Below, piece after piece: positions 1 to 57,279 of a stretch of DNA of 57,279 nt. Positions within the stretch are counted from its first letter, which is position 1. Each line of letters opens with the position of its first letter. Both the position numbers and the translations under genes were made by a program. The stretch comes from a virus, in the IMG/VR virus record IMGVR_UViG_3300042309_002674, positions 1 through 57,279 of that record, one strand, 5' to 3'. Below the pieces are notes generated by a model that searched no databases, was not told the origin of the DNA, and saw only the letters and a list, made by a program, of their open reading frames with translations.

Positions 1-2
1 GT

Positions 3-257
3 CAAAAATTCACCCGCAAGCTCAAGCGAAAAATAAAAACGTGGCGTTCTTCGGCTGAAAGAGTGTTGCGCCGGGTTGCCCATCATGGTCGAGATTTAGG
101 ATGTAGCAGTGTTGTGTTTGGTCATACGCATATGCCAGAACACAAAGTGATTGATGGTATAGAATGCGTCAACTTGGGCTCACAGTGTGATTTACCGGTT
201 AGCTATGCCATAATAGATAGTAATGGCAAAATAAAATTAAAATTTTTGGATAAATAA
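3..257 (+). CDS. Metallophosphoesterase, C-terminal part (5' end outside window)
   Basis: The reading frame is open from the first bases of the window, so the gene begins upstream; the GTG at 63 is probably internal. The visible 84 residues contain FGHTHMP, the GHTH motif that supplies two metal-binding histidines near the end of calcineurin-like phosphoesterases, followed by the usual NLGS turn and a closing beta strand. Enzymes of this superfamily cleave phosphodi- or monoesters with two metal ions; the substrate cannot be inferred from this fragment. The gene ends at a TAA that directly abuts the stop of the convergent fibre gene, with no terminator between them. By eye its base composition is a little less AT-rich than the fibre genes beside it. 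Confidence 0.75.
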   Translation, partial: QKFTRKLKRKIKTWRSSAERVLRRVAHHGRDLGCSSVVFGHTHMPEHKVIDGIECVNLGSQCDLPVSYAIIDSNGKIKLKFLDK

Positions 258-1691
258 TCAGCCCCTTGCAACTGATTGCCTAAAATTAATTACCAGACCA
301 TAATTTCTGTCTTTTACAACAGATCTTTTATTTGTATAAGTTTCATCTGTGAATTGCCAGTACCACGCCATATTCGATAGTGCTGTCCATGATCCCCAAT
401 TCGAGCTAGTTCCAAATGACGGAATTCCGATAACGCTTTTTGAAAGAAGAATGGTATCTGTGCTCATTGTTGAAACTGGAAATATAAACATTCCTGCAAT
501 TGGCCCATCAGAGCTTGGATTATTAGCTGGATACAAAATTGTAGCTTCTCTAGACACCACCCCATTGACAGGTGTTAATTCTGAAGTACCCAATGGGTTT
601 AAAGATCCACCAGCGGTGGCCGTGCTTACATACGGAAGATTATCATACCATGGAATCTGCCCACCTGGTCCTCCCAAATAAGTCAAAGTAAAATTCGAAC
701 CAACGGATGGGAAGTCAAAATTTTCGGATGGACTAGTTGAGCCTCTTAAAAAGAGCGCGCCAAGACCTCCGCCGCCAACTGCACTATTAGCTACATCTAT
801 AGCTCCACGGCCAATAAGTGACCATGGAATTTCTGGATGTGTTTCATTTGCAAATCTACTATTTATTCCGCCGCTGTAATTATCATCATAACGAAATCCT
901 GCACCGTCAAAAATACTAGACCATTGACCAATCAATCTCAATCTACCCCAAGCATCAAATCCATTATTTGATAGGCCAATAGGCACTGTGCCAGCAGTGG
1001 TTAGCGCTGGTATGGTAATTTTTATTGTATAATAAAGTCTTAAAAATTGAAACTCTGTTAGAGTTACAGCTTCTGGAAGAACAAATCTAGAAATAAGAGC
1101 AACGTTAGTGCTAAATGTACCCTGTGAACCCTTTGCCTGATCACCGCTTCCGATACCAGATGAAGAACTGGCAGATATTCCTATTTCACGAACGGTTTTT
1201 GTTTCGCTAGCAGCTAAAGCTGCAAAATCCCAAACCCGTGTCATAGTTCTCACACCATTACCAAAATCATTTGTCATTGGTGATGTATTTTCATCAATAT
1301 TTGCTGCTAAACGTTTAGTCCAATATATTTCATTATCCGTACCCCTTAAAAAGGTATTGTTGGTGCTAAATGGATCAGCCGCACTATCACCAAAATAGGC
1401 AGAATGGATAATTCCTTTGGAAGCAATTCCGTTAGTGGTTGGCGAATAACCGCCAATACTTCCAGCGCCATCACCCTGAAATGCGACTGGGCCAATACCC
1501 ATGCTTCCATAAGTTCCATTAAAAATGTTTAACCCCCTATCCTGAATTAGATTTTTTCTCCATTTGTCACCGAGTGGTTTTTTAACAGAACCATTTGGAC
1601 AAACTACTTCAATTTTCCATTCACCATTTATTCCAATACGATTTTCTATTTCACTTTCCGAATAAACGCGTTTTAATATATTTAAAGACAT
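258..1691 (-). CDS. Virion adhesin/fibre protein, backbone family A (paralogue 1)
   Basis: 477 residues, function not assigned by a named family. It shares a backbone with the proteins at 9011-11047 and 11047-12162. The shared parts are an N-terminal strand pattern (EWKIEVV, then PLG and NLIQDRGLN at about residues 24-56), a central SRFVLPEAVTLTEF and LRLYY block followed by GRLRLIGQW and IFDG, and a C-terminal W-x-W-x-F element ending in NFRQSVARG. No signal peptide or membrane segment is seen. The location at the end of a run of tail-fibre-like genes suggests a host-binding or baseplate-decorating protein (inference). The start has a good ribosome-binding site, AAGGAA, nine bases upstream, and a TGTATATATAA element before that. 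Confidence 0.7.
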   Translation of the reverse strand: MSLNILKRVYSESEIENRIGINGEWKIEVVCPNGSVKKPLGDKWRKNLIQDRGLNIFNGTYGSMGIGPVAFQGDGAGSIGGYSPTTNGIASKGIIHSAYFGDSAADPFSTNNTFLRGTDNEIYWTKRLAANIDENTSPMTNDFGNGVRTMTRVWDFAALAASETKTVREIGISASSSSGIGSGDQAKGSQGTFSTNVALISRFVLPEAVTLTEFQFLRLYYTIKITIPALTTAGTVPIGLSNNGFDAWGRLRLIGQWSSIFDGAGFRYDDNYSGGINSRFANETHPEIPWSLIGRGAIDVANSAVGGGGLGALFLRGSTSPSENFDFPSVGSNFTLTYLGGPGGQIPWYDNLPYVSTATAGGSLNPLGTSELTPVNGVVSREATILYPANNPSSDGPIAGMFIFPVSTMSTDTILLSKSVIGIPSFGTSSNWGSWTALSNMAWYWQFTDETYTNKRSVVKDRNYGLVINFRQSVARG

Positions 1692-1707
1692 AATGTTGTT
1701 TTCCTTA

Positions 1708-1718
1708 TTATATATACA
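1708..1718 (-). promoter_or_regulatory. Candidate late-promoter element (TGTATATATAA)
   Basis: A variant of the TGTAAT-type element found before many clusters in this window. On the minus strand it lies 16 bases upstream of the AAGGAA-ATG start of the gene ending at 258. It is the loosest match of the set. Confidence 0.3.
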
Positions 1719-1751
1719 TTTTTTATTTTGTAAATTTATTTTTAAATCATT

Positions 1752-4700
1752 TTAATTTATATAATTTTTAATGCCGCTCAAATAGTCAATAATTCTATTT
1801 TCATAATCTTTTAAGATATCCACGTTTATACCGATAGAATACATTGCAATTCGCGCATCGCTATAACCCTCTGGGGTGGCAGCGCCATCACCAGTAGGAT
1901 TATTTGCAAAAACATATATATTTGATGCTTGCGCGCCATTTTCTATATAAACAAATGCTGTTTCTGATACGTATGTGTTTCTAGCAACCCAAACACCAGT
2001 ATTAAATCTTGAGGTTATCATAAGTCCGGTTGTTGGGACAAAATTGCCATAATTTGCGATTCCGCTTGCTCTTGATTTTTGGAATAAAGTGTTACTACCG
2101 CTTGCATATATTGCGCTAGATCCAGTGATAGATTGTATACCAGCCCCAATATAATATTGATTGGCTGAAGTTCCAGTTCTCGTTATATAAACAGCCATAT
2201 GCTGCGACCCAGTAGTTTCTTGATTTAAATTATGTGCAGTGTCAATGTATTTTGAAGATCCGTCTCCCAAAAGACCACTCAATCTGCTATAATCGCCGCT
2301 CACAAAATTATAAGAAATTCCAGTTTTGCCATTATTTTTGAGTGGTATAAATATTCCAGAATGAGTTCTTGGTCCAGCCATTAAACATCCGTCTGTTATT
2401 TTATCCCAAACATTATCAGTTTTTAATCCAGATATTAGTTTATCAATCTCAATACGAACTCCACTTTCTAATTTTTGTCCTTCGTACGATTCTAATCTTA
2501 AAATATAATCTAGCGAAGCTGAATCAAAGCCAGAAAGTATTGCATCCTCACCGGTATTAGTGAAATATGTAAGTCCGATAATTTCAGGATTTGCGCCAGT
2601 TATTAAACTGTCTCCAGTTACAAATGTTCCGCTTTGAATTGCGTATGCGAATTTAAATCCAGACAAGTATGTAATTCCAGTTATCTCCGGTATCACGCCG
2701 GTAAAAATAAAATCACCACTATTAAATACTATATTATTACCACCATACTGTATAGCCAAAATTGTAGGAACGAAATGTAAAGGATCTCCAAACAATAGTG
2801 GAGATTTTCCTGTAGTGATTAATCCAGAAATAACCCCAAGTCCAGTGCTCTGATTATAAACCCCAGAAAAACCACTTCCGTTTGTAAAATTAAAATCAAT
2901 ATTAATTTCATTTAAGAATGGCGTTGTGAATTGGGCAAATCCTGAAAATCCAGAAAATATACCAGATTCTTCAAAGTAATACTTTGATCCTATAAATCCA
3001 GTTTGCATTCCGGTACCGGAAATGGCACCATTAATTCCGCTAAAGCCAGAACTTAAAACAAAAAATCCAGAAAACAATCCACCATTGGCAAATTCAGGCT
3101 CATCATTAAATCCTGTTAAATTTATATATTGAAAATTATTAACAGACCCTATAAATCCAGTAAAGATACCAATACCGTACTCGTTAGGAGTTAAAGTTTG
3201 AGGATCTATTATGGCGCCAGAAAATCCACTATAACCAACAAAAAAACCACTATACTCGTATCCGTAATTTGAATTTGCAATTTCTGTATTTTCAAATCCA
3301 TTAAAAGCCCCAGTAAAATTTATAATATTTTTTGATCCTATAAGACCGGTCATTGAACCTATTACTGTGTTTGCAAATGGACCAGGGCTAATTTCAACAA
3401 AGCCACTATTACCATCAAACGTTATGGGTATTGGGTCATTGTTTTCATCTAAAATCGGATCACCATCTTCATCCAATAATTGGGAGAAAAATCCCGTATA
3501 TTTAAAACCAATATTTTCATCAAATCCATAAAGCCCACTAAACCCAGAAAATTCTCCAGATCCTGTCGGGAAATATAATTCTATAATATCTTCAGTTTCT
3601 GCCGGATTGGAAAAATCATTTTGTATAAAAATTCCACTATATAAACCATCTATTGGATTATTTTTATAAAAACCTGAAAAGTAGTCGCCGCTTTTTATGC
3701 CAATTAAAAATCCAGTTACTCCAATTGCTTCTATATCTTTATTTGGTAAAAAATTATATTGCATATTTTCATAAAAATATCCGCTAGAGCCTGTTAAAGA
3801 ATTATTATCAAAGCCAGAAAATATACCATTATCAAAACGATAACCACTTATATACCCGATTATTGGTTCGGGTATTAATTTAATTTTTGGAAACTTATAA
3901 ACGTTATTATTGATAAAATAACCACTAGAATACAATTCGGAGAATTCATTAAATGGTAAAAATTTATTACTGCTACTTTGTATACCGCTAACATAGCCAA
4001 TTACTTTTTCTTGAAACACTCTTCGTTTTGGTGGAAAAAATTCTTGACCAGAAATATTTCCATTACTACTTATTAAATAAAATCCACTTGTCCCACTTTC
4101 ATTTTGCTCAGTAAATCTTGAAAAAGAAAAATTTCCAAAACTGTCCACTTGTCCTATTCCGCTCACAAATCCAACAACACCCCTATTATAATAACTGCCA
4201 AAAACTGGAGGGTATATGCTTTGAAGACCAACATTAAAGCCAACACTAACAACTTCGCCTCTTGGCTCTAAAATATCAGCCCTTTCTGGCGATCTAAGCT
4301 CACCAGTAACCGAGTTAACTAATGTATATGTCCATCTTCCGTAGTCTATATAGGATCCGCTATATATTGTTGCGGAAAATTTTAATATATCATCATAATC
4401 ACTATATGTTTTATACGAAACTGGCGTTGTATAATCATAATAATTTATTGATTTTATATATCCACTACAAGAAAAATTATCGCTAAATATATTTCCAACA
4501 GCAAAGTTTGTTTCTAAATTTTGCACAGGTCGCACTTTAATTCCAATCGCCTCTGCCATATTTTCAGCTATGTCTTTTGCTTTATGGGTGTAATCACCTT
4601 GCAATATTAAAACTCCTGCGCATAAATGATCTAATCCTTCTAAATCATAAATTGCTACGCTGTCATTTTTTACGCCAGCACCAATTACCATTCTTTGTGG

Positions 4701-5597
4701 AAATAAATTATTTATATAAATACCAGAAGTTTTGGTATCACGGGCTTGTATGGTATATTTTGGATCTGGAAATCTACCAGTTAAAATTCTGTAATCTTTT
4801 CCAAAAAATGATCTGATGGAATAGTTGTTTTTTTTATATACAGTATTTATACAAACAAATTTATTTTCATTGTTATCTATTTCATAGAATGAAACTGGTG
4901 GCGGTGTATAATTTGCTATGCCAGTACCAACTTCTCTTCCGGTATTTTGAGTAAAAACATTGTATTTTTCAGCTTGTGATGCTGAAAAATCTACTTGATA
5001 ACCCTTTTTATCACCCCCATATATTTCATCATATATATATGTGGTTCCAACGGTTCTGAAATCACTTGTAGAAAATTCAGGAGCAATTACTCCAAAATTA
5101 TCAACAGAATCATCAAACCAATAATATGGACAAGTCTGGCCCGGCCTATAAAGGCTTGTTTCATTTTTTGGCCTATTATGTTTTAAAAAATAAAAAACAG
5201 AAGTTTCATTTCTTCTAAATTGGAACTTATCATCAGTTCTAACTTTTCCAGAAAAGTCTATAAGACCGACTGTTTTGAATCTTCTCCTTCCAACTACCAA
5301 ATCAGACCCAAGATTTATTCCGCTTTCTGTCCATTGTGCAATTTCTGGAAAAAAAACTGGCGCTCCAGAAGCCATATCGCCAATCCCAAATGCATAATTT
5401 CCTTTTCCTATATTTTGCGCAGACCTAAGTGGATAAAATGCAAAAATATCATTACTGTCGCGTGTTATAGAAGATATATATTTAACAAAATTATTTAACC
5501 TACTTGAAGATTCTGTATTAAAATATGTATCTCCTGATCCTGTAACTCTTAATATAAAATCATTAAGAAGTGGATGCGTTATGTTTTCAATTAACAT
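1752..5597 (-). CDS. Giant repeat-rich tail fibre with lectin-like ends
   Basis: 1,281 residues. The first ~350 residues open with HPLLNDFILRV and a FYPLRS block, resembling the start of the concanavalin-like family members at 8143 and 12164. Residues from about 430 to 1000 are a Gly/Ser/Phe-rich tract built from three recurring modules: GF(I/V)SGF...SGYFI...FP, then FSGFSG...GF.YTGF, then G.MTG(I/L)IG.(K/R)N. The last ~230 residues look like a second LamG/concanavalin-type domain (DNVWDKI, AGPRTHSG, a GDYSRLSGLLGDGSSKYI-like strand, then SDARIAMYSIG near the end). The likely role is a long fibre or adhesin with sugar-binding ends (inference). It follows the gene at 5609 after 11 bases, in one transcription unit. 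Repeats are divergent at DNA level, arguing against a sequencing artefact. Confidence 0.7.
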   Translation of the reverse strand: MLIENITHPLLNDFILRVTGSGDTYFNTESSSRLNNFVKYISSITRDSNDIFAFYPLRSAQNIGKGNYAFGIGDMASGAPVFFPEIAQWTESGINLGSDLVVGRRRFKTVGLIDFSGKVRTDDKFQFRRNETSVFYFLKHNRPKNETSLYRPGQTCPYYWFDDSVDNFGVIAPEFSTSDFRTVGTTYIYDEIYGGDKKGYQVDFSASQAEKYNVFTQNTGREVGTGIANYTPPPVSFYEIDNNENKFVCINTVYKKNNYSIRSFFGKDYRILTGRFPDPKYTIQARDTKTSGIYINNLFPQRMVIGAGVKNDSVAIYDLEGLDHLCAGVLILQGDYTHKAKDIAENMAEAIGIKVRPVQNLETNFAVGNIFSDNFSCSGYIKSINYYDYTTPVSYKTYSDYDDILKFSATIYSGSYIDYGRWTYTLVNSVTGELRSPERADILEPRGEVVSVGFNVGLQSIYPPVFGSYYNRGVVGFVSGIGQVDSFGNFSFSRFTEQNESGTSGFYLISSNGNISGQEFFPPKRRVFQEKVIGYVSGIQSSSNKFLPFNEFSELYSSGYFINNNVYKFPKIKLIPEPIIGYISGYRFDNGIFSGFDNNSLTGSSGYFYENMQYNFLPNKDIEAIGVTGFLIGIKSGDYFSGFYKNNPIDGLYSGIFIQNDFSNPAETEDIIELYFPTGSGEFSGFSGLYGFDENIGFKYTGFFSQLLDEDGDPILDENNDPIPITFDGNSGFVEISPGPFANTVIGSMTGLIGSKNIINFTGAFNGFENTEIANSNYGYEYSGFFVGYSGFSGAIIDPQTLTPNEYGIGIFTGFIGSVNNFQYINLTGFNDEPEFANGGLFSGFFVLSSGFSGINGAISGTGMQTGFIGSKYYFEESGIFSGFSGFAQFTTPFLNEINIDFNFTNGSGFSGVYNQSTGLGVISGLITTGKSPLLFGDPLHFVPTILAIQYGGNNIVFNSGDFIFTGVIPEITGITYLSGFKFAYAIQSGTFVTGDSLITGANPEIIGLTYFTNTGEDAILSGFDSASLDYILRLESYEGQKLESGVRIEIDKLISGLKTDNVWDKITDGCLMAGPRTHSGIFIPLKNNGKTGISYNFVSGDYSRLSGLLGDGSSKYIDTAHNLNQETTGSQHMAVYITRTGTSANQYYIGAGIQSITGSSAIYASGSNTLFQKSRASGIANYGNFVPTTGLMITSRFNTGVWVARNTYVSETAFVYIENGAQASNIYVFANNPTGDGAATPEGYSDARIAMYSIGINVDILKDYENRIIDYLSGIKNYIN

Positions 5598-5608
5598 ATA
5601 CAGGTATT

Positions 5609-8134
5609 TTATTCGTAGTAACCAAAAAGTACGATATTAATATCAGATATGCCAGATAAAGGATTATATATATCTATACCTATTCTATTATTCCAAGGGG
5701 CATTGAAACCAATATTAAAAGACTCATTGTATAACTGCCCAGTTTTTAATCCAAACTTTGGACCTATTACTTTATTACCATTTTTATCCTTGTGATAAAA
5801 GTTTCCAGTAAATGATCCTGAATATGGAGTATTTCTATAACCTATAATCCCAGTCATTATTCCAGTTCCATATTCTTTTGTTACAAAATTTACATTTCTC
5901 CAACCCACGTATCCAGTTATAATTCCAGATCCTGAGTTTATAAATGTATCTCCAATAAAATTATTACCTATATATGGGTATGGTCCAAAACCTGTGTATA
6001 AAAACCCTAAGTTATTGTTAAATCCTGAAAATCCAGTAAACCCAGAAAACATACTTCCGGTTGGAAAAAAGCTTTTTTGATTTCCTGTTATAAAACCACT
6101 AGAGCCTGTAATTTGATTAAATTCGTAAAATTCACCAAATACGTTTTTAAATCCACTGATAAATCCAACAATATATTCTTTTACTACGCCAGTAAATCCA
6201 ATTCCGCTAAATCCACTTGTTGAAGGATAAAACCCGCTATAAGAATATCCATATTTTGTAAACGAAGGGTTATTGTCAAATTTGGGGAATTTATAATACT
6301 TAGGATCAAATGTTCCGCTTGGAAACATATAAGTATTATTATCTATAAAATATCCACTTATTCCCGAAGTATTTTCCGCAAGACCTGACATGATTTGAAA
6401 ATTGTATAAAGCATTTGCTCTCGAAAATCCTGTGATATCTTGCCTTCCGCTAACATTTCTTTTTCCTACACCACCAATCCATTGGCCCGTATAGCCAGCA
6501 CCATCAAAAATAAGGCCGGAAAAAAAGTCTTCATTGATGTCGAAATGCATACCAGTATACTCAAAGCCAAGTCCAATATCTATACCAGGTCTTCCAGAAA
6601 ATCCCGAAAATGGTATAAATATATTTGCTCCACCAATAATTCCAGTCATTATTCCGTCTGTATTATTTGTGGCACCATTTAATCCGGAAAATCCACTACC
6701 TAATGGAAATGAAAATCCGGTATAGTAAGATGAATAACCGCTACCGGTATAAATACCATACATTTTATCAAAGCCGGTATATCCCATTGTTGGAAAAAAT
6801 ATTTTAATATAATCTGATAGAGTATTTATAAAATAACCGCTAGAATTTCCTATTGAAAATTGGTTAGAACCATTCATGAATCCGCTCACAAAACCTATTA
6901 TAGGGTAATAAATAGGGCGATCTGCTGGGAAAAAATATTTTTCTCCATTAATAAAATATCCACTTGATCCAACCACGAAACCACTTAAATCTAGCCTGAA
7001 TATTCCAGTATCTATTCCTCTATATGGATCGTAATCATCATGATAAAATACCCCAGAGCCAGAAACTCCGGTCGTAATTCTCGATAATCTTACAAAGCCG
7101 CCATATTGATTTAAATATCCACTCAAAAATCCAGAAACTTTTTCTGGGAATGCTCCACTTCTCCACCCTATGTTTTGCAATATCTCTCCGGAACCAAAAT
7201 TTATATTGTTGTAGCCACTGTATATGCCCACAGAAAATATACCATTTGATGATATTTGAAATCCGGTATATTGAAATCCGGAAATAGAAGAAAAACCAGG
7301 CTGCCCAGAAAATCCAGAAAATATTGCTGTTGCTGGAAAATTGATTTTGTTATTATTTAAAATATAACCACTCCAGTTACTTATATCAATTTGATTTTCG
7401 CATGGATTACATGGTGTTTTTAGAATTGAAAGTGACTGTGCATAAATAGGCACAGGACTTACAAACCCACTTATATATCCGGTTACTTGTTCGGCAAACG
7501 TTAATTGACCAATTCCAGTATTACTGCAATAAACGCCGAAGCCGCTAAAAACAGAATCCCATTGGTTGTATTCTTCGTGTATATTTTCTGAAAAAATTGG
7601 TATATTTTTTGCGTAAAAGTTTATCTGTTTTGGCATCCGATCAAAATGTGCCGCTGCTGGAAAATACCCTAATAAGTGAACAGACAATGAGCGCATGTCT
7701 TCCGGAGCATTGTAAATATTTAAACCTATTATACTGTTTTTTTCAACCTTGTAATTGATTTCGGTGTGCTGTATTATTTGTTCTGGGGCCAATTCAAAAT
7801 TAGCAAATACAGTGGTATTAATTGATGAAGATGCTGGTCTTTGATAAAATCCTCCAAAAAAATTCTCTGTTCCTGTGGTGGGGTGACTGCACGTTACAAG
7901 AAGCCCCGTGGCCATAAAAAAATCATTTAAATATGTTTCATTTAAATATTGTCCCTCTTGTGGCCATTGCGAATAAAATGAAATCGGCGCATATCCTTTT
8001 ATGAAAAATCGATCTGATAATTGAATACCAGAACTATTTTTTATAAGATTATTGTTGATATATAGACTGCCATTTGAAGCAGTTAGCATATCACCATTGA
8101 GGTTAATATTTTCTATTGAAAAAACGCTTGCCAT
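5609..8134 (-). CDS. Repeat-rich tail fibre flanked by a duplicated beta domain
   Basis: 841 residues. Residues ~63-158 and ~773-841 are two copies of one domain: G-x-FY-x-(R/K) early, then (I/V)IG-x-(D/N)IYN...L...LFGYY. The same domain occurs twice more in the plus-strand gene at 22885. Between the copies lies ~600 residues of SGF-type cassettes such as GFSGQPGFSSISGFQYTGF and GFISGF...SGYFI...FP. There is a Cys pair (CNPCEN) near residue 243 and a further single Cys. No membrane segment. The architecture suits a homotrimeric or beta-solenoid fibre (inference). The start ATG lies just behind the stop of the upstream gene. Confidence 0.7.
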   Translation of the reverse strand: MASVFSIENINLNGDMLTASNGSLYINNNLIKNSSGIQLSDRFFIKGYAPISFYSQWPQEGQYLNETYLNDFFMATGLLVTCSHPTTGTENFFGGFYQRPASSSINTTVFANFELAPEQIIQHTEINYKVEKNSIIGLNIYNAPEDMRSLSVHLLGYFPAAAHFDRMPKQINFYAKNIPIFSENIHEEYNQWDSVFSGFGVYCSNTGIGQLTFAEQVTGYISGFVSPVPIYAQSLSILKTPCNPCENQIDISNWSGYILNNNKINFPATAIFSGFSGQPGFSSISGFQYTGFQISSNGIFSVGIYSGYNNINFGSGEILQNIGWRSGAFPEKVSGFLSGYLNQYGGFVRLSRITTGVSGSGVFYHDDYDPYRGIDTGIFRLDLSGFVVGSSGYFINGEKYFFPADRPIYYPIIGFVSGFMNGSNQFSIGNSSGYFINTLSDYIKIFFPTMGYTGFDKMYGIYTGSGYSSYYTGFSFPLGSGFSGLNGATNNTDGIMTGIIGGANIFIPFSGFSGRPGIDIGLGFEYTGMHFDINEDFFSGLIFDGAGYTGQWIGGVGKRNVSGRQDITGFSRANALYNFQIMSGLAENTSGISGYFIDNNTYMFPSGTFDPKYYKFPKFDNNPSFTKYGYSYSGFYPSTSGFSGIGFTGVVKEYIVGFISGFKNVFGEFYEFNQITGSSGFITGNQKSFFPTGSMFSGFTGFSGFNNNLGFLYTGFGPYPYIGNNFIGDTFINSGSGIITGYVGWRNVNFVTKEYGTGIMTGIIGYRNTPYSGSFTGNFYHKDKNGNKVIGPKFGLKTGQLYNESFNIGFNAPWNNRIGIDIYNPLSGISDINIVLFGYYE

Positions 8135-8136
8135 GA

Positions 8137-8147
8137 TTTTTATTACA
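8137..8147 (-). promoter_or_regulatory. Candidate late-promoter element overlapping a stop codon
   Basis: The minus strand reads TGTAATAAAAATCATGG. The TAA inside the element is the stop codon of the gene 8143-9009 and the ATG is the start of the gene at 8134. It matches the TGTAATA core seen elsewhere, but could be a chance result of a CTG-TAA gene end. Confidence 0.3.
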
Positions 8148-9009
8148 GTGCTGACCTTCCCATTGCCGCCTGAAATGTTTCCACTATTTTATTAAAGTTA
8201 TATATATCATTTTCTGTTAAACCATACCCAATGCTTGCAAAACTTAAATTTGCTCTTAAACAGTCATTATTAGCAGTGTTATCATAGCCATTTCCAAAAA
8301 TTGTCAGCGTTCTCTGGTTATATGTATGAATTTCAGTTGGGAGTAATGGAAATTGTGATCCAAAAATTGTTCCATTTAAATAGCATTTTGCATTTTTTAA
8401 AAGATTGCTAGAATTGTTTGCTATAATAAATCCTTTACCAGATAAACTATTATCAGCCATATTTTGATATGTCATGCCAAATCCGCCTTTGTCATTTAAG
8501 ATATTATAAACGTAACCTATTATTCCGCTATTTTTATTAAAATTAATCTCCATCGCACCAACATCTCTTATTGGCATTAATCTTTTTCTAGTATTAACAC
8601 CTATTAACCTACCAGAGCCTACCGTATTTGATATTTCAGTTCTCGTATATGCGCTCATATGTACATTTTTAAAATTTGAAAGCATTGTTAGCGGTATTCT
8701 TGTGTCCCCATATCCTCCACTTCCATTAGCACCAAAATTATTAAATGTTACAGATCCAGCCCAAGATATTTTATATTTTAGTGGATCTATTAAATTTAAA
8801 CTATTTTTTTCAAGATTTGATCCTCCAGCAAATGGGTAAACTGCTATAAATTTATTCCATAAATTATTTTCATACAAGGCGTTAACAAGTTCTGTTATGG
8901 CGCCTATTTGGTTAGTTGGTAAAGTTTCAACCCCTATTTGTTTTAAATACTGATTGGCTACAAGAATAAACTTGTGCTTTTCAGATGATCTCTGGTTTGG
9001 AAAAATCAT
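8143..9009 (-). CDS. Concanavalin/LamG-like virion protein (paralogue of 12164-13363)
   Basis: 288 residues. It begins with a helical N-terminus and a LWNKFIAVYPFAGG block (about residues 50-65), continues with SLNLIDP and a W-x-G strand pattern, and ends with SFASIGYGL and IVETFQAAMGRSAL. The protein at 12164-13363 has the same order of blocks (LWDKFKAIYPFVGK, SLNLKN, FASVGYS, IVQEFQRILGREV), so the two are clearly related. I recognise this as a lectin-like jelly-roll type often seen in phage tail adhesins, but do not know a precise family name. It sits between two repeat-bearing fibre genes, two bases from the upstream one. Confidence 0.65.
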   Translation of the reverse strand: MIFPNQRSSEKHKFILVANQYLKQIGVETLPTNQIGAITELVNALYENNLWNKFIAVYPFAGGSNLEKNSLNLIDPLKYKISWAGSVTFNNFGANGSGGYGDTRIPLTMLSNFKNVHMSAYTRTEISNTVGSGRLIGVNTRKRLMPIRDVGAMEINFNKNSGIIGYVYNILNDKGGFGMTYQNMADNSLSGKGFIIANNSSNLLKNAKCYLNGTIFGSQFPLLPTEIHTYNQRTLTIFGNGYDNTANNDCLRANLSFASIGYGLTENDIYNFNKIVETFQAAMGRSAL

Positions 9010-9010
9010 A

Positions 9011-11047
9011 TCAAGATCTGTTAATTGAAAAATTCAAATATAAATTAATAATCTGGTCTTCATATTTTATTTGCGTATTATCAAATTTATAGTACCAAGC
9101 TGAATAATTTCTTTGCAATCTGCAGTCAATAAAAGCACCAGTGTTTTCATATATTGTTGGTTTTACGTGCTGCCAATTGCCAAAAGTTCTACCCTGAACA
9201 TCTGTATATGATCTGCTTTCAGTTATAAGCCCATCTGACTGTTTGCAAATTAAAAATCCATTTATTCCAGTATCTCTGTTTGGATATTGGCCTGCAAAAA
9301 TCATTTGTATATCTATGTTATTTGGCCAAATACCTGTTGGATTATTTTGTGCGGTATAATTGTGAACCAATAAATTATTCTTAGAATAAAGCGGCCATGA
9401 TGTGAATGATGTCAAGCCCGCGCTTGAAAACCATTTTGGTTCATAATAATTTCTTGGACCAGGCGGAAAGCCGCCGCTACATGTGCCTATTAGCGGATCC
9501 AAGTCAGATTCTGCTCTTATTTCGTCATCTAGCCATGTTGTTAAAATTGGTATCCCTGAATTAATTGGTGGAAATCCAGTATTGAATCCTATGCCACCAA
9601 TAACTATGCCGCTTGCTAACATTAATGCTGATAAATGCGAGTTTGGGTATGGCGTATCATCTCTTTGCCAAGACGGCAAATCCCTCCAGTTAGTTTTATG
9701 TATAGGCCACCAAGCACCATTCCCTTGCGTAACTTTACCATCACCATCTAATGATCCGAAAATTTCTTTCATCTGGCCAATAAGTTTTAATTGCCCGCTA
9801 CCGTTAAATTCTCCATATACAATATTATTTCCAGTTATTGGAATTGGATCAACGATGGCTGGAATTCTCATGTACGTATCGTATCTTAACTTTAAGAATT
9901 CTCCTGTTGTAAGAGTTATTGGATATACAATATTTCTATAACCAACAGTTCCAGTTATATAACCATCTAATTTTAATATATTTCTAGAGCCTATAATTCC
10001 GGTCATGCTGCCTGTTAGCGTACCATTTGTTGGGCGAAATCCACTTCCATATGTTTGATAGCCGATGTTAAATCCAGTATGCACATATCCGCTTTGTAAA
10101 TTGAAATATTTTCCAGTAAAATTATCAAAGCCAGAGAAGTTACCACCAGATGGATAGTAAATAGTTTGAACAATTTCATCCTGCAAATAAATTCCGCTAA
10201 GGCCACTTGATTCGCTTGGATAATTTGAAAGCGTAAATGGATAAAAAAATCCACCACTTAAATATCCGCTTATAAACCCAGTTACTAGTTCGGTTATATT
10301 TGTTGGTGAATATACAAATCCTGTTGTATTTCCACTTTCGTTGATCAAAAACATTCCTGAGCTTTCAGGCCAAACATATCTCCACCCAAGATTAAATGAT
10401 GGTATTCCGCTAAAACCACTGTAAATTGAACTTGTATGTTTGGGGATATCATATCTAGAAGATTGAACAAACACTCCGCTCAAATCCATTCCTGTAATAT
10501 TTTCGCCACTATTGGCATAAATGTATCCAGAAACTCCAGTTTCTGCAGTAAATACAAATCGTGACCATAATTGATTTATTTTTCCTGTTGGAAGCGCATT
10601 GGCGATATCGGGTCTAAAGCCAGCCTCTGCATATGTAACTATTCCAGTTTCAATTCCAAAATCGTATTTTCTACTAAAAAGAGCCATGCCTGATTCTGGA
10701 TAATAAATTCCAGTGCATTGATTAAAAAATGGCCTTATATAATTTGTAGATTTTATTGGAATAAATAATCCGGTTTGATTATATGCAGGTTCATTTTGGC
10801 CAGCCCCAACATGCATTGTGCCTCTCGTTATTGCGGAAAATGAAAGGCCATCAGAGTGTTGTCTAATTGCGCCGCCTGATGGTGAAAGCAAATAAGTTAG
10901 CCCATTTAGCCACTGATCTAAAATCATATTGTTTTTTAAGTCTTCACCTAATGGAAAATGGGAGTAAACTCCATTTTCTCCAGACTTGCATATTTCAATA
11001 TTCCATTTTGCATTAAAATATGCATTTATATTTCCGTTATTATTCAT
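9011..11047 (-). CDS. Fibre protein of backbone family A with inserted repeat cassette
   Basis: 678 residues. Its ends align with the proteins at 258-1691 and 11047-12162: KWNIEIC, PLGEDLKNNMILDQWLN at the start, and WYYKFDNTQIKYEDQ then NLYLNFSINRS at the end. The backbone strand block that is continuous in those paralogues is split here: SRFVF (residues 162-166) and PITLTTGEFLKLRY (376-389) are separated by about 210 residues of SGF-type repeats (YSGFSGIPSF, GFISGYLSG, GSMTGIIGSRNI, ITGTVGYRN). After the insert, GSGQLKLIGQMKEIFG resumes the common backbone. The start overlaps the preceding stop as TAATG, so translation is probably coupled. Likely an adhesin; the receptor is unknown. Confidence 0.7.
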   Translation of the reverse strand: MNNNGNINAYFNAKWNIEICKSGENGVYSHFPLGEDLKNNMILDQWLNGLTYLLSPSGGAIRQHSDGLSFSAITRGTMHVGAGQNEPAYNQTGLFIPIKSTNYIRPFFNQCTGIYYPESGMALFSRKYDFGIETGIVTYAEAGFRPDIANALPTGKINQLWSRFVFTAETGVSGYIYANSGENITGMDLSGVFVQSSRYDIPKHTSSIYSGFSGIPSFNLGWRYVWPESSGMFLINESGNTTGFVYSPTNITELVTGFISGYLSGGFFYPFTLSNYPSESSGLSGIYLQDEIVQTIYYPSGGNFSGFDNFTGKYFNLQSGYVHTGFNIGYQTYGSGFRPTNGTLTGSMTGIIGSRNILKLDGYITGTVGYRNIVYPITLTTGEFLKLRYDTYMRIPAIVDPIPITGNNIVYGEFNGSGQLKLIGQMKEIFGSLDGDGKVTQGNGAWWPIHKTNWRDLPSWQRDDTPYPNSHLSALMLASGIVIGGIGFNTGFPPINSGIPILTTWLDDEIRAESDLDPLIGTCSGGFPPGPRNYYEPKWFSSAGLTSFTSWPLYSKNNLLVHNYTAQNNPTGIWPNNIDIQMIFAGQYPNRDTGINGFLICKQSDGLITESRSYTDVQGRTFGNWQHVKPTIYENTGAFIDCRLQRNYSAWYYKFDNTQIKYEDQIINLYLNFSINRS
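9923..10549 (-). repeat. SGF-type repeat cassette inserted within a fibre backbone
   Basis: Approximate extent of the Gly-rich repeat insert in the 678-residue fibre protein (residues ~167-375). The order of modules (GFISGY...SG.Y...YP, then FSGFDNF...GYVHTGF, then GSMTGIIGSRN, then ITGTVGYRN) is the same as in the two neighbouring giant fibres. Boundaries are set by where the paralogous backbone stops and resumes, and may be off by ten residues or so. Confidence 0.6.
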
Positions 11048-12162
11048 TAAATTCTAGTTATAGATTGCCTTAACATTATTACAATCTTTTTAGAAGATTG
11101 TTTTATTTGATTATTATTAAATTTCCAAAGCCAGCCATCTACAGTGTTTTGTCTTGGGCTACTATCTGCACCTCTAAGAACTGTAAATAATATGCCTTCA
11201 GATGGTTCATTATAAATTGGATTTTCATAATCAAATATATATTCTATATCTCTAAAGTGACTGCCATCAGAATATGCCGATGGGTTAATGCTGTTATTTT
11301 TTTCCTCTAGCCTTTGCCCTATCCATTCAGATATGATTGGCGAATTTATAGAATTAAAATTTAATATTCCTGGTGAAAATAAATAGGCTGTACCAAAAAT
11401 TTCTGTTTGGCAAGACTGATGTTCCGCGCAAAAGCTCTCATAAAATGGAATGAATGAGGACCTTGGTGAGTCACCATATACTATTACTGGATTGCCATTA
11501 TTGTCAAAGTTTCCAAAAATATCATCAAATCTACCACATAGTTTTAATTCTCCATTAGCATTAAATGTACCAGATGATAAGTTTATATTTGATGAATTGA
11601 CTATCATATCTGAGCCTATTGTAAAGTCATAAAATAATCTAATCCATTGGCCAACTGCAATTTTTATTGTTTTAGGCAATAAGAATTTAGAAAAAAGTGT
11701 TTTTGGGCTTTTCCAGTCAGAAAAAATACCAATTTCTTTAACTTCAATATTCGTGTCTCCGTTTTGGATTACTGGAAAATCATATACTTTTCTGAATGTT
11801 CTTGTTCCATTCACAAAATCGTCTGTTGCGCTGCAAGAATCATCATTGACTATTCTGGTTTCAGATGTTTCATTGTAAAGAGATGTATCTGAATTTTGTG
11901 GTGCTAAATTGCCATCTCCATAAACTGCGCCACCTATTAAAAATGATGGTATAGTATTCCAGTTAAAAACTGAATATTGTTTGTAGTATTTTCCTGCAAT
12001 TAAAAGATCTAATCCCTGATCTAAAATCAGATTATTTTTCATCTCTTTTCCGAATGGAAAAATTTCATGCTCTTTACTGGCAATAGATATGTTCCATTTT
12101 CCGCCAATTTTTGTTTGCGGATTATTAAATATTTCTTTATAGTTAGAAACTAATATATTCAT
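11047..12162 (-). CDS. Virion adhesin/fibre protein, backbone family A (paralogue 3)
   Basis: 371 residues from the ATG at 12162, chosen over a longer reading from 12219 because this ATG follows the upstream stop by one base (TAAAATG), the pattern used throughout the window. GKWNISIA, PFGKEMKNNLILDQGLD, RKVYDFP, EIGIF, FSKFLLPKTIKI, RLFYDF, GELKLCGRFDDIFG and the C-terminal WLWKFNNNQIKQ then LRQSITRI match the other two members of the backbone family. It is the shortest of the three and carries no repeat insert, so it may be close to the ancestral form. Probably a tail-fibre or baseplate adhesin (inference). Confidence 0.7.
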   Translation of the reverse strand: MNILVSNYKEIFNNPQTKIGGKWNISIASKEHEIFPFGKEMKNNLILDQGLDLLIAGKYYKQYSVFNWNTIPSFLIGGAVYGDGNLAPQNSDTSLYNETSETRIVNDDSCSATDDFVNGTRTFRKVYDFPVIQNGDTNIEVKEIGIFSDWKSPKTLFSKFLLPKTIKIAVGQWIRLFYDFTIGSDMIVNSSNINLSSGTFNANGELKLCGRFDDIFGNFDNNGNPVIVYGDSPRSSFIPFYESFCAEHQSCQTEIFGTAYLFSPGILNFNSINSPIISEWIGQRLEEKNNSINPSAYSDGSHFRDIEYIFDYENPIYNEPSEGILFTVLRGADSSPRQNTVDGWLWKFNNNQIKQSSKKIVIMLRQSITRI

Positions 12163-12163
12163 T

Positions 12164-13363
12164 TTATATTTCTGTAAATGATTGTATAGACACTGAAATG
12201 TTAGCGCTATCTTCCGCAAAAATTCTAATAGGTCCGATAACTTCTATTTTAGATATTTTTAAATTAGCAGATAAGCTATTTATTTTTTCATTTTCTTTTG
12301 GTTGTGGCGATTTGCTTAAATATTCCCTGTATGGTTTTGTAGTTAATGTTGTTAATTTATTAAATTTAACGTTACAGCTTAATTCATCTGAAAAAATTTC
12401 TTCGAATGTTTTTAATTTGACTGGATAAACCTCTCTTCCCAGTATTCTTTGAAATTCTTGAACTATATTGTAAAAAATTTTATTTTCGTTATCATTAATT
12501 GAATATCCAACACTTGCAAATCTTAAATTTACTCTAGCTTTTCCAGAAGATTGACTGAATGGATCGTTGGTAAAAAGCAAAAATGGAAATTGAGAAATAT
12601 TTGGTATTGCCGCAGTTACGCCATTCAAAGTTCTTGTACTTACTTGATTTATTGGAAGTGATGGCGTATCTGTTGTTAAACCTAATCTTCCAAACAGTTC
12701 TCCGTTTACATAACATCTTATTCCGTTGACTCCTACGATAAATCCGTGGGTTTCAACATGAGAAAATCCAGATGAGTCATCGCCAGCAAATCTAACATTT
12801 GCAGACTTTGATGGCCCACAAGAATAGGTAAAAATAGGAGCCCTATTCCATATGCCATTTATAATAATAGGCTCTAATGATTTTAATGTAATTGTATGCA
12901 TCCATGCATTTTCATAATCATTAGATTTAAAAGAAGATGGTGTTCGGGTCCCAATTGCTGGCGCAGAGCTATTAATGTTTTGCCAATAATCAGAGCAATA
13001 AATAGAGATATGAATATCGTTGTCAGAAAAAAAACTCGGAGCAATAACTGTATTTCCATAGCCAATACCAGTATTTGTTACGCCATTTTTATCATGTTTT
13101 AGATTAGCGCTATTATGCCAAACAATATAATGCCTTTCTGTGTTTTTTAAATTAAGAGAATGTACTGTTGGAACTTTGCCAACGAATGGATATATTGCCT
13201 TAAATTTATCCCATAAATTATTTTTAACAAGTTGCCTAGTTAAGAAATCAATAGCATTTATTTCATTTGGCTCTAATAAAACATTTAATTTTTTACATTT
13301 ATCTATAAAATTAAACGCAAGCGGATGAACAATATCTTTTGATTGTTGAAAGTTTGTTGGCAT
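12164..13363 (-). CDS. Concanavalin/LamG-like virion protein with extra C-terminal tail
   Basis: 399 residues, first gene of the leftward fibre operon. It begins HPLAFNFIDKC, has the LWDKFKAIYPFVGK block at about residues 54-67, a run of beta strands with W and N residues, and FASVGYS then IVQEFQRILGREV at about residues 290-320. After that it has ~75 residues absent from the paralogue at 8143: a polar Lys/Ser-rich stretch ending in short beta-type segments (KISKIEVIGPIRIFA, ANISVSIQSF). A lectin-like fold is inferred. A TGTAATATTTACTA element lies immediately before the ATG, leaving almost no leader. Confidence 0.65.
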   Translation of the reverse strand: MPTNFQQSKDIVHPLAFNFIDKCKKLNVLLEPNEINAIDFLTRQLVKNNLWDKFKAIYPFVGKVPTVHSLNLKNTERHYIVWHNSANLKHDKNGVTNTGIGYGNTVIAPSFFSDNDIHISIYCSDYWQNINSSAPAIGTRTPSSFKSNDYENAWMHTITLKSLEPIIINGIWNRAPIFTYSCGPSKSANVRFAGDDSSGFSHVETHGFIVGVNGIRCYVNGELFGRLGLTTDTPSLPINQVSTRTLNGVTAAIPNISQFPFLLFTNDPFSQSSGKARVNLRFASVGYSINDNENKIFYNIVQEFQRILGREVYPVKLKTFEEIFSDELSCNVKFNKLTTLTTKPYREYLSKSPQPKENEKINSLSANLKISKIEVIGPIRIFAEDSANISVSIQSFTEI

Positions 13364-13377
13364 TAGTAAATATTACA
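13364..13377 (-). promoter_or_regulatory. Candidate late promoter for the leftward fibre operon
   Basis: The minus strand reads TGTAATATTTACTA directly before the ATG at 13363. The same 14 bases differ at only one position (A for the second T of the middle triplet) from TGTAATATATACTA at 27896. If it acts as a -10 element, the transcript would start at or near the ATG, giving a leaderless or nearly leaderless message. Confidence 0.5.
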
Positions 13378-13462
13378 ACTGTTAGCTTTAATACACATAT
13401 TATATATTAAAATATTAATAAATATAAATTATATGAAAAAACTAGATATTTTAAGTAAAAAC

Positions 13463-13473
13463 TGTAATTAGTA
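13463..13473 (+). promoter_or_regulatory. Candidate late promoter for the rightward packaging cluster
   Basis: TGTAATTAGTA, preceded by AAC like several other copies, lies ten bases before the PhoH start. With the element at 13364 on the other strand it makes a divergent promoter pair in the 120-base AT-rich intergenic region 13364-13483, which holds no gene. Confidence 0.4.
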
Positions 13474-13483
13474 TTACGCTTAT

Positions 13484-14335
13484 ATGTCACACCCCAAAAG
13501 AAGTAAAAAGGTACATATTGAGGATAAAAGTCCAAAAATATATCAAAGGGATAAGATAGATTTTGAATTAAAAGTCAGGGAATTAGATTGGACTGATAAG
13601 CAAAAAGAATTTTTTAGCTTGGTCAATGATAAGGATACTAGAATTGTTTTTGTGAGCGGTCCCGCTGGCTCTTCTAAAACTCTAGTTGCTGTTCGGGCGG
13701 CGTTGCAAATGCTAAATGATAAAAAAGCATCAGATATTATATGTGTTAGGGCTGCTGTAGAAAGTGCAGATTCAAAGCTTGGATATTTACCTGGCGATCT
13801 GCAATCTAAATATGATGTCTATATGATGCCATTTGCTGACAAACTAGAAGAGCTTTTGCCGATTGATCATGTCAAAAGATTAAAAACAGATAATAGAATT
13901 ACCAATCAGCCTATTAACTTTTGTCGTGGGCTGAGTTTTGTAGCAAGAGTAGTACTTATGGACGAAATGCAAAATGCCACACTATCAGAGTTTGCTACTT
14001 TACTTACAAGAATTGGAAAATTTACAAAAATGATTATATGCGCAGATTCATCGCAGTCAGATCTTCCATTTAATAAGCAGGGCGCTTTTGATAAAATTGT
14101 TGAATTATTCTCATGCGAAGAATCAAAAAAGATGGGCATTCATCATTTTCAATTTACAGAGGATGATATTTTAAGATCTGAGCTTTGCAAATTTGTGGTT
14201 AAAAAAATAACAGAACGCAAAAAAGAAGATGCGATTAAATTAGCTGAAAAAGAAAAAGAAAAGAAAAATAAGCCTCATAGCACAAATATTTCTCAAGTTT
14301 ATCAAGATAGCTGGTGCCCAAGTCAAAAATTATAA
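13484..14335 (+). CDS. phoH: PhoH-like P-loop ATPase
   Basis: 283 residues. It carries the Walker A loop GPAGSSKT (residues 59-66) and Walker B VVLMDEMQN (about 156-164, acidic pair D160-E161), followed by the conserved CADSSQSD segment. This is the PhoH family, which is common in environmental phages. The family relates to the N-terminal half of UvrD/RecA-type helicases and is thought to act on RNA or nucleotides; its role in phages is unsettled. The C-terminal ~40 residues are highly charged (Glu/Lys-rich), a phage-specific tail. The first gene of the rightward cluster, followed by the zinc-ribbon and sigma-like genes. Confidence 0.9.
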   Translation: MSHPKRSKKVHIEDKSPKIYQRDKIDFELKVRELDWTDKQKEFFSLVNDKDTRIVFVSGPAGSSKTLVAVRAALQMLNDKKASDIICVRAAVESADSKLGYLPGDLQSKYDVYMMPFADKLEELLPIDHVKRLKTDNRITNQPINFCRGLSFVARVVLMDEMQNATLSEFATLLTRIGKFTKMIICADSSQSDLPFNKQGAFDKIVELFSCEESKKMGIHHFQFTEDDILRSELCKFVVKKITERKKEDAIKLAEKEKEKKNKPHSTNISQVYQDSWCPSQKL

Positions 14336-14402
14336 AATAAATTAAAATTAGATTTTTACTCTTATTTTGAGTAGAATATTACATAATAAATTTATTTTAA
14401 TT

Positions 14403-14876
14403 ATGTTAAGTTATTTCTGTTCAAAATGTGGCGGTAAAAATCTTTACCAATTTCAAAAACCAAAATTCTGTTCTCATTGTGGTGCTGGTTTCTCTTTAGC
14501 ATCAATAAATGATGTTAACAGTATTAAATCAAACCAGTTTGAAGTTAATATAAGTAACATTAAAAATAAAAATCAAAACACTAACATCATAGATGATGAC
14601 GAAAGTTTTGAAACGCCAATTCGGGACTATAGTTCGATGCGCGGTTTAGATGTTGATATTCAAAAATATAATCAAGATAATGGCATAAGGCTTGGTGAGC
14701 TTGTCTCTGATGAGCCCATAAAACAAATAGCTGGGAATAAAAAAATAGCAAAACAAAAACGTGGCAGAAAAAAAATAGCCAAATCGTTGCCGGAAAGTTT
14801 TGTTTCAGAGGCTAAAATGTCTGGCAGAAATAGCCATAACTACGAAGAGCCTAATATTGCAGATATTGAAGAATAA
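14403..14876 (+). CDS. Zinc-ribbon protein with basic RGR patch
   Basis: 157 residues from the ATG at 14403. A longer TTG start at 14367 is possible but would add a hydrophobic dozen residues before the zinc ribbon. Residues ~5-30 hold two CxxC knuckles (CSKCGG and CSHCGA), a typical zinc ribbon. The middle is acidic and Asn/Ser-rich, probably disordered. Near residue 120 lies KQKRGRKKIAK, an AT-hook-like RGR patch. This makes DNA or RNA polymerase binding plausible, and its position directly before the sigma-like gene suggests a transcription accessory factor (inference). No family name is recognised. Confidence 0.65.
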   Translation: MLSYFCSKCGGKNLYQFQKPKFCSHCGAGFSLASINDVNSIKSNQFEVNISNIKNKNQNTNIIDDDESFETPIRDYSSMRGLDVDIQKYNQDNGIRLGELVSDEPIKQIAGNKKIAKQKRGRKKIAKSLPESFVSEAKMSGRNSHNYEEPNIADIEE

Positions 14877-14877
14877 T

Positions 14878-15561
14878 ATGGAGCGTCCATCTTTCGAGTC
14901 CTCTTTGGATTTAATAAATCAAGAGATCGCTAAAAGGCGCTCTCAATGGAAATTAACATCCATTGCATGGATGGATTTTAATGACGTAGAGCAAAAGCTT
15001 AGATTGCATATTTTTAAAAAATGGGAAAAATGGAATCCTGAAATGCCTCTGCTTCCATGGCTTAATACGGTTATTACAAATCAAATCATTAATCTTGTTA
15101 GAAATAATTATTCTAATTACGCAAGACCATGTTTGAATTGTCCACATAATGCTGGTGGTAATAATTGCAAGTTATATGGCACACAAAATAATAAATGCGC
15201 AGATTATGCCAAATGGGAAAAAACAAAAAAGCATGCTTACGATGTTAAACTTCCCGTTAGCGTAAATGATGAAAGAATTTTCGGGGAAGGTAATGAATTT
15301 GATGCTAGAGCATCTGACGCTAGCGGATTTGATTTTGAATCGTTTGTCCCAAAAATACATGAAGCGATGTTAAAATCTTTGACGCCAATACAGCAAAAAG
15401 TTTATACATATTTATTTATAGATGGATATCCAGAAACAGAAGTTATCACCATGCTTGGTTACAAAAATGGGTCTACTAAAACTGGATACAAATTTGTAAA
15501 GAAAATAAGAGCACAAATCGTTGTAAAGGCTAAAAAAATTGTTAAAGAAATGATAGCATAA
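14878..15561 (+). CDS. Phage RNA polymerase sigma-like factor
   Basis: 227 residues from the ATG at 14878, two bases after the preceding stop. An earlier in-frame ATG at 14800 lies inside the preceding gene and is less likely. Residues ~30-76 resemble sigma region 2: a helix ending in LRLHIFKKWEKW and then WLNTVITNQIINLVRNN. Residues ~167-212 resemble region 4 (LTPIQQKVYTYLFIDGY, then a helix-turn-helix around EVITMLGYKN and a Lys-rich recognition helix). Between them are four cysteines (C85, C88, C97, C107) that could bind zinc, an insertion unlike bacterial ECF sigmas. Phage-encoded late sigma factors such as T4 gp55 have the same reduced plan. A sequence search would be needed to confirm. 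Confidence 0.7.
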   Translation: MERPSFESSLDLINQEIAKRRSQWKLTSIAWMDFNDVEQKLRLHIFKKWEKWNPEMPLLPWLNTVITNQIINLVRNNYSNYARPCLNCPHNAGGNNCKLYGTQNNKCADYAKWEKTKKHAYDVKLPVSVNDERIFGEGNEFDARASDASGFDFESFVPKIHEAMLKSLTPIQQKVYTYLFIDGYPETEVITMLGYKNGSTKTGYKFVKKIRAQIVVKAKKIVKEMIA

Positions 15562-15562
15562 T

Positions 15563-16675
15563 ATGGCTGAGCATGGACAATTTGAACTTTCTGAAATTCA
15601 AAAAGAAAAAATAGAAGAGTTGTTTTCTGGAAATAACGAGCCAGAGCTTTCTTTTATTGCCAAAACTGTTTTTGAAAATGAATCGCTTGACGGCAAAACA
15701 AAAGAAGCCAGAGCAATAAAAGCATTTTGTAATGATAGAGGTCTAAAATTTAAAACAAGAACGATTGTGCTGAAAGGGCTTATTGAATTAAAAGATGATC
15801 AAATAACTTACATTAATAATAATTTTAGAGTTAAATCCGCTCTTGAAATTGCAAAAGAGCTTTTCAACAATGATGAATTAACAAATTTAAGCCAAGAATA
15901 TAGAACTGTTAATACAAAAATTGAAGAAATAAAAGAGGTTATTAAAAAAGAAAATATTCCACAGCAAAAAAATGAACTGGAAATTATTTCTATAAACTAT
16001 AACCCTGAAGAGTTGATAGATTCAGAATATAAACCGCCAAAAACTTTAAAGCAAACGATTGAGCGCGTTAATCATTACTTAAATTATGGATACAATGAAG
16101 AAACTTTAAAAAAGCAACAGCTTTTTGAAATGCAGCAGCTTAAAAAGTACTTAAATATATTCAGATTTATATACCAAATTAATACCTATAAAATACAAGG
16201 GGATAGAGATTTATTTGAAGATGCGTTTATTAGATATACGCACGATAAGCCAGATTTAACACAAGAAGATTTGGATCAGTTTATTACGCTTTGCAATCAA
16301 ATTGTACGAGCAGCGGAAATTCAAAGAAGAATTGAGTCGCTTAGAGCCACAATGGCTGCTGGTGAAATTTCAATGAAAATGAATGAGGCAATTAATGTGC
16401 TTCAAACAGAGCTTAATTCATGTGAAAATATAAAAACAAAATTGTATAACGATTTAACAACAAAACGAAATAAGCGTCTGGAAGAAAAAACAGATGGATT
16501 CGAAAAGCTTATTAACCTAGTTCAGGCATGGAAAGATGAAGAGTTTAGAAAGAAAACAATACACCTTGCAGAGCTTGAAAAAATGAAAGTTAAAGAAGAA
16601 GCTGGCCGTATTAATTCAATGAGCGAAATTAAGGCGCTTCTTCGTGGGGCAACATTAGAAGAATTAGTTGGATAA
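15563..16675 (+). CDS. Coiled-coil protein at the small-terminase position
   Basis: 370 residues, family not recognised. The N-terminal ~110 residues contain two helical, HTH-like repeats (around ELSFIAKTVFENESL and SALEIAKELFNNDELTN), and the rest is mostly charged helix with coiled-coil character, for example about residues 245-330. It lies upstream of the nuclease and large terminase genes with TAATATG junctions on both sides. DNA-binding N-terminus plus oligomerising coiled coil is what a small terminase subunit needs, but 370 residues is about twice the usual size, so the call is only positional. It could instead be a nuclease partner or a regulator. Confidence 0.45.
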   Translation: MAEHGQFELSEIQKEKIEELFSGNNEPELSFIAKTVFENESLDGKTKEARAIKAFCNDRGLKFKTRTIVLKGLIELKDDQITYINNNFRVKSALEIAKELFNNDELTNLSQEYRTVNTKIEEIKEVIKKENIPQQKNELEIISINYNPEELIDSEYKPPKTLKQTIERVNHYLNYGYNEETLKKQQLFEMQQLKKYLNIFRFIYQINTYKIQGDRDLFEDAFIRYTHDKPDLTQEDLDQFITLCNQIVRAAEIQRRIESLRATMAAGEISMKMNEAINVLQTELNSCENIKTKLYNDLTTKRNKRLEEKTDGFEKLINLVQAWKDEEFRKKTIHLAELEKMKVKEEAGRINSMSEIKALLRGATLEELVG

Positions 16676-16676
16676 T

Positions 16677-17597
16677 ATGGATATTAAATGTACTTTTTGC
16701 ACTAAACAGTTTAGCGGCGTAATTGAGCTTTCTAAGCATCTAAAAGAGCATAAAATTTCTCAAAAAAAATATTTTGAACAATTTTATCCAAGACATGACT
16801 TATTGAATAAAAATAAGATACATTTTAAATCTGTAGAGCAATATTTTCTTTCTGATTTCGAAGATAAGATTTCTATGAAGTCTTGGCTTAATAAAGCTGG
16901 GCATGAAAAAGCACTGGATTACGTGTCTGGGAAAATAAAAAAATATTGTGAGATTAAAAATTTAAAAAATGCGCCTCCAGAATTTTTTATACAAACAGTT
17001 AGTTGTTTACCATCCATTAGATTTATTGAAAAATTATGCGGAGCAAACTACAATGAGATTGCAAATAAAAGCGGAAAAATTTCTCAATATGATTATTTGG
17101 ATTTAGAAAGCAGGGCAACAAATTGCAAGCCAGCAAAGCAAATAGTTATTGATACTAGAGAGAAGCGCCCTCTAAAGTTTGCTAAAGATTTAAGGAAAAT
17201 TAATGTTGCTCTTGATTATGGTGATTATGCACTTTCACCAGCTTCAAGAATTGTCATTGAAAGAAAAAGTTTTAGTGATTTTTTTGGAACTTTTGGTGCT
17301 AATTTAGAAAGGTTCGAAAAGGAGCTATTAAGGGCGCAAAACAATAATGGTTATATAATCATAATGGTTGAAGCTTCTTACAGTTCGTTAGCATATAATA
17401 AAAAACGATGGTTTGCGACCAGCCCAGAATATATATTTCATAGAGTTAGAGATTTGTATAAAAAATATGAATGTTTTCAAATTGTATTTTGTGATGGCCG
17501 AAAGCAAATGACAGATTTGGTATTAAAAATATTGGGGCTTGGCGAAGAGGTTAAAAAAATAGATTTGCAATACTGCATTGAAAAAGAAATAATATAA
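16677..17597 (+). CDS. C2H2 zinc-finger / ERCC4-type nuclease
   Basis: 306 residues from the ATG at 16677, one base after the upstream stop; the TTG at 16668 would overlap it. Residues 5-25 form a C2H2 finger (C5, C8, H21, H25). Residues ~155-290 are an ERCC4-type nuclease: VIDTREKRP (D159, R161, E162), DYGDYAL with D183, and IVIERKS (E195-R-K197), followed by DFFGTFG and the (F)EKELLRAQ helix. These match the XPF/Mus81 active-site pattern of acidic residues and ERK. Such enzymes cut branched or flap DNA. Placed directly before the large terminase, it may resolve branches in replicating concatemers before packaging (inference). Confidence 0.8.
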   Translation: MDIKCTFCTKQFSGVIELSKHLKEHKISQKKYFEQFYPRHDLLNKNKIHFKSVEQYFLSDFEDKISMKSWLNKAGHEKALDYVSGKIKKYCEIKNLKNAPPEFFIQTVSCLPSIRFIEKLCGANYNEIANKSGKISQYDYLDLESRATNCKPAKQIVIDTREKRPLKFAKDLRKINVALDYGDYALSPASRIVIERKSFSDFFGTFGANLERFEKELLRAQNNNGYIIIMVEASYSSLAYNKKRWFATSPEYIFHRVRDLYKKYECFQIVFCDGRKQMTDLVLKILGLGEEVKKIDLQYCIEKEII

Positions 17598-17598
17598 T

Positions 17599-19503
17599 AT
17601 GGCTATTTGGGCAGGAAATCAACCAGCGAAAGATATAGCAGATGTAAATAAAGAACTGCTAAATCTTCATGGAGAGATTGATGATAGAACAGCTAAAATA
17701 ACTTTGGCAAAATTTTTACGTCATAATATTGGATTTACTTCTCAATTAATTCTTGGAATTAATATGGAGCCAATGCAGGTTATGCATATAAATGCAATGT
17801 TTGAAAAAAACAATTGCATGCTTATTTTTAGTCGTGGCGGTGGTAAGTCTACATTGGCTGGATGGTATTGTATATTAAAATGTATATTTGAGCCTGGTAC
17901 AAGAATAGTTATTGCTTCAGCAAATTTTAGAACTAGTCGTAGAATATTTGAAGAAATTGTTAGGTTATTAAATACGGAAGAGGCGCAATTAGCAAGGTCA
18001 TGTTTTGATAAAAAACCGTATTTGAGAAACGACAAATTTCAGTGGGACGTAAACGGCGGTTATATATGTGCAATTCCACTTTCTGAAGATACTCGCGGTA
18101 TGCGTTGCGATGTTCTTATCCTTGATGAGGTTTTATTGTTATCTCCACAAATGATCAATGATGTTTTAGCACCGTTCCTTTCCTCTCCAAGGGATGCAGC
18201 TTTCAGAATTAAAGTGAGAAAGCTTGAAGATGAATTAATTAAAAATGGAACATTACATCCTAATAATAAAATGATTTTTGAGAATGCAGCGCAAATGATT
18301 TGTTTGTCATCTGCTTCTTATCAGTTTCAGCATTTATATAAAATGTATTCGGATTGGACAGACTTTGTTGAGCGCCCAGACTTATTAACGATGAATTCTA
18401 AAGAAGAAGAGCGGCCTACGTATTTTATATCTCAGATGGGATGGGAGGCCATACCCGCTACAATTCTGAATAGAGAATTTATTCAATCCCAAAGAGCAAG
18501 CATTTCAGAAGATTCGTTTCAAAGAGAATATGGCGCACAATTTCGTGATGGTGGTGATGGATATTTCTCAATGCGAAAAATGAATGAATGCACCATTCCT
18601 GACGGTGAACATCCGCACTCAAAAGTTATTGGCGACCCATTAAAAAAATACATACTTTCCATTGACCCTAATTATTCAAAAAGTGCGTCTTCTGACTTTT
18701 TTGCAATGTCTGTTATAGAAATTGATGAAGAAAAAGAAGAAGGCGTTTTGGTTCATGGATATCAAAGGGTTGGGGCCGATCTTCAAGATCATATAAAATA
18801 TATTTTTTATATATTAACACATTTTAACGTGGTATTGATAATTGCTGATTCATCAAACATAGATACGATTATCGATGCTTGTAATGAAAGTGAGCTTTTT
18901 AAAGGAGCCAATAAAAAAATAACATATATTACAGAGTGGGATTCAACTAAAGATGGTCAGGATCAAGTTGACATGCTTGTCAAAGCAAAGAAACAATATA
19001 GTCCTGACATGGGCTGCATGTGCATCAGGCAAACACCATCAACAGAGTGGATTATGCGATCAAATTCTTATTTACAAGCATGTATTGATCATAAAAAAAT
19101 ATGGTTTGCCTCGCGCGCGAGCAACCACCCAGAATATATGTCTTATATGTTTAATTTAAGAATTCCATTAAAGTTAGTATTTCCTCATGGATCTGGAGTA
19201 ATAGAGGGCGACTCTAAAGAGGACAATAGAAAATTATCAATAAGAGAGTTTATTGAAATTCAAGACGATATTGTACTATCAACAAAAGAGCAATGTGCAA
19301 ATATCGAAGTAACCTCTACCTCCAGAGGCCACCAAAGCTTTGATCTCCCAAGATCGGCAAGAACTTCTACGGCCAATAATAAACCTAGAAAAGATAACTA
19401 CAGCACGCTATTATTAGGCAATTGGGGTATAAAATGTTATTTTGAATTGATTAAAACTCAAGTGCAAATAAAAAGAGAGCAATTTATACCAACACTAATT
19501 TAA
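17599..19503 (+). CDS. terL: Terminase large subunit
   Basis: 634 residues. It has the ATPase Walker A SRGGGKST (residues 78-85), Walker B DVLILDEV (171-178, D176-E177) and a coupling segment with SSASYQF (about 237-243). The RNase-H-like nuclease shows D356 in YILSIDPNYSK and D417 in VVLIIADSS. This is the motor that pumps DNA into the prohead and cuts it. The C-terminal ~90 residues after the nuclease are Ser/Thr-rich and poorly conserved in look. It starts one base after the nuclease gene's stop. A 56-base non-coding gap with a promoter candidate separates it from the portal. Confidence 0.92.
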   Translation: MAIWAGNQPAKDIADVNKELLNLHGEIDDRTAKITLAKFLRHNIGFTSQLILGINMEPMQVMHINAMFEKNNCMLIFSRGGGKSTLAGWYCILKCIFEPGTRIVIASANFRTSRRIFEEIVRLLNTEEAQLARSCFDKKPYLRNDKFQWDVNGGYICAIPLSEDTRGMRCDVLILDEVLLLSPQMINDVLAPFLSSPRDAAFRIKVRKLEDELIKNGTLHPNNKMIFENAAQMICLSSASYQFQHLYKMYSDWTDFVERPDLLTMNSKEEERPTYFISQMGWEAIPATILNREFIQSQRASISEDSFQREYGAQFRDGGDGYFSMRKMNECTIPDGEHPHSKVIGDPLKKYILSIDPNYSKSASSDFFAMSVIEIDEEKEEGVLVHGYQRVGADLQDHIKYIFYILTHFNVVLIIADSSNIDTIIDACNESELFKGANKKITYITEWDSTKDGQDQVDMLVKAKKQYSPDMGCMCIRQTPSTEWIMRSNSYLQACIDHKKIWFASRASNHPEYMSYMFNLRIPLKLVFPHGSGVIEGDSKEDNRKLSIREFIEIQDDIVLSTKEQCANIEVTSTSRGHQSFDLPRSARTSTANNKPRKDNYSTLLLGNWGIKCYFELIKTQVQIKREQFIPTLI

Positions 19504-19541
19504 TTTAATTTTTAAATAAAATGAATTTCAGAATACATTAC

Positions 19542-19552
19542 TGTAATAAATA
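19542..19552 (+). promoter_or_regulatory. Candidate late promoter before portal gene
   Basis: CTGTAATAAATA, ending seven bases before the portal ATG. It sits in the only non-coding gap between terminase and portal. Confidence 0.45.
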
Positions 19553-19559
19553 ACTGCAT

Positions 19560-21455
19560 ATGATATCTAAAAAGGGTACAAGGTCTAAAAAGAATAAAAA
19601 GGAGATTTCGGAGCCACTAACAGCTAGCTTGGATGATTATGATAAGCTAATTGGGTCTTGCGATACAACTCCTGAAAGAGGCTCAAGGGCAAATTCGGCT
19701 GGTAGCATAACCAGAATTCAGAGATTTGCAAACCTTGAAGCTGGAGTCGCGCCATTTTTATATGAAAAAAATGGCGGCAGATATTCAACTAATATTTCTT
19801 TACAGGATACAATTCTTTTGTGTCAAAAAGCTTACTGGAATGTGCCTATTTTTAGAAATACAATTGATCTAATGACTGAATTTGCAATTTCTGATATTGT
19901 ATTTTCAGGCGGAAATAAAGAGTCAAGAAATTTTTTCAATGCATGGGCTGAAAAAATTAATTTGTGGCAATTATCAGATATGTTTTTTCGTGAATATTTT
20001 CGTAGCGGAAATGTTTTTATTTATAAATTGTTTGGCGAATTTCCAAGAGAAAGTTTAAGAAAACTTCAGCAAATGAATATTGCTGAAGCGGCTTTAAAGA
20101 TTCCTTTAAAATATATTATATTGAATCCATATGATATACAAGTATTAGCATCCTCCAGCTTTACTGCGCCAATATACAGAAAAAGATTAAACTCATTTGA
20201 GTTAGGGGCATTAATGCGCCCATCGAATGATGAAGACAAAAAAATAGCATCTACTATACCAGAACTTAAAAATATCAAAAATGGAAATCAATCTTTAGAA
20301 ATTTCTCTAGACTCTGATCGTCTTGTTAGCGTTTTTTATAAAAAGCAAGATTATGAACCGCTCGCTGTTCCTATGGGATTTCCTGTTTTAGAAGATATTA
20401 ATTGGAAGCTTGAGCTTAAAAAGGTTGATATGGCTGTTTCTAGAACTATACAGCAGGCAGTACTTCTTATAACTCAAGGCGATGAAGAGCTTGGGCCACC
20501 AAGCCAAAAAAGCCAAGAAGTGCTTCGTAAAATTTTTGAAAATGGTAGCGTCGGTAGAGTTCTTATTGCTGACTATACAACTAAAGCTCAATTTGTTATT
20601 CCACAAATTGGTGATATTCTTGATCCAAAAAAATATGAAATAGTTGATAAAGATATAAGACTTGGTCTTAATAATATTATATTTGGAGATGATAAATATG
20701 CAAATGCAAGTGCAAAAATGGACGCTTTCTTTAAAAGGCTTGAGTTTGCAAGGCAAGAATTCATGACAAAATTTTTAGTACCTCAAGTTCGTGATATCGC
20801 AAAAACAATGAACTTTAAATCTGTTCCGGTTCCAAAATGGAAAACTCATAATTTTAGAAATGATTCTGCTGTTCTTTCAAGAGTATATACAAGACTTCTC
20901 GAGCTTGGCGCAATATCTCCAAAAGATGCAATTTCGGCTATTAATACAAATGTGTTGCCTGAGCCTTATGAGCTTGCGGAATCTCAAAAAGAAATGATTT
21001 CTGAAAAAGAACAAGGATTTTACGAACCGCTTTTAAACCCAAAGCAAAATGTTGGTCAATCTGGTAGGCCAGCAGCAACACCAGCAAAGCAAACTACTCA
21101 AAAAATTACACCAGTTGGACAAAAGTCTGTTGCATCTTACAAGTTTAGTACAACTCTAATGACTTCAGTTATTAAAGAGAAAGAAGAATTAGAAAATTTA
21201 GTTTCAGATGCGTTAAAGAAAAAATATAAAATAAAAAGATTGAATAGCGCTCAAAAGCTTATTGCTTCAGATATAACAAATATTATTATATCTTCAGAGG
21301 AGAAGCCAAAATGGAAAGTAAAAATTAATGAATATATTAATAATCCAGTATCTGATATAATAAATAATAATATTACTAAAGATATTTTTGATATAGCTGC
21401 CTATCACGAAATTGGACAGAATGAGGCTGCCATTCTTTACCATTCTAAAAAATAA
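19560..21455 (+). CDS. Portal protein
   Basis: 631 residues. The dodecameric portal is the DNA entry channel of the capsid. The call rests on position (directly after the large terminase), length, and sequence blocks typical of portals: an early helical clip preceded by [19 protein letters not shown], a [19 protein letters not shown] strand pair, [14 protein letters not shown], then a long helical stem region ([23 protein letters not shown]). The N-terminus is Lys/Arg-rich. After about residue 490 there is a Pro/Gln-rich linker and a ~120-residue helical C-terminal extension with [13 protein letters not shown]. The stop codon overlaps the next ATG (TAATG). Confidence 0.82.
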
Positions 21456-22879
21456 TGAGAACTTTAATTCGAGCCTCACAACTTCATCCAGATATTTCTG
21501 GTTTGGTGATAAACTATACTAGCGGTATATATCCTGCATTTAGCAATATATCTGGCGTGTCCGGAATTAGCGCTATTATCAGTGGTTCTTATTTGTTTAT
21601 TGCTCCGGACGGAAATGAAAATGTATCGGAAATTAACAATTTAACCGGCAGTCTATTTTTGACTGGCGAGAGTGGCGTTTATGTAAAACTAAATGGGCAA
21701 AATATTACAGTTGGTTATTCGGGTGGTGGTGGTGCTGGTACTGTAAAAAATATATCTGGATACGGCAATATCGATGTATGGCCAGCTAATGATTCTACTT
21801 TTATAATAAGTGGAATTTCAATAACTGGAACTAATGGCATAGAAACTTCTTATAATCCATATAAGACTTTATTGACAGTTAAAGGTGCTGGTATTGGAAC
21901 GTTAAATAGCATTACTGGAAATATTAATTTAATAGGAAATAATGGCGCGAATATAACAACTAGCGGTCAGTTTATATATATAAATACTGCACAGGCAGCC
22001 TCATCTGGAGTCAATTCTATAAATACATTAAGAAATGGTGGAGTTTCTTTAATTGCTGGAACAGATATTGATATTAATACGGTTACTGGATCTAAAACAA
22101 TTATAGTTTCTTATTCCGGAAATGGCTGGGGAAATAGTAATGTAAATTTGGGTACAAACTCTGATACAAATTATATAGGTAATGATAATATTTTTCAAGA
22201 TACAACAGAGTCTTTTATTTTAGGAAACTCAAACCATATTGATAGCGGATCTGCTGTTTATATTTTAGGCTCGCAAAGTTCCAGATATAATTTAGCTGCT
22301 CATTCTACATTTATAAATACTACTGGTAGTTATCTTGGCTCATTAACAGGATCGACAGTAATAAATGGGATTATAAATAACTCTGTTCTTAAGCACCCTT
22401 ATTCTTTTTCTGTTGGTGGTTCTGTTGATAATACATTCACTAACAATTTTTCAATGAAAGCTTTTCTTTCTGGAAAGCAAGTAATGAAACCATTTGTCGT
22501 GCCAAAGACAAAATATTCTGGTATTTATATGTCAACAGGATCTATATTATTTGGAGAAATTAATTATGTTGCCGTAAGATATGATGTCACGAATTTTGAA
22601 GCAAGTTTTGATGCTAAAGATTTTGGAATATATGGAAAGAAAAATTTTATGGCTCAAAGAGCTACAAATTTACAAGTTCAAGTTAGAGATGAGTCAGATT
22701 TGTTTGGCGGAATAGATAAGTATGGAATATTTTTGAGCGGAGGTAATGATGAAAACTTGTATTTATGGGCTAGTGGGTATTCCGGTAATGATCCTGGCGA
22801 TGGTCTCGATGGCGTTCATGATGTTATCTTTATAGCAAATTTGAATTTTGTTAATTTTGGCATATCTCCATATTTATAA
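21455..22879 (+). CDS. Head- or neck-associated fibre protein, Gly/Ser-rich
   Basis: 474 residues, no named family recognised. It opens with LIRASQLHPDISGLV and then repeats short SG(I/V/Y) and TG(S/N) turns (ISGVSGISAIISGS, LTGSLFLTGESG), with a GGGGAG hinge near residue 93. The central part alternates short beta strands with N/T/S, as in beta-helical fibres; the last ~130 residues are more globular (VPKTKYSGIYMSTGSI, NFEASFDAKDFGIYGKK, ending NFVNFGISPYL). Translation is coupled to the portal gene. Being in the head operon, it may decorate the capsid or portal vertex rather than the tail tip (inference). Confidence 0.6.
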   Translation: MRTLIRASQLHPDISGLVINYTSGIYPAFSNISGVSGISAIISGSYLFIAPDGNENVSEINNLTGSLFLTGESGVYVKLNGQNITVGYSGGGGAGTVKNISGYGNIDVWPANDSTFIISGISITGTNGIETSYNPYKTLLTVKGAGIGTLNSITGNINLIGNNGANITTSGQFIYINTAQAASSGVNSINTLRNGGVSLIAGTDIDINTVTGSKTIIVSYSGNGWGNSNVNLGTNSDTNYIGNDNIFQDTTESFILGNSNHIDSGSAVYILGSQSSRYNLAAHSTFINTTGSYLGSLTGSTVINGIINNSVLKHPYSFSVGGSVDNTFTNNFSMKAFLSGKQVMKPFVVPKTKYSGIYMSTGSILFGEINYVAVRYDVTNFEASFDAKDFGIYGKKNFMAQRATNLQVQVRDESDLFGGIDKYGIFLSGGNDENLYLWASGYSGNDPGDGLDGVHDVIFIANLNFVNFGISPYL

Positions 22880-22884
22880 TTTTG

Positions 22885-24717
22885 ATGAAAAAACTAATCA
22901 AAACATCTTATTCTAATTTAAATATTGCCTCTTTATATATGAGCGGCAGTCATGTTAAATTAGATGATTGGAAAGAAACTTTATTAATTGATGGTAGGCC
23001 ACTTGCTGTTCCTGGAGCAAATCCATTTATTGTTCTACCCTCAGAGATTGGACTTCAACCGCCAAGTTATTTTGCATCTTTTCCATATACAGGGCTTTCG
23101 CTATATGAAGAATACACGGCAACATCATATATAGTTACTGGATGGAGCGTATCTTTAGGAAAGAGTGGTTTGGGGCCTGCCCATGCCGACCCATTAAATC
23201 CAAGCCAGTTATTGTTCGGCCCACTTACTGGAGATTTTTACACAAGAAGCTTAACTGATCCAAATAGCAAAACTACAATAACTCCGTTTTGGATTAATTC
23301 TGGTCAATTTTTTAATTCTGGATTTATACCAGAAACTACAATAAGTGGCGATACTATTATTGGATGGAATGTATATTCGGGCCTGTCTGGGGCTGAAGAC
23401 TTGATAGTTTCATTAAGGGGCAGATATAATGACATAAATGAAGCTAATGTTAGCGATGGTGTTATAATGAGCAGTGGTGATTCTGCGATATCTTTTTTCT
23501 TAGAATATGGATCTATAACAGGTGAAACAATTCTTGAATATTATACGCCAAATGAATTTATAGCAACAAGATGGGGGGTTTATTCGGCATCTACTGGGTC
23601 AAGCACTATAGGCAATGGCGATCCGTTAATAATACAAGAACCGTTAAGTGGAAGATTCTATTATCGTGATCCAAAATCTTCTAGCAGAACAACTATAACT
23701 AGCTTTACGATGCCAACTGGCACATTTGCCTCTTTCAGCTTAATAGGTCAAGATAAAAATATATTGCCAAGACAAATTGTTGGTATTGACATTTATAAAG
23801 GTTTAAATAATTTAACAAATTTACATATTGTTCTTGGCGGTAGAGCTATTGCTTCTGCGAATTATATAAAAAATGTAGTTACAAAAGATATTTTTGATAT
23901 TTTTTCTGGACAAGTAACTGCAACATTAAATACTGGCATTCAAATCATATCAGGAAATGTAGATACTTTTTCTGGACAAATGACTGGTGATTTTTATGCC
24001 CTTTCTGGTTTTCTAACTGGACTTATTCAAGCTGGAAATTCTGGAGTTACAAGTATAAATGGCTCTTTTGGCGCAGTTTATTTTGATGGAGTAAGCGGTA
24101 TTAAGGTTGCTGGTGGCTACCCTTCACAAAGCATTTCTATAGAATATACTAGTGGTAATTTTAATAATATTGATTTTTCTCCAAATCTTGACACCACAAT
24201 TCCATATAAAGAAGGTAGGATTTATTATAGTGAAGATACAAAGACATTTAATGCCTTTTTAGATAAGCCAGACGTTACTTTAAATATTGGACAAGAGCAA
24301 TATATTAGAGCGGTTAACAAGTCAAACGCCACGATAGATAATGGAATGGTTGTTTATATCTCGGGAACTCAAGGAAATAGGCCGAAAATTTGGCCAGCAA
24401 TTGCAAGCAATGATTATCACACTTCTCATTTGATTGGAGTAGCAACTCATAATATTTTAAATAATGAAGAGGGATTAATTACAACATTTGGGGCCGTTGG
24501 CGGAATAAATACATCAAATTACGCTGCTGGTGATATATTATATTTATCCAATACGTCTGCTGGAAATTTAACAAAAGATCCTGTGGGCGGAAAAAGAATT
24601 AAAATTGCGTATGCTTTAAATTCTACTAATGATGGAAAAATACTTGTAATAAAGCCTGAAGAAGAAATTGACAATTATTTAACAATTAGAAATTTAACAC
24701 TTTTAAGATATATTTAA
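22885..24717 (+). CDS. Fibre protein with tandem beta domains and conserved C-terminal domain
   Basis: 610 residues from the ATG at 22885; the TTG three bases earlier is less likely. Residues 71-180 and ~217-320 are two copies of one domain (G-x-FY-x-R, TTIT, then (I/V)(I/V)G-x-(N/D)(V/I)Y-x-GL...GR). Residues 336-385 are an SGQ/TG linker. Residues ~440-600 form a domain I recognise as recurrent in phage fibres: GRIYYSEDTKTFNAF, NIGQE, NKSNATIDNGMVVYISG, then IGVATHNI, LYLSNTSAGNLT. The tandem domain recurs in the opposite-strand fibre at 5609. It likely sits on the capsid or neck, given its position after the portal (inference). Confidence 0.65.
   Translation: MKKLIKTSYSNLNIASLYMSGSHVKLDDWKETLLIDGRPLAVPGANPFIVLPSEIGLQPPSYFASFPYTGLSLYEEYTATSYIVTGWSVSLGKSGLGPAHADPLNPSQLLFGPLTGDFYTRSLTDPNSKTTITPFWINSGQFFNSGFIPETTISGDTIIGWNVYSGLSGAEDLIVSLRGRYNDINEANVSDGVIMSSGDSAISFFLEYGSITGETILEYYTPNEFIATRWGVYSASTGSSTIGNGDPLIIQEPLSGRFYYRDPKSSSRTTITSFTMPTGTFASFSLIGQDKNILPRQIVGIDIYKGLNNLTNLHIVLGGRAIASANYIKNVVTKDIFDIFSGQVTATLNTGIQIISGNVDTFSGQMTGDFYALSGFLTGLIQAGNSGVTSINGSFGAVYFDGVSGIKVAGGYPSQSISIEYTSGNFNNIDFSPNLDTTIPYKEGRIYYSEDTKTFNAFLDKPDVTLNIGQEQYIRAVNKSNATIDNGMVVYISGTQGNRPKIWPAIASNDYHTSHLIGVATHNILNNEEGLITTFGAVGGINTSNYAAGDILYLSNTSAGNLTKDPVGGKRIKIAYALNSTNDGKILVIKPEEEIDNYLTIRNLTLLRYI
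23095..23844 (+). repeat. Tandem copies of a ~105-residue fibre domain
   Basis: Copy one spans about 23095-23424 and copy two 23533-23844, joined by a ~36-residue linker. Shared landmarks are G(D/R)FY.R, TTIT-F, and (I)GW/ID-(V/I)Y-GL. Identity is low but the order and spacing of landmarks agree. Confidence 0.6.
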
Positions 24718-24734
24718 TGTAAGGATTATATAAT

Positions 24735-25190
24735 ATGCCAAAACAAACATCACTTTTTTTAACTAAAGAAATAATAAACGCTGGACAGACATTTACTGCT
24801 TTTGGAGAAAGTGGGGTTTATAAAACTATTTTTACAGCTGGAAATGATGATAGTTTAGTTAAATCAATAAACGTTATCGCTACAGTAACTGGTGCTGTTG
24901 CCCCAGCCACATTAACAATACCGATGCAGTTTGCTATTTCCGGCGCAAATAGAAATGAACCAACGTTAATACATCCATTTACAACAGTTAGCATTCCGCC
25001 AATGGCAGGCTCTGGAGCAACGCCACCGATAGATGTTCTCTCTGCAAGCGGATCTCCAGCATATCCAATAGACAGTGCTGGCAAAAGATATTATCCAGTT
25101 GAATCAGGAGCGCAGTTAGTTGCAAGATATATGAATAATTTAGGTCTTAATGGTCAGATTACAGTTACTGTTATTGCTGAAAATTATTAA
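24735..25190 (+). CDS. Small virion protein, all-beta, unknown
   Basis: 151 residues, family not recognised. The sequence alternates hydrophobic and small polar residues (INVIATVTGAV, LTIPMQFAISGA, GQITVTVIAENY), as in a compact beta sandwich, with a Pro/Gly-rich loop at about residues 88-118. An AAGGA ribosome-binding site about ten bases upstream supports this start. It lies between fibre genes and the LamG protein in the head operon and may be a capsid decoration or fibre-base protein (inference). Confidence 0.6.
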   Translation: MPKQTSLFLTKEIINAGQTFTAFGESGVYKTIFTAGNDDSLVKSINVIATVTGAVAPATLTIPMQFAISGANRNEPTLIHPFTTVSIPPMAGSGATPPIDVLSASGSPAYPIDSAGKRYYPVESGAQLVARYMNNLGLNGQITVTVIAENY

Positions 25191-25195
25191 ACTAT

Positions 25196-25942
25196 ATGAG
25201 CAGTCTATTGGCAAGGCTAGGCGGCTCGTTAAATAATGGGCTATATAGTGGTCCTTCAGGTGGGGTTGGAAAGCCATTAATACAGGTTCCGTTTGGCAAA
25301 TCTAAATCTAAATCTAAAGATCCATTTTTTGATAATGTTTCTATTTTATTAAAAATGAATGGTCTGAATAATAGTAATATTTTTACAGATGCTTCTTTAA
25401 ATAATAATATTGTAACTGCAGTTTCAAATGCAAGAATATCTACAGCTTTTAATAGGGTAGATTTTGAGCAGTCATTGTTTTTGCCAGCAGATGGTTCTAG
25501 ACTAAATTGGCAAAATAGTTCGCTTTTTGCTTTCGGAGTTGGAGATTTAACAGTTGAGTTTTGGGTTTATAGAACCACGTCCCCACAATTTGTAAGATTT
25601 ATGGGTGGAGGATCTTGGGGTATAGAACTTGGAGCAACCGGATCAAACACAAAATGGGGCTCTCCAGCTGGAGAGCGAATATTGACTCCTGCCCCACCAG
25701 CCAATCAATGGGTTCATGTTGCTTTTTCTAGAGCGGCTGGTATAATTCGTGTTTTTTACAATGGAGTTTTGCAGGCAAGCAATACAGACTCTGGAGATAT
25801 AAATTCAACCACAGGAACGATTTATTTAGGCGCAGACAATAGCGGGACATTTCCATTTGGTGGATATGTGGATGAATTGAGAATAACAAAAGGTATTGCG
25901 CGTTATATCTCAAACTTTCAAATGCCAACTGAGCCATTTTAG
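25196..25942 (+). CDS. LamG/concanavalin-like virion protein
   Basis: 248 residues. Residues ~48-248 match the LamG (concanavalin-like) pattern: SILLKMNGLNNS with DASLN, then GDLTVEFWVYR, a GIELG strand, NQWVHVAFSRAAGIIRVFYNG, TIYLGAD and GGYVDELRITKGIARY at the end. This fold commonly binds glycans. The N-terminal ~47 residues are Gly/Ser/Lys-rich with an SKSKSK stretch and probably attach it to the virion. Ends with TAG, one of the few amber stops in the window. It lies in the head operon, so it may be a capsid-surface adhesin (inference). Confidence 0.75.
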   Translation: MSSLLARLGGSLNNGLYSGPSGGVGKPLIQVPFGKSKSKSKDPFFDNVSILLKMNGLNNSNIFTDASLNNNIVTAVSNARISTAFNRVDFEQSLFLPADGSRLNWQNSSLFAFGVGDLTVEFWVYRTTSPQFVRFMGGGSWGIELGATGSNTKWGSPAGERILTPAPPANQWVHVAFSRAAGIIRVFYNGVLQASNTDSGDINSTTGTIYLGADNSGTFPFGGYVDELRITKGIARYISNFQMPTEPF

Positions 25943-25953
25943 TGTAATAAATA
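25943..25953 (+). promoter_or_regulatory. Candidate late promoter (TGTAATAAATA)
   Basis: Identical over 11 bases to the element before the portal gene at 19542. It begins right after the TAG stop of the LamG-like gene, with nine bases to the ATG at 25963. Confidence 0.45.
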
Positions 25954-25962
25954 AATAATATT

Positions 25963-26265
25963 ATGAGCGATTTCTTAAACACAATACATCTTTTAACAGG
26001 ACAGCAGGCTCCATTTACTGGTCAATGGGCAGAAATTGGTCGTAGTCGTGAAAATCTATTTAGCGCATTTGGAACTACATCTGGCACAGTCAAATTACAG
26101 TATAGAAGTCCATTTTTTATAGATCAGGGCATTCCATTCTATGATATCGAATTAAGTGGATCTGGGTATGCAACGCCTGTTTTTTCAACCTCTCCAATGG
26201 GAGAGGTTAGAGCAATATCAAGTGGTAATGGCGCTTATTGGTGCGCAATCACTCAACAAAATTAA
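25963..26265 (+). CDS. Small virion protein, unknown
   Basis: 100 residues, no family recognised. It contains a GQWAEIGRSRENLFSAF segment and short strands (VKLQYRSPFF, FYDIELSGSG, GEVRAISSG) suggestive of a small beta domain. Not obviously a membrane protein. It is followed after one base by the protease/scaffold gene (TAATATG), so the two are probably translated together. Could be a decoration protein or a fibre tip; evidence is only position and size. Confidence 0.55.
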   Translation: MSDFLNTIHLLTGQQAPFTGQWAEIGRSRENLFSAFGTTSGTVKLQYRSPFFIDQGIPFYDIELSGSGYATPVFSTSPMGEVRAISSGNGAYWCAITQQN

Positions 26266-26266
26266 T

Positions 26267-27865
26267 ATGGCTAAAAGAAGTAAAAAATTAGAAGAATGTC
26301 CATTCCATGTTCGTTTTGATAGTATTCAAATCAAAGCGGTTTCAATGGACAAAGAAGATCTTCAATATATAGCTAAGGCAAGCGCCGATAAGCTTAAAAA
26401 TTTACTTCCAAAAGATTTTGATTTTGAATCAAGCTATGATATTTTAGGTGTTGCTTTTAATGCTTACACTCCAAATCTTGGCAACAAAAACGGCCATATG
26501 ATTTCTGGAGAAAAGGGTATTGCTATTGCAAAAAGCTTTAAAGGAAAATACATTAATATTGAACATGAAAGAAAAAATGTAGTTGGTTGTATTACTGACT
26601 ATGGTTTTTCTTCATTTCCAGATGATCAGCCTATAGCAGAAGCCACCGCGAGAGAATTAGCTTCAGAAGGAAAAGTATTCAACGTTGTTCTTTCTGGTAT
26701 TATATGGAGAGCAGTAAATCCTGATTTTGCTGATGCCGTATCAGAGTCTGGAGATGCCGCTTCGGATAAGTTTGGTTCTATTTCTGCTTCATGGGAGGTT
26801 GCTTTTAAAGAGTTCAATATTGCCAAGGGGTCAAAATACCTAAAGGAATGCGAAATTGTTGATGAAGAATCAGCTATTGGTGAATTAAAGGGACGCCTTA
26901 AAACTTTTGGCGGTAATGGTGCCGATGAAGAAGGTAATCCAGTATATTTAAATTTAAAAGGCGAAACTATTTTAAGCCTTGGTATTGGATTAACTGAAAC
27001 TCCAGCAGCTGAAGTTAAGGGTATTATTACCACAGACAATTCAAATGAAGAGTCTGTAGACCTTAAACTTGTAAAGGTTGGATCTGAAGAAGAAGAAAAA
27101 AAATGTGATAAAATTCATTTAGAAAATGTAATAAAAGAGGAAGCATCAATTAATTTAATTATGAAAATAACAGACATCAAAGATATCAATGAAAATTCTA
27201 TGAAAGAACTTTCAGCATCAGCAGTAACTGATTTTATTGCTGAAAAAATCGCAGAAAATTCAGAATCATGGAAAAAACAAGTCGATGAAAAAGAAGCACT
27301 TGCAACAAATCTCAATGATCAAATTGCCCAATTGCAAGCACAATTAGATGAGCTAAAAAAATCAAAAGAAGATTCAGAGGTAGCTCTTAATGAACTTAAA
27401 AATCAAATCGCCGCTAAAGAAGCTGAAGAAGTATTTCAAGCTCGTATGGCAACTATCGATTCAGAATATGATCTTACAGATGAAGATCGTGAAATTATTG
27501 CTGAAGATCTAAAAGTTGTTGCTAGCGAAGAAGATTTCCAAAAATGGTTCAAGAAATTTTCAACATTGGCATCTGCTAAAAATAAAGCTGCTAAAAAAGC
27601 TATGGCTGAAAAAATGAAAGAAGAAGAAAAAATGAAAATGGCCAAAGCTAGCGAAGAAGAAGTTGCTGCACCAGCAGTAGAAGAAATTGTTGTAACCGAA
27701 GAGGTAAAAGAAGAAGCTAAAGTAGAAGAAGTTGTTACTGAAGCTGTTTCTGAAGCCTCTGTAAAAAATGATGTGGCCAACGCTGCTGGCGCAGTAGAAT
27801 CTTTAAAAGATCGCATGGCTTCTGCATTTGGCGGAGACAACGTAAAAATTAAATTAAATAGATAA
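26267..27865 (+). CDS. Prohead protease-scaffold fusion (candidate)
   Basis: 532 residues from the ATG at 26267, one base after the previous stop; longer readings overlap the preceding gene. Residues ~55-185 resemble XkdF/prohead-type serine proteases: GKYINIEHERKNVVG with H100, and later FGSISASWEV with candidate nucleophile Ser at 171 or 173. The C-terminal half is a scaffold-like acidic coiled coil (for example EALATNLNDQIAQLQAQLDE at about residue 340) and then a very Glu/Ala/Lys/Val-rich tail. Protease, scaffold and capsid order is standard for HK97-type heads; a self-cleaving protease-scaffold chain is known in other phages. The active-site assignment is from pattern alone. Confidence 0.65.
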   Translation: MAKRSKKLEECPFHVRFDSIQIKAVSMDKEDLQYIAKASADKLKNLLPKDFDFESSYDILGVAFNAYTPNLGNKNGHMISGEKGIAIAKSFKGKYINIEHERKNVVGCITDYGFSSFPDDQPIAEATARELASEGKVFNVVLSGIIWRAVNPDFADAVSESGDAASDKFGSISASWEVAFKEFNIAKGSKYLKECEIVDEESAIGELKGRLKTFGGNGADEEGNPVYLNLKGETILSLGIGLTETPAAEVKGIITTDNSNEESVDLKLVKVGSEEEEKKCDKIHLENVIKEEASINLIMKITDIKDINENSMKELSASAVTDFIAEKIAENSESWKKQVDEKEALATNLNDQIAQLQAQLDELKKSKEDSEVALNELKNQIAAKEAEEVFQARMATIDSEYDLTDEDREIIAEDLKVVASEEDFQKWFKKFSTLASAKNKAAKKAMAEKMKEEEKMKMAKASEEEVAAPAVEEIVVTEEVKEEAKVEEVVTEAVSEASVKNDVANAAGAVESLKDRMASAFGGDNVKIKLNR

Positions 27866-27895
27866 AAATTATTTAGGAAAAAAATAAAAATTAAC

Positions 27896-27906
27896 TGTAA
27901 TATATA
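27896..27906 (+). promoter_or_regulatory. Candidate strong late promoter before head protein genes
   Basis: CTGTAATATATACTA, 20 bases before the ATG at 27927. Nearly identical to the minus-strand copy at 13364. It precedes the two genes with the strongest codon bias, which should be the most expressed. Confidence 0.5.
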
Positions 27907-27926
27907 CTAAGAAAAAATAAAACACT

Positions 27927-28466
27927 ATGAATATCAAACCTCTACGTGCAGTCAATCAATATGACATTGTTCCGTTCTTCTCATATGACGGAGCAACTGC
28001 CAACAAGGGTACATTTGTTACCGCTGTTGGTCAAGGTCTAAATCTCAAAGACGAGCTAACGCTTGAAAATCTATCTTCTGTTGAAGGTACGCTTTCAGCA
28101 ACATTCAATGTTCCTTGGCTCGTAACAGCAGCCCCATCTGGCGCAGCAAAAGCAAGCGTTCTCGGAATGATGCTTAAAGATGTTCGCACAGTTGATGAAA
28201 ACGGCTACCCACTAATTTATGATCCACGTAAAGCAGCCGAAATGGATGTAACAGTAAGCGGACAAGCCGCTCCAGTTGCAACAAAAGGCTTTGTTCTTTA
28301 TAGCGGTATTGTCGGAACACCAGCCTTTGGTTCTGGTGCAGCAATCGCAGACGCTGGTGACGGCTCACTTAAGGTTGTCGCTGCAACTGACGCAAAATCA
28401 ATCGGACGTTTCCTAGGTCCTAAGAATGATCAAGGATATGCTCCATTGGAGTTCAATCTTAACTAA
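27927..28466 (+). CDS. Capsid decoration/stabilisation protein (candidate)
   Basis: 179 residues directly upstream of the major capsid gene, as head decoration proteins often are. The sequence is beta-rich with many Gly/Ala/Val turns (GTFVTAVGQGLNLKDELTL, VPWLVTAAPSGAAK, VTVSGQAAPVATKG) and ends with FLGPKNDQGYAPLEFNLN. No family name is recognised with confidence. Its codons favour C-ending triplets (for example ttc, cgc, ctc), like the capsid gene and unlike the AT-rich neighbours, which suggests high expression. Confidence 0.6.
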   Translation: MNIKPLRAVNQYDIVPFFSYDGATANKGTFVTAVGQGLNLKDELTLENLSSVEGTLSATFNVPWLVTAAPSGAAKASVLGMMLKDVRTVDENGYPLIYDPRKAAEMDVTVSGQAAPVATKGFVLYSGIVGTPAFGSGAAIADAGDGSLKVVAATDAKSIGRFLGPKNDQGYAPLEFNLN

Positions 28467-28470
28467 TTTA

Positions 28471-28478
28471 AAAGGAGA
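28471..28478 (+). promoter_or_regulatory. Distant Shine-Dalgarno of the capsid gene
   Basis: AAAGGAGA is the strongest anti-SD match near this gene but lies about 19 bases before the ATG at 28498, much farther than the usual 5-9. The A/T-only spacer may loop or the site may be vestigial. Confidence 0.4.
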
Positions 28479-28497
28479 ATAAATAAAATATAAAAAT

Positions 28498-29613
28498 ATG
28501 AAAATCGAATTCAAAAATACACCAGAGCAAGTAGCCTTAATCAAGGCTATGGCTTCTAACAATAAAGTCGAAGCCGCTGAGGCACAAGAAGCTTTTGCAG
28601 CTTTCTTAAGTCCAGTTGTTCAAGAAGTTTTGATGCACGCTGGATCAGCTGCTCAAATTTATCGTGACGAAGCATACAATGAGGATGATTCTCCTTCGTT
28701 CCCAATCGACACTCTTTTTGGTCAAGGATATGGCGACATTTCCATCTGGTCACAAACTGTCGGTGGCGGTCTCCCAACAAACGAAGTTGCAGGAGCAAGC
28801 GAAATCAAACTTCGCACATACGATCTCGATAGCGCAATCAGCTTCGATAAGCGTTATGCTCGCAGAGCACGCTTAAACGTTGTAGCTCGCTACATCGAAT
28901 TCGCAGCTAACCAACTCTTAGTAAAACAAGAGCGTAATGCATGGGCTGTTATCATGAAAGTTCTTGCTGACGCATCTTCAAATGGAAAAAATCACGTTTT
29001 CCGCTCAGCAACAGCCGGAACATTCATCCCTGACGATCTAAGCGCAGTATGGACACTAGTAAGCCGTTTCAATGCTGATTATCTCGGCGGAACATCAACA
29101 GCATCAGCTGCTGGACTTACAGATCTTTATGTCAGCCCAGAAATCAAAGCTCAAATTCGTGCGTTTGCTTACAACCCAGTAAACACACGCAGCGGAGCCG
29201 GAACAAGCGCTGGTAACGTTGCTCTTCCTGATGAAGTTCGTAGCCAAATCTATCGTAGCGCTGGAACATCCGAAATCTTCGGCGTAACAATTCACGAATT
29301 GCTAGAACTTGGCGAAAGCAAGAGATACAATGAACTCTTTGACTTCTTCGCTGGAAGCAAATCCTTCACAAAAGCTGACGGAACAAGCGGAGCCGCATTC
29401 AACAACTCAACAGATGAACTTCTAGTTGGTTTCGATATGGCCCGTGGATCTTTCCTACGCCCAGTTGAAACATATGACGACAATGGTGGTCAAGTTCAAA
29501 CATTCGTAGACGACCAATTCCAAGCTCGCGCAAACAAAATGGGCTGGTACATGAAACTACGCGAAGGTCGCGTATGTCTCGACAGCCGCGCAGTAGTTGG
29601 CTTGATTGTCTAA
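28498..29613 (+). CDS. Major capsid protein
   Basis: 371 residues. It lies after the protease/scaffold and decoration genes and before a strong terminator. An N-terminal helical segment (residues ~1-45) is followed by blocks typical of HK97-fold capsids: SIWSQTVGGGLPTNEV, LRTYDLDSAISFDKRYARRA, a long spine helix (VARYIEFAANQLLVKQERNAW), a P-domain with DLYVSPEIKAQIRAF, and a C-terminal segment RVCLDSRAVVGLIV. Codon use is sharply shifted to C/G-ending codons compared with flanking genes, as expected for the most expressed virion gene. It is shorter at the N-terminus than capsids with an internal scaffold, consistent with a separate scaffold. Confidence 0.85.
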   Translation: MKIEFKNTPEQVALIKAMASNNKVEAAEAQEAFAAFLSPVVQEVLMHAGSAAQIYRDEAYNEDDSPSFPIDTLFGQGYGDISIWSQTVGGGLPTNEVAGASEIKLRTYDLDSAISFDKRYARRARLNVVARYIEFAANQLLVKQERNAWAVIMKVLADASSNGKNHVFRSATAGTFIPDDLSAVWTLVSRFNADYLGGTSTASAAGLTDLYVSPEIKAQIRAFAYNPVNTRSGAGTSAGNVALPDEVRSQIYRSAGTSEIFGVTIHELLELGESKRYNELFDFFAGSKSFTKADGTSGAAFNNSTDELLVGFDMARGSFLRPVETYDDNGGQVQTFVDDQFQARANKMGWYMKLREGRVCLDSRAVVGLIV

Positions 29614-29642
29614 TCAAAGTTCAAAAAGCTAATCAAAGATTA

Positions 29643-29673
29643 AGCCCTGAGAAATCAGGGCTTTTTCTTTTTT
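29643..29673 (+). terminator. Rho-independent terminator after capsid gene
   Basis: Perfect 8-bp stem AGCCCTGA / TCAGGGCT around a GAAA loop, followed by TTTTTCTTTTTT. It lies 30 bases after the capsid stop, so it should insulate the high-level capsid message from the neck genes. Confidence 0.9.
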
Positions 29674-29737
29674 ATATTAAATATTAATTTAGAATTATAC
29701 CCAAACTCTTATTATAATAAATTAAATAAATAATATT

Positions 29738-30103
29738 ATGCCAAGAAAAAAACGCACATCTAAAGAAGTATTAAATCAAAATATTGAAATTGATGGTAAA
29801 ATTGCCGCAAATAAACCAACAGCATTAGAGCAAATTTGGGGCTCTGATGGATTATCTAAATATGGAACGATGGATATCGAAGTTTATACAGCGAAATTAA
29901 ATGATATGCTTCCTGTAGACCTTCAAAACCATGCCAGAGACGTTGGGTTGCGACCAGATGCAGAGCCACATCTTTTAAGAGAAAGATTAATAAATGAATT
30001 CCAAAGGCACGTTGCTTCTTTTAAATCTGGGCATGTGAACGTATCGTCTTCGCCATCTTCTTTGCCAAAAAGCGTTCATAAAATACTCAGAGAAGGCGCA
30101 TAA
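29738..30103 (+). CDS. Small head-tail protein with SAP-like helix pair (unknown)
   Basis: 121 residues. The N-terminus is Lys/Arg-rich (PRKKRTSKE). Residues ~52-90 (MLPVDLQNHARDVGLR and LLRERLINEFQRH) resemble a SAP/HeH helix-extended-helix, a DNA-binding unit, but the match is loose. The C-terminus is Ser-rich. Its position after the capsid gene is where phages encode head-completion or adaptor proteins. The start is behind an A/T-only leader (TAATATTATG) with no Shine-Dalgarno site. Confidence 0.55.
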   Translation: MPRKKRTSKEVLNQNIEIDGKIAANKPTALEQIWGSDGLSKYGTMDIEVYTAKLNDMLPVDLQNHARDVGLRPDAEPHLLRERLINEFQRHVASFKSGHVNVSSSPSSLPKSVHKILREGA

Positions 30104-30132
30104 TTTTCTAGATTAATTAAAGCACGATTGCG

Positions 30133-30143
30133 TGTAATTAATA
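30133..30143 (+). promoter_or_regulatory. Candidate late promoter (TGTAATTAATA)
   Basis: GCGTGTAATTAATAGCATG: the element ends two bases before the ATG at 30146, so the transcript would have almost no leader. GCG before the TGTAAT also occurs at the copy at 33821. Confidence 0.4.
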
Positions 30144-30145
30144 GC

Positions 30146-30694
30146 ATGCAATACCCTAAATGGTTTAATGATTTTGTAAATAATGTTTCTTCTGACTTGG
30201 GCGATAGAGACGATTATTCATACACTTATTTGGTTGGCTGGTTTTTAGATCCGGCAAATTTAGGTTATTTGAATAACCAAATAGATGGCTGTTTTCAAGT
30301 AACCCCATATTACTCAAATTTAAATAAAGTTACGGGGATAGGAATAGAGCCACCATTAGGCAATCAAGAACAAGCAATTTACAAGGCTAATTTTGATACG
30401 TTTTTTTATAATAGAGAGGCTAAAATGGCATTGTCTGGAGCTTACAATATTGGCGCGTGGACAACTTTAAAAGAAGGCGATTCAACTATTACAAGAGTTA
30501 ATAGATCTGAACTCGCTAGAACTTATCAAGGATTCCGCAAAGATGCTCAAGATAGCGCTAATAATTTAGTAAAACAATACCTTAAGTCCAAATCAAAACC
30601 ACAATCAGTTGACGGCACAGATGTTATTGATGGTGGTTATTGGGCCGAAGCTAATCGTAGTACATATTATCCAAGAAGTGAACCAGGTTTATAA
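30146..30694 (+). CDS. Neck/head-completion protein (unknown family)
   Basis: 182 residues from the ATG at 30146; a TTG at 30128 would place the promoter element inside the gene. It contains aromatic-rich segments (YPKWFNDFVNN, YSYTYLVGWFLDP), a central IEPPLGNQEQAIYKANF, and a C-terminal Lys/Ser-rich stretch followed by GGYWAEANRSTYYPRSEPGL. No recognised family. Between capsid and tail tube genes, it is likely a connector or stopper (inference). Three bases separate it from the next gene. Confidence 0.55.
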   Translation: MQYPKWFNDFVNNVSSDLGDRDDYSYTYLVGWFLDPANLGYLNNQIDGCFQVTPYYSNLNKVTGIGIEPPLGNQEQAIYKANFDTFFYNREAKMALSGAYNIGAWTTLKEGDSTITRVNRSELARTYQGFRKDAQDSANNLVKQYLKSKSKPQSVDGTDVIDGGYWAEANRSTYYPRSEPGL

Positions 30695-30696
30695 TT

Positions 30697-31140
30697 ATGC
30701 CATCTTTTTTATCAGAAGCAGAGAAAGCAGAGATGTCTCAGCAGTTTTTTAATTTGCACGATACGTTTGGTAGAAATGTTTATGTATTTAGAGAATCTAA
30801 AAAAGTAAATATGTTCACAAATGAAAATTACATATCTGTTTATAGAAACGCCAATCAAGGTGAAAATTTTACCTTCTCTTACGAAACAGTTTCTGGCATG
30901 TTTCCAATGCGAGTAAAGTGGCTAAAGCCCAATGAAGAAAAAGATATTCCAATTGAAATTGATATTCCAGATCAAATTTGCAGATTAAAAATGAAAAAAG
31001 ATGCATTTGATTTTTTAAGTGGATATAAAACATTATATATAGACGGCATATCTTGTGAATTAGTTGGTGGATATCGACCGCATGGGCTTTTTGATATTGA
31101 TTTTTATACAGTTTACGCAAAAAGAAGGGATATGGAATAA
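30697..31140 (+). CDS. Head-tail connector-type protein (unknown family)
   Basis: 147 residues. A helical N-terminus (SEAEKAEMSQQFFNLHDTF) is followed by a beta-rich core (NVYVFRESKKVNMF, VKWLKPNEEKDIPIEIDIP, RLKMKKDAFDFLSGYKTLYIDG) and ends with FYTVYAKRRDME. Size and position fit a head-closure (stopper) protein, which links connector and tail, but no motif proves it. The stop overlaps the next start (TAATG). Confidence 0.55.
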   Translation: MPSFLSEAEKAEMSQQFFNLHDTFGRNVYVFRESKKVNMFTNENYISVYRNANQGENFTFSYETVSGMFPMRVKWLKPNEEKDIPIEIDIPDQICRLKMKKDAFDFLSGYKTLYIDGISCELVGGYRPHGLFDIDFYTVYAKRRDME

Positions 31141-31736
31141 TGAGAAGGGCAAGATTAAATTTTAAAGAATTTCAAGAATATATAGCAAGAGATAAAGGCG
31201 TAAAAGCTAAAATGCTCGATATTATCAAGCCCAAGGTTGAAGAAAGCAAGCAAATCTTAATTGCTGAGTTTTCATCCCACCCAGTCTCTACAGAAATTGC
31301 AAGCGGCCCAAATTCTTCAAACTCATCTGGAACGCTTGGTGGCTACGGAAACTTGTTTTCTTTTATAGGATTTTCTTCAGGAGATAATCCTGTTGATAGA
31401 TGGGTAAATTTTATAAAAAAAGCAATTATGCTTCAAGACAGGATTGATGTTTCTATTAGTGGTGGAGATGAAATCGTATTTAAATTTAAGATTAATTCTA
31501 TTTCTAATGAAGACCTACTATCTGCCGGAAGTATGCCTTGGGAAGGCGGAAGATCTTGGATTGAAGCGGTAGAGAGGGGTATTTCTGGGTTTTCTTTTTA
31601 TATTTCTAAAGCTAGCACTGGTAGGTCTGGTGGGGGTATTCAAAGTAAAAACAAAAAGAAGAGCGGTGGGTCTTTCAGAAATGTTCCATACTGGTCTCGT
31701 ATGTGGAATAATTTTAATAAAAATATAAGTCAATAA
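31140..31736 (+). CDS. Neck protein, possibly tail-completion type (unknown family)
   Basis: 198 residues. Residues 1-45 are a charged helix. HPVSTEIASGP (about residues 47-57) and the following Ser/Gly loop recall the start of HK97 gp10-like tail-completion proteins, but this is weak. There is a DISISGGDEIVFKFKI-like beta hairpin, a PWEGGRSWIEAVERGISGF block, then a Gly/Lys-rich tail (about residues 160-180) and an aromatic end (PYWSRMWNNF). Transcribed and translated with its neighbours. Likely part of the head-tail joint. Confidence 0.5.
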   Translation: MRRARLNFKEFQEYIARDKGVKAKMLDIIKPKVEESKQILIAEFSSHPVSTEIASGPNSSNSSGTLGGYGNLFSFIGFSSGDNPVDRWVNFIKKAIMLQDRIDVSISGGDEIVFKFKINSISNEDLLSAGSMPWEGGRSWIEAVERGISGFSFYISKASTGRSGGGIQSKNKKKSGGSFRNVPYWSRMWNNFNKNISQ

Positions 31737-31739
31737 TAT

Positions 31740-32603
31740 ATGGTTCCTCAAATTATAAATAGAATAGCTCCAAGCTTTATTTACTTTTTAGATCACAAAA
31801 TGCTCAAAAATGGGCAAGCTTTTGTAAATGTAGATAGCGGACACTTGTCTTTCAAAGAAGATCCAAGCTTTCCAAATAAAACAATTTTTGCCAGCCAATA
31901 TAGGCAATTTGTTTCTGATTATAGCATTCAAGGAGCGAACATTCCATCAGGGGTGTATATTAATAATAATTTTATTGGAAAAAATGTCAGCGGCTTAAAA
32001 ATAGACTATGAAATGGGTCGCATTATGTTTGATGACAATGTTTCTAAAAATATTAACAATATAAAGTGCTCTTATGCATTTAAAGAGTATAATATTTATT
32101 ATAATGAATCTCAAGACGAAGAAATTATTTTTGATGCTAAATATCAGGTAAAACCTAGTAATATAAATGGGCAAAACCCAAGCCTTGAATACTCTCAAAT
32201 AGTTTATCCTGCAATATTTGTAAAAAGCCAATACAATGAGCATGTACCGTTCGCTTTTGGCGGCGAGAAGGAGCTTCAAATGGATTTGAGGGCTATTTAT
32301 TTGGCAGATTCGCAATATTTATTAGATGCAGGAATGTCTATAGCCTCTGAATTAGTGCATAAATATTTTCCGGTACTATATCCAAAAGATATGCCATTTA
32401 ATGTTTTTGGTGATTATAAGTCTTATAATTTTAATTATTTAAATTTATGTTCTGCCTATAGCCAGACCGGATCTTTAATGGCAATGATAAATTCAGTAAA
32501 AATATCAAAATTCTCAAGCAAAACCAATAATATTGTTGGAAATGGTATATATGGTGGCTTTGCAGATTTTTCTATAAAATATATGGCAGGCGTAACTTCT
32601 TAA
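31740..32603 (+). CDS. Neck or tail-terminator protein (unknown family)
   Basis: 287 residues, mixed alpha/beta. Landmarks are an N-terminal PSFIYFLDHKMLKNG, a GLKIDYEMGRIMFDDNV strand pair like those of beta-sandwich virion proteins, IVYPAIFVKSQYNEHVPFAFGG, and a C-terminal VKISKFSSK and GGFADFSIKYMAG. It is the last gene before the tail-tube gene, where siphoviruses place the tail terminator, but it is larger than typical ones (~130-200 residues). No membrane segment. Confidence 0.5.
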   Translation: MVPQIINRIAPSFIYFLDHKMLKNGQAFVNVDSGHLSFKEDPSFPNKTIFASQYRQFVSDYSIQGANIPSGVYINNNFIGKNVSGLKIDYEMGRIMFDDNVSKNINNIKCSYAFKEYNIYYNESQDEEIIFDAKYQVKPSNINGQNPSLEYSQIVYPAIFVKSQYNEHVPFAFGGEKELQMDLRAIYLADSQYLLDAGMSIASELVHKYFPVLYPKDMPFNVFGDYKSYNFNYLNLCSAYSQTGSLMAMINSVKISKFSSKTNNIVGNGIYGGFADFSIKYMAGVTS

Positions 32604-32631
32604 AAAAAATAAGAAAACTTTTTATTATAAA

Positions 32632-32642
32632 TGTAATATATT
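32632..32642 (+). promoter_or_regulatory. Candidate late promoter before tail-tube gene
   Basis: ATGTAATATATTGTAAGGA, 32 bases before the ATG at 32675. The core TGTAATATAT is identical to that at 27896. An AAGGA follows but is about 26 bases from the start codon, too far to be a normal ribosome site. Confidence 0.5.
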
Positions 32643-32674
32643 GTAAGGAATTTTAAAAATAACCAAATAAAACT

Positions 32675-33760
32675 ATGAGCAGAAACCGTATTATATACCA
32701 ATCCCTAGGCGTATTTGCTAGCCAAGTTGCTGCGAGCGCAAACCAAACAGGAGTAGGGTCAGTTAAACAACTAACCCGTGTTCAATCTTTCGAGTCATCA
32801 TTTGAAAGAAATCTAGAAGACATTAACCAATTTGGTAACTTAGCTGCAATTGATCGCTTGGACACAGAGGCGCCAACAGTCAGCGCAACTTTGGAATACT
32901 ATCTAACAGATGGTGGAAATGAAAACCTTTTGGGTCTTTCAGTTACAAAAGGAGCCCAAGCGGGAGTTTCATGTATTTCAGGAATTCTTAAAAAAGAAAC
33001 TGATGAAAAGAATATTTACTTGATGGTAGCTAATGAAGGTAGTGATGCATCTAACTATGCAGGAACAACCGGAGTTGTTGGGCTTGGTAATGCATTTATT
33101 ACATCATACACATTAGATGTTGCTGTTGGAGAAATTCCATCAGCAACAGTTGAATTAGAGGCATTAAATGCAAGAATGTATGCCAATGCAACATCTACAG
33201 GAAATGCTGTTCCATCTGTAAATCCAGAAAATGGATTGCCTGTTGCAAATACATTTTTTGCACTACCACAGCACCAAACAAATGCTTATGGAACACAGCC
33301 AACCGCATTGCTACCAGGGGATGCAACTCTTGATGTAACAGGAATTGTTGGATGGGCCGGAAGTGATCTTAAAGTTCAAAGCGCTTCAATGAGTGTTGCT
33401 CTTGACAGAACGCCTCTTAATAAATTAGGAAGCCGCTTCTCGTTTGCTCGTGAAATCGACTTTCCAGCAACAGCCACTCTAGACGTTGAAGCCGAAGTTG
33501 GAGATTTGGCAAATGGAGATTTCTCCGATCTTCTTTGCCAAACTGGAACATACGACTTAACACTTAAACTCAAAAAGCTTGCATGTGGTGGAAGTGGAGA
33601 CTTCGCAATGATTGCCACCCTTAAAGGCGCAAAATTGGTAAGTCAAGATATTACAACATCAATTGGTGACAACGCAACGATGTCAGCTTCATTTGAAGTA
33701 CCAATTGGCGGACCAGAAGATAATAATCGCGGTATTTTTCTTTCAGGAACCTATCTCTAA
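32675..33760 (+). CDS. Major tail (tube) protein
   Basis: 361 residues. It lies upstream of the chaperone-position genes and tape measure and carries the codon bias of an abundant virion protein. The sequence fits a tube protein: SRNRIIYQSLGVFASQV and VQSFESSFERNLEDINQFGNL at the start, then beta repeats (ATLEYYLTDGGNE, AFITSYTLDVAVGEIPSATVELEALNA, LKVQSASMSVALDRTPLNKLGSR, ATLDVEAEVGD). The second and fourth blocks look like two tube-fold halves in tandem. No sheath gene lies nearby, favouring a non-contractile tail. A terminator follows at once. Confidence 0.8.
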   Translation: MSRNRIIYQSLGVFASQVAASANQTGVGSVKQLTRVQSFESSFERNLEDINQFGNLAAIDRLDTEAPTVSATLEYYLTDGGNENLLGLSVTKGAQAGVSCISGILKKETDEKNIYLMVANEGSDASNYAGTTGVVGLGNAFITSYTLDVAVGEIPSATVELEALNARMYANATSTGNAVPSVNPENGLPVANTFFALPQHQTNAYGTQPTALLPGDATLDVTGIVGWAGSDLKVQSASMSVALDRTPLNKLGSRFSFAREIDFPATATLDVEAEVGDLANGDFSDLLCQTGTYDLTLKLKKLACGGSGDFAMIATLKGAKLVSQDITTSIGDNATMSASFEVPIGGPEDNNRGIFLSGTYL

Positions 33761-33780
33761 TCTTCGAATTGGATTATTCA

Positions 33781-33813
33781 AAAAAGAGGCCATTTTTATG
33801 GCCTCTTTTTTTT
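33781..33813 (+). terminator. Rho-independent terminator after tail-tube gene
   Basis: Eight-base stem GAGGCCAT / ATGGCCTC around a TTTT loop, with AAAAA before and eight or more Ts after. The A-run before the stem means it could also stop transcription coming from the right. Confidence 0.9.
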
Positions 33814-33820
33814 TATTGCG

Positions 33821-33831
33821 TGTAATACCTT
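33821..33831 (+). promoter_or_regulatory. Candidate late promoter after the terminator
   Basis: GCGTGTAATACCTTATAAGG lies just past the terminator T-run, ideally placed to restart transcription into the tail-assembly genes. The TGTAATA core is intact; the 3' part deviates (CCTTATA). Confidence 0.4.
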
Positions 33832-33857
33832 ATAAGGAAAAAGGTTAGTAAAGGTTA

Positions 33858-34088
33858 ATGAATTTTAATATTCAAAATTTTATTAAAGGTTTTATAAAAA
33901 GATCTGTTACTAGATTATTTTTGTCTTTTATTTATATTCTTGAAGATCTTGTATCTGAAGGTAAAATATCAGACGATGAGTTTCAAAGAATAAGAAAAAG
34001 AATTCTAGACAAGGGCAATAATTGCATAAGGGATATAAATATAGAGCTAGAAAATTTTGATTTTTTATTTAAAAACAAAGATAATTAA
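33858..34088 (+). CDS. Small helical protein, unknown
   Basis: 76 residues. It has an amphipathic N-terminal helix (FIKGFIKRSVTRLFLSFIYI) and a charged C-terminal helical hairpin (DDEFQRIRKRILDKGNNCIRD). Not hydrophobic enough for a clear membrane protein. An AAAGG lies eight bases before the ATG. Position between tail tube and tape measure suggests a tail-assembly helper, but nothing more can be said. Confidence 0.55.
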   Translation: MNFNIQNFIKGFIKRSVTRLFLSFIYILEDLVSEGKISDDEFQRIRKRILDKGNNCIRDINIELENFDFLFKNKDN

Positions 34089-34102
34089 ATATAATAACAA
34101 AT

Positions 34103-34894
34103 ATGAGCGAGCAAAGCGAAAATAATAATGGCGAGATTTTAGAACAAAACAAAGCAGCTTCAGATGCTGAGAAAGGCCCAGAGCAGGCTGAAGTCGTAAC
34201 TGAAGATTCTAAAAATAAAAACGATGTTGAGTTTGATAATAAAAAATGGCTATATGCATTTTATGGGAAAATTAATGGAGAGAATAAAAAGTTTTTCATA
34301 TTAAAACCAGGGCGTAGGTTAAGACAAGGCGGAGAGCTTGAATACGCAAAGCAGTTGGCGAAATTTGTTAAAGCGGGCTTATTGCCAAAGGCCGCTTGGG
34401 GAACTATATTGGATAATGCTGGGGGTACAATCTCGGAAACGGAAGCGGAATCTTATACTTCTGCAAAAAATAGGTTTTTTGAGTTAAGCTTGCGGCTGGG
34501 CTCATTACAACAGCAAGAAAAAAGCGAAGAAAATACAAGCGAAATCGAGCAGATAATGTTTGAAATTGAATCTGTTAAAAATCAAATTCAGGCATTTGAA
34601 CTTGAACAAATCTATATTTTTGAAAATACGGCAGAAGCAAAAGCTAGAAATTCTACAATCGAATGGTGGTTATGCAACCTTTCGTACGATGAAAATCAAG
34701 AGCCATTTTTTAAAGGGCAAGGTGTTGAAGAAAAGCTTGATTGGTATGATTCGTTAGATTCAAAAAACGATAGTGATGCTGATCTGCTAAAAATTGGCCA
34801 AAGATTTAGTTATTTAATAACGCTTTGGTTCTTGAATAGAATTGGGACACCAGATCAGTTTAAAGATGCAGATATCGCTAATGTTAAAAAATAA
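34103..34894 (+). CDS. Tail-assembly chaperone candidate (upstream ORF)
   Basis: 263 residues. The N-terminal ~45 residues are acidic and disordered-looking, then KKWLYAFYGKINGENKKFFILKP begins a folded part, followed by coiled-coil helices (residues ~130-180) and a C-terminal WFLNRIGTPDQF. Two ORFs between tail tube and tape measure are the hallmark of the tail-chaperone pair (lambda G/GT type). The gene ends in AAA-AAA-TAA, which could allow a -1 slip into the next frame (separate entry). The chaperone call is positional; no motif is diagnostic. Confidence 0.55.
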   Translation: MSEQSENNNGEILEQNKAASDAEKGPEQAEVVTEDSKNKNDVEFDNKKWLYAFYGKINGENKKFFILKPGRRLRQGGELEYAKQLAKFVKAGLLPKAAWGTILDNAGGTISETEAESYTSAKNRFFELSLRLGSLQQQEKSEENTSEIEQIMFEIESVKNQIQAFELEQIYIFENTAEAKARNSTIEWWLCNLSYDENQEPFFKGQGVEEKLDWYDSLDSKNDSDADLLKIGQRFSYLITLWFLNRIGTPDQFKDADIANVKK

Positions 34895-34905
34895 GCGATC
34901 GCTTA
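34886..34905 (+). promoter_or_regulatory. A6-stop slippery site plus 14-base palindrome
   Basis: The upstream ORF ends AAA AAA TAA. A peptidyl tRNA-Lys could slip from the second AAA back one base onto AAA; the -1 frame then runs ATA AGC GAT CGC TTA into the ATG at 34906 without a stop. The stop codon is also the first half of a perfect palindrome, TAAGCGATCGCTTA (34892-34905), which could form a short hairpin or a protein site. Frameshifting is not proven. Confidence 0.35.
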
Positions 34906-35910
34906 ATGGCAAATGATGTCAAAGAGTATATTATAGAAAATATCTTAGAGCATATCTTCTCTGGATATTCTGAATATTCGTTGGAAAACGAATTTGGAAA
35001 GCAAGTTTCAGTTTTTATAAAGCATCCATCTCAATCAGATGCTATCAAAATTTATAATCAATATAATCATTATTTTAATAAATATAAAAACGAAGGCTTA
35101 ATGTCTCAAGAAGAGCAACTGGCCTTTATTTGCGATAATGGATGGTGGTCGAAAGATAAAGAGAGCGAAATTTTATATGCCTCTGATTCTATAAAAAGAT
35201 TAGAACAAACAAAAAGAAAAATAATTTATGAATCTGACAGGAAAAGGATTGCCGATCAAATATCTGATTTAAAAAATAAACTCTTATTACTTGAAAGACA
35301 AAAATCAGAATATATTTCATCTACAGCGGAAGATTTAGCATCGCAAGAATCTTCTAGTTTCTTTGTGGAGAATTTTATTTTTATAGATAAAGATTTTAAA
35401 GAAAAGATAAATATATCTGATAATGACAATATTTTCAATAGCTGTTTGTTAATATATTATACATATTTAAATGATTTTTCTGCCTTGAATGTTAAAAAAG
35501 CAGCCCTTTCTTTAAATTTTCAAAATATGCTATACACATCTTCTGGGTCGTGTATGGATGTTTTTGGTGTTCCCGTAATTAAACTGACAAAATATCAAAC
35601 AGATTTGCTAATGTGGGGAAATTATTATCAAAAACTTGTTAAAAATTGCACAAAGGAAGTTCCTGAAGAATTGTACAAAGATCCAGATAAGTTTATAGAA
35701 TGGTATGAGTCGGTTAACAATATTGAAATAAATAAAAAAAATACCAAAAAAAGGAGAGATAAAAAAAGTAAATACGGCTCAGAATCCAAATTTTTATTTG
35801 GCGAAAGAGAAGAGGTTAAAAAAATAGGTGGGGAAATATCTGGCGATAAAATATTAAAAGAAGCAGAGAAGTCTGGCGGTTTTGGTATATACGATTTAAT
35901 GGAAAAATAG
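34906..35910 (+). CDS. Tail-assembly chaperone candidate (downstream ORF)
   Basis: 334 residues from the ATG at 34906, 11 bases after the upstream stop and in the -1 frame relative to it. Predicted mostly helical, with a coiled coil around residues 92-135 (RLEQTKRKI and ISDLKNKLLLLERQK). The C-terminus is Lys/Arg-rich (KKNTKKRRDKKSKYG) and ends with EAEKSGGFGIYDLMEK. If the -1 slip operates, this would be the extension of a fusion; otherwise it is a separate protein made by reinitiation. Role inferred from position before the tape measure. Ends with TAG. Confidence 0.5.
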   Translation: MANDVKEYIIENILEHIFSGYSEYSLENEFGKQVSVFIKHPSQSDAIKIYNQYNHYFNKYKNEGLMSQEEQLAFICDNGWWSKDKESEILYASDSIKRLEQTKRKIIYESDRKRIADQISDLKNKLLLLERQKSEYISSTAEDLASQESSSFFVENFIFIDKDFKEKINISDNDNIFNSCLLIYYTYLNDFSALNVKKAALSLNFQNMLYTSSGSCMDVFGVPVIKLTKYQTDLLMWGNYYQKLVKNCTKEVPEELYKDPDKFIEWYESVNNIEINKKNTKKRRDKKSKYGSESKFLFGEREEVKKIGGEISGDKILKEAEKSGGFGIYDLMEK

Positions 35911-35942
35911 GCATCTATATCCGCGATTTTAAGTTTTAAAAT

Positions 35943-35953
35943 TGTAATTTATA
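35943..35953 (+). promoter_or_regulatory. Candidate late promoter before tape measure gene
   Basis: TTGTAATTTATA followed by AAAGGTAAAAGGATATG. The TGTAATTTATA element is 15 bases before the ATG at 35969, with GG-containing ribosome-site matches between. Confidence 0.4.
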
Positions 35954-35968
35954 TAAAGGTAAAAGGAT

Positions 35969-38900
35969 ATGGCTAGACCATCAATTCCAGTAGATGTAAT
36001 AGGTAATACAGCGCAGCTTAGAAGGCAAATAGAAGAGCTTTCTAAAACGCCTGTAGTTTTAAATATTCAAGGCGCTGGCGGCAGAGGCGCCAGAGGTTTA
36101 GAGAGACAATCTTCAGCTATATCTGATATAGGCACTGGGTTAGCTGCTGGTGGAGCAGCCGCCAGATCTTTCAATCAGCCCCTTGGAAAAATAAATGGAA
36201 ATGTATCTGAAATTGATAAATCTTTAGGTGCTGCCAATGCTCGCGTTATTGCTTTCGGAGCGGCTGCTGGTGGTATTTTCGCACTTCAAAATGCTGTGGG
36301 TCAATTATTTACTTCATTTGTAAATACAGAAAAAAAACTTGCAGAAATAAATACAGTTTTTAATCTTGATCAGGGAGGACTTAAATCTTTTGGAAAGCAA
36401 ATATTTAAAACCGCAGGGCAAACTGGGCAGTCGTTTGATACGGCAAGCGAAGCAGCGTTAGAATTTTCTAGACAAGGTCTTGGTGTTGAAGAGACAACAA
36501 AAAGAACAAGAGACGCACTTGTGTTGTCAAGGCTTAGTGGTCTTGATGCCGCTTCAAGCGTTAATGCGCTAACCGCTTCTGTAAACTCATACAGAAAAGA
36601 GGGAATTACAACCGGGCAAGTTGTTAATAAATTAGCAAATGTTGATGCTGGCTTTGCGGTAAGTTCTGCTGATTTGGCTGAAGCATTAAGTCGTGTTGGC
36701 TCTAGCGCCCAAGACGCTGGGGTGTCATTTGATGAATTAATTGCTCTTGTAACATCTGCACAACAAACAACTGCCCGTGGCGGTGCTGTAATTGGTAACT
36801 CATTAAAAACAATATTTACAAGATTAAATAGAGAGAAAACAACAGAACTCTTTGAAGGCTTGGGTATTTCTACATTAGACGAACAGGGAAATGAAAAAAA
36901 TCAAATTGGCCTATTGAAAGATCTTGCTGGTGTTTATGGCACGCTTGGAACACAGCAAAAAAACTATGTAGCTGAGCAGGTTGGTGGGGTGTTTCAATTA
37001 AACATATTAAAAGCTGCCTTATCTGACTTGGGTAGACAGTATTCTGTATATGATAGGGCATTACAAACATCTCTTGGGTCAACAAATCAGGCAGACAAAA
37101 GAAATGAACAATTAAATCAAACGTTGTCAGGTCTAGGCACTCAAACGCTTGCAAATGTTCAAAGCGCTGCTTCCACTATTGGCGGCGAACTGTTTGCTCC
37201 TGCAGCAAAAAATGTTTTAAATATCGGCAATTTTCTTGCTCAAGGAGTTAATGAATCTGAGAGTTCAAGTGTTGGTACGAAACTAGGTCAAGGTATAATT
37301 AGTGGACTAGGTTCTTTTTTAGGTGGACCAGGGTTGGCATTGATTGGTGCTGTTTTAGCAAAACTTTTTGGTGATTTTTCAAAATATGGAGCAAGTGCTG
37401 GCAAGAGCTTGTTGGGGCTAGATCAAGCAGCAAAAAATCAAGCAACAATCCAACAAAGCGTTGCTGGTTATTTACAAAAAAATGCAAGTCTTTATAGTGC
37501 AATAGCTAGCGGACAAACTTCAGTAACTTCGGCCGCAAAACAATATTTACAAGTTATAAATCAGCAGAGCGCAGCACTGCAAGCTCAAGCAGCTATAGCT
37601 AAACAAGTAGCAGCAGCTGTTACGGCAAATGTTGGTAGATCTGCAACAACCCCAGTAGTTGTGCCATCAACTGCGTCAGGAAAAAAAACAAGATTTTCTG
37701 GATTTATACCAAATTTTGGAACAAGAGATTATTATCAAGAAGTTGAAAATGCAGGCGCATCAAATCATAAGAATGGTTATAGGGCCGGTATATTGAAAGG
37801 AGTAACTGTTCATGACGGCATGGGTAATAAAGAGCGCGCTTGGATGACATCTAGAGAATCAAAAAAAACATTTACAAATGCTTCTGGTTTTAAAGCTACG
37901 CAAATAACGCCACCTAATGGTTTTAGTTCAGATACTATGATGGCAAGCTCTGGGTTTGTTCCAAATTTTGGAGCATTTAGAGGGCCAGTAACCAAAGAAG
38001 AAATTGAAATCGCCAAAAAACAAATGGCAGAATCTGGTCGCGCCGGATACTTAAAAAGAGTGGGCGCTGAACTTACAGATCAACAAATAGCAAAAGAGTT
38101 GAGAAATAGCACTTTACCAATGGATCCTGTTGGTAGGGGTAAAGCTTTAAATGACAAAATACAATCTTTAACTGAAGGTGCGGCTACCCGATTCAATAAG
38201 CAAGTTGCAATTATAAATCAAAGACGGCAATCTATTGGATTAGCTCCATTAACAGAATCTAGAATTGCGCAGCTAGAAAGTGCCGGAGCAAAGCAGCCGA
38301 CACAAAATGAGTGGAATGAGCTTTTTAAAAATCAATATAGAAAAATTAGTTCCGCGGAATATGACGCAGCTATAGCTAAAGATGCAAAATTAAGAGGTGA
38401 ATCTGGTTTTAGAAAGGGCGGTTATATAGCTAGACCAGATACTCCTGAAAATCAAGTAATTAATCTTGGTGATTTATCATCTAAACCAGGAGGGATTTCT
38501 TTAGTTCACTCAATGGAAAGGGGGCCACAAGCAATCACGGCGCAAACCCCAATAGACACAAAGAAGGGCGGGTCAGGAAAGGCTTATAGAGCTAGCGTAT
38601 TAACTTCTGGCATAGATACATCAGTTATAAAGGGGGCTCTGCCAAACACAAAGCAAAGAATGGAGGAAGCTGTAACTCAACTTGCAAATGATTTTGGTCG
38701 ATCTCTTGGCTTAAAAAATACATTAACAGTTGCAGATATTCCAAATGCTGGATCTGTAGCGAGCGCCGCTGGTGTTGCTTTTGAGCAGGCCCTAACAGGG
38801 TTTGTAAAAAGAAGCACAAGGAGAGCAGAAAATGCAAGGGTTGATTTTGCTGATCCTACTAATTTAAGAAAATTTTTCTATAATATACCAGGCATGTATG

Positions 38901-41900
38901 AAGCAAAACAAAATCCTGGTCCTAAAAACGTTCAAGATGTTATAAAAAAATATGTTGATACAAACAAAGAATTTCAGTCAGAGGCGGCAAGGGTAAAAAA
39001 ACCAAATATTGCTCCTTTTCGTGCTGGAAAATGGACGCCTAGTCCAGAAGAGCAAAAAAAACTTGAAGCTCTAAAATCACAACCCAAAACAAATAATCCA
39101 TATTTGCAAGCTTATTCTGGATTTATTCCGAATTTTGGCCCAAACATAGCCGCTATACAAAAGCTAATGACTCAAGGAGCAACGTCTGGTGAGAGACAGG
39201 CAGCTTTTGCTGCTATGCAAAGAATTCAATCAAATGCATTATCTAAGCTTGGAACTGGAGATAAATTAACAAAATTTAGAGAACTTTTGTATGGATCAAA
39301 ATCTAATGCCGGTTTTAATCTTGATGCTATAAAAATAAAAGATTTAAAGTATAAGCCTCTCCTTGCTGGTGCAAAAGAACTGGGTTTAAGCATGAAAGAT
39401 TTAGAATTGCTTGCTGGCAATCCAATTGCTATAAATCAGCTTAGAGGTTTAAGCGGTAAAACTAAATCTTCCTCATTTGCAAAAGGATTTTTACCATCTG
39501 GGTCTGGACAAAAATTAAATCCATTACTTGGAAGAAATAAATTTCAAGCAAATTGGATAAAAGAATTTGCTAAAAAAAATAATATTGATTTAAAAAATCC
39601 AGATGCAATGTTCAAAATTGCTTCTGCTTTTGCTAAAAAATATCCAAATGAACAGTCTATGTTTGGTTTTAATTCAGGCTTTATTCCCAATTTTGCTTCT
39701 GAATTTAAAACTGCACAAAAAAGAGCGGTAGGTGCTGAAAAATTATTTGGTAAGGGTGCTGTTATGGACGAATATAAAGGAATGAGCTACGTTCGTCAAC
39801 CTGGCCAATCATCTAATTTTAAAACAATGATGAAGCAGGATCATCCTGAGGGCTTTAAAGCTGCTGTGCAAAATTCAGCTGTTTCTCAAGGACTATCTCG
39901 CGGTTTTATACCTAATTTTGCGCCGAATGAAGAAGAATATGGCGGAGGATTAACGGCCTCTGCTCTTCAAGGGCTTTTGATGACGCTGGCTTTTACTTTA
40001 CCTCAAAGAGGATCAATGGCAGAGGGCATTGAACAAGAGCGCAGAAAAAATGCAGAGGCATTTATTAAAAAAAGATCAGAAGATCAAAAGTTTGAAGCGC
40101 AAAGAAGGGCTAACCAACAAAGATCAGATGCAGTTAGACAAAAACAATCTATTTTGAGCGAAAGAAGATCTGGAAAAATTACACAAGAAGAAGCTAGAAA
40201 AAAATATAATAACATTAACAAGGTCATAGCAAGCTCTGGTGAGGATTTAAAAAAATCTTTTATAAAGATAGATGAAAATTTACAAAAATCTAATGAAAGA
40301 TTGTCAACGAATCAAAAATATTTATCTAGAATAAATGAAGTTGCATTAAAAAATGCTGGAGCTACTGGTCGAGGCGCAAGCTTATTTGGCAAAGCTGCAT
40401 CTATTATACCTGGCGTTTCTCAAGAAAAGGCAGTTGCTGGGTTTGAGGGGTTAAAACAAAAAGGCAGAGGTATACGTGAATCACAAATATTTAAAGGGCC
40501 TGGCGCAGGGCTTGGCGGCGCAATAGCCGCACCTATATTAGCTGAAACAATAGCGGCGGAACTGGGCAGAGATACTACTGGGGGTCGAGTAGCAAGCGCG
40601 GCAGGCAATGCAGCTTCTTTTGCTTTAACTGGCGCAGCAATCGGTGGACCAAAGGGAGCATTGGTTGGCGGTCTTGTTGGTGGCGGAATGCTACTCAATG
40701 AAATAATAACTGCCAGAGGAAGTACGCTATCTGAAACATCTAAAGAGTCTGAAAAAGCAACTCAAGAAGCTGGAAGAATTAATGATTTAGCAGGTCAGGC
40801 GCTAAGTGATATTGGAGACTATTATGAAGCAGTTGGTTCGCAAGGGCCAGATTCAAAAAAAGCAAAAAAACTTAAAAAACAATTAACATCAACAATATCT
40901 AAATTTGGCCCAGACAGCGCTAAAAAATTATTCGAAGCTTTTTATCAAGGTCCAGAAAAATTTCAAGAAGAAATTGGCAAACAGCAAGACCAAGCAACTA
41001 AAGAACAAAAAACTCGTGAAGCCGGACAAGCATTATCAAAAATTTCAGAAGGTACTAGGGCTAGAAAAAGCTTTGCTGGTATTTTTACATCTCAGCTTCC
41101 AGATTTATTATTCGGTCAAGAAACAAAAGGTGGATTAAAAGGTTATACTTCGGATCTAGAAAAAGAAAATATTTCTGATACTGTTAGGCAGGGCTTGTTT
41201 GGTGGACTCGGCAGTCAAGAAATTCTTGATAGGGTTGAAAAAGATTTTGGCGGGGCAGGTAATTTAATAAAAATATTTACTGACGCTGAAGCAGCAACAA
41301 AAAAATTTGAAAAAAGAGTTAAAGAGCTTGGTGGTACTGGCGGTAGAAGTTTAGAAAAATTTGCTGAATCAATGGAATATGTTTATGGATCAAGCGAAGG
41401 CAAAGAGTTTTTAAGCACAATAGATAAGCAAAAAAAAGCACTACTAGATTTAACCGAAAAAGGTTTTGGCGCTTCACTTTCTGAATCTGGCAGAAAAGCA
41501 TTTTTAGAAAATTTAGATGTAACTGCTCTTAGGCAAGTTGGTGGAGATGTTGCTAAAGACATTGTAGATGCAAGGGGTATAATAAAACAAGAGGAAGATG
41601 TTAGAACTACACGTGGGGAATCAAACCAAATGCGCGTTGCCCAACAGATGGCAAAAGTACAATCTGAAATGCAAGATTATACTGGCCGAGGTGGAGAATC
41701 ATTTGGTGAAATAATTTCATCTTATCAAACAGGGGAGCTTAATAAGCTTGAAAGACAAAGATTGGCAGGCCCAACCCCAGACATAATAAGCTATAATGAA
41801 GAGAGAGAAGCCAAAAGACAAGAAAGAATTCAAAAATCACAAAGAAGATTAGATTTCTTACAGCAATACGGCGTCAAAGGTGGTAAATCCGATATGCAAA

Positions 41901-44900
41901 GTATCATTCAAGAGGCATATGGTGCAAGAATCGCAGAGGCTGAAGATCTTGGAATTGCTAACATGCCGGGGCTTAAACAGTCTATATTTGAAAATATAAG
42001 AAGACAAGTTTATGGTTTTGCTGGCAGAGGAGATGAAACGGCGCAATATGAAGTGGATATGAAAGCTGATGCGAAAAGGCGCCAGCAAGCCATGCCAGAA
42101 TATATTCAAAAAAAATCTCAATTTGAACAACAAATATCAGGATATGGGGCAGAACAGCTTGTTAAAGAGCAAGAGAAAGTAAAGAGCAATTTAGGCATAC
42201 AGCAAGAGCTATTGGGTTTAATGAGATCAGAGGCTGGAATGACTGGAGAGGGCGCTGCCCAAAAAATGATTCAAGGTATTGACAGAGAAATACAAGACAT
42301 GGGTCCTGTTTTTTCTTACGAAAAAGACAGACAAGACCAATTGCAGTCTTTAATTGAAAAAAGAAGTCAGGTTGAGAATTACTTACCTCAGTTAAGGCAA
42401 ACTAGTGATGATTATAATGTTATAAGGGGGCAAGAAGCAGGGTCAGAAATGATGATTCAAAGCATGCAGCAAATGCTTCAATCGCTAAGACAAGGAACGA
42501 AAGAACAGCCATCAGTGCCAGCTGAAGATAAGGATGCGTCAGGTAAGGCCACCAATCAGGCCGCAGCCAATATGGCCACTTCTGCAGATAAAATAGCTAG
42601 CGCAAGCGAAAAAGCTGCAAGCGCAATGTCAGCATTTGCCACAAGCGCAGCGTCTTCAATTGAAAAGTTGACAGCTTTATCTGCAATGCCAACGCCAGCA
42701 TCAAATGCCCCAAATACCTCTGCTATGGGATTTATACCTAATTTTGCAATGCCAAGCAAAAAAAATATAAATCAAACAAAAAATTTAGAATCTTTTGCTT
42801 CTGGAAAAACGGCTACATATCATACAAATCCATTTCCACACGTTAGAAATGCAGGACAGCCAACTTTTGGCTCGGCAATGAGAGATCATGGCGGATTAGA
42901 AAATGCACTCAATGATTCAGCAGAAATGCAGAAAAATTTTGCATCAGGATTTATTCCAAATTTTGCATCGTTTGGGGAGATTAAAGCTAAATTTAGTTCA
43001 AAGCCAGAATATTCTACAGCCTTTGGTAAAATTGATAAAATCAAAGATTTTTTTACAAATTTTAGAGCACCAGAGTTACCAATCCCTAATTTTGCTTATA
43101 ATCCAGAAATGGTTCCGGGCAATACCCCAAGAGCTATGAAAAAAGCCTTTGCAAATGTGCAGGAGGTTATTGCTATTGTATCTCAAAATTTAGGTTTTAA
43201 TGCCGGAAATGTAAATACGCCAACAAGCATGTCTACTGGAAAATACGGGCAAAAAGGGCGAGCGTTTGCTGCAGTAACAACAAGCAGTATGGGAGATAGC
43301 AATGTTTGGTTTTCTGACAGGCTGGGCAGAGGTAACACATTGGGGATTATAGCAAATGAGGCAACTCACGTGAATCAAGGTTTGAATATTTTGTATGATA
43401 GAAATTCATATACTAATAAGTTAAAATCCTTTACTGATTTTCTAGAATCAAAAGGTATGGTTACAGGAGCGCAAAGTGGCGGTGGGTTTAGCGATAATAG
43501 AAGGATTGCTTTTACCACAACTCAAGAAGACAGCATGGCTTCAATACAGAATAAAAAGAAAGAAATACAGGAAAAAGCAGACTTTAGTTTTAAAAAAGAT
43601 ATCTTAAAATCGGAATCTGAAATGTCTCAATTTGCAAAAATTACAACATCATCTTTGTCACAAAAAATTAGAGAACAATCAGAAAAAACATCTTCGACGG
43701 TAAAAAACCAACATGATAAAACATTAAGAGATATAGAGAACAGTTTTAATAAAAATCAATCATTGGCAAATCAAGAAATAGCGAATTTTGATCAAACGGT
43801 ATCTAGAAGACGAGGCGGTATAGGCTCTGAATTTAATCATTCTGGCGATCAGCAGGCGTATGAAACAGAGAGACTTTCATCATTAATGCATGGTTTGGTA
43901 AGTGGAATTCAGGTAGGAAATATAAATGCTCAAGACTTGGTTTCGTCTGGTGCTGCTGCAAATTACGATCAGGCAGTCCAAATAATCGAATCGGTGTCTG
44001 GCGCTGAGCAAATGCTTAGGAATTCAGGTATAAATGCTGCTCGCGGATTTATTCCGAACTTTTCAAATAGAAATTTGGCTGGGGTTTTAGAAAAGTTTCA
44101 AGCAAAAAATGCCAATTACAGATCTGGAATATTAAAAACTGTAACCGCACATGATGGTTTGGGAAACAGTTTTAAAACTTATGCTAATTCAAGAGAAGCA
44201 ATAACAAGAGGAACGAATGACTTGGGATATAAGGCAACTATGATTGAGCCACCAAATGGATTTAATTTTGCAGCAAAAGGTTATATTCCAAACTTTGCAC
44301 CTCGTGGCGGCGTTCGTGTTAAAAATAATTTTCAGCGCCAAATGAAAGAAGCATCAAATACTCGCCAAAAACTTTTGGGTCTAGATGAAACAACACAAAA
44401 AGCTATGGCAGAAGCGGCCGAGCAGAGACGTTCAGAAGCAGCTTATAGAGAACTTGAAAGAAGAAAAAATTCATCAATAGATGATGCAGTCAAATCCGAC
44501 CTAACTTCGGAATGGCAGAGGTTAATTGATTGGGGTAATGATCCTGATTATACTAGTAGACCAGATACGCTAAGATCGTATCTTGAACAAGATAAAGCTG
44601 CGCGCGCTAGATATGACAGGATGCAAGCTGCTATGTCTGGAAAAGAAAAAATAAATGAAAATTTTGAATTGGATACCAGAAACAGAATATCTCAGAGACT
44701 ACAAGAAAATAAAATAGATTTATCTCAACCAGAAAACCTGTCTCCTGATCAGAAATCTCGGGCATTTAAAATAGCAGAAGAGGAATGGGCCAAAAATATA
44801 GGAAGCCCAACGCTTGGTCCTGATAAGAAAATTGTTGGAAACTATCCTTCTGGATTTGAAAGCCCTATAGATAAACAGCAAATTCCTTGGAGTAGTGAAA

Positions 44901-46513
44901 TTGGCCGTCCTATTATTGATCAAGATCGTGATGTTGCCAGAGCGGCTGCTGCAAGCAGGCGTGAACCCAGATATAAAGATCCAGTAACTGGCGAGGTAAA
45001 GGATATACCTGGCGGGCTTCCAAGTCTTGATGGAGAATCTCAATATGGACAATTTATAGAAAGCGTTAAACCTCTTGGGTATAGCTTGCCTACAGATTCG
45101 GGCCCTTCACCAGCATATGAGGTAAAATATGGGGGATGGCAAAGAAATACAGAAGCCGATATAACTAGAAATTATATGGAGCAATATGGATTTGGCAAAG
45201 GTGGTATGGAGGGGTATGCTGCGAAAGTAAATGAAAAAATTAAAGTGCTTGAAGGGCCATCCCCAGCACAGGCACAGGCTCTTAACCTCGCCCAAACAGC
45301 TGTTAACGGTGCTATGGGTGGTTGGGGGGCCTTTGGCGGTGGGCTGGCAGAAACTCCAGAAGGTTTAGAAATAATTAAGAGGTCAAGAGAGTGGGCTTTT
45401 AAAAATGCCGGTGATCCCTCAGCGCAAATACCTTTATCAGATTTATTACCAGATAATTTAAGAGAGTCTATTAGGGGAAACACTCGCAAAAATACGCCAA
45501 ATACTTCATCTGAGTCTAGGCTCTCAAAGCCAATTTCAAATGAGAAAACTTATCCAAATACAAGCCCTGTTTCTCGAAAAGAAACACCAATTGGCAAAAG
45601 TGCTGCCAATGCGCCAAGTACGTTTTCTAATTTTGGTGGTAATAATAATTTGCCATTAACTCAATATACTCAAGCTTCTGCGGCACTTACCGAAGCCAGT
45701 CGCGCCATAAATGAAATGTCAAATTTTCCATCTTTTGGTTCGCAGCCAATGTTGGGATCATCAGCGCCGTTAACAAACTTATCAGATAGTTCTATAAATG
45801 GCATCCAGCAAGGAATGGAAAACGCTATTAAAAATAGTGCCCCTGCAATGTCTAACAGTAGTTTTGGGATGACGCCGCCACCATCATACCAACCGGTCCC
45901 ATATACCACTTCGCCTGGTGGTTCTGCTATTGCTCCAAACCCATCGACAATGGGCGCAGACCCTACACAGCTTGCGCGACAATCAGCGCTTTCATATGCT
46001 AATACTGATAAACCCGTATATGATTTTAATTATACAGCATCTCAAACACCTGCGCCTGTTTCTAATGCTCCTTACGTACAACCACCTTCTCCACAAGCTC
46101 CACCAGCACCACAAGCACCACAAGCACCACAGCAACAAGGCGGAGGCACATCTTTTCAATCTTTAGAACAGGCAATTAAATCAGCAGAGCAAACCATAAA
46201 AGCCTCAGAGCAGACTGTAAAATCTGCAGAGCAAGCCGTAAGAGAATTGGCAAACAAGAATAATAACAAAGACGATGGCGGTAATGGGGGCCAAAATGCT
46301 GATGTAACTTTAGAAGTTAATGTAGATGTTGACCCTCCAGAGGTAAGTATAGATTTAAATGTTGATACTAAAGACTTATCTTCACAGCTTGCATCGTTAC
46401 CAAGTGAAGTTATGGGGGCAATACAGCCAACAATAAATCAAATACAAACAGAATTAACAAGAGTAAAACAAGAGATAGCAATTCTTTTCCAGTCTTTGAG
46501 TAATAACAGGTGA
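35969..46513 (+). CDS. Tail tape measure protein, modular, 3,514 residues
   Basis: Residues ~70-400 match the phage tail tape measure (TP901 type) core: INTVFNLDQGG, FDTASEAALEFSRQGLGVEETTKRT, ANVDAGFAVSSADLAEALSRVG, GNSLKTIFTRLNRE. Hydrophobic stretches lie at ~440-470 and ~1510-1610 (GLGGAIAAPILAETI; IGGPKGALVGGLVGGGMLL). Ten GFIPNF-type motifs occur at residues 577, 661, 1050, 1236, 1311, 2253, 2326, 2372, 2692 and 2770. Two regions look like enzyme domains: PD-(D/E)XK-like at ~935-985 and zincin-like at ~2445-2640. The C-terminus is Pro/Gln/Ala-rich (PQAPPAPQAPQAPQQQ), then a short heptad helix and an acidic beta segment. The length predicts a tail near 0.5 micrometre. Tape measures can be cleaved and partly enter the host. 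Confidence 0.88.
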   Translation: MARPSIPVDVIGNTAQLRRQIEELSKTPVVLNIQGAGGRGARGLERQSSAISDIGTGLAAGGAAARSFNQPLGKINGNVSEIDKSLGAANARVIAFGAAAGGIFALQNAVGQLFTSFVNTEKKLAEINTVFNLDQGGLKSFGKQIFKTAGQTGQSFDTASEAALEFSRQGLGVEETTKRTRDALVLSRLSGLDAASSVNALTASVNSYRKEGITTGQVVNKLANVDAGFAVSSADLAEALSRVGSSAQDAGVSFDELIALVTSAQQTTARGGAVIGNSLKTIFTRLNREKTTELFEGLGISTLDEQGNEKNQIGLLKDLAGVYGTLGTQQKNYVAEQVGGVFQLNILKAALSDLGRQYSVYDRALQTSLGSTNQADKRNEQLNQTLSGLGTQTLANVQSAASTIGGELFAPAAKNVLNIGNFLAQGVNESESSSVGTKLGQGIISGLGSFLGGPGLALIGAVLAKLFGDFSKYGASAGKSLLGLDQAAKNQATIQQSVAGYLQKNASLYSAIASGQTSVTSAAKQYLQVINQQSAALQAQAAIAKQVAAAVTANVGRSATTPVVVPSTASGKKTRFSGFIPNFGTRDYYQEVENAGASNHKNGYRAGILKGVTVHDGMGNKERAWMTSRESKKTFTNASGFKATQITPPNGFSSDTMMASSGFVPNFGAFRGPVTKEEIEIAKKQMAESGRAGYLKRVGAELTDQQIAKELRNSTLPMDPVGRGKALNDKIQSLTEGAATRFNKQVAIINQRRQSIGLAPLTESRIAQLESAGAKQPTQNEWNELFKNQYRKISSAEYDAAIAKDAKLRGESGFRKGGYIARPDTPENQVINLGDLSSKPGGISLVHSMERGPQAITAQTPIDTKKGGSGKAYRASVLTSGIDTSVIKGALPNTKQRMEEAVTQLANDFGRSLGLKNTLTVADIPNAGSVASAAGVAFEQALTGFVKRSTRRAENARVDFADPTNLRKFFYNIPGMYEAKQNPGPKNVQDVIKKYVDTNKEFQSEAARVKKPNIAPFRAGKWTPSPEEQKKLEALKSQPKTNNPYLQAYSGFIPNFGPNIAAIQKLMTQGATSGERQAAFAAMQRIQSNALSKLGTGDKLTKFRELLYGSKSNAGFNLDAIKIKDLKYKPLLAGAKELGLSMKDLELLAGNPIAINQLRGLSGKTKSSSFAKGFLPSGSGQKLNPLLGRNKFQANWIKEFAKKNNIDLKNPDAMFKIASAFAKKYPNEQSMFGFNSGFIPNFASEFKTAQKRAVGAEKLFGKGAVMDEYKGMSYVRQPGQSSNFKTMMKQDHPEGFKAAVQNSAVSQGLSRGFIPNFAPNEEEYGGGLTASALQGLLMTLAFTLPQRGSMAEGIEQERRKNAEAFIKKRSEDQKFEAQRRANQQRSDAVRQKQSILSERRSGKITQEEARKKYNNINKVIASSGEDLKKSFIKIDENLQKSNERLSTNQKYLSRINEVALKNAGATGRGASLFGKAASIIPGVSQEKAVAGFEGLKQKGRGIRESQIFKGPGAGLGGAIAAPILAETIAAELGRDTTGGRVASAAGNAASFALTGAAIGGPKGALVGGLVGGGMLLNEIITARGSTLSETSKESEKATQEAGRINDLAGQALSDIGDYYEAVGSQGPDSKKAKKLKKQLTSTISKFGPDSAKKLFEAFYQGPEKFQEEIGKQQDQATKEQKTREAGQALSKISEGTRARKSFAGIFTSQLPDLLFGQETKGGLKGYTSDLEKENISDTVRQGLFGGLGSQEILDRVEKDFGGAGNLIKIFTDAEAATKKFEKRVKELGGTGGRSLEKFAESMEYVYGSSEGKEFLSTIDKQKKALLDLTEKGFGASLSESGRKAFLENLDVTALRQVGGDVAKDIVDARGIIKQEEDVRTTRGESNQMRVAQQMAKVQSEMQDYTGRGGESFGEIISSYQTGELNKLERQRLAGPTPDIISYNEEREAKRQERIQKSQRRLDFLQQYGVKGGKSDMQSIIQEAYGARIAEAEDLGIANMPGLKQSIFENIRRQVYGFAGRGDETAQYEVDMKADAKRRQQAMPEYIQKKSQFEQQISGYGAEQLVKEQEKVKSNLGIQQELLGLMRSEAGMTGEGAAQKMIQGIDREIQDMGPVFSYEKDRQDQLQSLIEKRSQVENYLPQLRQTSDDYNVIRGQEAGSEMMIQSMQQMLQSLRQGTKEQPSVPAEDKDASGKATNQAAANMATSADKIASASEKAASAMSAFATSAASSIEKLTALSAMPTPASNAPNTSAMGFIPNFAMPSKKNINQTKNLESFASGKTATYHTNPFPHVRNAGQPTFGSAMRDHGGLENALNDSAEMQKNFASGFIPNFASFGEIKAKFSSKPEYSTAFGKIDKIKDFFTNFRAPELPIPNFAYNPEMVPGNTPRAMKKAFANVQEVIAIVSQNLGFNAGNVNTPTSMSTGKYGQKGRAFAAVTTSSMGDSNVWFSDRLGRGNTLGIIANEATHVNQGLNILYDRNSYTNKLKSFTDFLESKGMVTGAQSGGGFSDNRRIAFTTTQEDSMASIQNKKKEIQEKADFSFKKDILKSESEMSQFAKITTSSLSQKIREQSEKTSSTVKNQHDKTLRDIENSFNKNQSLANQEIANFDQTVSRRRGGIGSEFNHSGDQQAYETERLSSLMHGLVSGIQVGNINAQDLVSSGAAANYDQAVQIIESVSGAEQMLRNSGINAARGFIPNFSNRNLAGVLEKFQAKNANYRSGILKTVTAHDGLGNSFKTYANSREAITRGTNDLGYKATMIEPPNGFNFAAKGYIPNFAPRGGVRVKNNFQRQMKEASNTRQKLLGLDETTQKAMAEAAEQRRSEAAYRELERRKNSSIDDAVKSDLTSEWQRLIDWGNDPDYTSRPDTLRSYLEQDKAARARYDRMQAAMSGKEKINENFELDTRNRISQRLQENKIDLSQPENLSPDQKSRAFKIAEEEWAKNIGSPTLGPDKKIVGNYPSGFESPIDKQQIPWSSEIGRPIIDQDRDVARAAAASRREPRYKDPVTGEVKDIPGGLPSLDGESQYGQFIESVKPLGYSLPTDSGPSPAYEVKYGGWQRNTEADITRNYMEQYGFGKGGMEGYAAKVNEKIKVLEGPSPAQAQALNLAQTAVNGAMGGWGAFGGGLAETPEGLEIIKRSREWAFKNAGDPSAQIPLSDLLPDNLRESIRGNTRKNTPNTSSESRLSKPISNEKTYPNTSPVSRKETPIGKSAANAPSTFSNFGGNNNLPLTQYTQASAALTEASRAINEMSNFPSFGSQPMLGSSAPLTNLSDSSINGIQQGMENAIKNSAPAMSNSSFGMTPPPSYQPVPYTTSPGGSAIAPNPSTMGADPTQLARQSALSYANTDKPVYDFNYTASQTPAPVSNAPYVQPPSPQAPPAPQAPQAPQQQGGGTSFQSLEQAIKSAEQTIKASEQTVKSAEQAVRELANKNNNKDDGGNGGQNADVTLEVNVDVDPPEVSIDLNVDTKDLSSQLASLPSEVMGAIQPTINQIQTELTRVKQEIAILFQSLSNNR
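37697..39922 (+). repeat. GFIPNF-motif cluster 1 in tape measure (five copies)
   Basis: Copies start at 37697 (SGFIPNFG), 37949 (SGFVPNFG), 39116 (SGFIPNFG), 39674 (SGFIPNFA) and 39899 (RGFIPNFA). Codons differ between copies, so the peptide rather than the DNA is conserved. The stretch between copies two and three holds the nuclease-like region. Confidence 0.85.
42725..44299 (+). repeat. GFIPNF-motif cluster 2 in tape measure (five copies)
   Basis: Copies start at 42725 (MGFIPNFA), 42944 (SGFIPNFA), 43082 (IPNFA, preceded by LP), 44042 (RGFIPNFS) and 44276 (KGYIPNFA). The long spacer between copies three and four holds the zincin-like region. Confidence 0.85.
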
Positions 46514-46528
46514 TAAGAAATTTACTAT

Positions 46529-48100
46529 ATGATCTCATTCGATAATGCATCGCTTTTAACATACAGTCACGTACCAAAGTTTTTTGGTGACGGAATATTT
46601 AATTATGCAGTAGAAAAAAATATAAAAATAGAAGGATATTTGCTTGACTTGGAAAATTTTGAAGGAGTCAGTGGCGTTGTAAGTGGCATAAATGTAATAA
46701 AAAATTTGGCAAAAACAAGTGGTGAATTTGTTTTGAATGGTAATTATTTAGGTACTGGTTATATTAAAAATATAGAAGTTAATGGAAGGCCCGATAATGA
46801 TCCTAATTGGGTTAGATATGCAAATTATATAGCTGATATATTAATTTTATCTACCGGATCTATTCATGATATGACTGGCAAATATTATCAAGATATTGAC
46901 CAGCAAGTTTTTAATACAAAAAATTTATACTTAGTTAATGATTTTAAAGAAAATTTTTCATTAAATTTAAATGATAATGGAATTTATAATTATTCTCATG
47001 TTTGCGATATTGGTTTTGAAAATGGTATAGCTAAAAATATTGCAATAACAATAGCTAAAACAATAGCTTCGGGTTTGATTTCTTCTGAGGTTCCTTTTGA
47101 AATTTTAAATAGCAATAATCAAGATTTTTTAAGTGGTAGAAAAATTTATAAAGAAACATATGATATAATCAACAATAGATTTAGCTTTTCCGAAGAATTT
47201 CAAAAATCTAAAAGCGGCGACTTTGCCGATGCATTATATGATTATCAAATAACTTATGATGAAAATGGGCTCATAGTCGTAACAGAAGATGTTACCATTA
47301 AAAGCTTGGCCTCTCCAATTTTTGAAAAGTCTATCGAGAAATTATTGAATATAAAATCAGGATCATATTCGAGATGTCAATCAATGTATTATGGTTATTA
47401 TGCAAATTCAGGAATTTTAAATGCAAATTCGTTGAATCAGGGATTGAATATTAATAGGTTCAATGGTGAAATTATCTGCCAAACTACATTTTCAAATGAT
47501 AATTTCATTGAAAGTGGCTATGATTGGGAATCAACAGTTGATGTTTCTGATGGGCAAAGCGAGAGAGTTGTATCTGTTAGTCTATCAATAGATGGGCATG
47601 GACCAAAAAATTCAACAACAAAATGGAATAATGCTTTAATGGGATTTAATAATAAAAAAAATATATTTGATAGCTTACTTGTAAGAAATAGCGGCTATAA
47701 TGCTTTAAAAAGTTTAAGTATTAATTATAAGTGCAGGCCGAGCGCGATGCCGTACTATTTAGTAAATCAACAGGCGGAATCATCTTTTTATAATGGAAAA
47801 ATTAATTTTACAAAAAATTATTCTGATATAAATGGGCAATCTATAGAGTCTATTTCAAGGCAATCATCTGTTCCTTTATATACAGTATATACTTCAGCTA
47901 ATATTAAAGTTAATCATCCGCAAACATCTTTAGGCAAATACGCCAAAACAGTGCAAACTTTCAATCCAAATCTTACACTTTCTATGCCTTCACCATCCAT
48001 ACTTGCCGGGATTGGGTTGCTAGAATCGGCTTCAACAAAGCATAAAATAAATGAAAATATCGTAGAAACTAATGCGATATATTTTACACATAATGAATAA
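46529..48100 (+). CDS. Distal tail protein, duplicated pair (member 1)
   Basis: 523 residues, directly after the tape measure, where siphoviruses encode distal tail proteins. Beta-rich with many N/Y/S residues. It begins NASLLTYSHVPKFFGDG and shares a pattern with the next gene: an N-terminal IKIEGYLLDLENFEG strand with GYIKNIEV, a NFSLNLNDNGIYNYSH segment with DIGFENG, and a later IYKETYDI... NENGLI-type hairpin. The strand-turn-strand order recurs in member 2 at similar spacing, so the two are probably paralogues forming rings at the tail tip (inference). Eight bases overlap the next gene. Confidence 0.6.
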   Translation: MISFDNASLLTYSHVPKFFGDGIFNYAVEKNIKIEGYLLDLENFEGVSGVVSGINVIKNLAKTSGEFVLNGNYLGTGYIKNIEVNGRPDNDPNWVRYANYIADILILSTGSIHDMTGKYYQDIDQQVFNTKNLYLVNDFKENFSLNLNDNGIYNYSHVCDIGFENGIAKNIAITIAKTIASGLISSEVPFEILNSNNQDFLSGRKIYKETYDIINNRFSFSEEFQKSKSGDFADALYDYQITYDENGLIVVTEDVTIKSLASPIFEKSIEKLLNIKSGSYSRCQSMYYGYYANSGILNANSLNQGLNINRFNGEIICQTTFSNDNFIESGYDWESTVDVSDGQSERVVSVSLSIDGHGPKNSTTKWNNALMGFNNKKNIFDSLLVRNSGYNALKSLSINYKCRPSAMPYYLVNQQAESSFYNGKINFTKNYSDINGQSIESISRQSSVPLYTVYTSANIKVNHPQTSLGKYAKTVQTFNPNLTLSMPSPSILAGIGLLESASTKHKINENIVETNAIYFTHNE

Positions 48101-49628
48101 AATTTATTACAATAATTTCGATATTTTTAGTGGGATTTGTTATACTCCATTTGTTTCTTATGTTTTGGAGTCGGATGGCCACATACAAGCAAAAGAAACT
48201 ATTACTTTAGATGGGGAAATATTTTCCGACTGCATATCTGGGTCATCTGGGATATTTTTAAAACAAAAAAATTTAATCAATAATTTTTCGAAAAATTTTT
48301 CAAATTTTAAAATTTTAGAAAATAGCCAGACAATTTATTCTTGTGATTATGCAGTTATAAAATCTATAGATTTTGATGAATCTAATTATACATATGTTGT
48401 TCCGTTTTCTATAGAGATAGACTGTTACGAAAAAGATTTTTTTAGTGGTTATTATGGCGTATATGGTATGGAAAACACTTTTGAGCTAGAAGAAAGCCAA
48501 GATCAAATAGTTGCTATAGCTCATAACGTTTCGGCTAAAGGATTTAATAATCATAATTCAGCAATATATAATGCTACCAACTGGGTAAATACACATTCTG
48601 GCTTAAAAAATATGCCACAAACTGCTTTTATCAAAATGAATAATGGTAATGAGCCAATCCTAACAGAACTGACTGAAGAAATAAACAGGTTTGATGGCTC
48701 GGCTTCGATAAAAGAGATTTATCAGTTTGATCAGGCAATTTTGGGTAGTGGAATTTTAAGATATGTAACAGATATTAAATTAAATAGAATAGAATTCAAT
48801 ACTGTTTCATTAAAGGGCCAAATAAATATGGGTAGATATGGTAATATTTCGCAAGCCAGAAATAGATTTAAAAATACTGATTTTTATAGTATCGCATCGC
48901 ATATTTATAGAAAATCTACATTATTAAATGATCTTAGCGCAATACCCTTGAAATATTCTATAAAAGAAAAATTAACAGAAAATACTCTTGATTTTGATAT
49001 TGAATTTAATAATGATAATGGGCCAATTGTTGTATTGGAAACATCGGCAAGTATAGATAAGGGAAATAGCGTGTCAAAAAGCCAATTCACAGCATCTATA
49101 AAAACAAAATTAAGCTCTAGAAGCGGAATTGTTTCTGCTAGATATCAAGAAGTTTTGAATTATTTTAAAAATAATTTTAATCCAATTCAAGAATTTATAA
49201 AAAATATGCCAAATGTAATTTTAGATTATGATTTGGCAAATTTTCGACACGAGCAGGATAGTGTGAAATTTTTAGAAAAAAGAGGCATCATAGAATATTC
49301 TTGCACTTGGTCTATTAATTCAATTAATAAATTTTTACCATGCTATTTTAAATCAATTTCGATAGAGCTTGAATCTGGTCCTCAAATTAATGATTATAGT
49401 TTTGTGCAGCCAATTTGTTCTGATTGGGTTGCTTTTATAAAAGGCTATAAATGGAAATATGGTAAAGCTTCTGGGAAAATAACAGTTTATCCTGGTAATG
49501 AAAGTTTAGCCCTTCAATGGGCTAGAAATCTGCTTGCTGGCCATGGTGGCATTAAAAATGTAGAAATAGAAACTACTTCACCTGGTAATATAAACTTTGA
49601 ATACAAGTATGATATTCATACAATATAA
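48093..49628 (+). CDS. Distal tail protein, duplicated pair (member 2)
   Basis: 511 residues from the ATG at 48093 (ATGAATAA overlap with the previous stop); an upstream ATG at 48072 would add MRYILHI inside the previous gene and is less likely. Landmarks parallel to member 1 are ETITLDGEIFSD, YAVIKSIDFDE, ENTFELEESQDQIVAIAH with AKGFNN, and a central IKEIYQFDQ hairpin. The C-terminus has a distinct block ISIELESGPQINDYSFVQPI then WAFIKGY-like strands and a Gly-rich LLAGHGGIKNVEIE. No enzyme motif is seen. Function inferred only from context and likeness to its neighbour. Confidence 0.6.
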   Translation: MNKIYYNNFDIFSGICYTPFVSYVLESDGHIQAKETITLDGEIFSDCISGSSGIFLKQKNLINNFSKNFSNFKILENSQTIYSCDYAVIKSIDFDESNYTYVVPFSIEIDCYEKDFFSGYYGVYGMENTFELEESQDQIVAIAHNVSAKGFNNHNSAIYNATNWVNTHSGLKNMPQTAFIKMNNGNEPILTELTEEINRFDGSASIKEIYQFDQAILGSGILRYVTDIKLNRIEFNTVSLKGQINMGRYGNISQARNRFKNTDFYSIASHIYRKSTLLNDLSAIPLKYSIKEKLTENTLDFDIEFNNDNGPIVVLETSASIDKGNSVSKSQFTASIKTKLSSRSGIVSARYQEVLNYFKNNFNPIQEFIKNMPNVILDYDLANFRHEQDSVKFLEKRGIIEYSCTWSINSINKFLPCYFKSISIELESGPQINDYSFVQPICSDWVAFIKGYKWKYGKASGKITVYPGNESLALQWARNLLAGHGGIKNVEIETTSPGNINFEYKYDIHTI

Positions 49629-49631
49629 TAT

Positions 49632-51416
49632 ATGTCAGCTTTTTCTCTAGATTATTTTTTTAAAAAAGGGCTTCAAGACAAGTCTAGGACTGTAGGTTAC
49701 TTTGATTTTTCTGATTTGTCAAATAGTGGCTCAACAATTTTTAGCGGCAATTATTTTAATAATATTGATTATTTATCATTTCTAATTGATAATCCTATAG
49801 AGTTCTGGGGCAGTAGTGGCGTTGCAAGCTTTAATTCCTCTGGAAATTACAAGATATCTGGAAATCTGTCAAATAGCATTTTTTATGCTGTTGCTGTTGA
49901 GTCAATGGCTACCGGTAAAGAAAATATTTTGTATTCATCTCTTGGATGCAATGGGAATGACTGTTCGGGATATAAGGTTAGCATAGCAAAAAATGGTTAT
50001 CCTTACATTGAGTATAAAGATGTAAATTTAGGGACTAAATATTTTTCATATTCAAAACCTATTAGCTCTAACGATTCTTTTGTTCTTTTTTTTGGTTTAG
50101 ATACGTTAAATAACTTGTTTTTGGGAATATATTCAAATGAAGAAAATGCCGTAATAGAAGAATCTTGCCCGTGGATTGCAAATTTTAATAATTCTAATTC
50201 TGCATATTTTGGCGGCAATCCGAGCCATGAGCAAGAAAAATATTTTTCTGGGTCCATAAAAGAGATCATAGCCTGCGAAAACTCTGCTTTTAAATCATTT
50301 GATAAAAATATTATTTTTAGTGGTATTGTTTATGAATTAGGGGAAAGTGTTGTAACTGGAATTATCAGCGGACAAACTGGAATTCTTTATGGAGACGTTA
50401 TTGAAATAAAATCATGCTATCTTGGAATTTCTGGAAATTCCGGAATAACTAATAGCCAAGTTTATTCGGGTGTAGAATACTATGTTCCAACTTATCAAGA
50501 ATTTATTGATTTTAATAACGAATCTTTTAGTAATTATTACTACAGCGGTGTAACTGGAGAGTTTTATCAAAGTTCTTATTTTGAAACTTCTGGAATAATA
50601 ATTTGCTCAGAAACAGTAACTGGCTATGAGTTTTACGAGTACGATTCTGGATATAAAATAGAATATGAAATTAAAACACTATCAACATTTTTAAATAACT
50701 TAAGATATTTGTATCCGGCACGTAATGGCATACAGTTTAATTTTAATTTAAATAGTGGTGATACAATTTGTGCCATTTATCAGCCAATAACAAATTTGAT
50801 CAAAAATGGGTCAAATTATAATATATTAACTTTTGATAATCAGCTTTATGCTTATTATGATAGGGACAACATAAGTAAAATATCAGGGTTGTATTTTAAT
50901 GGGCAATATCATAGATACTCGACTGGATATCAAAGCTCATTTAATGGTATAAATTATAATATTTCAGCAGATAATGATTTTGTTATATTAAATGATTATA
51001 TTTTTTCAAATAATAAAACGTATTTGCCTCCTGAATTTTCAAACGATCAATATTCTCATTTGCTTGCTGATTTATGGGCCGGATCTGGTATTAATAATGT
51101 TTCCCAAACTGGAATAGCTAGCGGTCAGCTAGTTAATGGTTTAAACTTTTCTAATTCTTTGGTTTTTTTAAATGGCCAATTATTAACATCTGGAATTGAT
51201 TATCAACTTCCAAGTAAAATAATGATTAGCGCAAATTCAGGATATAATATTATATCTGTTGTTTATTTAGATTTATTTAACAAAAATAGTATTATTAATA
51301 TTAATAATAGTAATACAAGGTTCATACCATTAAATGAAAATTTTATAGAAAAAAGCCTAATGGTTTGGATTAATGGAGTAAGGGCCATCAACGGCACGGA
51401 TTATACGGAAATATAA
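49632..51416 (+). CDS. Tail-tip protein with LamG-like N-terminus
   Basis: 594 residues. Residues ~1-220 resemble a concanavalin/LamG-like domain: YFDFSDLSNSG, IFYAVAVESMATGKENILYSS, SVLFFGLDT-type strand, AYFGGNPSHEQEKYFSGSIKEIIA. The middle has TG/SG turn repeats (SVVTGIISGQTGILYGDV, GISGNSGITNSQVYSGVEYY). The end carries two copies of a fibre-type NG hairpin: SLVFLNGQLLTSGIDYQL and SLMVWINGVRAINGTDYTEI. Likely an adhesin at the tail tip (inference). It follows member 2 after three bases. Confidence 0.6.
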   Translation: MSAFSLDYFFKKGLQDKSRTVGYFDFSDLSNSGSTIFSGNYFNNIDYLSFLIDNPIEFWGSSGVASFNSSGNYKISGNLSNSIFYAVAVESMATGKENILYSSLGCNGNDCSGYKVSIAKNGYPYIEYKDVNLGTKYFSYSKPISSNDSFVLFFGLDTLNNLFLGIYSNEENAVIEESCPWIANFNNSNSAYFGGNPSHEQEKYFSGSIKEIIACENSAFKSFDKNIIFSGIVYELGESVVTGIISGQTGILYGDVIEIKSCYLGISGNSGITNSQVYSGVEYYVPTYQEFIDFNNESFSNYYYSGVTGEFYQSSYFETSGIIICSETVTGYEFYEYDSGYKIEYEIKTLSTFLNNLRYLYPARNGIQFNFNLNSGDTICAIYQPITNLIKNGSNYNILTFDNQLYAYYDRDNISKISGLYFNGQYHRYSTGYQSSFNGINYNISADNDFVILNDYIFSNNKTYLPPEFSNDQYSHLLADLWAGSGINNVSQTGIASGQLVNGLNFSNSLVFLNGQLLTSGIDYQLPSKIMISANSGYNIISVVYLDLFNKNSIININNSNTRFIPLNENFIEKSLMVWINGVRAINGTDYTEI

Positions 51417-51426
51417 TTTATTATTA

Positions 51427-51437
51427 TGTAATTTATT
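51427..51437 (+). promoter_or_regulatory. Candidate late promoter (TGTAATTTATT)
   Basis: In the 23-base gap before the gene at 51440, two bases from its ATG. Only the TGTAATTTAT core matches; the last base deviates. Confidence 0.35.
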
Positions 51438-51439
51438 TT

Positions 51440-53746
51440 ATGGCTATACAGGTAAAAAATCCATTTATAGGAGCAATTTCAATATCTTTATCAACTTCAA
51501 GGTCATCACCATCAAAATGTACTGTTATTGGAGGAAGTGGTGCTATTGGCGTTCCATTTGCTGGGCGAGCCGTTGGTAGCGGTGTAGAAATTGGGGTTGG
51601 TAAAAATTTTACAATAACAGAATATCTTGATAATAGCATATATTTAGATCAAAACAATATTATACTCTTTAGAAGAGGTATGCCATCCAAAGCAATTTCT
51701 GTAACTAAGTCCATTCGTGTCCCAAGACTTTCTGTTAGTGGCGGCACTGGCGGGGCATCTGTTCGTTTTTATGATGAGCTTAGAGATATTGCCGTTGAAA
51801 GGCGAGCGGGTTCTGGCAATGGAATTCTTGGCTCTGAAGGTTGGGCTGATAACCCATGTGCTGGATCTGCGGTTAGATATGCCGCGAACGAGGCAACTAA
51901 TATGATTGGCGCCCCAAGCGTTGGTTATTTTTTGGTTTCTTATGAGGGACAATACAGATCTGTGCTAAGCAGTATATATGGAGATGCTGGGTATTCGTTT
52001 TGGTGGAATTTTACAAGCGCAGGGATTGCTTTAATACAGGGCTCACCAAGAGGAGAGGCTAAGGGCCTTCCAAAAACAGGATGTAATATAATTTCATCGG
52101 CGTATGGAGAAACAAAAGAGGGGACAAGATCGCATTCAAGTTTTACTTACCAAAATGGTCTTTCAGAACAAATAAGGAGCAGTTCATTTTCTAGAAGAAG
52201 TTTTCATAATTTTGCTGTTAGTCCAATCAATGGCGTTTTATGGCCAAGCGATGAAGAGTTAAACAACCAATTTACGGGCGGTGCTTGGTACAAATATCAA
52301 GCTCTTCTCGGAAATAGAAGTCTCGCAGAATTTGGTCTTTATGTTGTTGGATCCCTGTCTTTACCTTCACCATCGAGTAAAGAGTGGCGTCAGAGCGTTG
52401 GATGGAATGATGATATTGGACCTATATCAAATTGGAATAACATATTAAATATACCAAAGCAAAGAGTTAGTTTGTTAACAAATCAAACTATACCAACAAA
52501 TTGGAATTATACGGATGGTATTATAATGCTTGTAAAAGCACATTCCCCATTCACAAATAGAGTTACTCAAACAGAATTTTATTACCCTCATCGTTCAGTT
52601 TCTTATCAAGGAAGATTGGGGGCTGGTCCTGTTGGGCAAGCTGGAGCGGCACCAGCTAATGACTTTTCAACGTCAACATCGGCAACTATGTCTATAGTAG
52701 ATTTTTCTTACCAAACGCAGCCACATGCATCCGCAAGAGGAAGAAATCCTTGCCAGCAGGATCCTGAATATCTTACTGGCTGGTCTAGAACTGGGCACTG
52801 GAGAGGCGTTACTTTTTGGTCCCCAGATGATGCAGAAGAGGGCATTTCAGATAATAGCAATTATTGGTTTGGACTTGCATGCCAAGAAGCGATTGCAGAT
52901 TGTGTCCAGCCATTATCTACTAAAGCGTGGATAGCTCTTGAAGAGCTAAATAATCCAAAAATGGATAAAGAAAAACCTCCATCTGGTACGCTTTCGTATT
53001 TGGTTAAATGGGGATATCAAGTTGTTTGGGTAAAAAAACCAAATGATAATATTAATATAAATTGGAGCAGAGGATGGGTAAATTGCAATGATTTGGCTGA
53101 AGTTTCCGGCTATAAAAGCCCAAATGATTTAACGAATGATCCAATATCAAGAAGGCCAACGATTTATTTTAAAGGTGTTTGTAGCAGTCCCATTGAAAGA
53201 ATACAAGAGCAAGACCAAGAAGCGCTTCAAGATCCACTTATCGATGCAAAAAATGTCGAACCAGGTTTGCAGCACGCAATCGCATATGGGTGTGTTATAA
53301 CCTGCAATGGATATACCAAAAGATTTGTAGCTCCAGCTCGCGCACCATACATTGTAACCGGAGAACTATCTGTAAACTATGATATAAGAGCAAAAACTAA
53401 TGCTGGAAAAATTGGTGCTGGCAATGCATTCTTGCAAGCAGGATCGCTATCATCAACCGGTGGATCTTTGGCGCATACTGTTTCTGTTACTGATGTTACC
53501 CCGCCAGATGACGGATCTCCAATAAATGTACCAAGCTCACATGGTGGTGGCTCAATTGGCTGGGCAAAATATACAGCTATAGATTTTTGTTGCCCAATTA
53601 ATTCATTTTTAGAAACTCTTTCAGCTACATTATCTTCAGAAGGATTTACTGCAACTTATAGTTATAGAGATATAAGCCCACTAACGCCAATATTGCAAAG
53701 GTTTGCGCATCCAAAAATTAACAACGCTGGCTCTGTCACTATTTAA
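51440..53746 (+). CDS. Large tail-tip or hub protein, unknown family
   Basis: 768 residues, no family recognised. It is clearly less Asn/Ile-rich and richer in Gly/Ser/Trp/Pro than its neighbours. Early Gly-rich strands (VIGGSGAIGVPFAGRAVGSG; SVSGGTGGASVRFYDEL) are followed by Trp-rich blocks (GYSFWWNF, WNYTDGIIMLVK, GHWRGVTFWSPDDAEEG, NYWFGLACQEA) and eight or so cysteines, including CC in IDFCCPIN near the end. It could be the tail-tip attachment protein; a wall-cutting enzyme is possible, but I see no lysozyme, amidase or peptidase motif. Stable expression as a virion part is inferred from position. Confidence 0.6.
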   Translation: MAIQVKNPFIGAISISLSTSRSSPSKCTVIGGSGAIGVPFAGRAVGSGVEIGVGKNFTITEYLDNSIYLDQNNIILFRRGMPSKAISVTKSIRVPRLSVSGGTGGASVRFYDELRDIAVERRAGSGNGILGSEGWADNPCAGSAVRYAANEATNMIGAPSVGYFLVSYEGQYRSVLSSIYGDAGYSFWWNFTSAGIALIQGSPRGEAKGLPKTGCNIISSAYGETKEGTRSHSSFTYQNGLSEQIRSSSFSRRSFHNFAVSPINGVLWPSDEELNNQFTGGAWYKYQALLGNRSLAEFGLYVVGSLSLPSPSSKEWRQSVGWNDDIGPISNWNNILNIPKQRVSLLTNQTIPTNWNYTDGIIMLVKAHSPFTNRVTQTEFYYPHRSVSYQGRLGAGPVGQAGAAPANDFSTSTSATMSIVDFSYQTQPHASARGRNPCQQDPEYLTGWSRTGHWRGVTFWSPDDAEEGISDNSNYWFGLACQEAIADCVQPLSTKAWIALEELNNPKMDKEKPPSGTLSYLVKWGYQVVWVKKPNDNININWSRGWVNCNDLAEVSGYKSPNDLTNDPISRRPTIYFKGVCSSPIERIQEQDQEALQDPLIDAKNVEPGLQHAIAYGCVITCNGYTKRFVAPARAPYIVTGELSVNYDIRAKTNAGKIGAGNAFLQAGSLSSTGGSLAHTVSVTDVTPPDDGSPINVPSSHGGGSIGWAKYTAIDFCCPINSFLETLSATLSSEGFTATYSYRDISPLTPILQRFAHPKINNAGSVTI

Positions 53747-53750
53747 TCCA

Positions 53751-55793
53751 ATGATTATTCAAAAAACATTTTATCCGCAAAATAACTTTTCGTTTTTGCT
53801 AAAAATATATGATAATTTTATATATAGTAGTGGAATTATAAAATTTATTTGCACTAGCGGAATAGATGCTTATGATATACATATAAAAGAAAATGCTGTT
53901 TTTGATAGTCAAAATAATTTTATTAGTAGTTTAGATTTGTATAAGCCAAATTATTTTTCTGGAAATTTTAATGAAGGTGATTTTCAGTGCTATTATTATT
54001 CTTCGGAAGATATAAATTACAAAAAAAATATACATGATGTAAATACCGTATCAAATATTTTGATCAGTGGAATTTATTTTCAAGGTTTTCAAAAAAATAA
54101 TATAGTTAATAATGATTTGTCTCAGCCAGAATTGGATATTTTTCAGAATAATAAATTAAATTATACTATAGAAATAAATGATGGTCAAAATGTAGGTAAT
54201 GATTTAAACGTTGTATTTTCAAACAAAAATGATAGTTTGGGTGCTATAAAGATAAATAATATAAAATATGAAGATTTAGATATAGGTTATTATTCAATAG
54301 ATCCTGATTTAAATTTTCCTCAATATGTGTACCCAGGGGAAAATTTTTCTTTCAATCTTATCAGTAAATATAATTTACAATTTATAACTAATATATACCT
54401 TACTCTTGAAACAGACGCTGGAATTTTACAATACGAAAAGCCAATTTCAGCAACATCCTCCGTTGCCACAGGATTTCAAACAAGTTTTGAAAATAATATT
54501 TTTGTTTCATCAGCAAATGATTATATAGCGTGGGATTTAAGTGTAGATAATTCTATTAATCTCTCTAATTTTTCTATAACTGGAAATATTTATTTTGAAA
54601 TATATGATAATACTAATCAAGAAATTATTTGGTATAAAAATCAGAACAATAACTCTTTTATTTTTGGCATTGGAAGCGGCCCATATGTAAAAAATAATTT
54701 TTATGATTATTGGTCTGGGCAGGTAATATCAAATCAAAACTTAGCACTTTCTATATCTGGTAGTGAGAAGTATGGTAAGGAAAGTTTTGGAAACATTGAA
54801 ATTTTAAAAGATTTTTCTTGGACAGATAAGTGGCAAGACAGTCTCATTCTAAATCAAACAAATTCTGCGGGTATTTTATTTGAAACGACTGGAATTGCAA
54901 TTAATAATATTAACTTATATTTATACAGCAAAAATAATACTAGTGGTTTATTAAATTATTATATAAACAAAGTATTTTATACAGGATCTAGTAATGGATA
55001 TAAAAACATATTTAGCGGCCTTGGTTGGCACACTGGCTCATTATCTAACTGCTGCGGTACATCCGGATTTCCATATGAATTCCCATCTGGATTTCCATTT
55101 TCGGGCCAAAGTATTTATGGATTTTTTTCTGGTTTTGGCTTTGGAAAACTGTCTGGATTTTTATTGACTGGGGAGCCAATTCATAGTGGAAATATTAATA
55201 TTTCTGGAAAAAAATTAACGCCAGATGATCCAAATTATTTCGCACCAATATCTGAAAATCATAAAATAAAAATAGATACAAATTATATGCTATCTAGCGG
55301 AATATATGCTTTAATTTTTGATTCAGTACCAAATACTAGCGTCCAAAATGAAACTGGAATTTTTTGGCCAAAAATGTGGCCAAACAATGTTATACCGCCG
55401 AATAATTTTACTTTGGTTGTTCCAGAAAATCCTGATTATTTTTATGCAAGCGGTTATGAAAATTCAGGATATGCATATTTTGGCAGTGGAATAAATTTTA
55501 TAAAAACAATAGTGTCAAATACCAATAAATTTACATATACTGGTATTGATTATAATTCAGCTTTGTCTTTAAATAGTTTAAATAATTATAGCAATTTGCT
55601 AAATTTAAGTTACTATAATAATAGTAATATTTTTCATTTTAATATTTTAAGATTTTTAAACAGAGAAGAGCTTTTATATAATGATTTTTATGATGAATGC
55701 GTGTATAAAATTTCAGGGAATAACATTTTTAAAACAGGAAAATTGTTTGCTAATAAAAATACTAACAGACAATTACAAGGAGACATAATATGA
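53751..55793 (+). CDS. Asn/Tyr/Ser-rich tail adhesin, unknown family
   Basis: 680 residues from the ATG at 53751, four bases after the previous stop; a longer TTG reading overlaps it. Strongly AT-rich, with long runs of N, Y, I, S and F and many short beta strands, as in AT-rich adhesins. Around residues 440-480 there is a Gly/Phe/Pro-rich patch with a CC pair (LSNCCGTSGFPYEF, SGFPFSGQSIYGFF, GKLSGFLLTGEP), resembling the SGF cassettes of the minus-strand fibres in miniature. No signal peptide or catalytic motif. Its stop overlaps the next start. Confidence 0.55.
   Translation: MIIQKTFYPQNNFSFLLKIYDNFIYSSGIIKFICTSGIDAYDIHIKENAVFDSQNNFISSLDLYKPNYFSGNFNEGDFQCYYYSSEDINYKKNIHDVNTVSNILISGIYFQGFQKNNIVNNDLSQPELDIFQNNKLNYTIEINDGQNVGNDLNVVFSNKNDSLGAIKINNIKYEDLDIGYYSIDPDLNFPQYVYPGENFSFNLISKYNLQFITNIYLTLETDAGILQYEKPISATSSVATGFQTSFENNIFVSSANDYIAWDLSVDNSINLSNFSITGNIYFEIYDNTNQEIIWYKNQNNNSFIFGIGSGPYVKNNFYDYWSGQVISNQNLALSISGSEKYGKESFGNIEILKDFSWTDKWQDSLILNQTNSAGILFETTGIAINNINLYLYSKNNTSGLLNYYINKVFYTGSSNGYKNIFSGLGWHTGSLSNCCGTSGFPYEFPSGFPFSGQSIYGFFSGFGFGKLSGFLLTGEPIHSGNINISGKKLTPDDPNYFAPISENHKIKIDTNYMLSSGIYALIFDSVPNTSVQNETGIFWPKMWPNNVIPPNNFTLVVPENPDYFYASGYENSGYAYFGSGINFIKTIVSNTNKFTYTGIDYNSALSLNSLNNYSNLLNLSYYNNSNIFHFNILRFLNREELLYNDFYDECVYKISGNNIFKTGKLFANKNTNRQLQGDII
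55777..55783 (+). promoter_or_regulatory. Strong Shine-Dalgarno site
   Basis: AAGGAGA six bases before the ATG at 55790. One of the few canonical ribosome sites in the window; it shows that the host ribosome can use them, so their absence elsewhere points to translational coupling. Confidence 0.6.
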
Positions 55794-56305
55794 GAGTTTT
55801 TTCAAATAGTCCAATTCCGGCAAATAACGGCAATTCAGAATCTATATATTTTACTCCGGATAGTGGGCCATGGGCTCTTAGATGTGAAGATGGTTATGTT
55901 TCTGTTGCTTTGGGGCATGTATTCAACTCAGATATGCAAGGAATTGAAATTGATCTTAGTAATAGAATGCCTATTTCAGATGGAGTAAATTTAATAACTT
56001 TAGAATTAAATTTAGAAAATGGTTCAGTTTATTCTTCTCATGTATTCAATAATAACAGCAACCAACTCCCAATATATAGAGAATGGGCGCTTGGCGATGG
56101 AGAAAAAAAATCAGTTGCTAATCAGACAGTAATAAGAGCATTAATCGCCGGTGTTTTTGTTGGCACCAAAGGTTTTGGAATGGCGAGTGTTTATAATGGC
56201 ACCCTTCAAAGGTATACAGTTTATAGATGTTTGTATAATGACCTTATGCTTTATCAAGGATGTGATGGCTTGATTTTTTTGCCAGCGCCATATTCGATCC
56301 CATAA
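55790..56305 (+). CDS. Small virion or fibre-tip protein, unknown
   Basis: 171 residues, last gene of the rightward tail operon; starts within the previous stop (ATGA). It has a DSGPWALRCEDGYVSVALGHVF block, an IEIDLSNRMPISDGVNLITLELNL hairpin, an Asn-rich loop, a Gly-rich KGFGMASVYNG and a YRCLYNDLMLYQGCDG pair of cysteines. Compact and beta-rich; no family recognised. As the last gene after an adhesin it could be a fibre chaperone or a tip protein (speculative). Confidence 0.55.
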   Translation: MRVFSNSPIPANNGNSESIYFTPDSGPWALRCEDGYVSVALGHVFNSDMQGIEIDLSNRMPISDGVNLITLELNLENGSVYSSHVFNNNSNQLPIYREWALGDGEKKSVANQTVIRALIAGVFVGTKGFGMASVYNGTLQRYTVYRCLYNDLMLYQGCDGLIFLPAPYSIP

Positions 56306-56320
56306 ATCATATATGATTTT
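56304..56320. terminator. Weak hairpin at convergent gene ends
   Basis: AAATCAT-AT-ATGATTT followed by TT lies between the last rightward gene and the stop of the leftward gene at 56321. The stem is all A/T but for one G-C pair and the loop is only two bases, so terminator activity is uncertain. Confidence 0.3.
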
Positions 56321-57100
56321 TTAAGAGCTTTTGCCATTTTTTCTTTTAATTCTTTCAATAATTTCGAATATTCTTTTCTTGGGGATATCTGAAATAGAAT
56401 TCCATTCTGTTGCTTCACTATCGCTTTCTGAAATTAATTTGGCTTTAATTGTGTCAAAATTTAAACCAACCTCAGACATAACTTTATTTAGAACATTTGC
56501 AGGATTGGTCGGTTGAGATTCCTCAATTATTTCGTTTTTCTTTTTTGGATCAATTTCATCCTGACCAACAATATTAATTCTTAGAAAATTACGAACTGCA
56601 CGAATAAATGCCCTATTTTCAGCAATGGCCATTAAAAATTTATTTCCAAAGCCACTTGTATTTTCAAAGTGCGCATCTGCTAGCGCAGAGAATTTAACGG
56701 GCAGCATCCCAGTTTCATAATTTGGAATCCACGCTATATTGCATTTAACAGCTACATAATCTTGACGAGCGGTAATAACATTGTAATTAACTTTAGTAAA
56801 TCCACGAATACAGGCAACATCTTTAATTCCGCCTAATAAAATTAATAATTGTCCATCTTCTAGTTGAGTTACATCTATAGAGCCGAAATCTGTACCTGCG
56901 GGAAATTTATCCTTATTAGGTACAAGAAATTCTGGCTTAACCATAGCTTTCCAATCTACAGTTCCATCATCATTGTGCTTATATGCAATGTTTTTTAGCA
57001 AACCATTTTCATTTCTGCTGAATGGATCTTTTTTAATGTCTAGGGTATTCTGGTTGACAACTACTGTTTCTATTTCTGTTTTTTGTGACATTTTTGGCAT
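56321..57100 (-). CDS. Rad52-like single-strand annealing protein (candidate)
   Basis: 259 residues. Residues ~75-180 have the feel of Rad52-type annealing proteins: QLEDGQLLILLGGIKDVACIRG and NYNVITARQDYVAVKCNIAW strands, then a loop and the helix AIAENRAFIRAVRNFL (about 158-173), followed by GQDEI. In that fold the (A)E-x-(R)A-x-x-RA-x-R helix and preceding beta sheet bind single-stranded DNA. The C-terminal ~70 residues (VLNKVMSEVGLNF; KKRIFEIIERIKRKN) are a helical, perhaps protein-binding, tail. Part of a leftward DNA-metabolism cluster. The family assignment is a pattern judgement only. Confidence 0.45.
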   Translation of the reverse strand: MPKMSQKTEIETVVVNQNTLDIKKDPFSRNENGLLKNIAYKHNDDGTVDWKAMVKPEFLVPNKDKFPAGTDFGSIDVTQLEDGQLLILLGGIKDVACIRGFTKVNYNVITARQDYVAVKCNIAWIPNYETGMLPVKFSALADAHFENTSGFGNKFLMAIAENRAFIRAVRNFLRINIVGQDEIDPKKKNEIIEESQPTNPANVLNKVMSEVGLNFDTIKAKLISESDSEATEWNSISDIPKKRIFEIIERIKRKNGKSS

Positions 57101-57102
57101 AA

Positions 57103-57279
57103 TTATTTATCTTCTTTTGCATAAAGATAGCAGAATTCTAATTCTTTGTCAAGATTTTTATAATTTTTGATTTTATCTAATTTTTCAAAATTTGAATCAG
57201 AGCTTTCATTGTTTATGTATGAAAGTATAGATAGATATATTTTTCCTGAGCTTAATACTAATCGATTTGTTTTCAATAT
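57103..57279 (-). CDS. C-terminal fragment of an unknown protein (continues beyond window)
   Basis: The reverse frame is open from the window edge to a TAA at 57103-57105, two bases before the start of the Rad52-like gene (TAATTATG). The 58 visible residues (ending KNLDKELEFCYLYAKEDK) are Ser/Leu/Lys-rich and mostly helical. Function unknown; the close spacing suggests one operon with the downstream gene. Confidence 0.55.
   Translation of the reverse strand: MLKTNRLVLSSGKIYLSILSYINNESSDSNFEKLDKIKNYKNLDKELEFCYLYAKEDK

What the first reader, a model, noticed from the sequence alone, without database searches (positions are those of the whole stretch)
35969..46513. Tape measure protein built from modules that end in a GFIPNF motif
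Ten copies of (S/R/K)G(F/Y)(I/V)PNF(A/G/S) occur in two clusters (residues 577-1318 and 2253-2777) of one 3,514-residue tape measure. Each copy sits at the C-terminal edge of a distinct segment. Codons vary between copies, so the peptide is under selection. Possible roles are a protease recognition site, a binding tag for a tail or host partner, or a repeated membrane-insertion element. A tape measure that is cut at such sites could release a set of small proteins with the DNA.
Basis: partly seen in the sequence, partly recalled or inferred. Interest (0 to 1): 0.75.

Follow-up and report, generated by a model that had tools for sequence, protein, structure and literature searches.

The report
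Swappable enzyme cassettes in phage tail ruler
In a large, uncultured phage lineage, the protein that sets tail length and leads DNA into the cell carries exchangeable enzyme-like modules, mostly predicted nucleases, each bounded by a near-invariant peptide (GFIPNFA), as if the tail ruler doubles as a loadable delivery chain for effectors.

Summary
The tape measure protein (TMP, window 35969-46513) has nine strict GF(I/V)PNF-type copies; the claimed tenth is a degenerate PIPNFA. The motif is not private to this phage: in IMG/VR about 110 of 119 motif hits lie in long ORFs, mostly TMPs with several copies, and in a scan that selected on an upstream tail gene instead, 81 of 85 TMPs had at least two copies. 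The motif marks module borders. In 106 TMP pairs whose flanks match at DNA level but whose middle module does not, homology stops within a few bases of the motif codons on both sides. L177 differs from L173 by exactly one [module + motif] unit. The commonest module keeps only Gly, Glu, Asp and (Asp/Glu)-x-Lys across 63 divergent copies, a PD-(D/E)XK nuclease signature, but fold searches found no match. Other modules match GNAT and nucleotidyltransferase-associated Pfam models. AlphaFold places the motif in flexible linkers. Best reading: a TMP that delivers polymorphic effector cassettes, with GFIPNFA as a recognised junction; whether it is cut or bound is unknown. No named phage searched carries it, and no paper in the library prints the motif.

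The parts
34103..34894 (+). Probable tail assembly chaperone a (263 aa), upstream of the TMP
   Evidence: position, and homologues in 35 of 36 motif-TMP loci with at least 2 kb upstream; no Pfam or PHROG name, so the chaperone role is inferred from position
34906..35910 (+). Probable tail assembly chaperone b (334 aa); used for the motif-blind scan
   Evidence: homologues in 40 of 41 motif-TMP loci with at least 1.2 kb upstream; no match in named phages; role inferred from position
35969..46513 (+). Tape measure protein, 3,514 aa
   Evidence: PhageMin_Tail at residues 147-340; PHROG tail length tape measure families
37700..37720 (+). Motif copy 1, GFIPNFG (residues 578-584)
37721..37972 (+). 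Short bracket module D2, ending in motif copy 2 (GFVPNFG, 37952-37972)
   Evidence: clustering, alignment; small four-strand domain in the AlphaFold model
37973..39139 (+). Predicted PD-(D/E)XK-type nuclease module (residues 669-1057; E939, D959, E978, K980), ending in motif copy 3 (39119-39139)
   Evidence: signature invariant in 63 modules; model core pLDDT about 90; no fold match
39140..39697 (+). Module D26, function unknown, ending in motif copy 4 (39677-39697)
   Evidence: relative in L023
39698..39922 (+). Short bracket module D3, ending in motif copy 5 (39902-39922)
39923..42748 (+). 942-aa region without strict motif until motif copy 6 (42728-42748); probable ruler part
   Evidence: ruler role inferred
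42749..42967 (+). Second short bracket module D3, ending in motif copy 7 (42947-42967)
42968..44065 (+). Module D73 with zincin-like NEATHVNQ and degenerate PIPNFA (near 43085), ending in motif copy 8 (44045-44065)
   Evidence: sequence; no Pfam match above cut-off
44066..44299 (+). Second short bracket module D2, ending in motif copy 9 (GYIPNFA, 44279-44299)
   Evidence: paralogue of the first D2: score 168 against at most 44 in shuffles
44300..46513 (+). TMP C-terminal region (737 aa), no strict motif

Best explanation
The TMP doubles as a delivery chain. Between its conserved N-terminal domain and its ruler (in the window also between ruler and C-terminus) it carries separately folding cargo modules. 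Most are predicted metal-dependent nucleases; others look like acetyltransferases, nucleotidyltransferase-related, kinase-, HAD-, ADP-ribosyltransferase-, P-loop- or GHKL-like domains. Each junction is a flexible linker holding the peptide [A/S]xG[F/Y][I/V]PN[F/Y][A/S]. Cargo is gained, lost and swapped as units whose ends coincide with this peptide. Shown by sequence: module borders, exchange at the borders, peptide-level constraint, nuclease signature. Inferred: the cargo enters the host when the TMP leaves the tail ahead of the DNA and acts on host nucleic acids or defences, as proposed for polyvalent proteins; and a trans-acting factor reads the peptide. For the peptide I favour proteolytic release of cargo during or after ejection (about 45%) over a non-cleaved docking site for assembly or threading (about 35%) and a folding spacer (about 20%).
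For: Motif tied to TMPs: about 110 of 119 scan hits, 616 of 626 copies in long ORFs, 81 of 85 TMPs found without using the motif. Borders: alignments end within 5 aa of a motif in 60% against 7% by chance. Exchange: cargo identity does not follow the backbone (rho 0.24 against 0.59-0.90 for other parts); in 106 pairs DNA homology stops at the motif codons on both sides; one [module + motif] unit inserted in L177; its module is 76% identical to one in L004 while the N-domains are 54% identical. Constraint on the peptide. Linker: all three copies in stretches of pLDDT below 50. Cargo chemistry: E, D, (D/E)xK invariant in 63 modules; 81 of 94 mid-sized modules match the signature against 11% shuffled; GNAT and PF16581 above Pfam cut-offs. 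Cargo-free TMPs have one or two decayed motifs.
Against: No wet evidence of delivery, activity or cleavage. Foldseek and PDB profile searches found no relative of the nuclease module and no Pfam nuclease model hit it. No protease common to these TMPs was found. Cutting every copy would also part the N-domain from the ruler. Globular modules of 200-300 aa are bulky for a tail tube about 4 nm wide (own knowledge). The zincin-like motif of the window lacks the first His.
Confidence: 0.72

Rival explanations
1. The motif is a non-cleaved binding site (for the tail assembly chaperones, the tube wall or an ejection partner) that keeps bulky modules threaded in the tail; the modules stay joined and act, if at all, as one chain.
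For: The motif always occurs with the same pair of upstream genes, probable chaperones (40 of 41 and 35 of 36 loci). It is short, exposed and nearly invariant. No common protease was found.
Against: Shared lineage alone explains the link to the upstream genes. Copies sit only at cargo borders and not along the ruler, where chaperones should also bind. Copies decay when cargo is lost.
Confidence: 0.35
2. The modules are structural: variable domains that tune tail length, flexibility or tube packing, with conserved acidic and basic residues for metal or DNA binding; no effector is delivered.
For: No fold confirmation of the nuclease; the modules sit inside a structural protein; their total length is fairly constant in one clade.
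Against: Catalytic-type residues are the only invariant ones outside the motif in 63 modules. Cargo is basic (+4.9 charges per 100 aa). GNAT and PF16581 modules pass curated cut-offs. Cargo is swapped or lost without change of the backbone.
Confidence: 0.13
3. The motif is kept because its DNA serves as the recombination site for cassette exchange, and the peptide has no role of its own.
For: Exchange breakpoints fall within a few bases of the motif codons.
Against: Synonymous sites in the motif vary as freely as elsewhere in the same genes. BLAST extension over a conserved peptide also draws apparent breakpoints to it.
Confidence: 0.05

Closest known systems
Polyvalent proteins of phages and conjugative elements (Iyer et al. 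2017, PMC5512222)
   Same: Large multidomain proteins with unrelated enzymatic domains (GNAT, kinase, ART, zincin, nucleases), predicted to enter the host with the DNA and perhaps to be processed
   Different: Described for capsid-packaged or conjugation-transferred proteins; the main text never mentions tape measures. Here the carrier is the TMP, with a repeated border peptide and exchange at that peptide.
MuF polymorphic toxins of temperate phages (Jamet et al. 2017, PMC5576092)
   Same: A virion protein with a constant part and a variable effector part
   Different: Head/packaging-module protein of temperate Firmicutes phages; here several internal cassettes in a tail protein of an uncultured lineage.
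TMPs with enzymatic domains, e.g. mycobacteriophage TM4 (PMC1796659)
   Same: Enzymatic motif inside a tape measure; TMP processing is known in several phages
   Different: One peptidoglycan hydrolase acting on the cell wall; no cassette array, nuclease signature or border peptide.
TMP-related effectors of contractile injection systems, Sle1 and Tme (PMC13277306)
   Same: TMP-like proteins that act as delivered effectors
   Different: Bacterial nanomachines, coiled coil plus helical C-terminal domain; no border peptide or cassette exchange in the passages read.

Membership tests
Tape measure protein (TP901 / PhageMin_Tail type) | PhageMin_Tail domain near the N-terminus of a very long tail protein | tested here: met
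   PF10145 E=2.6e-27 at residues 147-340; PHROG TMP families
Tape measure protein (TP901 / PhageMin_Tail type) | protein length sets tail length | not testable with these tools
   no virions
Polyvalent proteins | several domains of unrelated activity in one polypeptide of a phage | tested here: inconclusive
   across the family GNAT and PF16581 pass cut-offs beside nuclease-signature modules; in the window only the nuclease signature and a degenerate zincin-like motif
Polyvalent proteins | injected into the host with the DNA | not testable with these tools
   inferred from general TMP biology
PD-(D/E)XK nuclease superfamily | conserved E, D and (D/E)xK in order | tested here: met
   63 of 63 modules; window E939, D959, E978, K980
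PD-(D/E)XK nuclease superfamily | restriction-endonuclease fold | tested here: inconclusive
   helix with E, strand with (D/E)xK, then helix in the models, but no Foldseek or PDB profile match and no Pfam nuclease hit
Polymorphic toxins / MuF toxins | constant N-terminal trafficking domain with a single variable C-terminal toxin | tested here: not met
   cassettes are internal and flanked by conserved parts on both sides; no MuF domain in the TMP
Polymorphic toxins / MuF toxins | cognate immunity gene next to the toxin | not tested
   -
Peptidoglycan-hydrolase TMPs | lysozyme, transglycosylase or peptidase domain in the TMP | tested here: not met
   only PhageMin_Tail in the Pfam scan of the window TMP up to E=10
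Zincin metallopeptidase (window module 42968-44065) | HExxH | tested here: not met
   the window reads NEATHVNQ; intact HEASH and HEAAH in modules of L006 and L026

The most novel reading that the evidence does not exclude
A widespread, uncultured phage lineage uses its tape measure as a loadable multi-effector delivery chain: exchangeable enzymes sit between copies of one junction peptide, travel in the tail, and are cut free at that peptide after ejection into the host.
Probability: 0.33. Interest if true: 0.9.

Novelty: new variant of a known kind. Interest (0 to 1): 0.75.

Why it matters
Tape measures are usually treated as rulers and channel formers. Here the protein that goes ahead of the DNA into the cell carries enzyme-like modules that are swapped between phages at fixed junctions, as in polymorphic toxins. 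If true, it gives a mapped repertoire of first-contact phage effectors and a short peptide by which anyone can find more, and it makes an open question testable: what becomes of a tape measure after ejection, and what travels with it. It also marks a lineage that is common in metagenomes but has no match among 50,697 named phage records for the capsid, chaperone-like and cassette genes tested.

Tried and rejected
Membrane-insertion role of the motif: rejected; it is 7-10 residues in predicted disordered linkers and hydrophobic segments lie mostly outside the module zone. A protease site shared with other virion proteins (prohead-protease style): not supported; the motif is absent from all other window frames, and the 10 copies outside long ORFs in the fetched loci look like chance frames. 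A DNA-level element: synonymous sites are unconstrained. Homology between all short bracket modules D0, D2, D3, D7: looked plausible by eye, but hhalign gave only weak E-values (D2-D7 0.007, D0-D3 0.04, the rest chance), so it is not claimed. PDB profile searches and Foldseek against PDB and BFVD gave nothing for the nuclease module. The full chaperone-b alignment was too diverse to scan with, so two sub-alignments were used. Genome scan: only L130 and L152 of 49 loci are clear family members, both MAG contigs, L140 possible; no sure host. PADLOC gave only weak single hits. Searches failed on input rules; one search was a report in the wrong format.

Full report
OBSERVATION. The frame 35969-46513 (+) is a single 3,514-aa ORF. 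Its N-terminal part matches Pfam PhageMin_Tail (E=2.6e-27) and seven PHROG tape-measure families below 1e-7. Tblastn of its first 733 aa finds TMPs of named phages at roughly 25-33% identity in the best rows, over the N-terminal part only. Residues about 558-2810 have no match in 50,697 phage records. Strict G[FY][IV]PNF occurs nine times and nowhere else in six frames; shuffled proteins give 0.0005. The tenth copy claimed is PIPNFA without GF. The window is a 57,279-bp IMG/VR record, probably a fragment.

THE MOTIF DEFINES A FAMILY. About 110 lie in long ORFs, most with several copies, and in complete N-termini the first copy usually lies at residue 540-650, just behind the TP901-type domain. 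To avoid selecting on the motif, I searched with alignments of the gene directly upstream (34906-35910 in the window). That gene and its neighbour occur in 40 of 41 and 35 of 36 motif loci with enough upstream sequence. The 94 loci found this way gave 85 TMPs of at least 900 aa; 81 have at least two strict copies, most often four. Caveats: the sub-alignments were made from motif loci, and the two samples overlap. In bacterial and archaeal genomes 49 hits to a tighter pattern yielded only two clear members, both MAG contigs. No named phage matches the capsid protein, the upstream gene or the cassette region. No paper in the library prints the motif in a phage context.

THE MOTIF MARKS MODULE BORDERS. 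In all-against-all BLASTP, alignments inside the module zone end within 5 aa of a motif in 60% of cases and start there in 54%, against 7% and 6% for randomly shifted controls. Segments between motifs cluster into families that recur in different orders. The commonest architecture is N-domain, ~82-aa bracket (D2), ~270-aa cargo, ~73-aa bracket (D0 or D3), ruler. The window has D2, nuclease, D26, D3, a 942-aa region, D3, zincin-like module, D2; its two D2 copies are clear paralogues.

CASSETTE EXCHANGE AT THE MOTIF. In 33 non-redundant TMPs of the standard architecture, identity of the upstream gene, the two brackets and the C-region follows the N-domain (Spearman 0.90, 0.79, 0.59, 0.85), but cargo does not (0.24). 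L173 and L180 share 89-95% in upstream gene, N-domain and brackets but 14% in cargo. In 106 pairs whose DNA matches on both flanks and not in the cargo, left homology ends a median 20 nt after the start of motif 2 (the motif with Ala is 21 nt) and right homology resumes a median 0.5 nt before motif 3. The pairs are not independent, and BLAST extension across a conserved motif could account for a few bases, not for the pattern. L177 differs from L173 by exactly one module plus one motif (residues 1-628 match 1-628; 783 onward matches 622 onward). That module is 76% identical to one in L004, while their N-domains are 54% identical. Three TMPs without cargo (L222, L223, L235) keep one short module and one or two decayed motifs. 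A fourth motif-free hit, L205, is a 1,035-aa ORF that starts inside the ruler and is probably a broken or split TMP.

SELECTION. Over 561 copies in 161 TMPs the consensus is [AK][AS]xG[FY][IV]PN[FY][AS], with G, P and N at about 100% (partly by the search pattern). Synonymous codon entropy in the motif is close to that elsewhere, so the constraint is on the peptide. In an AlphaFold model of window residues 575-1057 all three copies fall in stretches with pLDDT below 50, between folded domains.

CARGO. In 63 modules aligned at low identity the only invariant columns outside the motif are G, E, D and K, and the position two before K is D (44) or E (19). That is the PD-(D/E)XK signature, window E939, D959, E978, K980. 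A regular expression for it matches 81 of 94 mid-sized modules in the motif-blind set, against 11% of shuffled modules and 6% of N-terminal windows. The L008 module model has pLDDT 84.3, but Foldseek finds no relative in PDB or BFVD. The nuclease call therefore rests on the signature. Cargo is basic. Among other modules, GNAT (PF00583) and a cytidyltransferase-related family (PF16581) pass Pfam cut-offs, HATPase is just below, SNase and AAA are weak. Kinase-, HAD- and ART-like labels are by eye only.

MECHANISM. Shown by sequence: borders, exchange, peptide constraint, signature. Inferred from established knowledge: TMPs leave the tail to let the DNA pass, and processing, even loss of an internal segment, is common among them (PMC1796659); polyvalent proteins carry similar enzymes into the host (PMC5512222). 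So cargo is probably delivered with the DNA and acts early in the host. Not shown: what reads the peptide. Cleavage fits the presence of a copy on both sides of every cargo. Against it, no protease common to these TMPs was found, and cutting every copy would also part the N-domain from the ruler, so it would have to follow tail assembly. A docking site fits nearly as well.

COMPARISON AND NOVELTY. It works like a polymorphic effector system and like polyvalent proteins, but is built into a tape measure, with a repeated border peptide and exchange at that peptide. I found no description of this combination in the papers searched, a library that lacks most subscription journals. I rate it a new variant of a known kind.

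Noticed in passing
window 1752-5597 and 5609-8134, minus strand: Two long fibre-like ORFs (1,281 and 841 aa) are packed with SG, SGF and SGFSG repeats (48 and 40 SG pairs).
   Followed up: no
window as a whole; L173-L266: The lineage is common in IMG/VR, yet its capsid protein and chaperone-like gene have no match in 50,697 named phages and no Pfam or PHROG name.
   Followed up: partly
window 37721-39922 against 42749-44299: The order of bracket modules is mirrored: D2...D3 before the 942-aa region, D3...D2 after it. L004 also has a second cassette cluster near its C-terminus.
   Followed up: no
L026:4331-6748 (also L041, L122): One 806-aa cargo module combines a GHKL/HATPase-like part (Pfam E=5e-5, just below cut-off) with a HEAAH zincin-like motif.
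   Followed up: no
window 42968-44065: The zincin-like motif reads NEATHVNQ, without the first His of HExxH, whereas modules in L006 and L026 keep HEASH and HEAAH.
   Followed up: partly
window 13484-14335 and 16668-17597: PhoH-like ATPase (E=5e-48) and an ERCC4-type nuclease with a C2H2 zinc finger lie upstream of the terminase.
   Followed up: no
L152: A 77-kb contig binned as a Flavobacteriales MAG carries the same TMP system, a weak hint at hosts.
   Followed up: partly
L219, L223, L224, L229, L231, L235, L239: In one group the last motif copy reads HG(I/V)PNF, one residue shorter, so the Phe after Gly can be dispensable at that position.
   Followed up: no
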